A program made the position numbers and the translations under genes. From positions 1,364,001 through 1,428,000 of the forward strand of contig JACONQ010000007.1 in assembly GCA_014281115.1 (NCBI GenBank): a stretch of 64,000 bases of DNA, written 5' to 3'. A model generated the notes under the pieces. The model was given only the letters and a program-made list of their open reading frames with translations, had not been told where the DNA came from and did no database searches. This document shows, one piece after another, positions 1-64,000 of the stretch (positions are counted from its first letter, which is position 1; every line of letters begins with the position of its first letter). The DNA comes from Laburnicola sp. R22_1 (taxonomy: Eukaryota > Ascomycota > Dothideomycetes > Pleosporales > Didymosphaeriaceae).

Positions 1-147
1 AGTCTAAGGTAGTAAAAGATTAGGGTAGAGTGTATAAGGCTACTTAGTAAGGTAGAGTAGTAAAAGATTAGAGCAGACTAGATAAAGCCACTTAGTAAGG
101 TAGAGTAGTAAAAGATTAGAGCAGACTAGATAAAGCCACTTAGTAAG
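1..147. repeat. 48-bp tandem repeat, about three copies
   Basis: A unit containing CTTAGTAAGGTAGAGTAG recurs at positions 43, 91 and (diverging) 139, which gives a 48-bp period. The copies are nearly identical even though everything around them is RIP-mutated, so the local amplification is probably recent or was maintained by recombination. The array runs off the window start, so its full length is unknown. Confidence 0.85.
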
Positions 148-339
148 GTTGGCGCTAGGGCAACCTAGTATCTAGATTTTTTAAGTGTTAGAGTAGTTTA
201 TAAGGGGTGTCTATTATTAAAAAAGTAAAAATAAATAAAAATAAATACCTAAGAGGTTATAGGCGAATTAGTCTTTAAAGGTAACGTAATTGTTATTTAT
301 TATTATTTATTATTATTTAGAGATATTTAGAGTGGCCTC

Positions 340-672
340 TCTTAATAGATCTTAGCGCAGTGTAATAACTACTTAGCACTAAAGTAACTAATAAACTTCT
401 AGCCTAACCTAGTAAGTAATAGCCTAACCCACCTTAGCGTAGTATAATAACTATCTGGCACTAAAGTAACTAATAAACTTCTAGCCTAATATAATAAGTA
501 ATAGCCTAACCCACCTTAGCGTAGTATAATAACTACCTAAAATATAATAACTACCTAAAACTTCTAGCCTAACTTAGAAAGCTTAGCGTAGTGTAGTAAC
601 TGTCTAGCACTAAAGTAACTAATAAACTTCTAGCCTAACCTAGTAAGTAATAGTCTAATCCACCTTAGTGTA
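340..672. repeat. AT-rich tandem/dispersed repeat family R1
   Basis: Several partly overlapping units contain GCACTAAAGTAACTAATAAA, followed by a CTTCTAGCCTAACC block and a CCACCTTAGCGTAGTATAAT block. The same modules recur at about 1,915-2,070 and 17,745-17,850. The unit head TGTAATAACTACTTAGCAC resembles the first 25-30 bases of the LTR at 50,559, so these are probably RIP-mutated, tandemly fragmented LTR ends. That link is inference from short similarity. Confidence 0.7.
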
Positions 673-675
673 GTA

Positions 676-950
676 TTAAAGATCTTCGTCGTGTTAAGAT
701 TCTAACCAAGGTCGAATCCGCACCATACACAGAGAGGAGTAAAATAGAAGGCACTAAAACCTAGCACCTAGCACACAGTGGTAGTAATAAAATATACACA
801 AAATAATAATAATTTTATTATTAACGTTTTACACAGCGGTATTATTAATAGTAATTAATAGATAGTCTACTATCTGGCATAATTAAGTTACATATTATCT
901 CTTAACTAGTAAACTATTAGAGAGCCGTAGTAGACTACGAAGTCGCAACC
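676..950. repeat. Retroposon-like repeat S, copy 1
   Basis: This is the longest of three dispersed copies (others at 11,098 and 20,054). It begins at GATCTTCGTCG and ends at AGTCGCAACC. Shared internal blocks include CATACACAGAGAGGAGTAAAA and a final CGCAACC. No clear target duplication surrounds this copy; only a weak AGTGTAG match is seen. Copies 2 and 3 do have long perfect flanking direct repeats. A GGTCGAATCC block resembles a tRNA B box, but I cannot show a matching A box. Confidence 0.75.
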
Positions 951-2280
951 GCAGGAGCAGTGTAGGCAATAAGACGCTTAACTATAGTTTAGTTGTTGCA
1001 CTTACAACCTAGTAGTAGCGTAATTATGGTTCGCTATATATATAGCGTATAAAGTCTGCCTCTTATAATATTAGCAACGCCTAGTATACTAAATCTTTAT
1101 CTTTAACTTACATAATACTAAGTCTTTTAAATCTAAATATCTCTTTATTATATAAAGCAACGCGACACCTTTCTAGTATTCTAAGATTACGTTGTCTAAT
1201 ACCCGCAGTTAGACAACTGCCAGAGAATTTAAAACTGGCATAGACAACTAGCTGAGTAATATTAGCCATTTAGCCTACCTACTGCAAGATAAGGTTTAAG
1301 AGGCAGGGCTACTAGAGGACTAAATTAATTACAATTACACTATCCTAGAGGTTATGTCTAACAATCTGTTTAGGCCATATATAATTTTCACATAACTCTA
1401 AATTCTTAAGTGCTAGGCCATTCTTTTATATAAAGACCTAGGAAGAGATGCAGCAACCTTTGTAAGAAAATAATAGCACCTTGCTATTACATTGCTGGCA
1501 AGGCTAGAGGATAGGCTAAGATATAGTAGTGGGCGTCTATTAGAGAAGAAGTAAATGTTTCTTATATGTTGCCAGAGCGCGCGCGCGCAGCTATGGCGGG
1601 AGAAGCTCCTGGCGGCAGTCGAGATTGTGCGGGCGCACAAGGACGATAAGGAGTAAGGGCGGCGGCGGTAGTGAGAGCACGGAGGAGATGGGCGGCGGCA
1701 GCAAGGTCCTAAGGGGCAGTATACAGCTCGCTAGTTATAAGGGGAGATCTACTATAGAAGAGTAACAAAATAGTTAGGTTAGGTGCTATTATAATTGTTA
1801 TTATTATTATTACTGTAAAAAATATTGTTAAAGAAATTATTAATTACGTAACATAGTCGTCGGTCAAACAGCCGGCCCGGGATTACGTAACATCACAGAT
1901 TAATACCGGGGGAGAGCCTTAGTGTAGTATAATAACTGCCTAAAACTTTAAGCCTAATCTAGTAAGCTTAGCGTAATATAATAATTGCCTAGCACTAAAA
2001 TAACTAATAAACTTCTAGCCTAACCTAGTAAGTAATAGCGTAACCTATCTTAGCGTAGTATAATAACTACTATAAAACCTAGGTATATACTAAGGTTAGC
2101 GGGGTCAGGTAATCCCTAGTATATAATATCGCCTACAGGGGATTTTTACCCCGTAGCGATTCGTCCTATCTACTACTACTATCTAATATACTTAGTTACC
2201 TCTTATTATGCCCTATATTACTCTACTACCTATTCTCTATTATTTAAATTGCTTCCTATATAAAGGAGTAATCTAGAATA
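951..2280. other. RIP-mutated non-coding stretch with a GC-rich island
   Basis: AT-rich sequence with stops in all frames and no recognisable gene. An island at about 1,565-1,715 is strikingly GC-rich (GCGCGCGCGC, repeated GGCGGCGGC) and seems to have escaped the mutation seen on both sides. R1 modules recur at 1,915-2,070. A block at 2,165-2,235 (ACTACTACTATCTAATATAC) recurs at 17,685-17,745. Confidence 0.6.
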
Positions 2281-5200
2281 AGATAGGTCCTAAATTAGTG
2301 TCTACTTACACAGCTTCTAGCAAAGATCCTACTATAGGCCCTTTAATATAGCTACCCTATAGATTTGTTAAGAAAGAAGTTCTTATAAAAGACCCTAAAT
2401 AGTTTACGTAAAAATAGTTAGAAAGCTACTTATTATTACTAGTTGCTAATATATTAGACTAAGCGGCGCCTACTAGTACTAGTCTATTATAACTAGAGTC
2501 TAGCATTCTATAATAGCCTACTCCTATATTTGCTCTAGCAAATAGGTTTATATCTATTAAAGAAGTATAGAAATAGGTAAGAATAAAGTGTAAAGAGGAA
2601 GAACTAAGTTATATCTAGACTATTAAGATAGTATATAACTAGGAAGACTATTCTATACTTAAGAAGACTTTAAAATCTATTACTACTTATATAACGCTCT
2701 AAATGTTACTAGTCTTCTACCTACCTAGTGCAAAGTCACTATATAAGTATACTAGAATAAATAGATAGAACTTTAATTTTTAAAAGTAGGATTGTAAACG
2801 CGTTTTTAGGCAATTATTTACTTATTTCTATGTGTATAACGTTAAATTAACTACCTAGGGGTAGCACGACAAAGGCTTTTATCTTAAATAATATGACAAA
2901 AAAACCAGAGCCCCCTGCTTAGTAATTAAAAAGAGCGTGAAAAAGGTAATTAAAAAAAAAGCGCGTTCAAACTGCTAAGCGAGTTTGGCGGTCTTGGCGC
3001 GCACGCTTATTTCTATAATAAGCTTACTAAAGTAGAGTTTATAGTTGCCTATATTTTAAAGATAATATATACTACCTAGGTAATAGAAATATAGTCCTAT
3101 TATAGTTAAGATCTAACTTAGCAAAAAACTTAGGCTAAATTATAAGAAAAAATACTTAATACCCTAGGCATACTAGCAGAACTCTATTAATAGGCCTATA
3201 ACTCGCTTAAAGAATATAGGTAGAAACTAAATCAGTTACTAATAGAGTTATTAGACTATATCTGCAACTATTAGAATAAACTTAAAATATCTTTAGAAGA
3301 TAGTTACGTTATAGACTTTATAAGGTATTTTAATAGTAAGATAACTTTAAAGTTATATTTATTACCTATTAAACGCTAGAATATAGTAGCTTTTATTAAA
3401 GAGTCGGCAATAAATATCTATCGCAGCAACTAATACGCCAAATTAGTAAGGGATAATATATAGACTATATTAAAATTAAAATAGCTTAAATAAAAATAAT
3501 CTAACTTTAAAAGGGAAGAAAAACCCTAAAAAAAGCTAAGACCTCTAATTAGAAGTAAGGGGGGCTAAAGCGTTGCACTAAAGCGTAAGACAGCGCTAAA
3601 GAGCGCGTAATAATAATTACTTACTACTACTATAGTAAAGAGAGGCATCTCTATCTAGATTATCCTAATCTAGATAAGCTATTAGCTCCTAGGTCTAAGG
3701 AAGCTTAGAATGTAAAGGAGAAGCTAAAAGAGTTAGGAAAAGCTAAAGGGCAAAAGAGATCTTAGCTAACCTTACCACCTATCTTAAAATAATTATTAGC
3801 TACATTAATAAGGTTCTAGAGGTTAAAAATATTAGTTATTTATGTATTTAGGTCTATAAGCTACCTAGGAGTATAGTAACTCTAAAGGTTAAAACTAGTA
3901 ATTAAGATAATACCAAGGCCCTAGTTAACTCTAGCTTTACCTTAAATTTCCTTAATACTAAATTAGTATAAAAAATAGATACTAAAGTAGTCCTACTAAT
4001 AGAATTACTAGCAAAGATTGTAAATAGCTCTCTAGTAAAGGTTTATAGTACTACTATTCTTAAACTAGAGCTAATTAACTCTTATAGTTAGAAATGTACT
4101 TGGAATATTTCTTTTATTATTACTAATCTTTATAAATATAAGATCTTCCTATGGCTTTCCTAGCTTAACTAGGAGGACCTAAAGCTAAGCATTGCAATAT
4201 ATAGGGTGCTTTTTTAAAGCAATTCTAATAGTTATAGTATAAGCTCTAAGAAGATAGCTATTAAGAATATAGATAAATTTAATCGCACTATATATAAACT
4301 AATAATAGCAGTTTTTACCTATTTAATTAGTGATGCAAATTATATAGACCAAAGTAGTCCTAATAGGCATAAAGAGTTACTTATTCTGAATAAGTACTCT
4401 AAGTTTGCTAATATTGCCTTAAATAAGAATTATACAATAGTACTAGAGTATAGTCTAAGTAACTTATATATAAACCTTAAGCCTAATACTTAACTACTAT
4501 ATTATCCTTTATGTAACCTCTCTATATCTAAGCTTAAGGCTCTATAAAAGTACGTAAATAAATATTTAAAGTAAGGGTAGATTCGCCACTCTAAGTTGCC
4601 TACTAGGGCGCCTATCCTCTTTATAAAGACAAAGGATAACAGCTTATAGCTTTATATTAACTATTATAGGCTAAATAAGATTATAAGTAAGAATTATAGT
4701 ACTCTTCGACTAATCACTAAGTTCTTAAGCTATTTAGCTTAGGCTAGAATCTTTTTAAAGTTTAATCTATAGAAAGCGTATTATCACATTTATATAGTAG
4801 TAGGTAATAAGTAAAACACTATATTCTATACTAGATATAGACACTTTAAGTATATAGTTATACCTTTTAGTCTAATAAATATATTAGCATAGTTTTAGGC
4901 GCTAATTATATAAACACTAGCTAGATTAATTAATATAATCTATATTATATACTTAGATAATATCTTAGTCTTCTCTAATATAAAGAAAGAATATAAGAGT
5001 TATGTTTAGGAGGTTTTAAAACGCTTACGCAAGGCAAAGCTATTTATTAACCTTAAGAAGTATAAGTAGAAGACTAGGTCTACTAAGTATCTAGGGTTTA
5101 TTATTACTCCTAAAGCCTTAGCATAGACTCTAAAAGGATTAAGGCAATCTGATAATAGCCTATACCTAGATTAGTTATAGATATCTATGTGTTTATTAGA

Positions 5201-7510
5201 TTTATACACTATTATTGTTAGTTTATTACTAACTTTTTAAAGATTGCGCTTCCTTTAACCTATTTAACCTAGAAGGCGTCTAGTAGCGCTGGATTAGGCC
5301 ACACTATAAGGCGTAAAGAAAGTGTTAAAGTTAATATTAGCCTAAAAGGCTGCTCTACTTTTTAGTAATTGCGCGACGCCTTTTTACAAGTACCTATTCT
5401 TATACACTTTAAAAGTAGGAGATAAACTTATATTAAGACTAATATCTCTAAAAGGGTAGTTAGCACTATTTTAAGCTAGTTAAGCCCTAAGAGAGATAGA
5501 ACTAAGTAATAGCGGCCTATTAACTTCTTTTTAAAGAAGTTAGATAGTGCATAGTATAACTGTAATATATATAATAAGAAACTCCTTATAATTGTGCAAA
5601 GTGTTATACACTAGTAGAGATATTTTAATTCTTAATATTTTAAGATCCTTACTAACTACTATAATCTTAAGTAGTTTATAAAGACTAAGATATTGCAATA
5701 ATATTATATATAGTCTTATCTCACTTTCTTTAAGTTTAATTTTATAATAATATACTATACTAGAGTTATAAACCCTATAGACCCCCTCTTCTAGCAGCCT
5801 AATTATATATAGGAGGCTTTTAAGCCTAAATATAAGTATAATAAGGCTTTTATAAATTTTCTAAAGGAGATGCTCTCTAAATAGAAAGTAAATAGGATTA
5901 TAATTTCTATAGTATTAATAAGGGTATATAGTAATTGTAAGAGCAATACAAAGCTTAAGAAAGAAATTTAAGCTTTTTACTAGCATAATAGCAGTAACTT
6001 AGCATATAAGGCACTAGAGTAGCTACTAGAGCTAATTAAGAATAAGTTTAAAGACTTTAATACAGAGTCTAATAGTCTGCTACTAAGTAGTTCTAGTACT
6101 GCTAGTTCGCGCCCTTTTAATCCTATTAAGCTTAGAATGCTAAATAAAAGGCTAAGGCAATATTATTATATTATAATAGTCTTCTAGTAAGGCATTTTAG
6201 TATTGCGTAAACTCTTAAGCGCGTTAAACGCAAGTACGTGTGGCAGAGAATATTAACTAATATTACCTAGTATATATATAACTATAAGCGTTATTAACGC
6301 TCTAGATTAAAGCGCTATAAGCTATATAGGCTCCTATAACTCTTACCTATTCCTAATAGTCCCTAGCAATATGTAACTATAGACTTTATTACTAACCTAC
6401 TACTAAGTAAGTTCGCTAGCATTATATATAATACTATCTTAGTTATTATAGACTAATTTTAAAAAATAGCTTATTATATACCTACCTAGATAGATTAGAA
6501 TAGTATTAATTTTGCTAAGGCTTAGATCTATAAGGTAATTCGCCTTTATAGTCCTTTAGAATTAATAATATCTAATAGAGGTCTAATAATGCGTTTAACG
6601 TATTAGGACACCTTTAACTATTATCTTAACTTACAGCGAATTCTTACGTCTGCCTTCTACTCTTAGATAGATAGACAGATATAATATTAAAATTAGACAC
6701 TTAAATAATGCCTTTATATCTTTTACATTCTAAAGTAAGATAATTAGGCTTTATAGATCTCTATTATAGAGTTTGCCTATAATAATAGCTAATATGCGGT
6801 TACTACCTACACTCTATTGTAGGTTTACTATACTAGCAATCTAAGAAAGTTTAGTAGGCCTTAATAGACGCTAGGTAATAGCAAAAACCCTAAGAGTTAG
6901 GTAATTGCCTCTAGACTAATTTTAATTAAAATAGAGTGCTATAAGAAGATTAAAGTGTTAAATGCCTACTAGAAGGCGCTTACTAATAAGAAAAGGCTTC
7001 CTTTAAAGCTTAAGATTAGAGATAAGGTGTAGGTTTTAAATTATTATATAAAGTTTATAAGGCTAAGTATGAAGTTAGATTAGAAGTTTTTAGGCCCTAG
7101 TATAGTAAAAGAATATATTAAAAATTCTCCTACTACTTACTAAATAAAGCTCGCTTCTCTTAGTAAGGTACACTTAGTATTCTATCATTTCTTATTAGAA
7201 CTATATAAGACGTGCAGATCTCTCCCACACCTATAAGAGCCTATTTATAATACTTTGCGCTAGTTAGGTAATAATATCTATAAAGTAAACTGCCTTTTTA
7301 ATAGGTGGTAAAAAAGTAATAGATTACAGAAGTACCTAGTAAAGCAGTCTAGTTACTCTAAGGATAACAACAGCTAGAAACTAGCTGCGTTAATTAGTCT
7401 ACCTACTCTTATAGAGTACTAGAAATAGCTTAAGACAATGTTAAAGAGATTATAATAAATAATACTAGCACGAATAAGGTAAGGCTATAGACAACCTTTT
7501 AAAAAGAAGG
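2280..7510 (+). mobile_element. RIP-mutated Ty3/gypsy retrotransposon with chromodomain
   Basis: Plus-strand translation, broken by TAG/TAA codons, still shows Ty3/gypsy domains in order. A CCHC zinc-knuckle relic lies near 3,625-3,670 (YYYYSKERHLYLDYP, cysteines mutated to tyrosine). A retropepsin relic lies near 3,920-3,965 (ALVNSSFTLNFLNTKL, from a DSG-type site). Reverse transcriptase spans about 4,560-5,110, with a YxDD-box relic ILDNILVFS near 4,950. An RNase H region follows, then an HHCC finger near 6,180-6,320, an integrase core near 6,360-6,720 (YVTIDFITNL), and a chromodomain relic near 7,275-7,430 (LQKYLVKQSSYSKDNNS). A purine-rich tract near 7,490 is a candidate polypurine tract. 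LTR pairs could not be matched. Cys>Tyr, Asp>Asn and Gln>stop changes are what RIP produces. The element is dead. Confidence 0.85.
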
Positions 7511-9240
7511 GGATACCTAATTATAGTTGGGATTATTTATTTTTTAAAATTATAAGATATTTTTAGTGTTATCTTTTACCTTATTTACCTTTTACCCTAG
7601 AAAACCTAGTATGTATCTCTTATAGGGAGTTTAGGACTATATAGGCGGCCTTAGAGTAAAGTGTTTTAATAGATTAGTATAGAGTACTTTGCTAAGATAG
7701 CTAGAAGATAAAATTATTACTAAAAATTATTATAAGTCTTGCTAGGTATAAGAGAAGGATAATTAGAACCTTTTAATTTCTATTCTAGAAGACGTGATTA
7801 GCGCTAGTTACTGCTAGTGAAAGGCGAATATTATAGACTATTAAACTAAACTACCTATAAATACTAATTTCTATCTAATAACTACTATTAGAGATCTAGA
7901 TTGCCTAGTAGTGCTAGTTAGAAGCTAGTAGTCCCTATTAAACTATAACTACTACTATTTACTAAAAATTGTCACAAAAACTAGCAACTATATACTACTA
8001 GAAAAGGACAGCCCCTCTACTTTACACGTAGCTACTACTTAGAGTCTAGGCCTATAGTAGTCTTCTTTGCAGACTTATATTCCTTTTATAGATTCTAACT
8101 TATATAAGGGTAATACTCCTTATAGATCTAGTTGCCTTAGTTAAGGTATTTAAGTATAAGGGTAGTATAGGCTATTTTTATCTTCTCCTTCTTACCTTTA
8201 TAGAAATTAGGACTATAATATAAAAGGGTATTAAGTATAGCCTAGCACTTATTATCTCTATTAGGTCTAGCCTTCTAAGCTTAGCAACAGACTAGGATTA
8301 TAGAAGTAGGAACTAAAAAACTAATATTAGACGTATTATAAACCTTAGTCTCTATGCGCGCTATATAGTACTTATAAGTAGTCCTTTATACTAGTTAGTG
8401 CTAGTTAGAACCTATTAGTTACTATTAAGAATTAGAGAAGTAACCTATAACCTTAAAAGCCCTATTATTATTACTCTTATAGTACTTAGCTAAAAGATTA
8501 CTCTTTTAGGCAACCTTATTATTAGCGCGCAAATAAGAGTCTAACTTAAGTTAAGATTGCGAATAAGAAGTGTCTAGGTTAGTAGTGCTTAAATAAAAGT
8601 AATAATAAAAACTATAGCCGCTAAAATAGGTACTATTCCTTATCATAGCCGCTATATTCTAGTAATTCATAATAATTCTCTCCCATGCAACTATACAAAG
8701 CTGTATAGTATTCTACTAATTCTTATTAGTTATCTCTTCTTTAATTGCAGGGATAGGCTAGTTATATTCTTTAAAATTACGCTTTAACTAGTTATAGAAG
8801 TCTTTCTCTACTAAGTTTATCTATAATAGGATTAGTTAGGGCCTAATAGTGCTAGTTAGCGCTAGTAGGTACTAATTAGCACCTAACAGACAATAATAGT
8901 TAAGGAAGGAACTTACTAAGTAACAATTCTTACTACTAAACTAATAAGCTTTATAATAAGCCCTACTCTTGCCTTTAAAGCGCTATTTAAAGTTAAAGAT
9001 TATATAAATAGATAGAAAGCACTAATAGTCTACTATACTAAGAAATCTAGCAGTATAATAACTAATATATTCTAGGTAAAGGATGCCTACTAGATTAATT
9101 ATATTATAATTTATAGGCTAGTAAATGGGTTTAGAGTATCCAGCTTAGGTATAGGGTTAGGTTGGGGTCGCATAGACCCTAGGTATAGATTAGATTAGGG
9201 TCGCATTTAGGTTAGATTGTATAGACTTCTAGATGTAGGT
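7511..9240 (-). other. RIP-mutated coding relic, unknown (minus strand)
   Basis: From about 9,060 down to 8,050 one minus-strand frame stays readable over several hundred codons if TAG/TAA codons are ignored. A segment such as LVEKDFYNxLKRNFKEYN is followed by CIVAWERIIMNY. The stops are almost all of the RIP-derivable kind. I do not recognise the protein. Near 9,140-9,230 the plus strand has degenerate repeats of GGTCGCAT with TTAGGTT-like words. Confidence 0.35.
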
Positions 9241-12200
9241 TAGGTTAAAGTACCTATTAGGGTTGCTTAACTTATATTATATAAAATTAATAATAATAAG
9301 ATTAGTAACTTTAGTTACTCTTTAAAGGTGTATAAAAAAGCAATTTAAGTAAAAGTAAAATTAACGCTATTTTACTATTAATACGTATATTTATTATATC
9401 TTATTATTACTAACGCTGTAGTAGTGCTAAGGCCTTAACTACTTTTATAGTAGCTGCCCCTAGTAGAAAGAAGTTAGTAGCTTACTATCTACAACCTTAG
9501 AACCTTATATAGTTTTAATAGTCTCCTTATTAGCTAGTAGCTTATATAAATTGTCTTCCTTATTTAATAGTGCTATGTCCTCTAAATTATCCTTCTCTAT
9601 TAGAATCTAATAACTTTATAAATTACTTGTTAGCTATTATAAACTTAACTATTATAACCTTTTAAATTGTTTAAGTAGCGAGATTATATCTTTAATCCCT
9701 AATTATATCCTTACTAGTCTTAAAGATACGCTTAGTACCTATTTATAAAATCTACACTACTAGAATATTCTTTATTATCTATGCAAGTTAGGAGTAAAAT
9801 ATTTAATAAACTTTCTACTATACTAGTATATTAAACCTATTACCCTTTTTTACTATAAATGTACTTTGGTATATTTCTTTTTCTATTTAAGTTAGGCCTA
9901 AGTTGTAATTAATATCCAGCGTAGCTAAACTTTAGCTAAAGGTAGAGAGGCTACTAGACTATAAACTAAGTAGTAAAGGAGGCTTTTAAAACTATTTAGT
10001 ACCTTGTAACTATCTTAGGTTAGTATTTAAGACTAAAGTAGGGTCCTTAGCTATTAGGCTATTATAGTAATTAAGATACTTTAGGAACTATTAGTAGTAT
10101 ATATACTTATTCTAGGTCTTCTATATTTTATTCTATGTAACTATTAGTATATTACTATAATAAATAGCTATAATTATAATACCTTATACACTATAAGCTT
10201 TTATAAAGGATTTAATATTATTATATAGTTAAATAAGAAACTCTTCTCCTTATTTATTCGTAAGTAATACTTGCGCAACCTCTCTTATCCTATCTTAGCT
10301 ATAGCCTATATAGCTTCTAGCTATCTAATATTGTTTAACTCTTTAATAAGCTTATTATTTATCTTATCTATAAAATTAAAGAGTTAGTTATACATAAGCT
10401 AGATATATAAGACCTAGAGTTTTTAGTTTTTACTTAGAAAGTTTATAGCCTCCTTAAACTTTTAAAGTATAGAGGTAATTAATTTAAGATGCAACTATTT
10501 TAGGGCTAATAGTTAAAGTTTCTTAAGGTCTTTAAAGTCTGCCTCTATAGTGTCGCTATAAGTAAAAGTGTTTAATCTCCTAGTTATCTTTATTATAATC
10601 TCATTCTCTAGCTATATATTAATATTTGCCTAAAGCTTTAGTGCGCGCTTATATATATTATATATAGAGTTCTATCTTAATTAGATATCTTAGATTGTAC
10701 ATAATTACTTCTTTAGTAGTGTATTGCTTTATATTATAAGAAATTACTTAAATTACTATAGTAACTAGTTAAATATAATATAAATAGTATAGAGCTATAC
10801 ACTAGTTAGTCTATAATAACTTTCTATAATAATAGCTAATATACCTTATAAAGAAACTTTAGGATAGATATCTACGCCTAGATTTTATTTATATATTGCT
10901 GCTATAGCGTCTCTTTAGAGTTAAGATTAATAGGCGCTAATAACTTAAGGTAATAGATAATATCTTAAACTATAAGATTAATAATATAAGTAAGATATAG
11001 AATTATGTTTTCTTTTTAGTTCTAGGTAATATTCTTCTCTAATAGTTTGTACTAGACGCTCTAAACTAAAGTACTATTATTACTAGTATTATTATATTGA
11101 AGATCTTCGTTGTGTGGAGATTCTAACTAAGGTCGAGTTCGCACTATACACAGAGAGGAGTAAAACAGAAGGCACTAAAACCTAGTACCTAGCACATAGT
11201 GGTAGTAACAAAATATATACAAAATAACAATAATTTTATTATTAACTTTCTGCACAGCAGCATTAACGACGGCAGTTAATAGACAGTTAGGCATAACTAA
11301 GTTACATGCCATCTCTTAATCGGTGGACCGTTGGAGAGCCGTAGTAGACCGCGGAGTCGCAACCTAGTATTATTATATATAATTTCTAAGAGCTTCTACA
11401 TAGTTTCTGTGTCCTTAAGGACCTATAGTACCTCTAATGCTATTAATACTCTAGTGTGGCTGCCACGCATTAGTATAAAGTTAAGTAGCTTCTTTTTAAG
11501 CTGCTAAGCGTTATTAATATAGTAACTATTAATAGCTAGAAAGCTAAGGTAATTAGTTATAGACTTCGCGTTAAGTAAAATAGAGAGTTTAGTTACCCTA
11601 CTATTATTGCTAAAGATAGCTGCCTTAGTAGTATTAAATTTGTTTAGGAATATCTAGTAGAACCTATATTAGCTAGTTATTACAGCGTTAGGCCTAAGAA
11701 AATAGAGAAAGCGTTAAAAGGATAGTTACTCTACTATTTAGAAGGACTAGTTATTATTAATTACTATCTATATAAGTTTAGTTTTAAACGCTTATAGAGA
11801 GTATATAGGATATAAAATAGCTATCTGCTTTTTTTATACTAAGAAGTAAAAGTTCTTTTATAAATAGGCTTATTCTACTATATATATGCTTAGGATCTTA
11901 AATAGTTAATAAGGTGCTTAGTACAAATTAGCTAGGTACTAGTAGAGTTAACGCTTAGATGTTGTAGTATATAGCTGTAGTTAAGATAGAATATATATAG
12001 ATAACTAAAGGGGTACTTTACGCCCTTCTAGACTATAGTCTAGATAATACTTATATAAAGGTAAGAGTTTTAGTATAGGTTATAGGTTTATTTATTTTTA
12101 GCTTATTAAGTATTAAACTACTACGCGTTCTATATAGCAAATATCCTTCTTTCTATCTCTAACTCTTAAAAGTTTAAAGAGGGATGTTAGATAAGACAAA

Positions 12201-12620
12201 TTATCCTACTTTCTAACCTATTAGCCTATAGGGCTAGAATTCTATATCTAAAAAAAGTATCTAGTAGTAGGGCAACTAGTTTATTAATATAGGACTGTAT
12301 ATTAATTTCTAGGGTAGGTATAGCACTTAATATAGCACTTAAGAATATTAGTGTAATAAAAGATATAATAACTAGTTAAATAGTTATTTAAGAGAATAGT
12401 AGTTTAAAAAAGGATAGGATAAACTAAATTCTATAATATTAACTATAGTAGTATTTAACTAATATTAAGGTTAGCTAGAAATAGCGTGTAGCGTATAGTG
12501 TGCTAATAATAAGTCAGTTTTAGATAGCAATTAGCTTATTACTATACTACTATAGGTAGTATCTTTAGTAATTAGTATATAATTATTAGCTATAATAATT
12601 AGCTATAGTAAAATTATAAC
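9241..12620 (-). other. RIP-mutated repeat block with minus-strand coding relic
   Basis: AT-rich sequence interrupted by retroposon-like copy 2 (11,098-11,364). Minus-strand frames on both sides of that insertion read as degraded protein (for example KAAIFSNNSRVTKLSILLNA near 11,600), so the retroposon landed inside an older element. I could not assign a family; a retrotransposon is the likeliest source. There is no intact gene. Confidence 0.35.
11098..11364. repeat. Retroposon-like repeat S, copy 2, with 14-bp target duplication
   Basis: A 267-bp copy starting TGAAGATCTTCG and ending AGTCGCAACC. It is bounded by a perfect direct repeat TAGTATTATTATAT at 11,084-11,097 and 11,365-11,378. A 14-bp duplication is too long for LTR elements (4-6 bp) or Tc1/hAT transposons (2 or 8 bp); it fits target-primed insertion of a non-autonomous retroposon. 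It is less mutated than copy 1 and keeps a GC-rich block near 11,320-11,360. Confidence 0.8.
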
Positions 12621-12627
12621 TTTAGCT

Positions 12628-13930
12628 TCCCTTCTAGGCAAGAGTTATAAACTACCTCCACTTATTTAGTTTTTAAGTAGCCCTACTGCGTTTAATTACT
12701 GCGTTTTTTCATTGCGTTACTAGCGCCTATATAATATAATATTACATACAAGCGCTAAGCCCTAGGACTAGAGCGCGTTAAAGTTTTTCTAACGCCTCCC
12801 CTAGCTTCTAAGACAACTAACCCTATAATAATAATACTCTACCCGTCTGCCTACCTATTGCGTTACTAAATAATTAACTACTTAGAACCTCTATTCTACT
12901 CTACTACTATAATATATAATAAATTGCGCGTGCGCTCCCTACTCCTAACACTAAATAGCACTCTACTATCCCCTAATAATAACTTTTTAACCTCTAGCAC
13001 ACTTTTCTAGTATTAATCTTATTCTACTTATCTTTTATAGAAATTCTACAGAATAAGCGTATACCTATATATACTCTATACCTCTAGTAACTACTTTTTA
13101 TATATTTCTTTTTTATAGCAAATCGCTAGCTATTTTAAATTATACTTAACCTTTTCTCTATACCTTTTACTACTATATCGCTTTTAGATTTAATTAAACC
13201 TTGCCTCTTGCTTACTAAAAGCGCTCTAGTAATAACTATCTCTAATATAACTAAGAACTAGATAGCTAAACTAGCAGAGAGAGAGCTATAAGTTAAAATT
13301 CATAGTCCCTAAAGCACCTAGGTATTGCTAGACGCCGCAATAAGACAAACTAGCTACAGTAATCTATTTGCTACACAACTTATACTATGCCACTATATAT
13401 CCTATAAGGGTAATAGTAGTAGGCATCTAACCTTTATAATACCTATTTTATATATATTTATTATTAGCGTCTAGATTATACTTCTTATTATTAGCGTAGT
13501 TCTACTTATTATCCTTATTATATATATATAGGCGCGTAACTACCTATCCTATAGAAAGCGCGTTGTTTAGTTAAGGGAAGGCTATTAATTAATATATTAT
13601 AACTTTAAGATCTTACGTAATAATTAGCTATATATATATGTAAGAATAGATAGATAAAGATAATATATATCTAGTTGCGGATTTTATATTACGCGCGTAG
13701 GCAATTACGCATTATATTATCTTTAACTTTAGTATCTATAGACTATAGTACACTATAATTAACTACCTTATTAGTATTAGTATAAGGGGCTAATTTGTAT
13801 GTACTAACCAATAGTTCCTAGCCTAACCTATCTTACTACTTTACCTTTTTTAATGCGTTTTTAGTACACCTATAGCTTTCTCTTATAGCGTTGTACCATA
13901 TCCTAAAGGTCTGTAATATTTCTCTTCCTA
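12628..13930. repeat. Left arm of ~3-kb imperfect palindrome
   Basis: This arm is the reverse complement, with many transitions, of 14,490-15,703. Matching landmarks are TTTTTAAGTAGCCCTACTG (12,671) against CAGTAGGGCTACTTAAAAA (about 15,632), TTGCGGATTTTATA (13,675) against its complement near 14,730, and CTATCTTACTACTTTACC (13,829) against GGTAAAGTAGTAAGATAG near 14,568. Similarity persists over about 1.3 kb, so this is far more than a short terminal inverted repeat. No clear target duplication was found at the outer edges. Confidence 0.85.
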
Positions 13931-13964
13931 ATAACTTAAGCTTATCTTATCCTATGTGCTAATT

Positions 13965-14068
13965 ATTATCTAAAACCCCCTTAGCACCTAAGCTCCCCTT
14001 ATTATCTAAAACCCCCTTAGCATCTAAGCTTCCTTTATTATCTAAACTCCCCTTAGTACCTAAGCCCC
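13965..14068. repeat. 36-bp minisatellite, three copies, in palindrome centre
   Basis: Three tandem units begin ATTATCTAAA and contain CCCCCTTAGCACCTAAGC. Period is 36 bp, with one to a few differences between copies. It sits in the roughly 560-bp single-copy spacer between the palindrome arms and is richer in C than its surroundings. Confidence 0.8.
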
Positions 14069-14489
14069 TAAAGTTTAAGAAATTCTTAAAGTCTATATCC
14101 TTATTTATAATATTAGAGTTATAACTATCTAGTAGCTTCTAGAAATAAACTTTAAGCTCCTCTCTATTATTTTTAATTTCCTCTTTATACTTTTTATTAT
14201 TATTTTTCTTAATATACGCCTTGTTACTATTAAGCATACTATCCTTACTATAGATAATAAGGTTAGTAGAAGAACTAGACTTATAGCAACTAATAATTAT
14301 TAGTAAAAGTGTATAATAAATAAGTGTAATAAACTTAAAACTATTTATTATTAGTAACTATTACTAGCTTCTTAGTAATTAGACCTATATTGCCTATGCT
14401 ATTATAAAAGTTCTCTTACTCTTTCTTATTAGCCTTACTCTTAAAGCTATTAGCCTTAAGCTTTTTTAGGCCTATCTTATATCTAAAAG

Positions 14490-15703
14490 AAAAACATTGC
14501 AAACCTTTTAGTATATAGTATAACACTATAAGGGAAAGCTATAGGTATGCTAAAAACATATTAAAAAAGGTAAAGTAGTAAGATAGGTTAGAGACTATTT
14601 GTTAGCACGTGCAAATCGGCCTCTTATACTAATAAAGTAGTTAATTTTAGTGTACTATAGTCCATAGGTACTAAAGTTAATAATAATAATATAACGCGGT
14701 TGCCTGCGTATAAAGTATAAAATCCGCAACTAGATATAGATTAAATCTTTATCCATCCTTATATACACAGTATATTTAATTATCACATAAGACCTTAAGG
14801 TTATAATTTAGTATAGCTATTTCTATAGCCATCCCTTGTCCTAACAACGCTATTATTACTAGGCAGACAGTTATACGTCTATACGTGTACAATAAGAAAG
14901 ATAATAATAATAGAGCTAGCTAAAATTAGTATTACAAAGGTTAAACGCCTAACATCGCTAACTATATAGTAATAAGATATAAGTAGTGTAGCAAATAGAT
15001 TGTCTTAGCTAGTTTTCTAGCTAGTTTATTAGAGTCCCACCACATTAATAAGTATACGGGGACTACCTATATAGAATTAAACTTATAGCTTGCTCTCTAC
15101 TAGTTTAGTTGCCTTGTGCTTAGCTATATTAATAAGGGTTACTAAATATATTTTTAAAGGCAATAGGAGAGGATAGGCAAAGGTTATAAGAGGCTCTAAA
15201 AGAACAAAGTAAGGATATATAACCTAGAGAAGGTGTAGTATAATTACCTAAGTAGAATCTATACAAAATAGCTATAAGAAGTGTTAGGCATATCTAGGTA
15301 CACGCTTATACTATAGAATAGAGTAACATTTAGTATTAGAAGTAGGCGCGCGCATAATTTATTATATAATACAGCAGTAAAGTGTGCGTCTAGGGGTTCC
15401 AAGTAGTCAATTATTTGGTAACGCGGCAAAAGGTTAAAAGGTAGGTATCAATTATCTAGTAACGCAGCGGGCGAGCGGGTAGACAAGGTGTTATTATTAT
15501 AGGTCGTCTTAAAAGCTAGGGGAGGCATTAGAAAAACTTTAACGCGCTCTAGTCCTAGGGCTTAGCACACACATAATATTACGTAATAGTATGTGGGCGC
15601 TAATAACGCAATAAAAAAACGTAGTAATTAAACACAGTAGGGCTACTTAAAAACTAATAAGCAGAGATAGTTTATACTTCTGCCTGGAAGGGGCCTATCT
15701 TAT
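14490..15703. repeat. Right arm of ~3-kb imperfect palindrome
   Basis: Inverted partner of 12,628-13,930. Near 14,500-14,640 it contains a block (GGGAAAGCTATAGGTATGC, then ACGTGCAAATCGGCC) whose much less mutated relative lies at 49,310-49,470. Near 14,485-14,540 it contains a second block related to 29,488-29,545. Near 15,405-15,475 the motif TCAATTAT..GGTAACGC is directly repeated. Confidence 0.85.
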
Positions 15704-16769
15704 ATATATTACGTAAAAGCTTTTTATATATACTACTATAACTAAAGATTTATTTACTTATATAACTTCATAGTATAAAAGGGCCTTTTTTTCTTACTAG
15801 TAATAATTCTACATTTAGCTAGGGCTATTTAGTAGGTCCTTAGATTAACTTTATTCTTAGTTTTATTCTACTTTTTATACATAGCTATTAGTTTTACCTC
15901 TAATTAGTTGCCTACTTTTTATTAAATAACTAATATATAATAATAGGATATAATAATATACTACTTTTTTAATTCTTAAAGTAGGACTATTTAAGCTCTT
16001 CTTCTTCTTTTATAAGCTATTAATACTTTTACACTTTAAAGAGTAGTTAGTAATTCTTATTATTATAAAGCTTCTTCTTAAGCTAATATTATATAGCTTA
16101 ATTAGCTAATTTAGTAAAGTCTAGTACCTTTTCTTCTTTACTATAGAGTGTATTACAAAATCTCTACGCAATAATATAGGCGCTATTACTAAGTGCACCT
16201 TTAAATAGTACTTTATAGTTAGTAGAATAATTTTTCTAAAAGCTACCTTATCTATAATATAAAAGAATAGTACTAACCTCTTTATTGTTAAATATAAAGC
16301 CTTATTTATATTAGTATATAATATAATAAAAGACTATAATTACTAGATACCTTAGTAAGACCCTCTTACTTATCGCGCTTAAAATTTGCTAGTATCTATA
16401 CGCTACTACTTAGGAGGCCCTTTAGGACGTTAGAAGACTCTTTCTTAATAGACACTATAGTATAGGATGTAATAATAGTATATAATAACTACAGTTAATA
16501 TTATAAAAATAATAAAAATATTATTATTATTATAAAAAGTAGCTATAAGGGCCTATGCGCATAAGTAAGGCACTAACAACACTAGCGTGTTTTCTTTACT
16601 TACCTTACCGCCTACTTAGCTACTTTACCTTACTATCCTTCTAGCTACTTTTTTAATACTCTATAGCCTTAACTACTATATAATCTTAATTTGTAAGATA
16701 ATAGTATACACTAGGCTGTCTAGATACTCTAAACTAGTTACTAGTAGATCTTAAGTAAAAAAGAAAAAG
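15704..16769 (-). other. RIP-mutated stretch, possible minus-strand relic
   Basis: AT-rich with no open frame. Between about 16,290 and 15,960 a minus-strand frame reads as degraded protein (VLFKGALSNSAYII followed by a lysine/glutamate-rich segment), with stops of the RIP-derivable kind. Not recognised. Confidence 0.3.
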
Positions 16770-17245
16770 CTGCTAGCTACTAAAGCTACGTAAAAGGCAC
16801 CTTGTAAAATACTACCTACTATACTAAAAGAAAGTACTACTAGAAGCTAGGTAGTATATTATTATTATAGCTATTTATTATATATATATTCTAATAATAT
16901 ATAGCTATTACGCTTAGAGAAATTAAAAAGTACCAAAAGAGTATTAAGCCCCTTATTAGTAAAATGCTATTCTATTACCTTATTAAGAAAATAGCGCAAA
17001 ATAATAATAAAAAAGATTTGCGCTTCTAGTCTATTACGCTAGCTACTCTTTAAAAGGCAATAGAGGCTTTTCTAGTTAGAATATTTAAAGGTATTTTTAT
17101 ACCACTCTACTCCTACTATAAAATAAATACTAATACCTTTAAATACTAATATTAACGCTATTTATATAAAATAGGTTACTATATAGGCTAAGGATATATA
17201 GCTAGCAAATAGGTACTATAAGAAGTATATAGATACTAGGTAAAT
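16770..17245 (+). pseudogene. RIP-mutated histone H3-like pseudogene
   Basis: Plus-strand translation from 16,902 gives AITLREIKKYQKSIKPLI, then KKIAQ, DLRF-stop-S, and KAIEAFLVRIFK up to about 17,092. These align in order with the H3 histone fold (alphaN LREIRRYQKST, alpha1 and loop1 EIAQ..DLRFQS, alpha2 EAYLVSLFE). After an apparent intron, 17,138-17,210 reads TNINAIYIK-stop-VTI-stop-AKDI-stop-LA, matching the H3 C-terminus TNLCAIHAKRVTI.AKDIQLA. Each stop and the His>Tyr change are C>T or G>A outcomes. A basic segment near 16,776-16,810 (KAT-stop-KAPCK) may be the H3 tail in another frame before an intron. Alpha2 differs from canonical H3, so a divergent variant is likely. Confidence 0.75.
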
Positions 17246-20053
17246 AGTAAGGCGCTTAGTTAGATTTAATATATATATTTAACACTAAAGCTATACTTTT
17301 ACTATAATAAGTAAACGTAATAATTGCTACTATAATAATAAGGATATTTTTATAGTAATTTACTATAAAAATAATATATAGCTAATGAAAAATATAATTA
17401 GTTAGATCTAATATAATCTAGTTTGTGCAATCCTAACCTAACCTATAGCCTATATAACTCTAACCTAACCTATATCTATTACTAGCGCAAAATCCATAGG
17501 TAGAGATTAGGTTAGAGACAATCATGAGTATCTTAATCCATTAAATAGTAGGAGAAGAGGAGACATAGAATGGTGTTGCACGACTGTTAAAATATTCTTT
17601 ATTTAAATAAAGTTTAAATCTGTAGAGTCTTACATAAGGAAACCTAACTTTAACCTAATCTATATCTATTTGCCAGCCTAACTACTACTACCTAATATAC
17701 TTAATTACCTCTTATAATGCCCTATATTACTCCGCTACCTATTCTCTAATAATAACTGCCTAAAACTTCTAGCCTAACTTAGTAAGCTTAGCGTAGTGTA
17801 ATAACTACCTAGTACTAAAGTAACTAATATACTTCTAGCCTGAACTAGTAAGCTAAAACTTTTACTAATTTAACCGCCTATAAATAGTATCTTAAGGGAG
17901 GAGTAGATATTATATTGCTATTTACAGCTAAATAAAAATAGTTAATTTTAGTATAATATAAGAGTAGTACACAGCCTTATAGGGTAAACCTTTTAGAAAT
18001 AGCTAGTATAGTTAAAAGAGATAACTAAATTAAGACTATACTAAGATAGAGGATAAGAAAAGGACCTAGGGGGCCCTTACTTATATAGTAGGTAGCGTAG
18101 GGCATAGGCCTACGCTAACTACGCGCTAATACTAACTAAGAAAGGCGCCTTCTATAAGGTAAAAGGCGCTATTAGGGTGTGAAAGAAAAGGTAATAGTAA
18201 ATAACTAGTAGGGAGGCAGACACAAACTGTTATAAAAGTTATACTCGCAAATAACCTAGATAATAACTTAAGCTTACGCAGCTACTATATAGTTACTAAA
18301 AATATTATAAAAGGTAATAGTAAAATTATATTATTAGTATTAAGTATCTAAATCACTATAAATTACAATAAAAAGGCCTTATTAATAAGGCTAGCAAAAT
18401 CTTAGGGCAACTTATTAACAAAGTAGGTAATAACTCTAAGAAAGCTTATATTATTTAGTAATATCTATAGATTATAACTTATACTTATTTTACTTTATAT
18501 TATACGCAAAAGCTCTATAGCCTTTTTCTTTTACTCTGCTATACTTATTTATATATATTTTAATAGCGTTATATAGCTTTTTAGTAGGACGCGTAAAAGA
18601 TTAGTTTAATTCTATATTAGAAGGCCCTAGGTAGCTGCTAATATTACTATTATAAAGCTAATGTCCTTAGCAATTACTTAGTTAATAAAAGCACTCTAAA
18701 GCTTCTCCTTTTACTATAATAAGTGCGACACTATTAACTACGCGCTAGCAGCTTTATCCTATAGATTTTAAGCCTTTATAGCCTCTATAATAGGCAATAA
18801 TCTAGTGTCTAGATTAGCCTTATAGGCCTTTTTAAGGTAGACTTTAATATAAGCTATACTATTAACGCGCTAGTAATTAGCTATCCTTTATATAAGATAA
18901 TAGTCTTTATATAGCTATAAGATTATCTTACTAACTATATTATTCTTTAGATATTTTAACTTAGCTCTATATTACTATATAGATGCAGGCGTGCGCTTGC
19001 CTTTAAGTTATAATTTATAGCAGACTTTATACCTAACTCTACTAGTAATTAGATAGTAATTATTATGCTAAAGATAGTACTAATTAATATTAAAGGCCTC
19101 TTCTATATAACGCCCTAGCTATTAAATATATAACCTTTTTATACTACCTAGAGTACTCTTATATAATATAGACAACTCTAACTTACTATTAGTAGTAGTA
19201 AGAGTAGTATTAAGCCTTTATAACGCAGTAATATAGTAGGAATAATAATTAATTATACTTTAAGACAATTATAAGGCCTAGGACTATGTGTTTTATAATA
19301 TATTATAGGCAAAAGCTATTAAGTTATTACTTAAGAGGCACTAGAAAACTCTGCTATAATAAAGGCCTACTGGGCGCCCTTATAATCTAAGCTTATACTA
19401 TACTAAAAGGGGCAAAAAAAGGCTAAAAATAGCCTCCTAAAATACTAAAAGGTTACGTTAAAATCTTATAAAAAGGCTCCTATATTAGGAAAAATTTTAT
19501 GCGTGCATAAGCACCTAGGGCACCTAAGTAGCCCTATATAAGGCTACGCACGCCTACGCTCTAAATACGCTTAGAGCGCACTAGCAATACTATTTTTTTT
19601 AGTATGTGTATATATAAGGTTGCGTAAGGATGCGCACCTATATTGCTAGTACACCTAGAGTAGCTAGAGTAGCTAGAGTACTCTAGACGTCTATACTATC
19701 TATAAAATACTAATTAATAAGTAAATAAAGCTCTTTAATTAGCTAAAATTTAAAAAAAGCTTAGTAATGTACTTAGTAAGCTTTAAAAAATTAGGATTTT
19801 TTTAAAGTATAAAGTTAAAGTCTTTTACTAGATAGTAATTACTAGTTAATATAATAGTATTAATTACTAGCGTATTATATAGAACTTCTACCTAACTCTA
19901 AATTCTAGATTTTGTAGGTTTAAAAATAGAAAAAATATAGTTTTATAATTATTTAAAAGAATTAGATTAGGCGAAAATTAGTAACTTAGTAAAGAACACT
20001 ATTTTAAAAAGTATAAACTTTAATAACTTTTTAACTCCTTTACTTTTATTAAA
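17246..20053. other. RIP-mutated AT-rich repeats, with minus-strand relic
   Basis: No intact genes. At 17,685-17,850 the block ACCTAATATACTTA plus R1 modules repeats sequence from 2,165-2,235 and 340-672. A short less-mutated patch lies near 17,520-17,640. From about 19,330 to 18,430 one minus-strand frame is readable for roughly 300 codons with only RIP-type stops (for example KAYKANLDTRLLPIIEAIKA). I do not recognise the protein. Confidence 0.45.
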
Positions 20054-20253
20054 GATCTTCATCGTGTGAAGATTCTAACTAAGGTCGAGTCCGCACTATA
20101 CATAGAGAGGAGTAAAATAGGAGGCACTATAACCTAGTACCTAGTACATAGTAGTAGTAATAAAATATACACAAAATAACGATGATTTTATCGTCGGCGT
20201 TCTACACAACAGCATTGTTGACGGCAGTTAATAAATAGTCTACTATCTGGCTA
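20054..20253. repeat. Retroposon-like repeat S, copy 3, with 16-bp target duplication
   Basis: A 200-bp copy beginning GATCTTCATCG and ending in CTATCTGGCTA. It is flanked by the perfect 16-bp direct repeat CTTTACTTTTATTAAA at 20,038-20,053 and 20,254-20,269. It lacks the last ~70 bp found in copies 1 and 2. If this is a 5' truncation, as is usual for retroposons, the element lies on the minus strand. Confidence 0.85.
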
Positions 20254-20672
20254 CTTTACTTTTATTAAAACCTTTTTAAAAATTTAAATAATATATTATT
20301 AGTACTATATTTTTATATATAAATATTACGTTATATATATAATAACTAGTAAAATAAAGAGCTTTTTATTAATTACGAACTAATTACGTAATAAAAATAC
20401 TATTCTCAAATTAAATAATTAAAGACTAGTATTTTTCTATAAATCTATTTAAAAATTAAAATTATAGCTTTACTAGTAAAAAGGTTATAAAGCTTTAAAA
20501 AAATTACTTATTTAAACTATTTGTGTATATCTACGCAAGTCTATATATATTTGCGCATTTCTAAGTATTTTTATACTAGCAAATTGCTTATATAAAAATA
20601 TGCAAGTATACGCATGTCTACGCATGTCTACGTATAGTTAAGCAGCCTCTCTAGAAAAAACTTTCCTAATAG
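20254..20672. other. Edge of the RIP compartment
   Basis: Very AT-rich up to about 20,640, then normal GC content within a few tens of bases. A TAG at 20,670-20,672 closes the frame of the following gene. It could be an intron acceptor, but the base-composition step suggests the upstream part of that gene has been lost or replaced. Confidence 0.6.
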
Positions 20673-21296
20673 GGCAACATCAAGCTCGCGTTCAAGCATT
20701 CAAACGCCGACTACGAGAAGTACGAGCGCCTCGACACTTATTTTGTGCAGCCAACCAATGCGTACATCGACGAATGCATTGAGGGTGAGGCACTGCAGAA
20801 GCACATTGCGGATAAGTCCAGCTGGTCCTTCTTCATGATCACGGGCATCCGAGTGGCGCGGAAAGGGAGCAAGGAGGCGGAGGAAAAGCGAAGTACAGAG
20901 GTAGAGGCGGGGCCGGAGGTGTGAGTCCTACGCAGCAGCTCTCCGCTTTTTTTCAAGGCCCGGCTGACATTGTTGAGCAGAGATGTGCCAGGTGTGGCTG
21001 TTGTTGAGGCCACTGGCAATACGGCGAACGAGAAGGACAGAAAGACCGCACAGCGCGAGATTTCCGATTTTGTGTGGGCGGTACGCCTGGCCAAAGTGCA
21101 CAAAGGGATTTTGATGACGGACTGGTCTATCGATCCCTACACGCATCGTGCTACTTTCACTGTTGGCGACAGTGAGGAGGTCGATGTTGAGATGGTGGTC
21201 AAAGACGAAGGCTTAGGGACGTTCAAGGTGGTTGACGATGACGAGCTGGGAGAAGCCTTCGTGATAGAGGGCGAGGACTGGGTTGATCCAGAGTGA
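20673..21296 (+). pseudogene. Fungal gasdermin-like protein, 5'-truncated
   Basis: Two exons, 20,673-20,920 and 20,981-21,296, flank a 60-bp intron with donor GTGAGT, branch GCTGAC and acceptor CAG; the reading phase agrees across the junction. The product keeps about 187 residues, with a central SFFMITGIRVARKG motif, then DFVWAVRLAKV and a strongly acidic C-terminal tail (DDDELGEAF...). From memory of the family these features match fungal gasdermin homologues of the RCD-1/HET-Q1 type, pore-formers that cause regulated cell death after a protease removes a short C-terminal piece. Expected length is about 250-280 residues, so the N-terminal membrane-inserting part is missing and the gene is probably inactive. 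The convergent S8 protease gene next door is the classic genomic partner. Family call rests on motifs and context, not on a search. Confidence 0.55.
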
Positions 21297-21642
21297 TACA
21301 CGAGCGCATTCATTATGCGGGAAACACTTTGTTGAGATGGCAATTGCGTTACTTCGATGACTCGTACGTAGATGCTTAGAGTGTGGATGCACCAGAATGA
21401 TTCCCTAGGTAGCCAAGTTTCAGTTAATTCACTTCCTGGGATTATCGTTATGAGCAGTGCCAGCAGCCAAACATGACCTCCGTTTATTTTTCATGGTTCG
21501 CTCATATTCCAAGTCTGGTCTGCTATACCTGATGCTATAGGCAGGGAATTTCAGATGTTGTTAAAGACTGGCTCAAGTCACACGACTTCTCATTTTCGAA
21601 CTTCTAGCGAGCCAAAAGTTGGGCGTCCCTAACAACGGAAAC

Positions 21643-24600
21643 TCAATTTGCCTCCAGCATCGCCTTCGTAATGTTATACCGCACCCATTCTCTCTTGTTG
21701 GGCTTTTCGGCACCTATGTAAAGCTTTTCGGGGTCCACACAGTCCAAGTTGCCCGTTCGTTTGGAAATGGACTTGAAGATAGCAATCATGCCCAGCATCT
21801 TAGCCACATCCTGCACCCGCGGGATCGTAGCGTTGTCCGGGTGCCGCGAAAAGTCTACAATCAACGCCGCCAGTCCCGCCGCTGCCGCTGTGACCATGCT
21901 CGTTCCGCTCTGGGGCTCCTTCGAGCCCTTGCAGTCCTGGAAGCCCTCACCCAGTAAGGCGAAGTTGTGAGCGGCTGCCCGCCACTCCGGGTTGAAATTA
22001 GAGCTCTGATCCAGCGTATTAGTCGCAAAAATGCACATGGTGAAGAGCTCGTGGCGAGCCGGGAAGGCCGGTGGCCGCAGGTTGCCGTAATTTGCGGCTG
22101 CCGCGAACACAAGCTTGTTGGCTGCTGCTGCCCGCTGCACCGCGTCCTGCAGGGCCGGCGAGTGCTTTTCGAAGCCGGCCGAGATTCTTATAATGTCGAC
22201 GTCACGGTCTTTCTCCGTGGCCCAATCAATTGCCTAATGCAGAAATCAGCTTGTAAGCTACCATTGTTGCTCTCAAATCGCCGAGCAATAGGAGACATAC
22301 CTCAACCATCAATGCCGGCTCTGTCTTTTCGTCCGTGTTGCTGTTCTTGAACACTCTGGCAACATACAACACGCAGTCTGGATAGATGGACAAGATAATG
22401 GTCGCAGTGAGGGTGCCGTGCCAAGTATCGTCGCGCAGTTCGGTATTTTTCTTGTCAACACAGTCCTTGAATCCTACAACTTTTTTGTGTTCAGGATCAC
22501 TTTTGTGGAATCCCGTATCAATGACGCAGACTTTTACCCGCGCACATTTGCCCTTGGCTTTCGGTGCCATGGCGGCTCTCAGCATGTCAGTCTTGTCCAG
22601 CCAGGGACCAGATGTGTACTGTGAATTTCTAGAGCCGCGTCAGTCATGGACCCGTCTCCAATTAAATACAAACATGGCACGAACTTCAACACTTGAGTAC
22701 CCCCTAGGCTCACGCCCTGTCGTCTCGATGGAAGATGTTCGGTTTTCGCTTGCTGGATCAGAGTGTCCCAACTCCTTTGGGACCACGTCTTCATGTAAAC
22801 GCCGTCGTAGCCGTAAACGACGACGTTGGAAATATACGGAGACTTCTGTTTCCATTTTCGAGAAACCTCAAGTAGGTGGTCGGTGACTTATCAGCTGTTA
22901 GCACCTGCAACCCATTCCAATCGCCACCGGGGCGTCCAAGAAGGGAGTGCAACAACCTACAGTTCAAATTCGCGCAGCCAGCGCTCCCTTCTTGCGTCAC
23001 AATCATGCGTCCTTCTTGCTTCTCGCCGGACTCGAGACAGGAAATGAGCACCGAAACCTTGACCCGATGCGGCTGAGCGGACTCTCGGGATAGTGCTTCC
23101 GAGTGCCTGTATTGTCTTGTCAAATCAGCCTGGATCACCCTCACGCATGATATCCAGCAAAGCACCCGTGCGGTAGCAATCCACTCACTGGACATAGATG
23201 ATCTTCTCACTACAAGAGGGTCCTTGCGCGAGGTTTTCCATCAGCCGACTGCGCATTAGATTCAGATAAGTTCGAAAGTTCTCCAAGTCTAAGGCATCCG
23301 CACACAGTAAGCCTTGGCAAAAACACGACTCCGAATCTTGCGGTGGGATTCCCTACCTGGGAGGCACCCAAAACGCAACTCTACTCCGATACATTGGAAA
23401 GGATCCCCATTCAGCCTCGATTGTACCTCAGAAATTGATAACACAGGCTTTAGCGGATCAATGGTGGCCTCCGAGTTTGAAGAGACTAAAGTGACTTAGC
23501 TAAGCCAACCAGACCCAGAGTAGCGAAAGACATGAGGAGCGCGTACTGAGAATGGTGTAAGTGTCTGTCAACGGATTTATGACATCAAATTGCGATTGCT
23601 GGCTAATGACGAGTTCCAAATGAGGCTGGGGGAGGAGGTTTGACGAAAGCTTTCTTCCCGTCTTGAGCATCTCTCGAGGTGCCACGGAGTAGTGGAGTAT
23701 TTGCATATATCCTGGCTTCCATGGAAGTTTGATGAAGTTTCCCTTTGTCTCAATTTTGATCTCGTGTGGGAATTTGTTGTCCATGAAGGCTTCTCGGCTT
23801 GAGTGTGGTAATCGTTAGTAGCGCGGCCTAGGCAAATAATCTGGAAATTGAACCAAGAATTGATAACCACATACCAAATCATAGTTTGCACTAACACCAA
23901 TTCTGTGGTAATCCGGCGTTTGAGGCTCTCTCCGAGCACTTTATCCGCAGTTCTGCCCATAGCATTCTTGGCGTATTGAAGAGCGAGTGCTGCTGCAAGC
24001 TGCTGGACTCGATAAACATCTGCAGCCTAGTAAGCTCTCGGCTTTTTTCGTGTTGATTCATAATCTCTCGTACATGTCGGGGTAACTTTGGAGATTCGTA
24101 TCTGAACCAGAGCCTTGGTACTTGGCTTGTACAGCATCATCTGCCAGGTCTTTCCTTGGTCTGGTACCACTTCCGCTACGAGCAGAGTTTCTTCGAGGAC
24201 TTTGCTGCGTCGTCAGCATACCCATTCCACGGCGAGCCCTTACTGCACGGCTGTTCTTGAACCTACACTTACCCTTGAACTGAAGTTGCTTCAAGTGGGA
24301 CTTTTCCACGTTTTCGCAGCAGCAGGTGAGCTTGAGAGATTTCGTTTTTGGGTCCCAGTCGACGCCTTGACTGAAGGAGGCGGCAGGACAGTCGAGATAA
24401 AAGGCCGATGATTTGGGCTTCCTATCCCTTGGTACCATGAGTTCAATCCCCCCAACTTCAATCTCCTCCACGTTGAAAGTCCCCTCATTGCAGTCGCCTA
24501 GGGTCGAGGGAAATATCTCATCTGAAACAACAAACACTTCCCGGGAGATTCCGTCCAATCCCTCTTTCAGAGCCTGGATGAGACTTGCATTCGGGACCCC

Positions 24601-25042
24601 GTCCTTACGGATAAACCGATTAGTCACGTCCAGGATCTTTACGCGCAAACGAGACTCACTAGTAGTCAATATTCAATGTTAATAGTAGAACGTTTTGACA
24701 CTCAAGCAGGCGGTGCCTCCACGTCATGACTTCTTTTCTCCGCTGTTCCATCAAGTCTGCGGTTTCTGTCTCATTCTGGCTTCTCGACGCCATTTTCTTG
24801 ATGAATCCCTGAATACCGGCTAAAGCGCCTTGATAGGCTTGGACAGCGGGTTCAATTTCTGCACGGCCATTTCGTGCGGCCCAATCCTGAAGCAGCGTAT
24901 TCAACGATGCGATATGTGCCTGAAGATCCGGTTTCCCCCTAGATCCAAGCCTTTCTGGCTCCTCTAGCAATCTAATCAACCTCTCACATTGTGCCAACAG
25001 GATGCTGGGCTCCCAATTGCCCTGCTCGGGCGTGGTGGACAT
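21643..25042 (-). pseudogene. Subtilisin-like (S8) protease with NLR-style N-terminal region, probably degraded
   Basis: The C-terminal S8 domain is clear. Exon 22,301 to about 22,610 carries the catalytic Asp (VCVIDTGF) and His (DTWHGTLTA). A 67-bp intron (22,234-22,300, GTATGT...TTAG) follows, and the last exon (22,233-21,643) carries the oxyanion-type AAAANYGN and catalytic Ser (SGTSMVTAAAAG). The triad is complete. Upstream pieces from ATG 25,042 encode a helical region (LIRLLEEPERLG, then HLKQLQFKG and ALQYAKNAMGRTADK, then WKPGYMQILHYSVAP) of a kind I associate with N-termini of fungal STAND/protease proteins. Frames do not join cleanly: a one-base shift near 24,659, an in-frame TAG near 24,037, and unresolved junctions at 22,600-23,500. 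It lies tail-to-tail with the gasdermin-like gene, so cleavage of that protein is the likely role. Confidence 0.65.
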
Positions 25043-25665
25043 ATCAGTTAGTCGAAGGGTTCGTACAGGACACGAGAGAATTTCTGGCCAGCTCAGGGAG
25101 ATCGCCTTGTGCTTCTGCCTTATTTGAGAGGCGAGGGAAAAGGTCTCTTCGACGCTTTGCCGGCACTCTGACCCCACGAATCATACTTCTGGCTTGAGGG
25201 TGCGTCCTTTTTTTTCAGCGCGAACAGAATGGGAAATCAATACATTAGGCTTCACTGATGGTGTAGTGCTCTGTGACTCCATTCGCCCGGAGGGGTTTGT
25301 TGACCTGCGCGTGGCCACCTCTAATTGGGCATCGGTGGAGAGCCTGTTTCAGCCTTGTTGCCTTGTTGCCTTGCGCGGCCTACTGTAGCTGAGCCCTCGA
25401 ACAAATACTTCGAGGGAGTTTGTGTTCCTTCATCGGCTAGCGTTCGGGCTTACTTGACCCAACTTTCCCAACGAGATAACCCACAACCACTTATCCCTCG
25501 CTGCGTCCTTACTTGAAGAGCCAAAATGAACGATACACGACATAGGAAGAATAAACGCCTTGTTTTTTCTGGGGTCCTCATCAAGAAACTTCCGGATCCG
25601 AGCTAGCGAAGCCGGACGTTATATTCGGCAGCCCTTCCAAGAAGCCGATACTCGAACCCAACAAT
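25043..25665. other. Intergenic region, divergent promoters
   Basis: Lies between the protease start (minus) and the VIT/VWA gene (plus), so it must hold both promoters. An ATG at 25,525 opens a short basic frame (MNDTRHRKNKR) that hits TAG near 25,603, one base out of phase with the VIT frame. It could be a lost first exon. Confidence 0.5.
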
Positions 25666-27225
25666 GTGAAGCGCTCTGTTACTGGCCGAAACTTGACACC
25701 AGAAGTAGCCCCGGTTTTGCTCGACACACCGTCGGTATTCAACGCCTTTCCCTATTTCATAGACCCTTTACACCCCCTGGATCGGCCTCCCCAGCCGCCC
25801 TCGGGACGATCATCTCCAATACTATGTCTGCCCATGCTGAGTGTGGTCGTGGATGTGACGGTCGACGGGATGGTTGCGCACACAGTGCTGAGGCAGACTT
25901 TCCACAACCCATCCAAGATTGACATCCCGGAAGCCAAGCACACGTTCCCTCTATACGATGGGGCTGTGGTGACCTCTTTCGAGTACACAATCAGCAACAA
26001 GACCATTCTCCGGGGCATCGTAGAGCCCAAAGAGAAGGCGAAGCGCAGGTTCGACATGGCCACCAAGAAGGAGAAGCCAGAAGTGGCCGCTCTGGTCGAG
26101 GAGCTGACTCCTGAGATCTTCGAGACCTCGCTAGGCCTCATTCCCGCTGGGGAGACTGTGGAGACCAAGCTGACATACGTACACGAACTGAAGGCCGTGA
26201 TTATGGAGGAAGAAAAGGCTGAAGGTCTTGCCCTGATCATTCCAACGTCCATCGCACCGCGATACGGCGTTCCTGGGGCGCATCTCTCCCTTTCGCAGCT
26301 CGACCGTAACAGACTCGACATCTGGATTCGAGTCGTCGATAACGGCACCATCGACACGAAGGGCTGCCACGACGAATCCGGTCACAATGCCGACTACAAG
26401 GGAACCGAGAGCGTCGAGAAGGCTGTTGTCGCGAGCGCGGCCGAGCTGATAGGCCCGGGTCGAAAGGGCCATGGCACGGCGCCCCAGACTCAGTCGGTGT
26501 GGCACTGGGGGTCTCCATCATCGATGCTTAAGAAGGATTTCGTGTTCATGATCCAGATGCTGCCAGAGCACCAGCTGCGCTCGCGCGTGGTTCTCGCACC
26601 GGCCACGGACAATAACAGCCATGCGGCACTGATGCTCAACCTCCGGCCTAGTGACGTATTTGGCAGCGCCATCCAGCCAAGATGCTTTAGCGGCGAAATT
26701 ATCTTTCTGCTGGATTGCTCTGGTTCCATGGCGTGGACCCAGCACGGATCGGACGAACTCAAGCTGGACGTCATGCGCAAGGCCATGCGACTTGCCCTGG
26801 CGGGGCTACCGACCGCTTGGGCCATCAACATCTTGATCTTCGGCGACGAGGTACGCGCCGTCTGGCCCGAATCTCGGCCGTACAAGGCTGCCGACCGTCA
26901 CGCCGCCGATAAATTTGCCTCCCAGGTTTCCGCCAACATGGGAGGCACCCAGATCCTTCTGGCCTTGTCGGCGGCCGTCGGAAGTCGGACCGAGAAGCTC
27001 TCGTCGGCACAGATCATCCTCATCACCGACGGCGAGGTGGAAAGCGAGCCCGGGGACCCGATCTTGCAGTTCGTGGCGAAGACGCGACAGGAGCTGCGCG
27101 ACAGGGTGCGCTTCTTCACGCTGGGCATCGGCGACAGCGTGTCCCACCGCATGGTGGAGAGCATCGCCGCGCTGGGCGGCGGGTACTGCGACGTGGTTGA
27201 CATAGTGGAGAAACCGCAGCTATAA
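25666..27225 (+). CDS. VIT and von Willebrand A domain protein, N-terminal part
   Basis: A VIT domain occupies roughly residues 55-190 (HTFPLYDGAVVTSFEY, then GLIPAGETVETKLTYVHELK and TSIAPRYG). A VWA domain follows from about residue 340 with a complete MIDAS metal site: DCSGSM, then the Thr of MGGTQILLAL and the Asp of LITDGEVES. Proteins of this layout in Pezizomycotina are long (often 900 residues or more) and of unknown process; the VWA fold mediates metal-dependent protein binding. The first codon shown is GTG; the first in-frame ATG is near 25,831, so the true start is uncertain. The frame stops right after the VWA domain, where the family continues, which marks a break rather than a natural end. 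Confidence 0.8.
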   Translation: MKRSVTGRNLTPEVAPVLLDTPSVFNAFPYFIDPLHPLDRPPQPPSGRSSPILCLPMLSVVVDVTVDGMVAHTVLRQTFHNPSKIDIPEAKHTFPLYDGAVVTSFEYTISNKTILRGIVEPKEKAKRRFDMATKKEKPEVAALVEELTPEIFETSLGLIPAGETVETKLTYVHELKAVIMEEEKAEGLALIIPTSIAPRYGVPGAHLSLSQLDRNRLDIWIRVVDNGTIDTKGCHDESGHNADYKGTESVEKAVVASAAELIGPGRKGHGTAPQTQSVWHWGSPSSMLKKDFVFMIQMLPEHQLRSRVVLAPATDNNSHAALMLNLRPSDVFGSAIQPRCFSGEIIFLLDCSGSMAWTQHGSDELKLDVMRKAMRLALAGLPTAWAINILIFGDEVRAVWPESRPYKAADRHAADKFASQVSANMGGTQILLALSAAVGSRTEKLSSAQIILITDGEVESEPGDPILQFVAKTRQELRDRVRFFTLGIGDSVSHRMVESIAALGGGYCDVVDIVEKPQL

Positions 27226-29263
27226 ATCTGTCTTCTTCCTTCTCGCCGCGGGTAGCGCACCGCCGGGCGAGGTGATATTGAAAACCACAACCCCGGGCGC
27301 GAAGACCAAGACGTACCGCCTACCGGTGGAGGCGGCCAGCATCAGGGCAGGCGCCATCCACCACCTGGCCACCAAAGCTGTCCTTCAAAGCCTAGAGGAT
27401 GAAACCACGGCAGAAGGCGTGGAACCCGACGTGGCGCGCGCGAATGCCGAATATCTGGGTGTCAGGTACTCCACAGCCAGCAAGTGGACGAGCTTTGTAG
27501 CCGTACCGCAAGACGTCCCCAGCAAGGACGATGAGATCGCGGCTGGGGCGCGCGAGATAGATGTCTACAAGTGTAGCGCCAAAACGGTCAACATGGAACA
27601 ACTACTCATGCTCGACGATGACAGCAATGGAGACGACGATGACGACGCCGACAATAGCAATGGCGACGACGATGACGACGCCGACAGTAGCAATGGCGAC
27701 GACGACGTCACACCAGCTGGGGGCGATGCCTTCGCCTACGATAGCAATGGCGACGCCGGTTCAGCACTCCGCATGCTCCAGAGCTCTCTCCAGAGCTCTC
27801 TCCCGCCAAGGCGAGGTGATGGGCCAAAACCCGAATTTTTCGGAAAATTATACAGCACAACCCCTAACCCTAACGGCGACGACGGCGACGACAACAACAA
27901 CGACGACGACGACGACGACTACATATCGCCCGAAAAAAAAAACAGGGAAAAAAAAAATTCGGCCCCTTCCACCGACAAAATCGTGTCGGTTGCAACAAGT
28001 ACGGCACCGACAGTGGCTGCGGCTCGGATTCCGCAATGCAATCACCCAAGAGTGATGAAGACGAAGAGAGGAAGAACAAGGACAAGGAGTTGATAGAAGA
28101 GATGCGTTCGAGGTTGGCCCAATTCGGCTTCCAGGAAAATCAGATTCAAGCTGAGGTGGAACCCACCTCTATGCCATCGAGGTTCACCGCTAGCCGTCGC
28201 TCTAGCTTAGGTTATGGAATTCAAACCCCCCAACCTGCCGCCCTGGACGCCGCGGTCGTAACAGGCCCACCACGTGATTTTCGCGAGAGCGTTCTCGACA
28301 GCGACTTCGCCGTCGCTGGTAACATCAATAGCGACGATAACGACGGCAATTGCAACTCAGATTCTGATGCGTATGAGTACGGTGACGAGAGTGGTGACGA
28401 GTATGAGTACGATGACGAGTATGAGTACGATGACGAGTATGAGTACGATGACGAGTATGAGTACGATGACGAGGATGGCGGATACGTGCCAGCCCCCGAG
28501 GGGCCCCTCACTTGGTATGACGCTGTGGGATGCCGCCTTTCACCTCCCTGACGTGGTGCGTATACGGCTGCGGCTGCACTTCTGTGCTCGTGCTTTCGAG
28601 GTCGTGAGCCACGAGCTTCGGCGCATGTTTCCCCAGGCGCCGCCGCTGGCGGGGCAGGAGCACGAGACCCACGAGGAAAGTGAAACACGAGCGCCGCTGA
28701 CTGACGAGATATTCGTCGATACGCTATTAATGATCGTCTACTTCCGGACGCACTTGGCCGCCGAGGAGAGCACCTGGGACCTGGTCATGGGCAAGGCCGA
28801 GGCTGCGGTACTGGTAGAGCTAGGCCTTGAAGAGGACGCAGAAGAGAGACTGGCGCCGGTATACGAGCTTCTGCTGCTATCCGTCGAGCATGTACATTTT
28901 AAAGAAGCCGTTAAGGAGGCGTGGACGGGGCGCAAGAATATGGGTTCGAGTGGCCAGCGCCCTACGCCGACAGCTAAGACATGCCCGGTCTGCGAGACGA
29001 CATTTGACGGAGAAAACGAGATAAAGACAGGCGAGATGGCATTCAAGTGTTGGTCCGACGCGTGTTACGTTGGCGAGGGCGATCGAAAGGAGTGGGATAC
29101 TTGGGACTCGTTTTGGGGTCACCAGCAAGAAAGTAGCCACATGCTATGTCCTAAGGGAGATGGTCTCGAAGATGAGGCTAAAGAGAACCTAGTCGATTGT
29201 AATATGTCTAGTATACTAAGGTCATTTTATTTTATTTTATTAATAAAGATTTACTTAGTTTAG
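27212..29263 (+). pseudogene. C-terminal remainder of the VIT/VWA gene, frameshifted
   Basis: Directly after the VWA part a second frame begins with YKSVFFLLAAG and continues GAIHHLATKAVLQSLED and ASKWTSFVAV, motifs that I recall following the VWA domain in this family after a segment of some 60-80 residues that is absent here. The frame then runs into Asp/Asn-rich repeats (27,615-27,930). It passes to another frame at about 28,036-28,500, with four 18-bp repeats encoding DEYEYD near 28,397-28,475. It ends in a third piece (28,510-29,263) with LPDVVRIRLRLHFCARAFEVV and a putative zinc-binding tail (CPVC, then C and C, then H..SSHMLCP). No introns of acceptable form explain the frame changes. 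I infer one decaying gene, though sequencing errors in repeats are possible. Confidence 0.6.
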
Positions 29264-29666
29264 TTTAGGGTTTCAATTAATATTCTAGAGATAATCTATA
29301 TAAATTAATAATGAGAATAAATTTCTATTTTATTATTTCTATTACTTTCTACTATTTTTAAAAGATGTAATCTCTTCTATGTTATAAATTATCTTTCCTT
29401 ACCATTTCATCCCATGCCTGACCTTTCATCCATTCATAAAATACCCCCGAGACTTGGCTACAGCCGCAGCACAAAAGTTCGAGCACATCGAAAGAGAAAC
29501 GTCGCAAACCTTTCGGTATACGATAATAAACTTCAAGGGAAAGCTGCTGTTCGATAGCATTCGGCGGTGATATTGCTCGTCCTGGGGTAACAGCTGGGAC
29601 TCAGACTTGTATCCTAGTACTGTAGCAACAATCCACGAGCATGTGACGAAAGACCCCACTGAAGCC
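29264..29666. other. AT-rich intergenic patch with fragment shared with the palindrome
   Basis: 29,190-29,410 is AT-rich and may be a small RIP patch or insertion. 29,488-29,545 (AAACGTCGCAAACCTTTCGG and GGGAAAGCTGCTG) matches 14,485-14,540 of the palindrome, except that the palindrome copy has T for C and A for G. It is therefore an unmutated fragment of that element. Confidence 0.55.
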
Positions 29667-32600
29667 TCAACGGAGGCTGTTTCGATTGTCGTATAGGATC
29701 CCACAAGCCTCAATCATACGGTCGAATTTTTCTCGCTCAACCTTTGTATCCGCCCAATCACCACGAAACCAGAGTTTTCGACATCGATGGAAGCAAAACT
29801 CAATGTCGTGACCATCATGCAGCGCGTTCACATCGATGCGGCCTAGTTTTCCTTTTTCCACACGGTCGATGATCAGGTCCCAAGCAGTAATACACTGGCA
29901 CTCCAGACAAGAAGCTGGACGATGTTATGGCGACTGTTATTGACGATGTCTAGTCGGACACCACGTTCGGCTAGATGGATGAAAGTAGGTTCATTCCAAC
30001 AGCAAAGAGCGACCATAGCATCTGTGTCTCCGTTTTCGCCAATTGCATCGATATCGACACCGTGTGCGAGGAGAGTTTTCACAGTCGCTATTGAACCGCG
30101 ATTGGCAGCATTATGTAACGGCGTACCAGAGCCATTGCAGTATGCGTTCGGGTCTGCACCCCGATCGAGTAACTCCTCGACTACACCGAAGCCGTTGATT
30201 TTGTTCTCGCTAGCAAGATGGACTGGTTGGTAGCCCCATGAAGTCGTGATATTCATTGAAGCTTTGGCATCCAAGAGAAACCGAACGGTGCACATGTGCC
30301 CGCCGTGAGCAGCCCTAGCCAAGGGCGTAAAGCGCTCGTGGTCTTGCTTGTTAATGTCGGCTCCAAAGTCAAGCAGTAAAGTTACATTCGCAGCTTCGCC
30401 CCTCCATGCAGCCCAGAGGGGCAGAGTTCTTCCGCTTACGTCGGGAGCATCGATATCGGCTTGGTCGTGCTTGAGTACGGCTTCGAGATTTGTGGACAGT
30501 CGTCCCAAGACAGTGAGATGTAGGTCGGTGAACCCTTGCTGGTACAGAGCCTCATCAGTAACATAGAGCTCGTACGATTCTTGCATCGTCGTATTAATTC
30601 ATCGACCTAAGTGCGTTCCGCTGAAGGTTCTATCAATACCTGGCTGAATTGCCATTCTATCAAGAAATTGATTACCGGAGGTTGACGGCACAGACCGAAT
30701 AATGAGACATTCATTCCCTCGACCCTTTTTCAGTGTAGCTTTATGTCCTCGCTCGGGATACGTGGGGCAGAGTGATTAAATAATTATCACTATGCACATA
30801 GTAACCAAAACGGTGGAACTTCAATGTGCGTAGGTTAGAAGTCTGTAACCGCGCACTGTTCCCATCCCCCTTGCACCTTTGATCTAGTAGACGGAACTTA
30901 CACGCCAGATTGGTCACACAAGTACGGATTAGCTTTCAGCTTGAGCAACAGTAAATACACCTCTTCTTGCTGGTGAACGGCCGCGTGCTATAGATGACTA
31001 AGTATGGCTAGCTCAATATGGACGTAGAGACATACCTTCAAGAATGAAGTTCCCTGTAAGTCAACATCATATGGAGATGCCTTGCGCCGGAAGAACAACG
31101 TTTTCAACTCCGAGATGTTTCCTAGTTCAATCATGCTCCATACCTTGGCAGTGTGGGGAATCACCCTAGGCATGACTATGTTGTAAGATGAAACAATGCC
31201 GCTAATATTCTCTTCCTGCACACATACTATCAAAGCTTTAAAAAACGTCGGTGCTAGGGCGGTGTAGGCCCATTTTGGAGCGGTGTAGGATACTTGCAAC
31301 CGCAGTAATCCACTTTGTCGACAGTATGCTTTATCACAAGTTCGGCGGTTAAAGAGTATCGACGCATTTCCCAAGATCGTACAGGACCCAAGGGTTTGCC
31401 TTGTCCAGCTTGGCAAACAAGCCTGGGATACCAAGTGGCACTGGCACTGGCGGTATCTCTTGCAACCAAGGTGCGCTGGAGACTTTGTAGAAAGTTGAGA
31501 CACTGTAAATACTCCATCGTCACAAATGGTTGTACAAGAAGATTCACTCGATGATGTCATGCTTTCCTCCAGTCCAGTTGCAAGGTATGCGCTTTGGTCC
31601 TGCAGAATCGATGAGTGGTCGATCCTGTCTACTGCTCGCGCCCGGTTCCGAAGCTGTAAAGCCATTTCGCCCCCTTCATCTTCGTCACATATCTGCGTAG
31701 ATGTGCTAGCCACTGCCTCTAGCGCCATATCCATCTTTCTTGATATTTGGACATTCGAGATTATGCGGAGTGCATTTACCAGAGAGTTCGCGTTGTCTTG
31801 CACTTGTGTTTTCAAGCGCGTTAGTTCGGCCTTGTGGTAGATCCACATTGACTTCTTCGGTTTTGGCGTGTTTATTCCTTTTGGTTTAATCCTTCCAAGG
31901 TTTCTACCAGCTTGTCAAGTTCAGCAAAGGTGGTAGCCGTATCGCGATAGAGTCTTTCAACATCTCTGAGAGAGTTTTGAATGCCCACACTGTTCACATG
32001 ACTCCATTGGACGTGTCTGAGCGCAACGTCTACGCTGTAGAACATGATGCGGATGCCTTTGATCTACATGATATTTATTAGGTAAGGCTGCTTACTGCAA
32101 AATAGCAAGCAACTCATAGTGTCAGACAAGTCCCCAGCGTTGACAACGTAGCGTAGTACAGCGTACAATTACGTCCTGTAGGGCTTATATAGCCTGTATG
32201 TACTAAGCTCTACCCTAGACTATAGTATAGTATAGTTTGTATATATTTTATGCTATACTATAGCTCTATAGTAGTATAGTATAAAGGGGGGCTAGTAAGA
32301 GGTAAGTGGGTAAAAGGGTAGAGAATAGGCAAAGGGTTTTAGGGGTTTTTAGAGGGGATAAGGAGGGTAGGACTTCTTAATTAGGAAATCTTACTCTTTT
32401 AGGGCCCCTACTTTATTACGTACCTATAAGAGGAGTTTATAAACCAGACTATAGTTATAGGGTGTATTTTAATATTTTTAGGGGCTACTATATATGCTAG
32501 GCTCTTATATAAGCTGTAGCGTAGAGCGATGTAGGTTACTATACCGTACTACGCTACGTTGTTAACGCTGCACGTCCCGAAAATGCTTATCTCGATGACG

Positions 32601-32690
32601 TAGCCCCCTAAGCTTATCCACGCCTTCCAACGTCTTTCTGGAAGCGGAAAGCACGGCAATAATACCAGATGCAATGGACAGTGGATCCAT
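29667..32690 (-). pseudogene. Ankyrin-repeat protein with NLR-type N-terminal domain, split by a MITE
   Basis: The ATG at 32,690 opens MDPLSIASGIIAVLSASRKT..GVDKLRGLRH, the typical start of the fungal STAND/NLR N-terminal helical domain. After about 40 residues the frame meets a 436-bp MITE (32,135-32,570). Beyond it come helical sequence (FYSVDVALRHVQWSHVNSVG, then MWIYHKAELTRLK), a linker, and ankyrin repeats at 30,586-29,873 (GRTLPLWAAWRGEAANV, GFGVVEELLDRGADPNA, SGTPLHNAANRGS). The conserved end ALHDGHDIEFCFHRCR (29,667-29,861) sits one frame away from the ankyrin part, a shift near 29,915. Such proteins are thought to sense non-self, but the ligand is unknown. The transposon and frame changes suggest the gene is dead; some frame changes may be missed introns. 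Confidence 0.7.
32135..32570. mobile_element. hAT-type MITE, copy A
   Basis: A 436-bp AT-rich element with terminal inverted repeats of about 25 bp, starting CAGCGTTGACAACGTAGCG on the left and CAGCGTTAACAACGTAGCG inverted on the right. It is flanked by CAAGTCCC (32,127-32,134) and CACGTCCC (32,571-32,578), an 8-bp target duplication with one mismatch. Eight-bp duplications and a CAG start fit hAT. There is no coding capacity. A second copy with the same ends is at 55,442. Confidence 0.85.
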
Positions 32691-34021
32691 ATGCGAAGAA
32701 GAGTGGGTCAATACGTGATGGAGAGTTGATCCGTATGCGATATAGGAAATTTGTGGGGCTATCTCTACCTGAGTTCCTTCTAGGGCAGGAAAACAGTTAT
32801 AAGAGGGCGCTTCGTTTGCTTCGTTTGCTTCGTTTGCCTGCTGTTGACCGGATTCAGGCATGAGGGCTGCATGATCGGGAAGATGCGGAAGGCTGGCCCA
32901 AGGCTGAGGAGAGATGGGCTCGTGTCGTCGAGGGCACCCATCCATTTTTGTGTGTCACATCTCGACGCTCAATCTGTACGTATGCAGCTGCCGTAGAGAG
33001 GTTGCCTGCTAAGTGTCGAGCAAGGTGAGGCTCTACCTTATACGGCAGGCAACGCGCAACGAACCGGGATCGGAGCAGCGATTGCAAGTTTGCTCATCAG
33101 TCGCCAGTGGTCGCCAATTATCTAAGCTAATTAGGGCATCGTATGTAGAGATAATATTACTTTTAGCGGTAGTGTTGTAGATTCTGTTTAGGGTTTTGCA
33201 GGGCGGCAAGTAAGGATAGCGCCCATTACACTACTCTCTAAAGGAGTCTAGGGCACTATTTACAAAGTATTCCTTGTCACAGGGTGAAGCATGGGCAGTT
33301 TTAACAACGAACAACTATCAAACTAGACTACCTAGAGTTTTCTATATTCTTATTCTCGCCTATGGCTATATTCCCTTGGCTTAATAAACAAAATCACTGT
33401 CCGTACACCGTACGGGCAAGGGCACCTGAGGGTGTTGAGGTTTCAATATTGCCGCACGATGGCATCACGTGGGGATCACGTGATGCCCGTGCTCCGCGGC
33501 CCGTGCGCCGCAAGATCTTCTCCTTTCCATCCGCACCCTCTCTAGAGACAAGCAATCAATACCAAGTCGTTCTGTTATGTTATTTCCTTTCCTCGTACGA
33601 TCGCCCCGTACACCCTCCACGCTTGCCAGTATAGAGGATTAGAATTCGATGTCTATACAGCTAGCCGTAGAGTACCCATTCAACAATCACCGCCTTTATG
33701 TGCATAGTACGCGCAATGGTTAAAAATCTTGCGCTAGTAGTATCAAGACACAAAACACTGAAATATTAGCCTGAGTTTGCTTAACGCACAGCCTGTTTAC
33801 CAAACTGCAATATTATTAATAGTAACACCTCCCGCTAGAATACGACATCGAGAGAATTGACTGTTGAAGCTTTTTATTGAACGGTCTATTCCATGCTTCC
33901 GCTCTCATCTAGTAACGTGATCATAGAATTCCAGGCTATCAGGCCATCCCATCCCATCCAATTCCCCGATACACCCCTTCCTTTCCAAACCAAGTCGTAA
34001 CACCCCACCCATCTCGCTAAT
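32691..34021. other. Intergenic region between the ankyrin gene and the E1 gene
   Basis: No convincing gene. An imperfect CTTCGTTTG triplication is present near 32,810-32,835. The sequence is moderately AT-rich from 33,120 to 33,350 and from 33,640 to 33,840. 33,840-34,021 should hold the 3' untranslated region of the E1 gene. Confidence 0.6.
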
Positions 34022-37000
34022 CTACTTTTGGAGCTTGACCATCACGTACGGAATCTCGACATCCTCCTCCGTCTGATCCTCTGCCGTTACATCGAAAATG
34101 ACATTTTTCTGGTGCTCCGGCACTGGCTTCTTGCTGATGAACTCGATAAGCTTGCTCATTCTGACAATTATGTTAGCGATAGTAAGAGTTAATAACAGGA
34201 GAAGGACTTACGTAAGACCCATCCTGTCTTTTAGCTTGCCCGGTGGGTAGAAGGAGGCGTAGAGCAGGCTGACTCCGGAGCTCACCATCTGAATGCTGAG
34301 TCCCTTCTTCTCAAAATGGTCGATAAACTCTTGCAAAGTGACATCCTCAATCTCGAATCGGTCCCAAAGCTTGTCGATCGACACCTTCTCACCATTGTGG
34401 CCCGTGTACTCACCCTTCGGACTCGCAATTGGCTCGCTGAAACCGAAGAATGGTAGTGCAAGATTCACGAAGCCATTCTTGTACTGTTCAATATCCGTCT
34501 TGCCGTCGAGAAGCTTGTACAACTCCAGGTTGACCAAGCCTGTGACAAGCGCAGTGGTCGTAGCGATGGCAGGGATGATTTTACCCGCGATAAACTTCGT
34601 TTTGTGCTTGTCTGCTTGTTCGATCTTATAATTCTCGGCACGGAGGTTGCTGGCAGCCGTTATGAAATCGATGTGATGGTTTGTGTCGTCGTCCTTCTCG
34701 AACTCTACAGGCTCGAGTTTGAAGCCCGCAAGTGACTTAGGCTGGGGTAACGATCGAACGAGCTTGTTGAGAATCTCGTTGTCGTCGTCCACGGGACCAG
34801 ACTGTTGAGCATTCGGATCGGGGTCGCTGTCATTCGCCTGAATCTTCACGGTCGGGTCTGGCTTCCAGTCCGGAACAATCATGTCGTTCAAGACCTCCAA
34901 ATAATGTTCTTTCGTGCAACCGTTCGGTTTGATTCCGTAATTGAACCCGTGTAGAATGGCCGCCGCTTCCACATAGGTGAAGTGGGTAGGGTTGGATGGG
35001 TCGAACTTCAGGGCGTCCGGAGCGCGTTTAGGCCCTGACCAAAACGGCTGGCCAGAACCTGTTGTGGAATCCTTCGGGAAGTTGTACAGCAGTTGCTGGA
35101 TTTGCTGATTGTAGCTCTTCTCGAACTGCTGGCGGGCCCAGATGATGCAGTCATCGAACGTCAAAGGTTTCTCAGTCACCAAGAAATCACGGAGCGTTTC
35201 TAACGTCTGCTTCTCGTTTCCGGATTGCTTTAACGATGCGCCCAGATAGTCAGGCTGCGTAAGATAGAGATTGACGACTTCTGGACCCTTGACAAAGAAC
35301 GAATCGAACACCTCACGCGCCCAAGCAATCGTGTGCTCGATACGGTTGGGAAAACTCCTCAGCGTGCACATTGGGAAGGATTTCTCAGGCGGATCCTGCG
35401 ATGAAGAATAGGACTCTGTAATGTGCGGAATGACAACTTGGGTGTTGCCCTTCGTACCAAGAGTGCCCGAGTCGAGCAGAGGCTTACGGAAGAAGACACA
35501 GCGACGATCAACGTAGGTTCGGGCTTCGACGTTGTCCAAGGCATTCGTAACAGCATCAAGGTTCTCCCAAAACTTCTCGTTGAAAATGTGCTCCGTTTCT
35601 GGGCCGACCTTGTCCTGCATATGTATAATCTTGCCATTCAGATCAGGGTTCATGGCTTGCACGGCCTTTGCCGCAGCATCACTCTTGAGTTTACCAACAT
35701 CTGCTGGCCGGAAAAGGAATTGTCGGTTGAGGTTGCTTTTTTCAATCTGGTCGTTGTCAGTGACCCAGATCTGGCCCTTAGGGCCGACGCCCAGGCCCAT
35801 CATGGCCCAGTTCTTCAACATTTCGCAACCGATGGCACCCGCACCAACGAGGAACTCCTTCACATTGCCAAGCTTCTCCTGGTATTCTTTTCCAAAAACT
35901 GCGATTTGACCATCATATCGCGAGCCAATCGGAGCACACTGCTCTTCCGACCGGACGGTCGATGTAGGCAGTGACTCCAGCGCATCGAAGTACAGGAACT
36001 GCACAATAGGGTGGAATTTTCCAGAGACCGCCTTGAGCACCTCCTGAGCAGCCATACCCCCAAAGAAAGCTGCGACAGGGGTAAGGTCGCCGCGCGCCTG
36101 GTAGCTCAATTCCTTGATCAATTTCTCATCAAGCTCGACCTTGTCCTCTCCTTCACCAGCAAGTCCTTGTGCGATCTTCAGGACCTCCGCGGCATCGGCC
36201 TCGTTATGTGGGCGAGGGAATTGGCCCTTATGAAGATTGGCAAATTCGTGCAGAGCTTGAACACCCACGTGGAGTTGCGAGGGCCGGTCGAACTTGGCGA
36301 AATCGGATATCAACAGCTCGGGCTTTTTGAGCTGCTTGCTGAAAGGCTCGAAGTTGACGATCTTGGGCATCTTGACCTGCACATATTGGCCGCCACGCTT
36401 GTATTGGCCTAGGCCAGATACGTCGCCGATGGAGAAAGTGTACGGTCCCTTGACTTCGATTTTGCGAGGCTCACAGTCGTTCAATCCTGTCATGCCCTCA
36501 ATCTCGGTAAAGGTGACGAAATCACCATCTTCCAGGCCATGTCGAGTTTCGTCCAGCGCAGATACCAGGCCCTCGGAGTCGATGCCAGCAATGATTCCAC
36601 TGTTGACATTCTCGCCTGTGGAGTCGCCTACAATGAAATTCTTGCCGAAATCTGTGAAGATGGTCCCGAATAGACCGTAGGTATCTGCAATGATAACGTA
36701 GATGCCTTGCTCGTGGCAGTAGTCGGCGATCTTGACCTGGTCTCTCAACGGGGTGTCCGTCAGGACGACGACCTTGAATTGCTTCAGCTGCGACAGATCT
36801 GACGTCAGATCACTTCCTGCGAACTCCTGCACCGGTGTATATGGGTTTAGCTCCGAGACGCGGGGTACGGTGACGGAGGCGCGCGGTTTGCCGACATCTT
36901 CGGGGTGGAGGAAGAACTGCGACGATAAATCGGCGAGAGCAGCGGGGTTAGGGTCGTATAGTGTCAGCGACTTGACACCAGCGAGCGCGATGTTCTTTGC

Positions 37001-37171
37001 AATTTCGACACCGAGTCCTCGAAGACCAGCCACCAGGACGTTGGACTGGCCCATGCGCTTCATAGCCTCGTGGCCCAATACATACAGCTGCCTGCTATAC
37101 AAAGACTCGTCGATCTCACCCTCGTTATTCTTCAGCTGCTCCACGGCAGCGGTCGGACTGTCGACCTGCAT
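34022..37171 (-). CDS. uba1: Ubiquitin-activating enzyme E1
   Basis: Two exons, 37,171-34,212 and 34,160-34,022, are joined across a 51-bp intron (GTAAGT...TGTCAG), giving 1,032 residues against 1,024 for yeast Uba1. The enzyme adenylates ubiquitin with ATP, takes it as a thioester, and hands it to E2 enzymes in cytosol and nucleus. The inactive adenylation half has [12 protein letters not shown] near residue 50. The active half has the nucleotide loop [17 protein letters not shown] near residue 440. The catalytic cysteine lies in [10 protein letters not shown] at about residue 602 (yeast Cys600). The C-terminal ubiquitin-fold domain that binds E2 starts near [10 protein letters not shown] and ends in the second exon (VMVKLQK). 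The ATG is in strong context and no earlier in-frame ATG fits. A single-copy essential gene with no damage seen. Confidence 0.97.
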
Positions 37172-38027
37172 GGTGTCCTTGTCCTTGGTGTGTCAGAATC
37201 GTGCAATGAGATGAGCGTAGGGAAACGCGCGACGAGGATGCATCTAGGAAGATACACAGCCCCAACGCATGCAACCAACTACTCCTGCTTACGATGGGGT
37301 TTGCGGGAACTCACTGCCATAGCTTTCCTAGGGGGACCTCCAAGGTCTTCACCGGAATACCTTCTCTTCCCCAGCTTGCCGGCCGTTGCAGTGCCTCTGG
37401 ACTGTGAAGTGTGGCGATCGAAGCGCTGCTCGCAAAGCGGGGTGTGTGATGGAGCGTTGGTGGGGGCAAACTGCGCAAGCAAAGTGGGCTGCCTCTGAGA
37501 GCGTGGGCGACTCGAGTTGAGAGGGGGAGAGAGGAGAGGTGTACAAGGCAGGCGGTGTTTGTTATGTATTGCGGTGATGAGGCGTCGGAGAAGGTGCTGG
37601 TAGAGCTTCCATAACACGCTAGCATCCCACCTTTTGCTTGGCGTGCGTAAACGTATGTCACTGGTCGAGGCTGCGGGCGTCAGACAATCATGCACACCAT
37701 GCCATCCAAGCTGCTTGTGATGTTGCACATTGCATGAACAGTACACAAAATACAATCAATCAAAGTGTGAAAGTGGAACAGTTCCCCTGTGCCCAGGCAG
37801 AACTCATAATATTCACAGACCCAGAGGCCCTTTCATCTACATAATCCATACCACGCATTGCCCATAGGTCTCATGTCCTCCATAAATAAATGGCCATTAT
37901 CGAATTTGAGTATCGCCAGAACGCCTTGCAGAGTGGGTCACAGGCTTTTGGCCGCCCCTTATGCTGAATGAGAATCGCTAACGGGATATCCGGAAACTTT
38001 TATACAAGAAAGGATTTACAAGGGCAA
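37172..38027. promoter_or_regulatory. uba1 upstream region
   Basis: About 850 bp between the uba1 start and the stop codon of the next minus-strand gene. CT-rich runs near 37,490-37,560 on the minus strand are typical of strongly expressed fungal promoters. No TATA box or protein-binding site can be named with confidence, and no gene was seen. Confidence 0.5.
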
Positions 38028-39175
38028 CTAGCGGCGAGAGGAGCGTCGGGTATGGCGCGAGTTGCGGGTTCGCCTGTCGGAGCTTGCGCTACCTGTGTCG
38101 TTGTCAGTATGATTCAATGAGACATGGCAAGGACAGACTAACTTGTGCTGGTGTAGTCGCTGTAATAGTAGGAAGAGTCGGTGATGGTGGTGCTCTTGTC
38201 GTCATGGTGCTTGTGATCATGTGCCTTTTTCGCGCCGAAGAGGGCAGCCAATCCAGCGAGGCCTGCACCGATCCCCAGCATTTTGCCCAAACCACCACTG
38301 TCTTTCTTCGGCGGACGCGATGGTCGAGACGGGCCATGGCCATACCAGCGTCGTCCGCCAGCAGCACCGCTGTGGTGCTCCTCAATGTACGTGGTCTCTT
38401 CGTGGGTGTGTTTCCTCTTCTTGCCCAAGCCAAAGAGGGCCAAAACGCTGTCGAAGAGCGCTTTGGCACAGCAGTAGAAGCAGATGAGCAGCAGAAGGAG
38501 GACTCCGAGGATGACTCCAATGACAATGCCGGCGATGGCTCCACCGCTGAGGCCGCCGCCTCCATCGTTCGATTCTACGAGTGTTCCGTTGACGCCGGTC
38601 GGGATTGGAGTGTTAAATGGGAGGGTGGCTGTCGGGGAACCAGTGGCTGTGATAACGATTACTCCCGAGCTCGTAGGACGCAATGGTGCAGACGGGTTTA
38701 CGATACCAGTAGGCCCAGCAGATTCTGATCCTCCTCCGATGGCTCTGCACTCTCCGGCTATGTGGCAGTATTCAGTACTGCCACAACACGCAGAGCCGCA
38801 CGGGCTGCACTCTCCGGTCGGCGCAGCGGCCACGTGGCTACTCCATACGGACGTTTTCGTTATAGTGGCAGCTTCGGTGTAGTAGAGAGTGCTGAATATC
38901 CAGCCGCCGTCCTGGATCCCCGTCGCACAGCCTGCCTTCCCGTCCGTGGTGTAGCACTGCTGGTCGGATGAACAGCAAAGCCAACCGTCATAACCGCACG
39001 GGTTGCCGCATTGCCGTTTGGCGAACTGCGGCGCATTGTGCAGTTGCCGCAGCTCCTCTAGGTTCAGTGGCACGGCTGGAGTTGGCGATGGGAAGGGCTT
39101 CGCGGAGACGGAGGGCAGAAGGGCGAGCGCAAGCAGGCTCACGACCGCGGGAGGAGCTCTGAAAAACCACATCAT
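38028..39175 (-). CDS. Cysteine-rich single-pass membrane protein
   Basis: Exons 39,175-38,143 and 38,092-38,028 are joined across a 50-bp intron (GTTAGT, branch CTGAC, acceptor ACAG), giving about 365 residues. The start at 39,175 was chosen because it opens a clean signal peptide (MMWFFRAPPAVVSLLALALL...SVSA); an earlier ATG at 39,283 would bury it. The outer part has two cysteine clusters (CGNPCGYDGWLCC...C...C and CSPCGSACCGSTEYC...C), then a Ser/Thr/Pro stalk. A transmembrane helix (AIAGIVIGVILGVLLLLLICFYCC) is followed by a basic, His/Gly-rich cytoplasmic tail with AHDHKHHDDK and a Ser/Arg end. The layout resembles fungal cell-wall or surface sensors, but no named family is certain. The ligand is unknown. 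Confidence 0.85.
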
Positions 39176-39774
39176 GGGCGTGGAAGCCAGATGTCTGAAA
39201 GAGATGTACCGTATGCAATGGCTCGTCGTCGATAAGGCGGTGAGCGGGGAGAGCTGGCTGCGGGGTAGACGCTGATTCGCCAAGTGAGATGGTGGCAGAT
39301 AGCGACAGTCTGGAGCGACGCAATGCGATATCGCGAAATCAGCAATCGAACAATGCAGCTGTGAGATGGCGTATGCAGACGAGGGGGAGGTGCAAGAGTG
39401 GTGTAAGAGGGTGGGAATATGCGTGCGTTGGGGACGGAGGAAATGGTTTACTTAGATTTGTCGGAAGGCTGGGAGGTGGTTGGTGGTACCAGCCACTGCT
39501 TTTTGCACTACTGCGGCTGCTCCGCTAAACCCGCTGGTGTGCTGCGATGCAAATCGAAACTTGCGCAAGCAAGAAAACAAGATCAATCACTTGTGGTTTG
39601 TCTGTATGATGCAATTCACGAGCGTTGAGTGATCCGCTCGATCATTGATGGGTGCAGTCCGTACACAAAGCCTAATAAGCGAGGCGGTTCCTGGTTCCCC
39701 AGCAACCACGGCACAGGCACACGCCGAGATCCATCAGACGTCAACACCACCACCAGACTCCCGCCCGTGTCACA
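39176..39774. promoter_or_regulatory. Upstream region of the membrane-protein gene
   Basis: About 600 bp holding the promoter of the minus-strand membrane-protein gene and the 3' end of the dioxygenase gene. No coding potential or named site was recognised. Confidence 0.45.
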
Positions 39775-40817
39775 CTATACTCGAAACATGCCCTTGTCCA
39801 CTTGATCGAAATCATACGCATTCCCGTACGGCCTGTGCAAATACTTCTTCTTCAATTCTTCGCTGCTGACGAACTCGGCTGCCACATTCAAACCTGTCTT
39901 TGCCAGTGTCAGTTGATCCCTCAGTTTTTCGGCAAACTCAACGGTCATCTGGTTGCGATACCAGGGTGCGAAGTGAAATGAGAAAGCATTAGCACTCCTC
40001 TTAAGTTTTCTGAGATACTACCAGGTTAACCAACATACTAAAAGCAAACATGACTCTCGGATCCTCGCTCAAATTCGGCTTTCCCCCATGCCAAAGCCTC
40101 AAATCCCTAACGATAACGCTTCCTTTCTTCACGACCGGCTGACAAGGCGCTCTGACCTTCCGCCTCTCTTCGAGCAAGTTCTTCTTCACTATACCACTCG
40201 CACGTTCGCCGTGTGCGCCATCTTGATCAGTGACAGTGGTGTTTGCGTACGTACCGAACCTGACTCCCGTAGAGCCATTGTGAGGCTCTATAGAGGTGAG
40301 CGGCACATTAACGACGAGAGCAAAGGGGATGCACGGATGATCGAAGTCGGCATCGTTGTGCGTGGGTTGAGATGCTGGTGGGGCATCTGCCGTCGGTGGG
40401 AGCGCGGTGTTGCCGGAGATGAAGCGCAGAGAGGGCTTTGGACCAAGGGTTGTGGAAGTCACTTGGGTAACAATTGGATTTGTCGTGGTAAGTAATTGAT
40501 AAAGGAGGAGTAGCGAGGGGCCTACTGATGAACACTTCCTCGGAGAAGTATTGCTTCGTTAACAGGGGGTCCTGTTGAATGTTGACCTTGTGGTAGTTGA
40601 ACGGGCTGTCTTTGTGGCTTTGTACGTCGTAAGCGTCTTGGACCATTCGCTCATTCAACTTGTCCAGAAACGTGTGCGAAATGAAATCCTCTATCACAAC
40701 GAGCCCATGACGTTCGAGAGCCCTCGCGGCAAACTCAAGATTTATCAGGTCAAGGGCATCATTTTGGATCTCAGATGCGGATGGCTTTTCCGAGATGGGG
40801 GCTGAAGGAAGAGACAT
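39775..40817 (-). CDS. Phytanoyl-CoA dioxygenase-like protein
   Basis: Exon 1 runs 40,817-40,526, followed by a 64-bp intron (GTAGGC...CCCAAG, 40,462-40,525). Exon 2 starts at 40,461, and a third exon ending at TAG 39,775-39,777 encodes HFAPWYRNQMTVEFAEKL and HRPYGNAYDFDQVDKG. The last junction near 40,000 is not resolved to the base. PhyH proteins are Fe(II)/2-oxoglutarate oxygenases. A HNDADFDH segment gives the His-x-Asp iron ligands, and VIVRDLRLWHGGKPN gives the distal His, with an Arg nearby for 2-oxoglutarate. The opening ERHGLVVIEDFIS is typical of the family. The substrate cannot be read from sequence. The gene is divergent from the glutaredoxin gene across an ~800-bp shared upstream region. 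Confidence 0.8.
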
Positions 40818-41620
40818 GGTGAAGGGAAGAAGGGACCTGGGATGCAAGTGGTTTATCAAGGAGGTTAGAGGGAGCTGGAACTACCTCTGCTTGAGATTGA
40901 CCATGAAAACCAGTATAAAGGAAATTATTTAGATTTTATACCTTGCAGTTCAAGATGTCCGTCATGGTACCCTTCTATGCAGTGCGTGAACGACGGCCGA
41001 GTCTGAATCAATAGGAGCCCCCAATGTTTCCAGGCCTTCCGGTGCCAACAACGGGCGTACTGTGCAAGGCCAGGTGTTTTCTGTGGCGCCCGACAGAACT
41101 TTGTTGCTGGTGGTGGTGGTGCATATTTCAAAGGTGATGGCACTGCCGGACGGCCGAGTGATCGGTACAGCCCTGCCAAGCCGCAAGCTACAGGCATTAA
41201 TTCCTTCACCGCGCCTGCCCGAGCTCCAACACTCCATGACCTTTGTCCGCCGCCACGCTTTGCCAGTCTTCTACTACACCAACGCTTCGTAGTCCTTTTG
41301 CACAATTGCAGCTGCAGTCACTCCAGCTATCTTTGTACCACGTCCCTCATTTTCTCGTCGCGCACATTCCCTTGACGTGTCATACTGCTCGCACGACCAC
41401 GCTGTGCGCCCAGCATTACCCGCGCCATACGGTATCTACCCCAGACGCCACCACCAATTTGGCACCAAACAACAAGGCCGCCCGGCCTTATTTCTCACCG
41501 ACGTACCCGACCTGCATCAACAATAGACATCAGTCTTCCTTCTCCAGGCCACCCTTCTCGAGACATCGCGCAGCATAATTGCTGCCCGTCCGCCCTTGCG
41601 CCGCACACCACACGTTCGTC
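40818..41620. promoter_or_regulatory. Bidirectional promoter region
   Basis: About 800 bp between two divergent genes. Open frames here look like chance frames in GC-rich DNA. A TATAAA-like word occurs near 40,913. The plus side from 41,280 to 41,600 is CT-rich, as often seen just upstream of fungal start codons. Confidence 0.5.
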
Positions 41621-42447
41621 ATGCCCTCGCAACGAAGAATGAGGCTCTATGGCCTGGTCCTCGTCCTCACCATCATCATCACGCTTTACATGACGAGGTC
41701 CAGTTCGCAAACACGGACTTCGCCCTTCTATGTCAAGACACAGGAAGCTCTCCAGGCAAAGGAGTACGTGGAAGCGTCCAAACAGCGCGACGCAGACAGT
41801 GTGGGGACGCGCCTAAAGGCCGCCGCAGACGATGCAAGGAAGGCAGCGGAGCAGAAGGGTAAAAAATACGTCGACTCGGTCACTGGCGGTAAGTCGGAGA
41901 AGAGCCCCCACGGCAGGTACAACAAGGAAGGGAAGCAGCAACCGATAGAAGGTGTCGCGGCCGTCGGTGGCCGCACGCAGGACAAGGATGCGGCTAAAGA
42001 GGACGAGACAACCGAGTACCATGAAGCCGAGGTTGAGCTCAATGCGATTCTGAAGAAGAGCCCAAGTAGGCGACCCTCTCAGCCCATCTGTTCCATTGCT
42101 AACAGTTTCCAGTCATCATCTTCTCGAAGACGTACTGCCCGCATTCCCGGAAAGCGAAGCACATCCTACTTGACAAATACAAGATCGTCCCCGAACCGTA
42201 TGTGGTGGAACTCGACGAACACGCCATAGGGTTGAAGCTGCAGGAGTTGCTTGCAGACACAACTGGTCGTCGGACAGTACCAAACGTGATGGTCATTGGC
42301 AAGAGCATTGGCGGCGGCGATCAAATGCAGGAGTTGGACGAAAGCGATACGATGATCGAAACGATCAAGAAATTGGCGGAGACGCGCATCACCAGCATAA
42401 CAAAGAAGCCCGCGCTAGCCGAGATGCGCCGAAGAAGACGAGTCTAA
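41621..42447 (+). CDS. Membrane-anchored monothiol-type glutaredoxin (Grx6/7-like)
   Basis: Exons 41,621-42,065 and 42,113-42,447 flank a 47-bp intron (GTAGGC, branch GCTAAC, acceptor CCAG), giving 259 residues. A short cytosolic start is followed by a signal-anchor helix (LYGLVLVLTIIITLYM, residues about 9-24) and a long charged stalk. The glutaredoxin domain starts near residue 150 with IIIFSKTYCPHS; it ends with the glutathione-site TVPNVMVIGKSIGGGD. The active site is CPHS, with Ser in place of the second Cys, so only a one-cysteine mechanism is possible. Yeast Grx6 and Grx7, also anchored by one helix, act in the early secretory pathway; a similar Golgi/ER role is inferred. The extra C-terminal basic tail (MRRRRRV) is unusual. 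Confidence 0.92.
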
Positions 42448-43137
42448 ACTTGTCTTACCTCGTCGCCTGGACTTTCACTTCGCTATGTAAATATATGGAT
42501 CGGGTTCTTGGTTGCGTCTCCAACAGATCTTGGATGGTCTAGCCATGGAATCGTACTGGGTGGGCTACCAACTACTTTTTGGATTTTGGGTATACCCGTA
42601 TAATGCGACCACGATTACGTTTTGCGGAATTATTAGTTCTGCTTCAACATTGCAACATGACCGTGCCCTCGTGGTAAGATTTTGGTCCGTTGCGGAAAAG
42701 CCTGTCTAACCTCGGCATGCAACCCCCAAGTCACCCTACGAGTGATTGTTATGTAGTTAACATGTACAGGAATTGTCCGAGTACAAGTTCTCGATGCTGA
42801 GGTGCGGCTATCGTGACTGGCAACAGTGGATTCTATACCTAGGAATGAAGCAGACGAGACTAACACCGTGAAGGCGAGTCTATATTCAGTAGTTTATCCG
42901 TTATCAGGGAGGGAATTTCTTGACCTGCTTGCCTTTGGAGAACAGACCTCGATGCTTTTGAGCCGCGCCTTCCTCGCACAGGAGCGCGTTTGCACACACA
43001 CACGGCACCTGCGGAGCAAACATCAATCCAGAGCGCCTTCCTCTCCACCAAGGTACGCCCCCGCCTTCTTCTGTGTCTCCACCGTGTCATAGTTGGCATC
43101 ACCCACGCTCAGTCGCGTCATCGCAGCTCTCGACGTC
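42448..43137. other. Intergenic region
   Basis: About 690 bp with no convincing gene. It holds the glutaredoxin 3' end and the promoter of the next plus-strand gene. Short frames near 42,826-43,092 have no ATG-led conserved features. Confidence 0.5.
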
Positions 43138-43698
43138 ATGTGCACGCACTTCACCGTCTACTACAACTGCACGCACACGCAAACCTCGCATCGCTGCCCC
43201 CGCTCCACGACAACCGTTTGCAGAAAGAATGGCGCCAGACTCAACCAGGTCAACAGCTGCAACATCAAGTGCTACCTCGAAGGCCGCATCCAGGATGACT
43301 GCGTGGACTGCAAAATGAAGCGAGGCATAGTGCCGGGAACGCACTCGGGCGTGAATGCTTGGTCGGAGTGGCGTCCAAAGGAGATTGCCATCGCCGCTCG
43401 GATGAACAAGGTTAACGAGCGCTTCGAAATGTCCGCGCTGCAGAGCAGAGCTATGCAGAATGTAGCAATGGGTGGACAGCATGGCTCTGTGGGCGAGACG
43501 GGTGCGAGCGAGGACTGGGAGGAGCAGGTGCGCGCGGTATTGACAGATCGCGTGCCGGATCAGCACAGTACGCCGGAGACCGACAGCGTGATGAGCGGAT
43601 CTTTTAATCAGGATCGGAAAGAGGGATCGGCGGTCATCAAAGAGCCAGCGCAGGAAGACGATGAATGGATGTGGGGCGGTAGCTTCGGTACGGAGTAG
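43138..43698 (+). CDS. Small protein with cysteine-rich N-terminus, unknown function
   Basis: An intronless frame of 186 residues from ATG 43,138. The first 70 residues hold ten cysteines (MCTHFTVYYNCTH, then CPRSTTTVC, then CNIKC, then CVDC), spaced like a metal-binding module. The rest is acidic and low in complexity and ends EDDEWMWGGSFG. There is no signal peptide. The head resembles that of the next gene (MCNYFKKMHPCGH). I do not recognise a named family. The start agrees with the start of similarity between the two neighbours. Confidence 0.7.
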   Translation: MCTHFTVYYNCTHTQTSHRCPRSTTTVCRKNGARLNQVNSCNIKCYLEGRIQDDCVDCKMKRGIVPGTHSGVNAWSEWRPKEIAIAARMNKVNERFEMSALQSRAMQNVAMGGQHGSVGETGASEDWEEQVRAVLTDRVPDQHSTPETDSVMSGSFNQDRKEGSAVIKEPAQEDDEWMWGGSFGTE

Positions 43699-43899
43699 AA
43701 CTTACACGCGTGGATATGCTCTGCCAGCGTCGGCGGCGTAGTAAGGAAATGACTGAGTGGGTAATGGAGTTGAGCAGCGGCCATCTTCGCTAGGGCCCAG
43801 GTTCATGAAGGGCAAGAGTATGCGTTTGCATATGGGGGAAAATGAAACATTACGGCTTGGCCGAGCATCTTCGCTGGAACAGGAGAGACTATTCATGTA

Positions 43900-44812
43900 T
43901 CAGTCGAATTCATGTTTTTTGAGGTCTATGAGTCCGACCATGTCTGACATCGTGTCCAGAATTTCCTGCAAGAACGTCCTATTCCTGACCAGAAGCTCAT
44001 CCACCAACAAACTGTCATATGGCGCAAACCTCGATCGTCCAGCCGATTGCCCGAGCCTCATATTCGATTCCATGTCCATGACTCGTCTGAGTATGCAACG
44101 CTACATATCAGAGATACCAAACCGAGACGTTCTCACATTGGCCTTGCAACACTCACTTCCTCCATCCATCCTGTTCGTTCTCGGCCTTGGTGAGGATCTT
44201 CTTCGGCGCGCCCTTGCCCCAAACGCCCGCGCGTCCACCAAACTCCGTCCCCGTCGCAGCCTTGGGTCCCTCGACGTCCAACTTGAACTCTCCCATCTTC
44301 TTCGGCTCCATGCCCGGCAGAGGCGCAGACTTTGGTACCCGTCCTTCCACACCCGAGCGCCCCTTCCTATTCTTCTTCCGCGCTTTACCAGCATCCGTCC
44401 ATGCTCCGCCCTCCTTCTTCGCCCTCTCCTCTTCCGCCTTCTTCATCGCAGCCTTCTTCTCATCCTCCGCCCTCTCAGCCCGCATCTTCTCCTCAGCCTC
44501 CTTCCTCATCCCCTCCAACTTGTTCTCCTTGTACGTCAGACGGTTGCTCTTGAGCGTGAGCTGCTCGCGCTTGACGGGGTCCTGCTCTTCGGCGGCGGCT
44601 TTCTTGGCAGCTTCGTTGTGCTCGGCGTAGGCCTCGGCGGCGATGCAGTTGAAGCAGGCAATGCACGATTTGCGGCCGTCCTTGCGGAGCTCGTCGTCTG
44701 AGGGCGTGTCGACGACGCAGACCTCGTTGGTGGTGATGGCTTCGATGCAGCGGTCGATCTGCAGCCTCGAGAGGTGACCGCAGGGATGCATTTTCTTGAA
44801 GTAGTTGCACAT
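43900..44812 (-). CDS. Cysteine-rich-headed coiled-coil protein, unknown function
   Basis: Exons 44,812-44,157 and 44,086-43,900 flank a 70-bp intron (GTGAGT...CTCAG) in consistent phase, giving 280 residues. The N-terminus MCNYFKKMHPCGHLSRLQIDRC...CVVDTP...CIACFNC is a candidate zinc module. It is followed by a long Glu/Lys/Ala helix (about residues 60-135, for example KEAEEKMRAERAEDEKKAAM), a basic Gly-rich stretch, and a second-exon tail (LLVDELLVRNRTFLQEILDTM). The layout suggests a nucleic-acid- or protein-binding scaffold, but the function is unknown. It is tail-to-tail with the gene at 43,138, leaving about 200 bp between stop codons. Confidence 0.8.
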
Positions 44813-45612
44813 GATGGGCGGGGTGTGGTGATGGCGGGGCGGTGGCGGGCTGGAGGTGCGGAGGGGGTGAGGGGGTGAGGTGGAGGTGGAGGAGCGCGGG
44901 AGGATGAGGTCGGCTGGGGGTGTGGCGTATATGAAGTGGTGGAGGGGGGAAGGTGGGGCAGTGTTTGTGTTTGTGGCGGAAAAGAGGTTGGGTGCAAACG
45001 GGGAGGTGGTTGCTTTGGGTAGCGTAGGTCAAGTGAAAGAGTGTCGAGTAGGTGAAAGCCCGAGGGAACTGGGAGCAAGAGACCCTTCCTACATTGAGGT
45101 ACTATAGAATTGGACTAGGCTCTTTGGACGAAGTAACACTGTCTTGGTTATACTTGAGTTGTTCTGCTACGTGCGCACATTAAATGTAGGTGTTGAGATA
45201 TCCTTTTGTGGGCGTTGTCGGCTGATGGGAAGAGGTAGCATACTCGCTGCTGCTACTATTTTTTTCTATTGTGGCTGTTAATCTGGAAGTTGTCATAGCC
45301 CTCATACGTGTTGTGCATATATTGATTTACATGTAGAGGTATGCACTGATTTCGCAACTGACAGGACACAAGTAATGAAATTTGCATGCTCACTTCGCGC
45401 GAGATTTCGTTATAAAAGGAGAAATATCCTCAGCGAGTCTGGTTGGTTAATAATCTTTGATATTTCTGTAATTGTTGCTGACTCCCACCATGCATGCGAC
45501 ATGCAGCTCCGTATTCTTGAGCTCAGCTATGCACATCTCGTATTGAATTCAACGGCGGTAAAAGTGGTCCTGTCGATAATCCACAAATGTCTTCATTAGG
45601 TAAGCCAAAGTC
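44813..45612. other. Intergenic region
   Basis: Promoter side of the coiled-coil gene. On the minus strand 44,820-44,950 is a long run of CCACCTCC-like pyrimidine words. No gene is supported; the short plus frame at 45,375 has no recognisable features. Confidence 0.5.
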
Positions 45613-45939
45613 TTGAGCCGATACCTTTCAAATCTGCTTCCCCAAACGCTGATTTCTCTAGGCGGCGATTCTCAATTCGTCTCTGTACGGAATCCAGATG
45701 ATCCGAACGATCGCAAAGCTAAGCGCCTCGCGAGGTCGCATGCTGTATCGCGGTCCTTCAAAAAGAAATGCAAGCTTCAGCAAGAGGACGGTCATAACTT
45801 TTTTGTAACGGCTGTCAAAAACGGCCCAAACCATCCTACCGATAGCAGAAAACGAAGCCAGACTTGTGTTGCTCCGTTAATCGCCGCCTCCATAGATGCG
45901 CTTGACCTGTTTCAAATGTCAAACCGTACGTTCAAGTGA
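45613..45939 (+). pseudogene. Fragment resembling the N-terminus of a fungal transcription-factor-like protein
   Basis: A 108-residue frame contains FVSVRNPDDPNDRKAKRLARSHAVSRSFKKK. The spacing NPDD...RLARSHAV is a motif I associate with the opening of many fungal regulators of the Zn2Cys6/DUF3468 kind. Nothing downstream continues it, and a pogo-like element starts 300 bp later. The minus strand at 45,912-46,184 carries a second short frame of unknown meaning. Probably a gene fragment. Confidence 0.35.
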
Positions 45940-46239
45940 TCGGTGAAGAGACTCAGGAGCGCGGAAGCATCGTCAGTGCATGGGAGGCGGAGGTGCAACT
46001 GAGGGATCTTGAGTGAGATAATGCGGATATTCGCCGTCTGTCTGGGCCCGAGTTTGGTTACATGCGAGTAGAAGCTTGTGGTACCAGAAGCAGAGATCAT
46101 TCCCGAGGCCATGGCTGCGACAAAAATTGATATCTTGGTTCTTGGCCGCGGATGATGGACAGATAGGTGAAGATAGTCATGCACTCATGGTAAGCTAAGG
46201 CTGGGCGTGATCATACGAACGCCCACTGGTTCCACGGTA

Positions 46240-48338
46240 CCGTGTCCGTGCGCGTAATGCCCGGATTCGCGTAATGCCCGCGCAACACCAGAAGCGCTCT
46301 ATCAGCGACCAGGCAATAGAACCACCCACAATCAATATTATCACGAGATTTTCCAGAGTAGCACTATATCGATGCTTGCGATCAATTTGCACTATCTATA
46401 TCTATTAGGAAGCTTGACTTTGCGGCCGCGACGTGTAGATCTGGTTGGGGAAGTAGATGCGCCCTCTGAGGCCTCCCCATTATCTTGAGCATCAACAACA
46501 CGTTTCTGACGCTTTCTGCTCTGTAGAGCTGGCTGAGAGGCCTTTCTCTTACCCTTTTGGGATAGTTGTAGAGCTTTTTCAGCGTCGCGGGCAGACTTCT
46601 GGGCAGCGCGCTGAGCTGCCTTTTCAGCCCTCTCTTTCTCCTTTGCCTCCCTAGCTACTTCTCGCGCAACACGCTTCTCCTGCTGGATTTTCTCCTTATA
46701 TAGCTTAGCTGCCTTCTTCAGCTCTGCTGTCGCTGCTTTTTAAAGCTGCTGCTGCTTATCCTCCTGCTCCTTGATTGATTGACGAACACGTGCCTCCCTT
46801 ACTTTCCTTGGTGACCATAAGATAGCCCTACTATGATAATCCTGGCGCTGTTGAAGGTCTAGAGCTTTGCTCTTCTTCCCACGCTTCTTCTTGATAGATA
46901 GCGCCTGCCTAAGCCCATCGTTGTCATGCTTAAGCAGCTCATTTTCAACAGATAGGTGGTGGAGTGATTGACGAAGCTTTTGTGTATCCTTGCTACTTTG
47001 ATCACTCACTGCAGAGCGTACAAGCCTATCCATCTTTCTCCAGTCATGATCACTAAACCCTGATGAGGAGCTATCGCCTGATTCTTGATCCTGGGTAAAC
47101 CTATTAAGGATAGGATCAGGATCAGGTGGCGATATGCCTGTGGCTCTAAAAGAGCTGAGGATAGTTGATTCCTTGAAGGAGACCTTCCACGCGTTCCAGA
47201 ATAGGGGAAGAAGTCGCCTTTGGTGATAGAAACCAGGCCCTGGCTTCTATGGAGATATCTTGATAGCTCTGCTAAGTAGGCTGTTGATAGAGGCTTAAAC
47301 ATCGCAACGTCGAGAGGCTGAAGCGTATGAGTTGAATGAGGAGGCAGGATAGCAAGGAGGATCCTATGCTGATCACAGTAGTCGATAAAGTCCATAGTGA
47401 TGTGGGATCCATGGCCATCTACGATCAAGAGTCGATATGATCGGCAAGTCTTCTCTTTTGTGCAGCGATCAAATACCTGTTCAAGCCAGGCAAGCCCAAT
47501 ATCGTTGTTCGTCCAGCCAGAGGGTGATGAGGTGATAAAGACTTCTTGTTCTCCTGCCTTAATATCCTCTACCCAGCTTGATTGGATGCCCTTGTTTGCA
47601 GCCTCATAGATGAGGCTTGGCGGCAGAGCTGATCCATCAGCGCAGATACATGCTAGGAGCGTAATCCATGCGCGATTGCCATCCTGGAGCGATGCCCTAA
47701 CCTCCTTCTTCTCCCACATTCGTCTGCTGAATATTCGTTTTGATCTACCCACGATACCGATCAGGAAGCCTTTTTCGTCCATATTGTAGATATGACAAGG
47801 ATCTATCTGATACTGATCGATCTTGCTGTGTAGGAGGTTGAAATAGAGGCGATATTTATCCTCTGAATCAGCTTTGTGGCGATTGCTGTCCATGCCAACT
47901 GTCCATTGCGAGATAAGCTGAATGCTGTGTCGGTTGATAAAGCGGGTAACCCAGCTCTCGCTGACTGGCTCCTTTGCTATAGTAGAGGCGAAGTTCTGTA
48001 TCATCTCTCGAGTGGGAGGTATATGTCTCTCTGTGAGTCCTTTGATATATTGTACGAGCTCCTGCTCTTGCTGTAGGTTGAGTTTCAGCTGGTTGATATT
48101 CTTGACCTGCCTGGGGCGCGTTACCCCTCGATGCCTTCGACCCAACGTAGATCGTTCAAGCCCATGCCTAGCAGCAACTTCTGTATATGAAAAATCTTCT
48201 CCTGGTTCTCGCGATTCTATCTCATCAATCGCAGCCTGATATGGATCCATAATGGTGGAGTTATCGCGTGCTGAAGTTAGGGTGTTTTGGTGTTGCGCGG
48301 GCATTACGCGAATCCGGGCATTACGCGCACGGACACGG
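46240..48338 (-). mobile_element. Pogo/Fot-like DNA transposon, 2,099 bp
   Basis: Terminal inverted repeats of 51 bp match perfectly, from CCGTGTCCGTGCGCGTAATG on the left to its complement on the right. A TA target duplication lies at 46,238-46,239 and 48,339-48,340. Each repeat contains the word CGCGTAATGCCCG in two close copies. One transposase gene on the minus strand fills the element. Near-identity of the repeats indicates a recent insertion. Confidence 0.95.
46392..48250 (-). pseudogene. Pogo-family DDE transposase, nearly intact
   Basis: From ATG 48,250 the frame begins MDPYQAAIDEIESREPGE with a psq-type helix-turn-helix (YTEVAARHGLERSTLGRRHRG) and a CENP-B-type domain (PPTREMIQNFASTIA). 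The DDE core follows: first Asp in YNMDEKGFLIG, second in LLIVDGHGSH, and a downstream PPHSTHTLQPLD. A missing base in a C run near 47,203 shifts the frame, and the C-terminal coiled coil (ENELLKHDNDGL) is in another frame. A TAA near 46,739 is a further stop, of the kind made by C>T. The stop at 46,392 closes a Lys/Arg-rich tail. Two small lesions make it non-functional as read. Confidence 0.9.
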
Positions 48339-48861
48339 TAGCTCCCTGCTCCACATGCAGGGCTATACACTCCCGCCACATACCCGCGTACTGTACGCTC
48401 CTTATCTTATGAGGCCTCGAGTCATTCGCCGTTCCCCCTAGTAGAAAGAATGCATAAGGTTTCGGCCAGTGTTTATCCATGGCGCAATAAGTCAGAGTGC
48501 AGCTGTACCTTCATGTAACAGGACGTTTCCCCACAGCTCTCATCCTTGCAACATGGCATGCAATTCTTTCGTCATGCATCTCCTCAAGCGCAAGATGCAA
48601 CGTTTGCGAGCTTGCTCCCTGGGGTAGGTTTCATATTTGCGGCATATTCAGAATGGTGAGAGCTCCTCTCAGCCGGGTCTTGTGCTGATCTTCTGCGAAT
48701 GCTCTGAATATCCTATTGTCATATGGGTGCATGCATTGCGAGCGAGCAGCTTGCTTGTACGGTGTCTAGAGAAATTCCCGTATTTTGCAAGTCGTCCTTC
48801 AGAATATCTTTGATTCTTCTTTCCTCTTCGAACCACGATCCTTAACCACGACCTTTCCAAT
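48339..48861. other. Intergenic region
   Basis: No supported gene. The sequence has normal composition and no visible RIP damage. Confidence 0.4.
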
Positions 48862-49090
48862 GTGGTGGAATTCTCCAAAGATTCAAAGCTTGTTCAAATT
48901 ATTAGTTGTCCTGATTACGCGCTCCGTGAGAGCCGATATACGCTTGAAGGACTTCTTCATAACCTTACCACTTCATCTCCGTCCGTTTCAAGCATCGTGC
49001 TCAAAGGACCAAAGGGAAATCTGTTGTTTTTCTGCGCGCTTCCAGTGTGTCCAACAGTCATTTACTGAACGTTTTTTGGCCTTTTTTAAG
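48862..49090 (+). pseudogene. Gene fragment of unknown family
   Basis: A short plus frame reads VEFSKDSKLVQIISCPDYAL and SVSSIVLKGPKGNLLFFCALP, continuing after a one-base shift as TERFLAFFK before TAA. The mix of hydrophobic and charged residues looks coding, but there is no ATG-led complete gene and I do not recognise it. It ends exactly at the direct repeat bounding the next insertion. Confidence 0.3.
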
Positions 49091-49096
49091 TGAACA

Positions 49097-49691
49097 CTGC
49101 CGTCACGTGGCTACTAACTGTACTATCAACTAGGGGTGTTACACTAGTTACTGTTACCTAATAGTAACTGCTATTATATGCCTACTAACTATACTATTAA
49201 GGGCAGTAACTATAGTAAGTATATAGTACCTTCCTATAATAGCTAGCGTTTATATATTAATTTATGTGTTAATTTACGTATTAACTTATATCATGAAGAA
49301 TACTTCGCGCACGTTCCGTACACGGTATAACGCTGTGAGAGAAAGCTGTAGGTGTGCTAAAAAAACGCTGTGAATCAGGGTAAAGCAATGAGACTGGTTT
49401 GGCGACCGTTCGGGGACACTGTTCGTGAGCATGTGCAAATCGGCCGGCCCCTCATGATGGAGTCGATCACGGTATTAACTTATATATTAACTCTTTATAG
49501 GCACCTAGGCACCTCCAACCTAGGTGGGCACCTAGGCGCCTCCTAGGCTTACTTACACATTAATTCACACGTTAATTTATACGTATTACCTAATTAGGCA
49601 AGTTTAATAGTCTTACTATAGTTACTAGTATATTACTATATAGTTAGTTACTGCCCTAATATGCCTAACTACTGTACTGTCTACTAATAGT
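49097..49691. repeat. AT-rich insertion with a less-mutated palindrome-related block
   Basis: A 9-bp direct repeat AAGTGAACA lies at 49,088-49,096 and 49,692-49,700, the likely target duplication. The interior repeats GGGCAGTAACTA in both orientations and has a CCTAGG-rich patch at 49,499-49,550. At 49,310-49,470 it carries GAGAAAGCTGTAGGTGTGC and ATGTGCAAATCGGCCGG, relatives of the palindrome arms at 13,850 and 14,520. Confidence 0.55.
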
Positions 49692-49755
49692 AAGTGAACA
49701 GTCAGTGACCGGCAGTAAGACTGACTATTGGACACACTGCGCGCTTCCTAAGGCT

Positions 49756-50256
49756 TTGGAATCAGAACGGTCTACCCTTGAAGCTCTGAATCAGATGAAC
49801 ACCATTTTCGAAGCCGGTCGCGTAACGAGAAACGCTGCATTTCTTTTCCGCGTCTCATCTGGGATGACCTTTGTAATCGGGGTGTCCAGTTTTGTGGTTA
49901 CAAGTGTTACATCTCTCGCAAGCATTGAGTCGGACACTACTAAATCTGAGTATGGGACTGCAAGCTGTCACTGGCTACAATCGGCCTGGTTGAGAAGGGG
50001 ATAGAAACATCTCCCCTATGAGGAAAAGAGGGAACCAGCAAGACCATCAACAGGGAGGCAGCTGGTGCGATACCTTGCCCTCTTCTTGATGGCTATTGCA
50101 GTCCTGTCATTGAGCGCTCTTTTCCTACCAGTAAATCATCCATGGCAACGCTTCACCGAAGTGATCGGCAGCAATGGTCCACAGTACCAGCTTCAACTCA
50201 AGCCCGAGAACGTTAGCCACTGGGTCGAAGAGCAGGGCGACGACATGGACTCCTAG
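49756..50256 (+). pseudogene. Remnant of a membrane-protein gene, unknown
   Basis: The plus frame reads LESERSTLEALNQMNTIFEAG and NAAFLFRVSSGMTFVIGV to a TAG near 50,002. A second frame gives YLALFLMAIAVLSLSALFLP (a transmembrane helix) and ends VSHWVEEQGDDMDS at 50,256. The two halves are one shift apart. Family unknown; no clear ATG start. Confidence 0.35.
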
Positions 50257-50437
50257 CTCCTACGCATGGCGAACCACACCATGAAGAAACGTCGCCTTCA
50301 ACCCGCAACTGAAGTAAGCCCCAAGCAGACTAAACAACGAGTATAAATCTCCGCATCAACTCGACGTCCAACATGTCTCCATACCATTCTCCTCCTCTCT
50401 CACCCAAGACCGAACAAACACCCCCTCACCCTCCACC

Positions 50438-50563
50438 ATGTCTCCATCCTATCTTTTCCAGCCCCTCCAAATAGGCTCCATGCAACTCCAACACCGCATC
50501 GGCATGGCCCCACTAACCCGCTTCCGCGCCACCGACGACAGCACCCCAACCCCCCTAATGTAA
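50438..50563 (+). pseudogene. Old yellow enzyme (NADH:flavin oxidoreductase), first 41 codons only
   Basis: From ATG 50,438 the frame reads MSPSYLFQPLQIGSMQLQHR and then IGMAPLTRFRATDDSTPTPL, the canonical start of an OYE-family TIM barrel; MAPLTRFRA lies in the FMN-binding first strand. The normal length is about 360-400 residues. The frame ends in TAA created by the first bases of an LTR beginning at 50,559. The remainder of the gene is not in the window. About 100 bp upstream is CT/CCA-rich and looks like its promoter and leader. Confidence 0.85.
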
Positions 50564-50893
50564 TTACTTAGCACCAAAGTAAGTTATTAAGAGTCCTATA
50601 GACTAATATGTAAGTAACATAGAGTTGTAGAAGTATTATAGTTATAGTATATAGAAAAGACGCAAGATCGCTATAAAAGAGAGCCTCGCACGCCTCAGGC
50701 TAAAAAGTGTGGATAGAATCGTATTTGTTAGGCCAAACAGGGCATAGAGTATCTTAAGAGGGTATAGAAATTATTCCAGTACAGCTATAGTAAGCACCAG
50801 TCCTTATAAGAGAGAATCCACTACCTAAAGTTGAAGTACCTCTACTTTGTCTCGCTTCACCGTGCGTCTCGCCACCCAGGGAAGTAGGTTACA
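50559..50893. mobile_element. LTR of a retrotransposon
   Basis: The segment runs from TGTAATTACTTAG to GTAGGTTACA, the TG...CA ends of an LTR with a 5-bp TGTAA/TTACA inverted terminus. A TATA-like CTATAAAAG at 50,671 sits in a promoter-like place. The flanking five bases differ (CCTAA and ATTAT), so it is not a simple solo LTR. It is probably the left LTR of an element whose interior was replaced or interrupted. The head resembles repeat R1 near window start. Confidence 0.6.
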
Positions 50894-52288
50894 ATTATTT
50901 AATGTCCTAAGCTAGCCGATACGTAAGCTGGCCACCCGGGTAAGCTGGCCACCCCACCAAAACGCGACACCTGCACAAAACACGCCACATCTCTCCACAA
51001 CGCTCATTAATATGGACGCCCGTGAGCATGCTATACAATCAGCTATCAGGGATTTCAATGCAGGCATTTATTCTAGTCATCGCGCTGCGGCTACCGCGTA
51101 CGGTGTTCCTCGATCGACCCTATCGACGCGCATCAATGGCGTACAAAACCGACGCGTCAGTCACCAACACCGGCAGCGTCTGACTCCTCTACAGGAGGAC
51201 TTCCTAGTAGACTGGATCCTCGAAGAGGACGCACGCGCCTGCCCTCCCTCGCACGCTCGCGCTCGAGAAATGGCGAATCGAATTCTGCGTATGAATGGCG
51301 ACAACCAGCCTGTTGGCAAGCTCTGGCTCTCACACTTCCTCCAGCGCCAGCCACGCGTTGCCTCTGTAGTCAGCAGAAAGCTAGAGGCTTAGAGAGCTGA
51401 TGCAGCAACACTAGAGCAGCTACGCGCGTTCCTAGAGCTCTATAAGCAGACTCGACGGCGGCTTAACATACAGGCGGAGAATACATACAATATGGATGAG
51501 ACTGGCGTTGCTCTAGGGGTATGTACTAACACTAGAGTACTCTCTAGTAGTCAGAAAAAGAAGGCTTATATACGATCTCCAGAGAATCGCGAGTGGGTCT
51601 CTATAATCGAGTGTGTATCTGCGACAGGACAGAAGCTACGCTGCGCGGTCATCTTCAAGGGCCAGAGCCTACAGACAACATGGTTCTCCTCGTCCTACGT
51701 ACCTGACTGGATCTATACAACCTCTGAGAACGGATGGACGTCGAAAGCGATAGGTGTAGAGTGGCTGCAGCGTATATTTATACCTGAGACGGCTGTATCT
51801 AATGGCCAGCACAGGCTCCTGATACTCGACGGTCACGGCAGCCATATTGATATAGACTTTCTATGGCTCTGCAGGCTGCATTGTATACAGCTCCTATATC
51901 TACCTGCGCACACCTCACGTCCTACAGCCTCTAGATCTCGCTCCTTTCTCTGTGATCAAGTCTAGTTACAGACGTCAGATCCAGGAGCTCGCATCACTCG
52001 ACGACGCTGCGCCTGTTAAGAAGGAGCGCTTTATCACCTGCTATTATCAAGCTAGGGAGGAAGGCTTCACAGAGCGTGTGATTCGAGCTGGCTGGCAGGC
52101 ATCTGGTATCTGCCCATTCAACATCAATCACGTGCTCAGCTCGTCGCAGGTCTCTCAGAGGCCTACTACGCCTACACGTCAGCAGCAGCCTCAACAGCAG
52201 CGCCAGAGCTTCCTCTCTACTCCTCAGGGTCCTCGCGATCTCTATATAGCGCAGCGCAGCGTCCAGAGCGTCGAGAATCTAGGTCGTA

Positions 52289-53816
52289 CGGAGGTGCCTT
52301 TCAAAAGTCTTTTCCTGGACCGTGCACGGTGGCGTAAGCCACTGCTCTTGGCGCTAGCACCCCTCATAGCAAAAATCCCTCAATCTTCATCATTGCTACT
52401 CTTCTATCTACCTGATAATGCCTTCGTACGACATTGCCACCCGAGCTCAAGCCTTGACTCTAAAGCTGGCTGGCTTTTCAAATACTGAGATCGAGTCTAT
52501 AACTGGAGTCCAGCCGCGCACGGTTAATGCTATCTATCGCAAGGCTATCACCCGAGGACTAAACCCCGCTGAGAGCAAGACGATCCTTGACAAATACGTT
52601 AAAGATGGCAATCGATCCGGCCGCCCAAAGAAGCAAACTGAGGAGCTAGTTAAAGATGTACTATTAAAGGTCCGTCAAGATCAATATGCTCGCAAGAAGA
52701 CCTGCGCTCAAATCGCAGCAGAGATTGGAGGAGTGTCAGATATCACAGTCTGGCGAATCCTTAGAGCATCTGGATATCGAAAGACAAAGCCCACCCGCAA
52801 ACCAGGGCTAACAGATGAGATGAAGCGAGCCCGTTATTAATTTGCTCTTAATTATAAGGACTGGACGATTAAAGACTGGAAAAAGGTTATCTGGTCTGAT
52901 GAGACATCTGTTGTCTATGGTCTTCGAAGAGGGGGATACCGCGTTTGGCGTCTACCTTCTGAGCGTTTTGTTAAGTCCTGCATTCGGCCGCGGTGGAAGG
53001 GGTTCTCTGAGTTTATGTTTTGGGGTTGCTTTTCGTACGACTTAAAAGGCCCATGTTATATCTGGAAGGCAGAGACAAAGAGCGAAAGAAAGATTGCAGA
53101 TCAAGAACTAGAAGCTATAAATAGAGAACTCGAGCCTATTCTTAAGGCAGAGTGGGAGCTAAATACGCCTTTGGCTCGAATGGGCCTTCGAAATCAGCCA
53201 GGACGAAAACCACAATGGAAGTGGGATAGAAAGCATGGTAAGCTTGAAAGAGGGAGCGGAACTGGGATTGATTGGTGGAGATACTGCCGTCAGGTTGTTA
53301 TTCCTAAACTAATTCCCTTCGTACGAGAATGTGAGAAGACTTAACCTAGGGTAATAGTTCAAGAGGATGGTGCAAGCCCACATAAGTCTTTCTATAAAGA
53401 CAGGCTCTATAGCTTGGCTACGGTCGTACAATTACTATGGCCTGGAAACTCCCCTGACTTGAATATGATTGAGCCAGCCTGGCCTCATATGAAAAGAGTA
53501 ACAACAAAGAAAGGGTCTCCTTGGTCAAGAGCTGAGGCAGAGCGTGTATGGCAAGAGGTATGGGGGGAGTTAGAACAGTGGCGGATTCAGGCTTGGATTG
53601 AGAGGATTGAGCGGCATATTCAGGAGATTCTTCGTCTTGAAGGTGGTAATGAGTATAGAGAGGGTAAGACTGAGAAGGTACGACGGTTTGAAGCTCCTAT
53701 AGTAGATGATTGGGTTGATATTGAATAGAGATGTCTCTCGTACGAAGAATTTGGTGGCGTTTTTAGCTTGCGCCACTGTGCACGGTCCAGGAAAAGACTT
53801 TTGAAAGGCACCTCCG
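52289..53816 (+). mobile_element. Tc1/mariner transposon nested in the pogo-like element, 1,528 bp
   Basis: Terminal inverted repeats begin CGGAGGTGCCTTTCAAAAGT and extend about 50 bp with a few differences. TA target duplications lie at 52,287-52,288 and 53,817-53,818. It contains one transposase frame on the plus strand. Confidence 0.95.
52418..53728 (+). pseudogene. Tc1/mariner transposase with two nonsense codons
   Basis: A single frame from ATG 52,418 to TAG 53,726-53,728, about 436 codons. An N-terminal helix-turn-helix pair (LAGFSNTEIESITGVQPRTV and CAQIAAEIGGVSDITVWRIL) is followed by a DDE core with first Asp in VIWSDETSV, second in IVQEDGASPHKS, and the last acidic residue in PGNSPDLNMIEPAW. 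TAA stops at 52,838 and 53,342 sit where a Gln codon would fit; both can arise by one C>T step. There are no frameshifts, so the copy died by point mutation, as RIP would do. Confidence 0.92.
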
Positions 53817-54649
53817 TACAACCCGGCTACTCCTACAGAAAGCAGGTAAGGCTCTAGCAGCTGCAAATACTAGAGCTGCAGGCCTAGAAGCAGAGAAAAG
53901 ACGACTTGAGCAGCAGCTAGAGATATCTACCTCTCAGCGTCAGCGTAAGCGCGTTCGAGTAGACCCAAATCAACGCTTTGCAGAGGTAGAGAGTATTAGG
54001 GAGGCTATGCGCGCAGCTGAGGCTTCAGCAGCTCAACCACGTAGATCTACTGTATCAAGCACCTCAGAAACAGCTAATATAGCTACAGCAGCTGCAGCGC
54101 TTGAATCTATGTGTAGTCAATGGCAATTGTAAGTAGCGTTGCTGAGAAATTGTATGTTTTGTGCAGGTGTCGCGTTTTGGTGGGGTGGCCAGCTTACCCG
54201 GGTGGCCAGCTTACGTATCGGCTAGCTTATGTCTAGTGGGTGGGATTTACGGAACGCTCGTTTAAAGCCTGAGACAGGGGTTCACAGCCGCGCTTTGACG
54301 ATGTCCTTGATTGGTTCGAGCCTAGTTCCAGGCACATGACTAGGCGCTAGGTTTAAAAACAACCCTGGGGTCACTTTTAACCACCTTTTCAAGCATCTTC
54401 GATGATGATAATGAGTAGAGGGAGACGTAGTGGTCGGATTTCATTCGGGATATTAAAGACTACTTAGAGTTGGAGGGAATATTCTTATTGCATTTTATGC
54501 TGCCTACAAAATCTAAAACATATTACTAATCAACCCTATGACTAGTCCGCACGTGGCTCTATAGTCATGCGGAAAAACATATCTACTGGTGCCGACGTGT
54601 TAGAGTCGGTTGGTAATCACAATCCTCTAGGTCTTTATTACCCATAGTT

Positions 54650-56350
54650 ACTGCAATACTCTAATGCTCCTTCTCTATTTCTTATAGCCGCCTTAAAGCT
54701 TTTTCGAATTTATGCACGAGTTTTCTATCTCTCTTCCTAAGCTGTATCTTTACCTTCTTTCCTGGTCCGTGCTTTACCCAGAAACTATAAACCCTGCGGC
54801 CATTATTCTTATAATACTTCTTATTCCACAGCTCGTATCTCCCCATATTAGCCATTTTATTATTGAACTGATCTAGGGTTTGGGCAAGCTGCCAATCGTC
54901 CTTAGATTTAATTAACTACCACTGCTTCTATACCTTCTTCTATACTACGATAAGACTCGCTGCGCTTCTTCCCGTGTATTCTTTAGACGTCTAATTAACT
55001 ATCTCTGGTGACTTTTGTGTCACCCGATTTCGCTCCGCTTAAGGTAGGGGGGTCTGACTGAAATAGTCATTGTCTATATCCATTTCCCTATTAGAGTTGT
55101 TGATTATGATAGCTTGGCCTCTGTTGTCATTAATAATAATTAGTTCTGATGGCTCCTTATTGTTAGGGATTAATATGGGCAGGTCTAGTCTATTAGTCAG
55201 CAAAGTTTCCGCTAGAAGAGGTAAATGAGGTACCTAAAGTCCTATACACCACACTTGGATGTCTTCCTCTAGTTCGCCTCTGCGACACAGGAGTTTGTCT
55301 GCCACTTCTTACTTATTAGTTGCATAAAGTCGTGTGCAGAACTACTAAGGTAGTTTTAGTATCTTTGGAGCCAGCATAGCACCTACTCAAACCTATAGAC
55401 GCACTCCCCAGACTCTGTATATTATGGCCATTATCCCTATTCAGCGTTGACAACGTACTGTAGCGAGTACAGCCGCAAGTATGGCCGAGCTGTGTACAGA
55501 TTGTATGTTGGCTAATTTCAAGGTTAAAAGCGCACTCTATATGTTGAAATGTGCCAAAGATGAGGTGTAGAATCGATTGGGTTACCGACTCTAAGGAGCT
55601 GGCTAGTGATATATATACATGGCTGGTAATCACGTGCCTATATGGCACTAGGCTGGATTCTAACACTATACACCGTGCACGGCTCGGCTGTACTTGCGGC
55701 TGTACTTGCTACGGTATGTTGTCAACGCTGTCCCTATTATTAGTTATTGCTTTGTTGTTTTCTCTATGTCGCTCTTTAATAGCCGGTTTAAAAGGCTAGG
55801 TAGAGTTCTCTGTTTTCTGTGTCTAATTATCATTTCCCGGTTCGGACTCCTGCTCTAAGGTTAAAGTTATCGCGGCTTCTGCATGGCTTAGTCTGGATAC
55901 CTTAGGCTCCAAGGTCGAAGCCACAGCTTAGTCAGCTTCTGCACAGCTCAGTTCGGGTACCGCGGGCTCTGGGTCGAATTTATCGCTTAATCTACTTCTA
56001 CACTAGTCTGCGAAGTAGTAAGTGCCGCAGGATGCTCTAGAAGGCATGACTTTATAGTCTGGCTGGCATGTCCATTAGCTTGGTTCGCGTCAATGGCCAC
56101 TATTTTACACGAGGCTTCTGCTACTTGTATTGCTGCTGCGTTGTCTTGGTGCTATGGCATCTTATTGAAGTCTAATTTAGTGTCTCCTTTAGCGTTAAAA
56201 AGAGAATTTGGGCTTAGCACTTTAATGGTCTAAATGTCCTTTAGTATTAATACAAAGCGTTATGGATTACTCTACTAACTTACCTAGTCTATGTTGTTAG
56301 CTTGCCTTTACGGTGTAGCGTTATCAAAGTTTGGAACAGTTAGACCCTTA
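54650..56350 (-). pseudogene. Decayed protein-coding sequence, unknown, split by a MITE
   Basis: Minus-strand frames read FNKMP-stop-HQDNAAAIQVAE and CLLEHPAALTTSQTSVE near 56,000-56,170. A twofold repeat near 55,870-55,990 follows (SDKFDPEPAVPELSCAEAD, then a diverged copy). After the MITE (55,442-55,730) come AGSKDTKTTLVVLHTTLCN and, near 54,690-54,890, WQLAQTLDQFNNKMANMGRY and KKVKIQLRKRDRKLVHKFE. Stops are mostly TAG/TAA of the C>T kind. I do not recognise the protein; it may belong to the LTR element at 50,559 or to a host gene. Confidence 0.4.
55442..55730. mobile_element. hAT-type MITE, copy B
   Basis: 289 bp. Inverted ends begin CAGCGTTGACAACGTA, identical to copy A at 32,135; here they extend through a GTACAGCCGCAAG block to about 38 bp. 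A perfect 8-bp target duplication TCCCTATT lies at 55,434-55,441 and 55,731-55,738. The interior differs from copy A, so the two share ends and probably the same transposase, not a recent common copy. Confidence 0.92.
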
Positions 56351-56757
56351 ATGGTGGATCGAGCGCAGCTCGTAAAGCCAAAGGCAGGAGCACTTATAAT
56401 AGTATAGACTTAGAGTAGAATAGGCTTGCAGAGGCTTTATATGCATCATCTCTTGCTGCTAGGAAAGCAGGCCTACGCCTTAATTCTAGGATTCTAAGAT
56501 TACCCCAGTGGCGATTCACAGGCAGTGGACTTATTACAGCACTCGCATGGCCTGTACGCATAAAGAGCGGCAAGTCCTCTCTAATCTACTAGCTTAGATG
56601 GTCCTATCACAGGGCACACCCACCCCTCCTCGCTCCCCTGCCCACGACATCAAAGTTTGATCCTGCCCCATCTATGCTTGCCTGGATGCTTGACCGACCC
56701 TCCACTTTGGTTTTTAGACAGCTTGGATTTACGCCTTTTATGGCAACCAGCTCTAAG
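56351..56757. other. Sequence before the hAT element, no gene seen
   Basis: Mixed composition with no supported frame. 56,741-56,757 (ending GCTCTAAG) is the left target site of the hAT element. Confidence 0.4.
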
Positions 56758-59700
56758 CAGACTTGCTATCAGTCAGGTAACTCAGTTCGAACTGACTGAA
56801 CTGACTGCCAAGACTCAGTTCAGTCAGTCAGTTCTTGAGGTCGCTGGACGTCAGTCCAGTCAGTTTAGAGGCCTCCGGACTGACTGAACTGACTGATGTT
56901 GGACTGACGTTGGCTGTTTTTGAAGTAGAATTTTGCAGTTGTGATAGCCACATCTGGTGCGGCTTCGAAGCCGCTAGTCCTGGATATATAGGCACTAATC
57001 CTATATGAGTTAAAATATATAGCATTAAGCCAATCAGAGTTTGTAAAGGTACGCTAGCCGCACCTAGCAAGCCTTTCGCGTCGCGTCGCGTCGCGTCTGC
57101 TAAACACGACACTATACTACTGTTACTATACTACTGTTTAATATACTTCATGTCTACTCCCTCTAATTCAGACCTTCGCTGCCTTGTAGAATACGACAAG
57201 TGCAATCCTCCTCTACTATCGCTATCGAACGCGCCTACTGTTGGCGATACTGCGGGCGAGGCACAGGCGGACTTCCCCAACAACAGCGACGACAACAACA
57301 ATTACAATAGGCTTAATTTTAAGCGTGTGCCGTACCTTAAGCAGCGCCAAGTTAAGCGCAATAGTCGCGGTGGGCCAAAAAGCTGGATCTACCGCCATAG
57401 CTGGGCCGTCTGGCACCGCAAGTATAAGAAGAACTACTGGCTTTGCTAGTACTGCCATTAACAACAGAAGTAGGAGGCTTGCTATAAGGCTAACAGCACT
57501 ATAAACGCCGGCCAACACCTCTTAAGCAACAAGCCTAGACACTTACACGGACCTAACAGACCTATACTAATTACTAGCCAGAAAGGCAATATTATAGGCG
57601 CGCTCGCAAAGTCCTAAGTACATATTATAAGGTCTAAAGGGATAGAGGTATCGCAAGAGGTGGCAAACGAGATAGTAATAAGCTTTTTAATCTCTTAATT
57701 TTAGAACGCGCTAAAGAACTAGGTAGTCGCAGACAACCAGAGCCTTCGCGTAATAGAAACGCCGCAGTTTCGAGCCATAATTGTGGTTGTGAGCCTACTA
57801 GCTGAAGCCCTCCTTTAGCGTAGCCACCAAACGCTCCGCGATTATATTATTGCTAAGTATAACACATATATACTAGCTGTTGCTAACTACCTTTGCAAAG
57901 CCTGGTCGCTTATACACATATTATTTAATAACTAGACTTTACCTAGTAGGCAGTATGCTTTTACTAGCCTCTGCGTACATTACCTTAACAGCGAGGGCAA
58001 GCTAGTTGACCACCTACTTAGGTTGCCTGAGCTATATGGAGCGCACACTGGCAATAATATTGCTGCTATAGCAATAACAATACTTTAGCTATTTAGTGTT
58101 AACAACACAAGTGTTAGTTACTTTGTGCTTAATAATGCAAGTAACAATAATACTGCAGTTAAGTCCTTAGCAGAGGAGTTTGGCTTTATCGCAAGCGAGC
58201 GGCGGCTGCGGTGCTACTGCCATATACTCAACCTAGGCGCGCAATTAGTAATTTGGGGCAAAGATTGTAGCGCGTACAAGAATGACGCCGCCCACCTTAA
58301 GGACAAGAAGAAGTACATGGATGAGTGGCGCAAATACAGTCCTATTAGCGTCCTCTTTAATATGATTGCGTCTATATGCACGCCTTAAACTCGACAACTA
58401 CTAGAGTAACTACAGCGCGAGGAGGCAGAGTCTCTAGGTATTACACCTTACATCCAGCAGCTTGTTAAGCCTGTTAAGACCCACTAGAATAGCTATTTTA
58501 GCACGTTTATGCGCGCAGCTAAGCTACACAGCCCTATTAATAGCTATATTAAGTGTAAACTTAAGGAGTATAGTGCTGCAACAGCACCCTTATGGCGCCA
58601 GAAAAACCGCGAGCAGCTGCCCGCTGCGCAGCCGCGACTATATATACGTAAAGGCGGTCTAAGCGGCAAGGACTAGGCGACAGTAACAGAGTACATTTGA
58701 CTCCTTAAGCTATTTGCTAAAGCTACACAGCTACTTAAAGGCCACAGACAATACAGCTGCTATGGCGCTATTTGGGAAGTTCTAGTAATATTTAAGTGGC
58801 TTCTTGACCAGCTTAAGGCTCTTAAAGACTATCTTAAGGATGTAAATTACGAAGATCTGGACGCGCCTAAAGATTATCTTGTTACAAACGTCAACCTTGC
58901 GCACAGTAAACTTGCTAAGTACTACGCAAAATTTAACAACGCGCCTGTCTACTACACTGCTACAATACTACACCCGCACTATAAGCACTACCTCTTAGCG
59001 CTCTGGAAGGTACCCAACACCTATGTTACTGCCCGTGACGGTGTTTACTATCGCGACAGCTGGCTTAATAATAACTACTAGGCATTCCTGCGCATGTGGC
59101 AGGGGCGAAAGGACGCCGCAGCTATTCTAGCTTAGATAGTGACGCCGCTGCATAAGAAGTCCTAGCTAGGGTTCTTAACATTGCGATTAGCTTTTCTATA
59201 GTTGATAATTAAGCAAAGTATACAGTAGGTAGAGGCAAGTCTTACGGAGGATGAGTATAAGATTTGGAAGCGGCAGCCAGCGTTAGCTAAGGAGGATTGG
59301 CTGTCTCTTAATCCGCTTCTATACTGGGAGTTAGTTGCTAGGCAATTCCCTATACTCTTAAAGTTTGCTATTAACGTTCTAACAATACTAGCAGCAGTGG
59401 CAGACTGTAAGCGGACTTTTAGCGAGCTTGGCGACATGTTAGGCACGCGGAGACTCTATATAAAGCCAGAGCTTGTTTCAGCTTTGCAGAGTTTAAAGAG
59501 CTAGAAGAGGCTTAGTATACAGCCAATAACTACGTCAGCTTTGGGGTTAGCGCGTACACTATTAGAGGAAGAAATCTCAAAAATATAGGAGCAGTTATCT
59601 TAGTTTAACGTTAGGTAACTCAGTTTAGTCAGTCTAGTCAGTCCGCAGGCGGCGGCGACATCAGTTCAGTCAGTTAGTTTTAACTCAATTGAAAAGTCTT

Positions 59701-59794
59701 GGCAGTCAGTCCAGTCCAGTTCAGTGACCTCACGACGTCAGTTCAGTCAGTCCGGAGCTCTCTGGACTGACTGAACTGACTGATAGCAACTCTG
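56758..59794 (+). mobile_element. hAT transposon, 3,037 bp
   Basis: Terminal inverted repeats CAGACTTGCTATCAGTCAG (left) and CAGAGTTGCTATCAGTCAG (right, inverted) are 19 bp with one mismatch. The 8-bp target duplication GCTCTAAG lies at 56,750-56,757 and 59,795-59,802. Both ends carry dense subterminal clusters of ACTGAACTGACTG and its complement (56,770-56,915 and 59,615-59,785), the usual binding array for a hAT transposase. It contains one damaged transposase gene. Confidence 0.95.
57150..59607 (+). pseudogene. hAT transposase with multiple nonsense codons
   Basis: ATG 57,150 begins MSTPSNSDLRCLVEYDKC. A BED-type zinc-finger region follows (KSWIYRHSWAVWHRKYKKNY, then a C..C pair and a later H..H). 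The catalytic RNase-H-like part includes LRCYCHILNLGAQLVIWG near 58,210. The C-terminal dimerisation domain is intact (DCKRTFSELGDMLGTRR and YIKPELVSALQSL at 59,400-59,505). Many TAG/TAA codons interrupt the gene from 57,447 on, mostly replacing probable Gln or Trp, so it is RIP-damaged, though far less than the 1-20 kb compartment. Confidence 0.88.
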
Positions 59795-61640
59795 GCTCTA
59801 AGCGAAAAGACACCGTTAATGGAAGCTCCGGATCCGCATTCCATACCGTGCCTCCATCGACCACCATAGGCATGTCTATATTAATTAGTCTACCTTATCT
59901 TATCACGCATAAAGATTGCAACACAAGCAACCATTAGCAACGTCTTGCCTATACACTCCAGCCAAGGTTCCTATCTACCTTTTGTATAGATAGCGGTATG
60001 CATGTCGCAGCGGCAAAAGTTACATAATATTAAGCCAGAGGCCATGCCAGCTATATCTATTAGGAACTCCATTACTGCGAGGCAGACACAGCTAGAGAAC
60101 AGGGCCAGGGGTCTTTCTATTAGACACTGCGTTGCTGTTAGAAGCGGGAGGCACAGCCGTGACATAACCCTGGAGAAGAGGGTTCAAGTCTGCCTTGCAC
60201 AATTGAAACACTAAAGATAGGGGAGACATGGTTCCCTGCAAGCTTAATGCCTCTGACCTAATGCTTCTAATTAAAGGCATAGCAGGCCATTACAAAAGGG
60301 GGGCGTTGGCCGAAGCGACCCCAAACTAGGTATGGCTCTCTACCGCCCACATGACACGGCACAGAATGGGGCATCCCAGCGTGGAAGAATAGATCCAGAC
60401 AGGCGGTGGCTTAGTGTTTAAAGATGCCACCTGTGGACAGAACATAGGTGGCACACAGATTAAACGGCTAATACCAGATCCTTTTCCATTTAAGGCTCAA
60501 GCTATAACTATACAAACATCAGGCTGTTTCCTGTTGTGCATTATAAACTCGCATAGGCTTCTACTTTTTACATTCCCAGACATTCATAGGCTGTTCAGTT
60601 GTACTGCTCCCTCTACATCACTATTCCCAGAACGAGCTAAGCGTCTAACAGACTCAATAACGCGATGCTTGATAGTACTCATACACAGAGCGAACATGTT
60701 TACCACCTACACAAGTATACAAGTCTATCCAGGTTAGATTATGTAATCTCAGGAGGTGGAGACGCACAAGAAGGATACTCTGACAAAGATTACTTATATT
60801 CCAGTCGGCAATCGATAGACTGTAAAAGACTATCGCTCCACACATCTAACATAACGCTGCAACTGCGTTAACACCGATCAATAGTATTAGCCAGCGTTAA
60901 TATGTAAGGCTGCACTACTCAGAGAGCAAGTGGGTTTGTTGAGTGTCGCACCAAAGCGCCAATGACACCAAGGATGCTATGGTAACACATAAGAGTAGTG
61001 CGTACTTGTAAATGAAGTTGTCCCTGCCCAGAATAAGGGGGGTTCAGAAAGGGAGAAAAAGGACTCTACCGCGTCCGGAAGGCAATAGCAGGCGTGAGAA
61101 AGATGATACTACCATAGGCTAGCCATATAGCCCATTGCGGAAGGTTGAACCCATGGAAGGTCTAGGTAAGCTACTAGTATGAGTTCGTGAAGCAATCGTT
61201 AGGGAACATGCTCAAATTTGTGCCGACAAACAGCTGAAGGGTACACAGGATGACTAGGTCAAGCTAATAGGGATGGGGTTAGTGTCTCTGAACACATCCT
61301 TTGCGCAATACACAGCAGGTTCTCAGTGGTATCTAAATTAAAGAGACGACTATTGTTGACTTCCACAACTACAGCCACTCCAATTAACCATTGTATTACA
61401 TACTACCCAAGAGAAGTAAAGTGTTCTGAGGCCTCATAGGGAAAAGTATATCTTCGGATCTAACTGTTTCTGGAAGTAAGTCGACATTATTTCGTCATCG
61501 AGCCGCGGAAAATATTGTGTATGAAGCCCTACAATGTTCTTCTATGCCTGCTTCTTTAGTATCCTGCTGTGCCTTATAGCGGAAATTATATATATAACTA
61601 CCCTACCAAGGCGGTGGAACGTCTTTTGGTCTGCTCTAGC
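59795..61640. other. Long stretch without a supported gene
   Basis: Moderate GC with short chance frames. At 60,414-60,737 a plus frame of about 107 codons starts without conserved features, and the minus strand there is also open in places. A tRNA-like 3' half (GGTTCAAGTCTGCC) near 60,180 was examined and rejected. Its relation to the transposons is unclear. Confidence 0.4.
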
Positions 61641-61964
61641 ATGTTTTCCTTAAATATGGCCGGTCTTGAGTGGTCTGAAACTGAAGAATTACTTATTATT
61701 TACTTCAAATGCTTTGAATACAAAGACGAAAGGGTGGCCACCATACTCAGCGCAAAAATGGGAACGCAGCGAACTCTTATGGCTGTTTGGAGCAAATTGT
61801 CCGAATTGAGGGGGAGGAGAGAGCTCTACGACAGCAATTGGGGAGTATGGATTACAGATAAGATAAACAACCGCATTTCCCGGCTGCCGGAAGCACATCA
61901 CTTCCTCTTCGTAAGTCTAAATTTAACAAAATGAGAGTGATTCTTTGGCTAACTTTAGGTATAG
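61641..61964 (+). CDS. Small Myb/SANT-like protein
   Basis: ATG 61,641 (or 61,656) opens MAGLEWSETEELLIIYFKCF and continues VATILSAKMGTQRTLMAVWSKL with a conserved final ELYDSN..VW. The WSETEELLI...VW spacing fits a divergent Myb/SANT or trihelix DNA-binding module found in many small fungal proteins. A 48-bp intron (61,911-61,958; GTAAGT, branch GCTAAC, acceptor TTTAG) is followed at once by GTA TAG, so the product is about 91 residues. It is isolated among transposon remains and may be a fragment or a domesticated transposon domain. Confidence 0.55.
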
Positions 61965-64000
61965 CGCATAGATATCTAATTCGCAATCGCTTCCAACACT
62001 GGAATGAATAGTCTAGATAGTCTGTTGGGGGTTGGCGTCGCTTTCTCCCAAAAGAGAATTTAAAAAACTTCATTTTGTAACGTCGGAGGATTGAGCCGGA
62101 GAGGGTGTAGTCAAACGCGGTTCGGACAAGGATTTGTTGTAATTAATTTACGTTGTTCTTCAACCCATTTCTCAACCCGTTCGGTTTTCTCGCGCGCCGA
62201 CACAATGTAATGAATGTTAATGGGGTATTTGGGTAGTTGTGTCGCCGGTCCGTTTTCTCTACGGGTGTATACAGGGCTTTTTATTAGTGCTCTAACTGTG
62301 GAGGCGTCGAGGCTAGTTGATTGCGGTGACAAATCAATCGTGGTGCAAGAGGAATTGTCGTGGGTTGGGTTGGTAGGAGTTGTATCAAGCTTCGGCAAAG
62401 TGCTGTGACTCTGGTGGGCCATGGTCTGCAGACAAAGATAACCTCGATACTAATCCGCTAAGCTATCATTTCGCTCTATATATACTCACTATAGGTACAA
62501 GGGCGTTCATAAATGCGTTACACAGCTCAATAGACATGTGCCATCATACACTGTGCCACCCAGATAGCCATGCCTATAGCGTGGCGGTCCCAACCAGTGA
62601 GGGACGAAACACTTAGAGAAGGGCTAGCCATCTTTCGCTCGTATCTAGGCTTTAAAAAGCGGGGCTCTTTTGCTTTTTAAGCGTATAGTTTTAACTAGTT
62701 TCTCCTTTAGTTTAAGATGAAGGCGGAATGGAGACGCAGCGCTGTATGGCATGAACCTGGCCAACTTCTTCCGCTGTAATCTGCATGCGCATCCATCAAG
62801 CAACGCGCCAATTTCGAAACTTTCCCTAATTGGTATAGACATACAGCGCGTCTTGCACAAACACAGCAAGTTAGTAAGCATTTTTGCATACGCAGAAGGA
62901 GCAACACCGTTAAGATACAACAATAATACTACTGCCCTGGGGAAGAAGACAGTAAGTAGAATAAAAGTTGCTGGAAGGTACTTAATTTAGCAGGTTTAAA
63001 AAAATAGTACAAAGTTCAAGCATTCTAGCAAATACATAATCCTCCCAGCATTTATTACTCTTACTCTTAAACTCCCAATAGTTGTAAGCTGCTTTGTAGA
63101 TGGGCTTGACTATTAATCCACAAAGTATACTGCGGTTCTTAAAATCCTTCGCAACCATACGCCTTGCTTGAAATTCGCCAAGGAACATGGCGCCTTGGAG
63201 GTCCGCCTTAAGCATGCACCAGTTTAGTCGTGTGCTAATCTTATAGGGTTGAGTTGCTTGCAAAGTGACGAGAGAGGCTACTAATAGGAGCCATAGTTAA
63301 GAAGCTTGGCTAGGAATGTTGCTTCTTCTTGCCGCCCTTAATAGAGCCACGCTATAAAGAGAGGGATGGCACTTTTCCTGTCTAATAAGTAGGCCTGCGG
63401 TAGTCTAGACTGCTTAATATATCCACCTTGCTGGACAGCCACGCGTTTAGATGCTAGCGATAGATTTGGTATAATAGCCAACAGTTTATCCGAATAGTTT
63501 CGCCATTAGGGAGCGGTTAGAACTGCCTCTAATTAGCGTTCCCCAAGGTTGTTTGGAGGATAAAAAGATGCATACCATTAGCAACAATAGACAGGGGAGC
63601 TTCCGCACACTGTATCTGGCCCTTGTACTAAAGACCAGGGGTGGAGGTCCCACGCATAAGTACTCCGCTTGCATAGACAATACGCAGTCTAGAACAGTTC
63701 ACACAAACTCGCAATCAAAGGCGCCATGTCCTCGTCTTATCAACATGCCGTATGCAAAAGGTTGTTACAGCGTTCTAGGTGCACAGCTTGCCAAGGCTAT
63801 TGCAATCTGTTTGGGTACGCGTGTAATAACTGTGTATGGATCTGGTGCAGACTATGCTAGAAGGAAGAGATTATACAGGTATTCTATGTTAGTGCCTAAT
63901 CTTAAAAAGCACTAATTTCTATAGTTACAGCGGAGGACATTGTCTAATATTTAGTACTGAATGACGTGGAAATACAACAAATAAGCATAAGCAAGGGTAG
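61965..64000. other. Terminal stretch without a supported gene
   Basis: A minus-strand frame at 62,422-62,111 (about 103 codons, Thr/Ser/Pro-rich, then REKTERVEKWVEEQRKL) looks mildly coding. A plus frame at 63,553-63,915 reads KGCYSVLGAQLAKAIAICLG. Neither is recognised, and both may be gene debris. No repeats with clear boundaries were seen. Confidence 0.4.

Follow-up and report, generated by a model that had tools for sequence, protein, structure and literature searches.

Among the described fungal systems in which a gasdermin kills the cell, HET-Q1 of Podospora anserina is reported to carry a short C-terminal extension and to be controlled by an S8 protease, with about 5 kDa lost from its C-terminus (PMC12881547, PMC10989679); HET-Q2 is given as 388 aa (PMC10989679). 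RCD-1 of Neurospora crassa is described as having no inhibitory C-terminal domain and as acting upon the meeting of two alleles (PMC11760362). In the account of PMC10197012, about 80% of fungal gasdermin genes adjoin protease genes and about 63% adjoin S8 genes, an annotated architecture is found in only about a third of the Q2L proteins, and a pseudogenization route to allorecognition is proposed that presupposes a constitutively active sensor. A gasdermin-protease pair alone is therefore ordinary, since such clusters are already known in fungi. Here we describe a pair in a 64,000-nt stretch of the Laburnicola sp. R22_1 genome (the window; positions 1,364,001 to 1,428,000 of contig JACONQ010000007.1), and consider it very probable that this locus is a cell-death cluster of the fGSDM-Q2L kind in which the gasdermin is split by about 35 kb and the protease has kept its frame and catalytic residues. 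A literature search found no paper on a fungal gasdermin together with a subtilisin and a transposable element.

The gasdermin gene and its acidic tail

Judged from its sequence, the + strand gene at 20673-21296 is a fungal gasdermin (fGSDM) of the RCD-1 branch. Pfam gave no family at E <= 1 for the fragment, whose identity came from comparison with PDB sequences and with a protein database: it matched RCD-1-1 of Neurospora at E 1.5e-21, a match that is not due to chance and that upholds the gasdermin identity proposed in the sequence-only reading. The gasdermin family profile covered the pore-forming part of both members of the RCD-1 pair (E 2.2e-54 for rcd-1-1 and 7.5e-42 for rcd-1-2) and reached HET-Q1 (9uv9) at only 2.3e-4. 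Foldseek, run with a weak model (pLDDT 57) of the homologue P0001 rather than of the window fragment, placed RCD-1 first at 1.9e-16, with bacterial, Trichoplax and mammalian gasdermins below it, and 22 of the 22 matches at E <= 0.001 were gasdermins. The window gasdermin and Ophiocordyceps gasdermins fell in one clade (16 rows including the window; 100/97). Another gene of the same genome, at L010:907-1872, is nearer to HET-Q1 (5.9e-10). Rfam returned no matches over the window at gathering scores.

The gene has the two exons and the central MITGIRVARKG motif noticed earlier. The 3' remainder of exon 1 (20673..20920) is an open frame that aligns with P0001, P0002 and P0013 from 20676, with TAA TAG in frame immediately upstream; spliced alignment places the intron at 20921..20977 and exon 2 at 20978..21296, ending in the stop TGA at 21294-21296. 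The acceptor is at 20977 with P0001 and at 20980 with P0002 and P0013; the latter yields the 187 residues counted previously and the former yields 188. The outer limits of the pair were also placed correctly, as gasdermin homology begins at 20673-20676 and the protease ATG lies at 25042-25040.

Beyond the RCD-1-like part, the protein continues for 56 residues past a DW motif (21126..21293) with a net charge of -15, which confirms the acidic tail, a candidate inhibitory segment. At least 48 residues follow the DW column in 71 of the 74 full-length-like family members sampled (median net charge -10), although this sample is biased toward tailed members because the profile used to collect it includes the tail. 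The three exceptions were P0117, which is gapped at that place, and two Neurospora database proteins with 18-19 residues there and net charges of +3 and +1. This spread fits a derived, cleavage-independent activation of RCD-1, arising once a tail otherwise removed by a protease had been lost.

A gasdermin gene split within exon 1

The N-terminus of the gasdermin, which the sequence-only reading reported as lacking, is indeed absent from its place but is not lost: the first 83-86 codons sit about 35 kb upstream on the same contig and strand. Residues 1-83 of P0015 align at C24:1349356-1349598 (84% identity) and residues 98-183 at C24:1384661-1384918, both on the same strand; P0118 and P0001 give the same two places, as do separate spliced alignments, and together the protein and spliced alignments place the 5' half at C24:1349356-1349610 (+ strand), outside the window. 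Between the halves lie transposons and an AT-rich block that is RIP-like in composition and dinucleotide indices; it starts at about C24:1354500, outside the window, and ends near 20660, so that its right part occupies 1..20660.

The left breakpoint falls at about C24:1349578-1349610, at the start of a repeat that shares 76% identity with window positions 32448-32570, and the right breakpoint near 20660-20673. About 11-18 codons appear on neither side of the split, and a clean insertion with target-site duplication was not demonstrated at the breakpoints. In the one assembly from which the split is known, these alignments indicate that the gasdermin is cut in exon 1, at about codons 83 to 102, by about 35 kb of DNA that is rich in transposons and in part RIP-like, and no single unbroken gene runs from the N-terminus to the tail. 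This gene is accordingly not expected to yield a full-length gasdermin. Downstream of the cut, the frame remains open (187-188 codons), and the cut is probably recent.

The S8 protease gene and its linkage to gasdermins

On the - strand, tail-to-tail with the gasdermin, an S8 protease gene of 11 exons and about 910 residues extends over 21643..25042, from ATG to TGA; its exons were delimited by spliced alignment with the Hypoxylon homologue P0021. Introns 1-5 lie at 24691-24637, 24272-24200, 24073-24020, 23874-23798 and 23546-23486, and introns 6-10 at 23356-23289, 23188-23107, 22960-22887, 22684-22629 and 22300-22234, the last of these falling inside the S8 domain encoded by exons 10 and 11 (21643..22628). 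PF00082 (Peptidase_S8) matched two exons above its cut-off of 21.8 bits (E 1.1e-9 and 1.9e-6; 38.5 and 27.9 bits), likewise beyond chance, as a profile check proposed earlier had anticipated. The catalytic codons for Asp (22519-22517), His (22420-22418), Asn (22092-22090) and Ser (21900-21898) align with subtilisin, and the Asp/His/Ser triad claimed for a tail-to-tail S8 gene is thus confirmed.

The same claim held that the protease has frame breaks and is decaying, which we reject. The frame changes in the raw DNA are real, but introns explain them: when introns were forbidden, the alignment had 9 frameshifts and 3 stops, whereas splice-aware alignment to P0021 (residues 3-899; 885 aligned, 515/885 identical) gave 10 GT-AG introns, 0 frameshifts and 0 stops. 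Each interruption is 54-82 nt long, begins with GT, ends with AG and is additional relative to the homologue, and the alignment with this nearest homologue has one gap of at least 3 residues. As a control, single-base deletions were simulated outside exon 7 and outside the outermost 40 nt of each exon; the aligner called a frameshift or stop for all 12, and none was hidden. The donors of introns 5 (GTACGC) and 6 (GTAGGG) are weak, and no branch-like motif was found in introns 3, 5 and 6. Even with introns allowed, alignment to the more distant P0024 left two frameshifts, both in the middle of the protein, where conservation is poor. By alignment to the nearest homologue, the spliced frame of the protease gene is complete and its catalytic residues are retained, and the gene is apparently intact.

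About 600 residues, encoded by exons 1-9 (22685..25042), precede the S8 domain and may, by analogy, form a sensor. This region contains no ANK, TPR, WD40 or NLR domain in Pfam, which at trustworthy E-values also found no domain besides S8 in the five nearest homologues; a poor model of the N-terminus gave nothing in Foldseek at E <= 0.001. Four S8 homologues that are more distant (P0027, P0028, P0031, P0032) have PF24476 (DUF7580) among their listed domains; the window protease and its five nearest homologues do not.

The two stop codons are separated by 346 nt (21297..21642), and with both families matched, the proposed pairing of a gasdermin with an S8 protease is borne out. The genes are adjacent here and their linkage appears to be kept in relatives, as judged only from equal contig sizes and locus tags: of the five closest protease homologues, three lie on a contig of the same size as that of the conspecific gasdermin homologue. 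In O. unilateralis, the gasdermin XA68_13556 and the protease XA68_13557 have consecutive locus tags and contigs of 25721, and the two contigs are also equal in size in O. camponoti-leonardi and O. camponoti-saundersi. For the other two, Hypoxylon and O. polyrhachis-furcata, no gasdermin on an equal-size contig was among the matches listed, and for Byssothecium circinans, whose P0015 is nearest in exon 1, no protease was among 12 matches (7997 candidates scored).

Alternative readings and comparison with known systems

Adjacency by chance is scarcely credible: S8 genes are common in fungi, but at least 21 S8 matches in 63.9 Mb predict only about 0.003 within 5 kb of a point, and the same two families share equal-size contigs in three Ophiocordyceps species. 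It is improbable that both genes are decaying pseudogenes, as the sequence-only reading held. The split gasdermin, the interruptions of the unspliced protease frame and the two frameshifts left against P0024 would suit such decay, but it conflicts with the unbroken frame against the nearest homologue, with the GT...AG interruptions and with the deletion control.

An assembly error that left the gasdermin whole is distinctly improbable. Repeats abound in the block and a single assembly is at hand, but the halves lie in correct order on the same strand of one 3.28 Mb contig, an assembly of 64 Mb in 26 contigs points to long reads, and a mere mis-join does not explain codons present on neither side. 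Alternatively, the 3' part might still yield a protein, with ATG 20835 as one possible start; such a fragment, bearing the tail, would occupy the protease or block the pores of a fusion partner. The retained open codons would agree with this, but they would equally be expected after a recent break, and we regard such expression as very improbable.

We favor a gasdermin-protease cluster with a split effector. In the intact state, the long N-terminal region of the protease would act as a sensor, by analogy, and its C-terminal subtilisin domain would cut the neighboring gasdermin at a putative cleavage site, removing the acidic C-terminal tail; the freed RCD-1-like part would then oligomerize in the membrane, and the cell would die. 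Here, the effector is broken and the trigger protease appears intact, a testable intermediate for the origin of protease-only haplotypes. A het-Q2-like haplotype of this type could in principle arise from the split state of this one genome. That the locus is an incipient protease-only incompatibility haplotype, in which transposons disabled the gasdermin and the protease can now act on a fusion partner's gasdermin, is unlikely. If true, mutual rejection would be expected between strains that carry the split and strains that lack it, as between het-Q2 and het-Q1 strains, and the locus would make directly observable a step of the pseudogenization route as set out in PMC10197012. Since the window protease is full length, that route would further require its sensor to be altered or easy to trigger.

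The locus is het-Q style in kind, as the sequence-only reading proposed, in that a gasdermin accompanies an S8 protease with complete catalytic residues. It is not so by descent, because the gasdermin falls in the RCD-1 branch, with HET-Q1 only a distant match of its family and not its type, and because the protease is more than twice the size of HET-Q2. Moreover, het-Q1 and het-Q2 occupy one locus as idiomorphs, whereas here the two genes are neighbors and the gasdermin gene is broken. RCD-1 shares the branch of the window gasdermin, which differs in its acidic tail and its S8 neighbor. Like Q2L-fGSDM clusters, the window has a gasdermin adjoining a large S8 protease; unlike them, its effector is split by transposon-rich DNA while the protease is kept, and the five nearest homologues of the protease show no Pfam domain beside S8 at trustworthy E-values. 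The Ophiocordyceps pairs (P0001-P0024, P0004-P0023 and P0003-P0025) combine the same gasdermin clade with the same protease family, but their annotated gasdermins are full length.

A gasdermin gene in two pieces

The window corresponds to C24:1364001-1428000, and its gene content and AT-rich, RIP-like blocks suggest a filamentous fungus. The gasdermin gene lies on the + strand at 20673-21296 and comprises 248 nt of exon 1, a 57-nt intron (20921-20977; an acceptor at 20980 is favoured by two of three homologues) and exon 2, which ends in a stop codon at 21294-21296. A subtilisin-like (S8) protease gene occupies the - strand at 25042-21643, and 346 nt separate the two stop codons, bearing out the tail-to-tail pairing proposed in the sequence-only reading. 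A Pfam scan of the gasdermin fragment gave no match; phmmer against PDB sequences recovered RCD-1-1 (1.5e-21) and RCD-1-2 (4.1e-12) of Neurospora crassa, with HET-Q1 absent at E <= 10. A protein database search returned 20 homologues at E <= 0.01 (48-72% identity), 13 of them long (280-306 aa); those with a named source are hypothetical proteins of ascomycetes. The family profile built from them matched 127 proteins at E <= 1e-5 (7998 candidates scored; 120 of the matches listed) and, in the PDB, RCD-1-1 at 2.2e-54, RCD-1-2 at 7.5e-42 and HET-Q1 (9uv9) at 2.3e-4. The RCD-1-1 matches of fragment and profile uphold the gasdermin call. When a weak predicted model (pLDDT 57) of the homologue P0001, rather than of the window fragment, was submitted to Foldseek, all 22 matches at E <= 0.001 were gasdermins, RCD-1 at the top. 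A tree built from the fragment plus 74 homologues of at least 225 aa (out of 121) places the fragment inside a 16-row clade (support 100/97) that also holds Ophiocordyceps, Hirsutella, Trichoderma, Pestalotiopsis, Parachaetomium, Xylaria and Gnomoniopsis; the two Neurospora rows lie remote from this clade on long branches.

The window gene is short of about 100 N-terminal residues, which had been read as lost; they are indeed absent from it, but the first 83-86 of them are encoded about 35 kb upstream on the same contig (C24) and strand. Searching the genome (63.9 Mb, 26 contigs) with P0015, a 184-aa protein of Byssothecium circinans homologous to the fragment, placed residues 1-83 at C24:1349356-1349598 (+ strand, 84% identity, free of stops). 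Residues 98-183 fell at C24:1384661-1384918 (window 20661-20918, + strand, 71% identity), the latter match containing TAA and TAG directly before 20673. The homologues P0118 and P0001 led to the same two places. The left half has an ATG start and aligns to P0015 residue 86 (69/84 identical); in the numbering of P0015 the right half picks up at residue 102, and 11-18 codons, depending on the ends chosen, are missing from both sides. Apart from a weak match to another gasdermin-like gene on contig C5 (E 0.009), the genome searches found no second copy. Because both parts are still open, the break is probably recent.

From left to right, the intervening block holds repeat DNA akin to window 32448-32570, a DDE_3 transposase remnant inside a 29-nt inverted repeat pair (1868-1896 and 3167-3195 of L007, a stretch of C24), DDE_1 sequences, among them a transposase frame open over 415 aa (L007:5371-6618), and finally some 30 kb of AT-rich DNA whose dinucleotide indices are RIP-like and which ends near window 20660. 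This AT-rich stretch is presumably of transposon origin. Copies of a repeat that reaches about 200 bp, 85-87% identical to one another, stand in it at 674-878, 11092-11287 and 20044-20251, with a partial copy just upstream of the gasdermin 5' half (C24:1349006-1349118). Farther upstream of that half lies a Copia-like element (RVT_2, SH3_retrovirus; L006:1893-7512, C24:1339893-1345512) whose end repeats match each other; the impression is that a host gene there may be interrupted by it.

The protease gene and its linkage to gasdermins

The protease had been described as carrying frame breaks, and tblastn with P0021, an S8 protease of Hypoxylon sp. CI-4A, gave collinear pieces of changing frame. 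With a purpose-written splice-aware aligner, P0021 residues 3-899 could be aligned to 25033-21646 by allowing 10 introns (54-82 nt each), and neither frameshift nor stop was needed (515/885 residues identical; the single gap of at least 3 residues was 6 aa), whereas the same alignment without introns had nine frameshifts and three stops and scored 1348 versus 2315. Single-base deletions, simulated in exons of more than 120 nt and no closer than 40 nt to their ends (which spares exon 7 and exon edges), were called as a frameshift or stop in 12/12 cases. The supposed breaks are thus explained by introns, and from its sequence the protease gene looks whole. The subtilisin Asp, His, Asn and Ser are all present in the codons read against a subtilisin alignment, confirming the triad noted before. 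Decay of both genes would fit the more distant S8 protease P0024, for which the aligner calls two frameshifts mid-protein; since the closer P0021 needs none, we put these down to low similarity in the middle region, and the uninterrupted P0021 alignment leaves joint decay very unlikely. Donor sites are weak in introns 5 and 6, a branch-like motif is lacking in introns 3, 5 and 6, and intron 1 may be bounded differently.

Chance adjacency of the two genes is still more improbable. Five proteases (P0021-P0025) stood apart at E <= 1e-80, the next best being at 1.1e-32, and three of the five have a same-species gasdermin on a contig of equal size: O. unilateralis (25721; XA68_13556 and XA68_13557), O. 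camponoti-leonardi (523894) and O. camponoti-saundersi (214379), linkage being read from contig sizes and locus tags rather than a synteny map. For Hypoxylon and O. polyrhachis-furcata, no gasdermin on an equal-size contig was among the gasdermin matches listed. Fungal gasdermin genes are reported beside protease genes in about 80% of cases and beside S8 genes in about 63% (PMC10197012).

Ten of 11 genomic matches of P0021 were the window locus, and the remaining one covered part of an S8 domain on contig C8 (39% identity). Other S8 matches, at C8:132391-133164, C3:2655817-2656257 and C8:2467761-2468201, have internal stops that may be introns; the last two, of equal length and near-equal score, may be duplicates of each other.

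Neighbouring genes and a second gasdermin-like gene

A VIT and VWA domain gene (25555-28093; PF08487 1.7e-27, PF13768 6.5e-24) is arranged head to head with the protease gene; its own open frame starts 512 nt from the protease ATG, and the next frame carries Asp/Asn runs. In the rest of the window, domain scans of 10 of the 32 frames listed showed an ankyrin-repeat frame (29873-30598), an E1 ubiquitin-activating enzyme gene (34208-37192) and a DDE_1 transposase frame (47006-48406). Another gasdermin-like gene, with an open frame of 321 codons, or 283 aa when counted from an ATG, lies at C5:1489907-1490872 (907-1872 of L010, a stretch of C5) and matches HET-Q1 (9uv9) at 5.9e-10 and RCD-1-2 at 2e-6. 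A frame of 630 aa (L010:2319-4211, - strand) faces it tail to tail, and Pfam found no protease domain nearby in the 7 scanned of 18 other listed frames. The gene is closer to HET-Q1 and too divergent to be presumed a substrate of the protease.

The acidic tail and known gasdermin systems

The RCD-1-1 match stops at position 236 of the 288-position family profile, and the window protein continues for 56 residues past a conserved W with a net charge of -15. Among 74 homologues, 71 clear a cut-off of 30 residues past that column, all with 48 or more (median net charge -10; five of the 74 rows lack the W there); the exceptions are Neurospora P0118 and P0122, with 19 and 18 residues and charges of +1 and +3, and P0117, which has a gap there. 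RCD-1 is described as having no inhibitory C-terminal domain (PMC11760362), and HET-Q1 cut by HET-Q2 is described as losing about 5 kDa at its C-terminus (PMC12881547). For these reasons the tail is the best candidate for an inhibitory segment that the protease would remove.

The pair belongs to an already known kind of fungal cluster, in which a protease-bearing receptor cuts off a short C-terminal gasdermin segment and the remainder forms pores, killing the cell (PMC12881547, PMC10197012). Here the protease N-terminal region of roughly 600 residues would sense some signal, the S8 domain would cut close to where the DW motif meets the tail, and pore formation would fall to the RCD-1-like part; in this strain that sequence of events is interrupted at the effector. 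A split effector beside an open trigger is compatible with simple loss in a birth-and-death family and also with the beginnings of an incompatibility haplotype that has the protease alone. Rearrangement at such loci is already known, since some allorecognition systems, het-Q1/het-Q2 among them, are proposed to arise by pseudogenization (PMC10197012), and an rcd-1-2 allele is reported inserted into an rcd-1-1 allele (PMC10989679).
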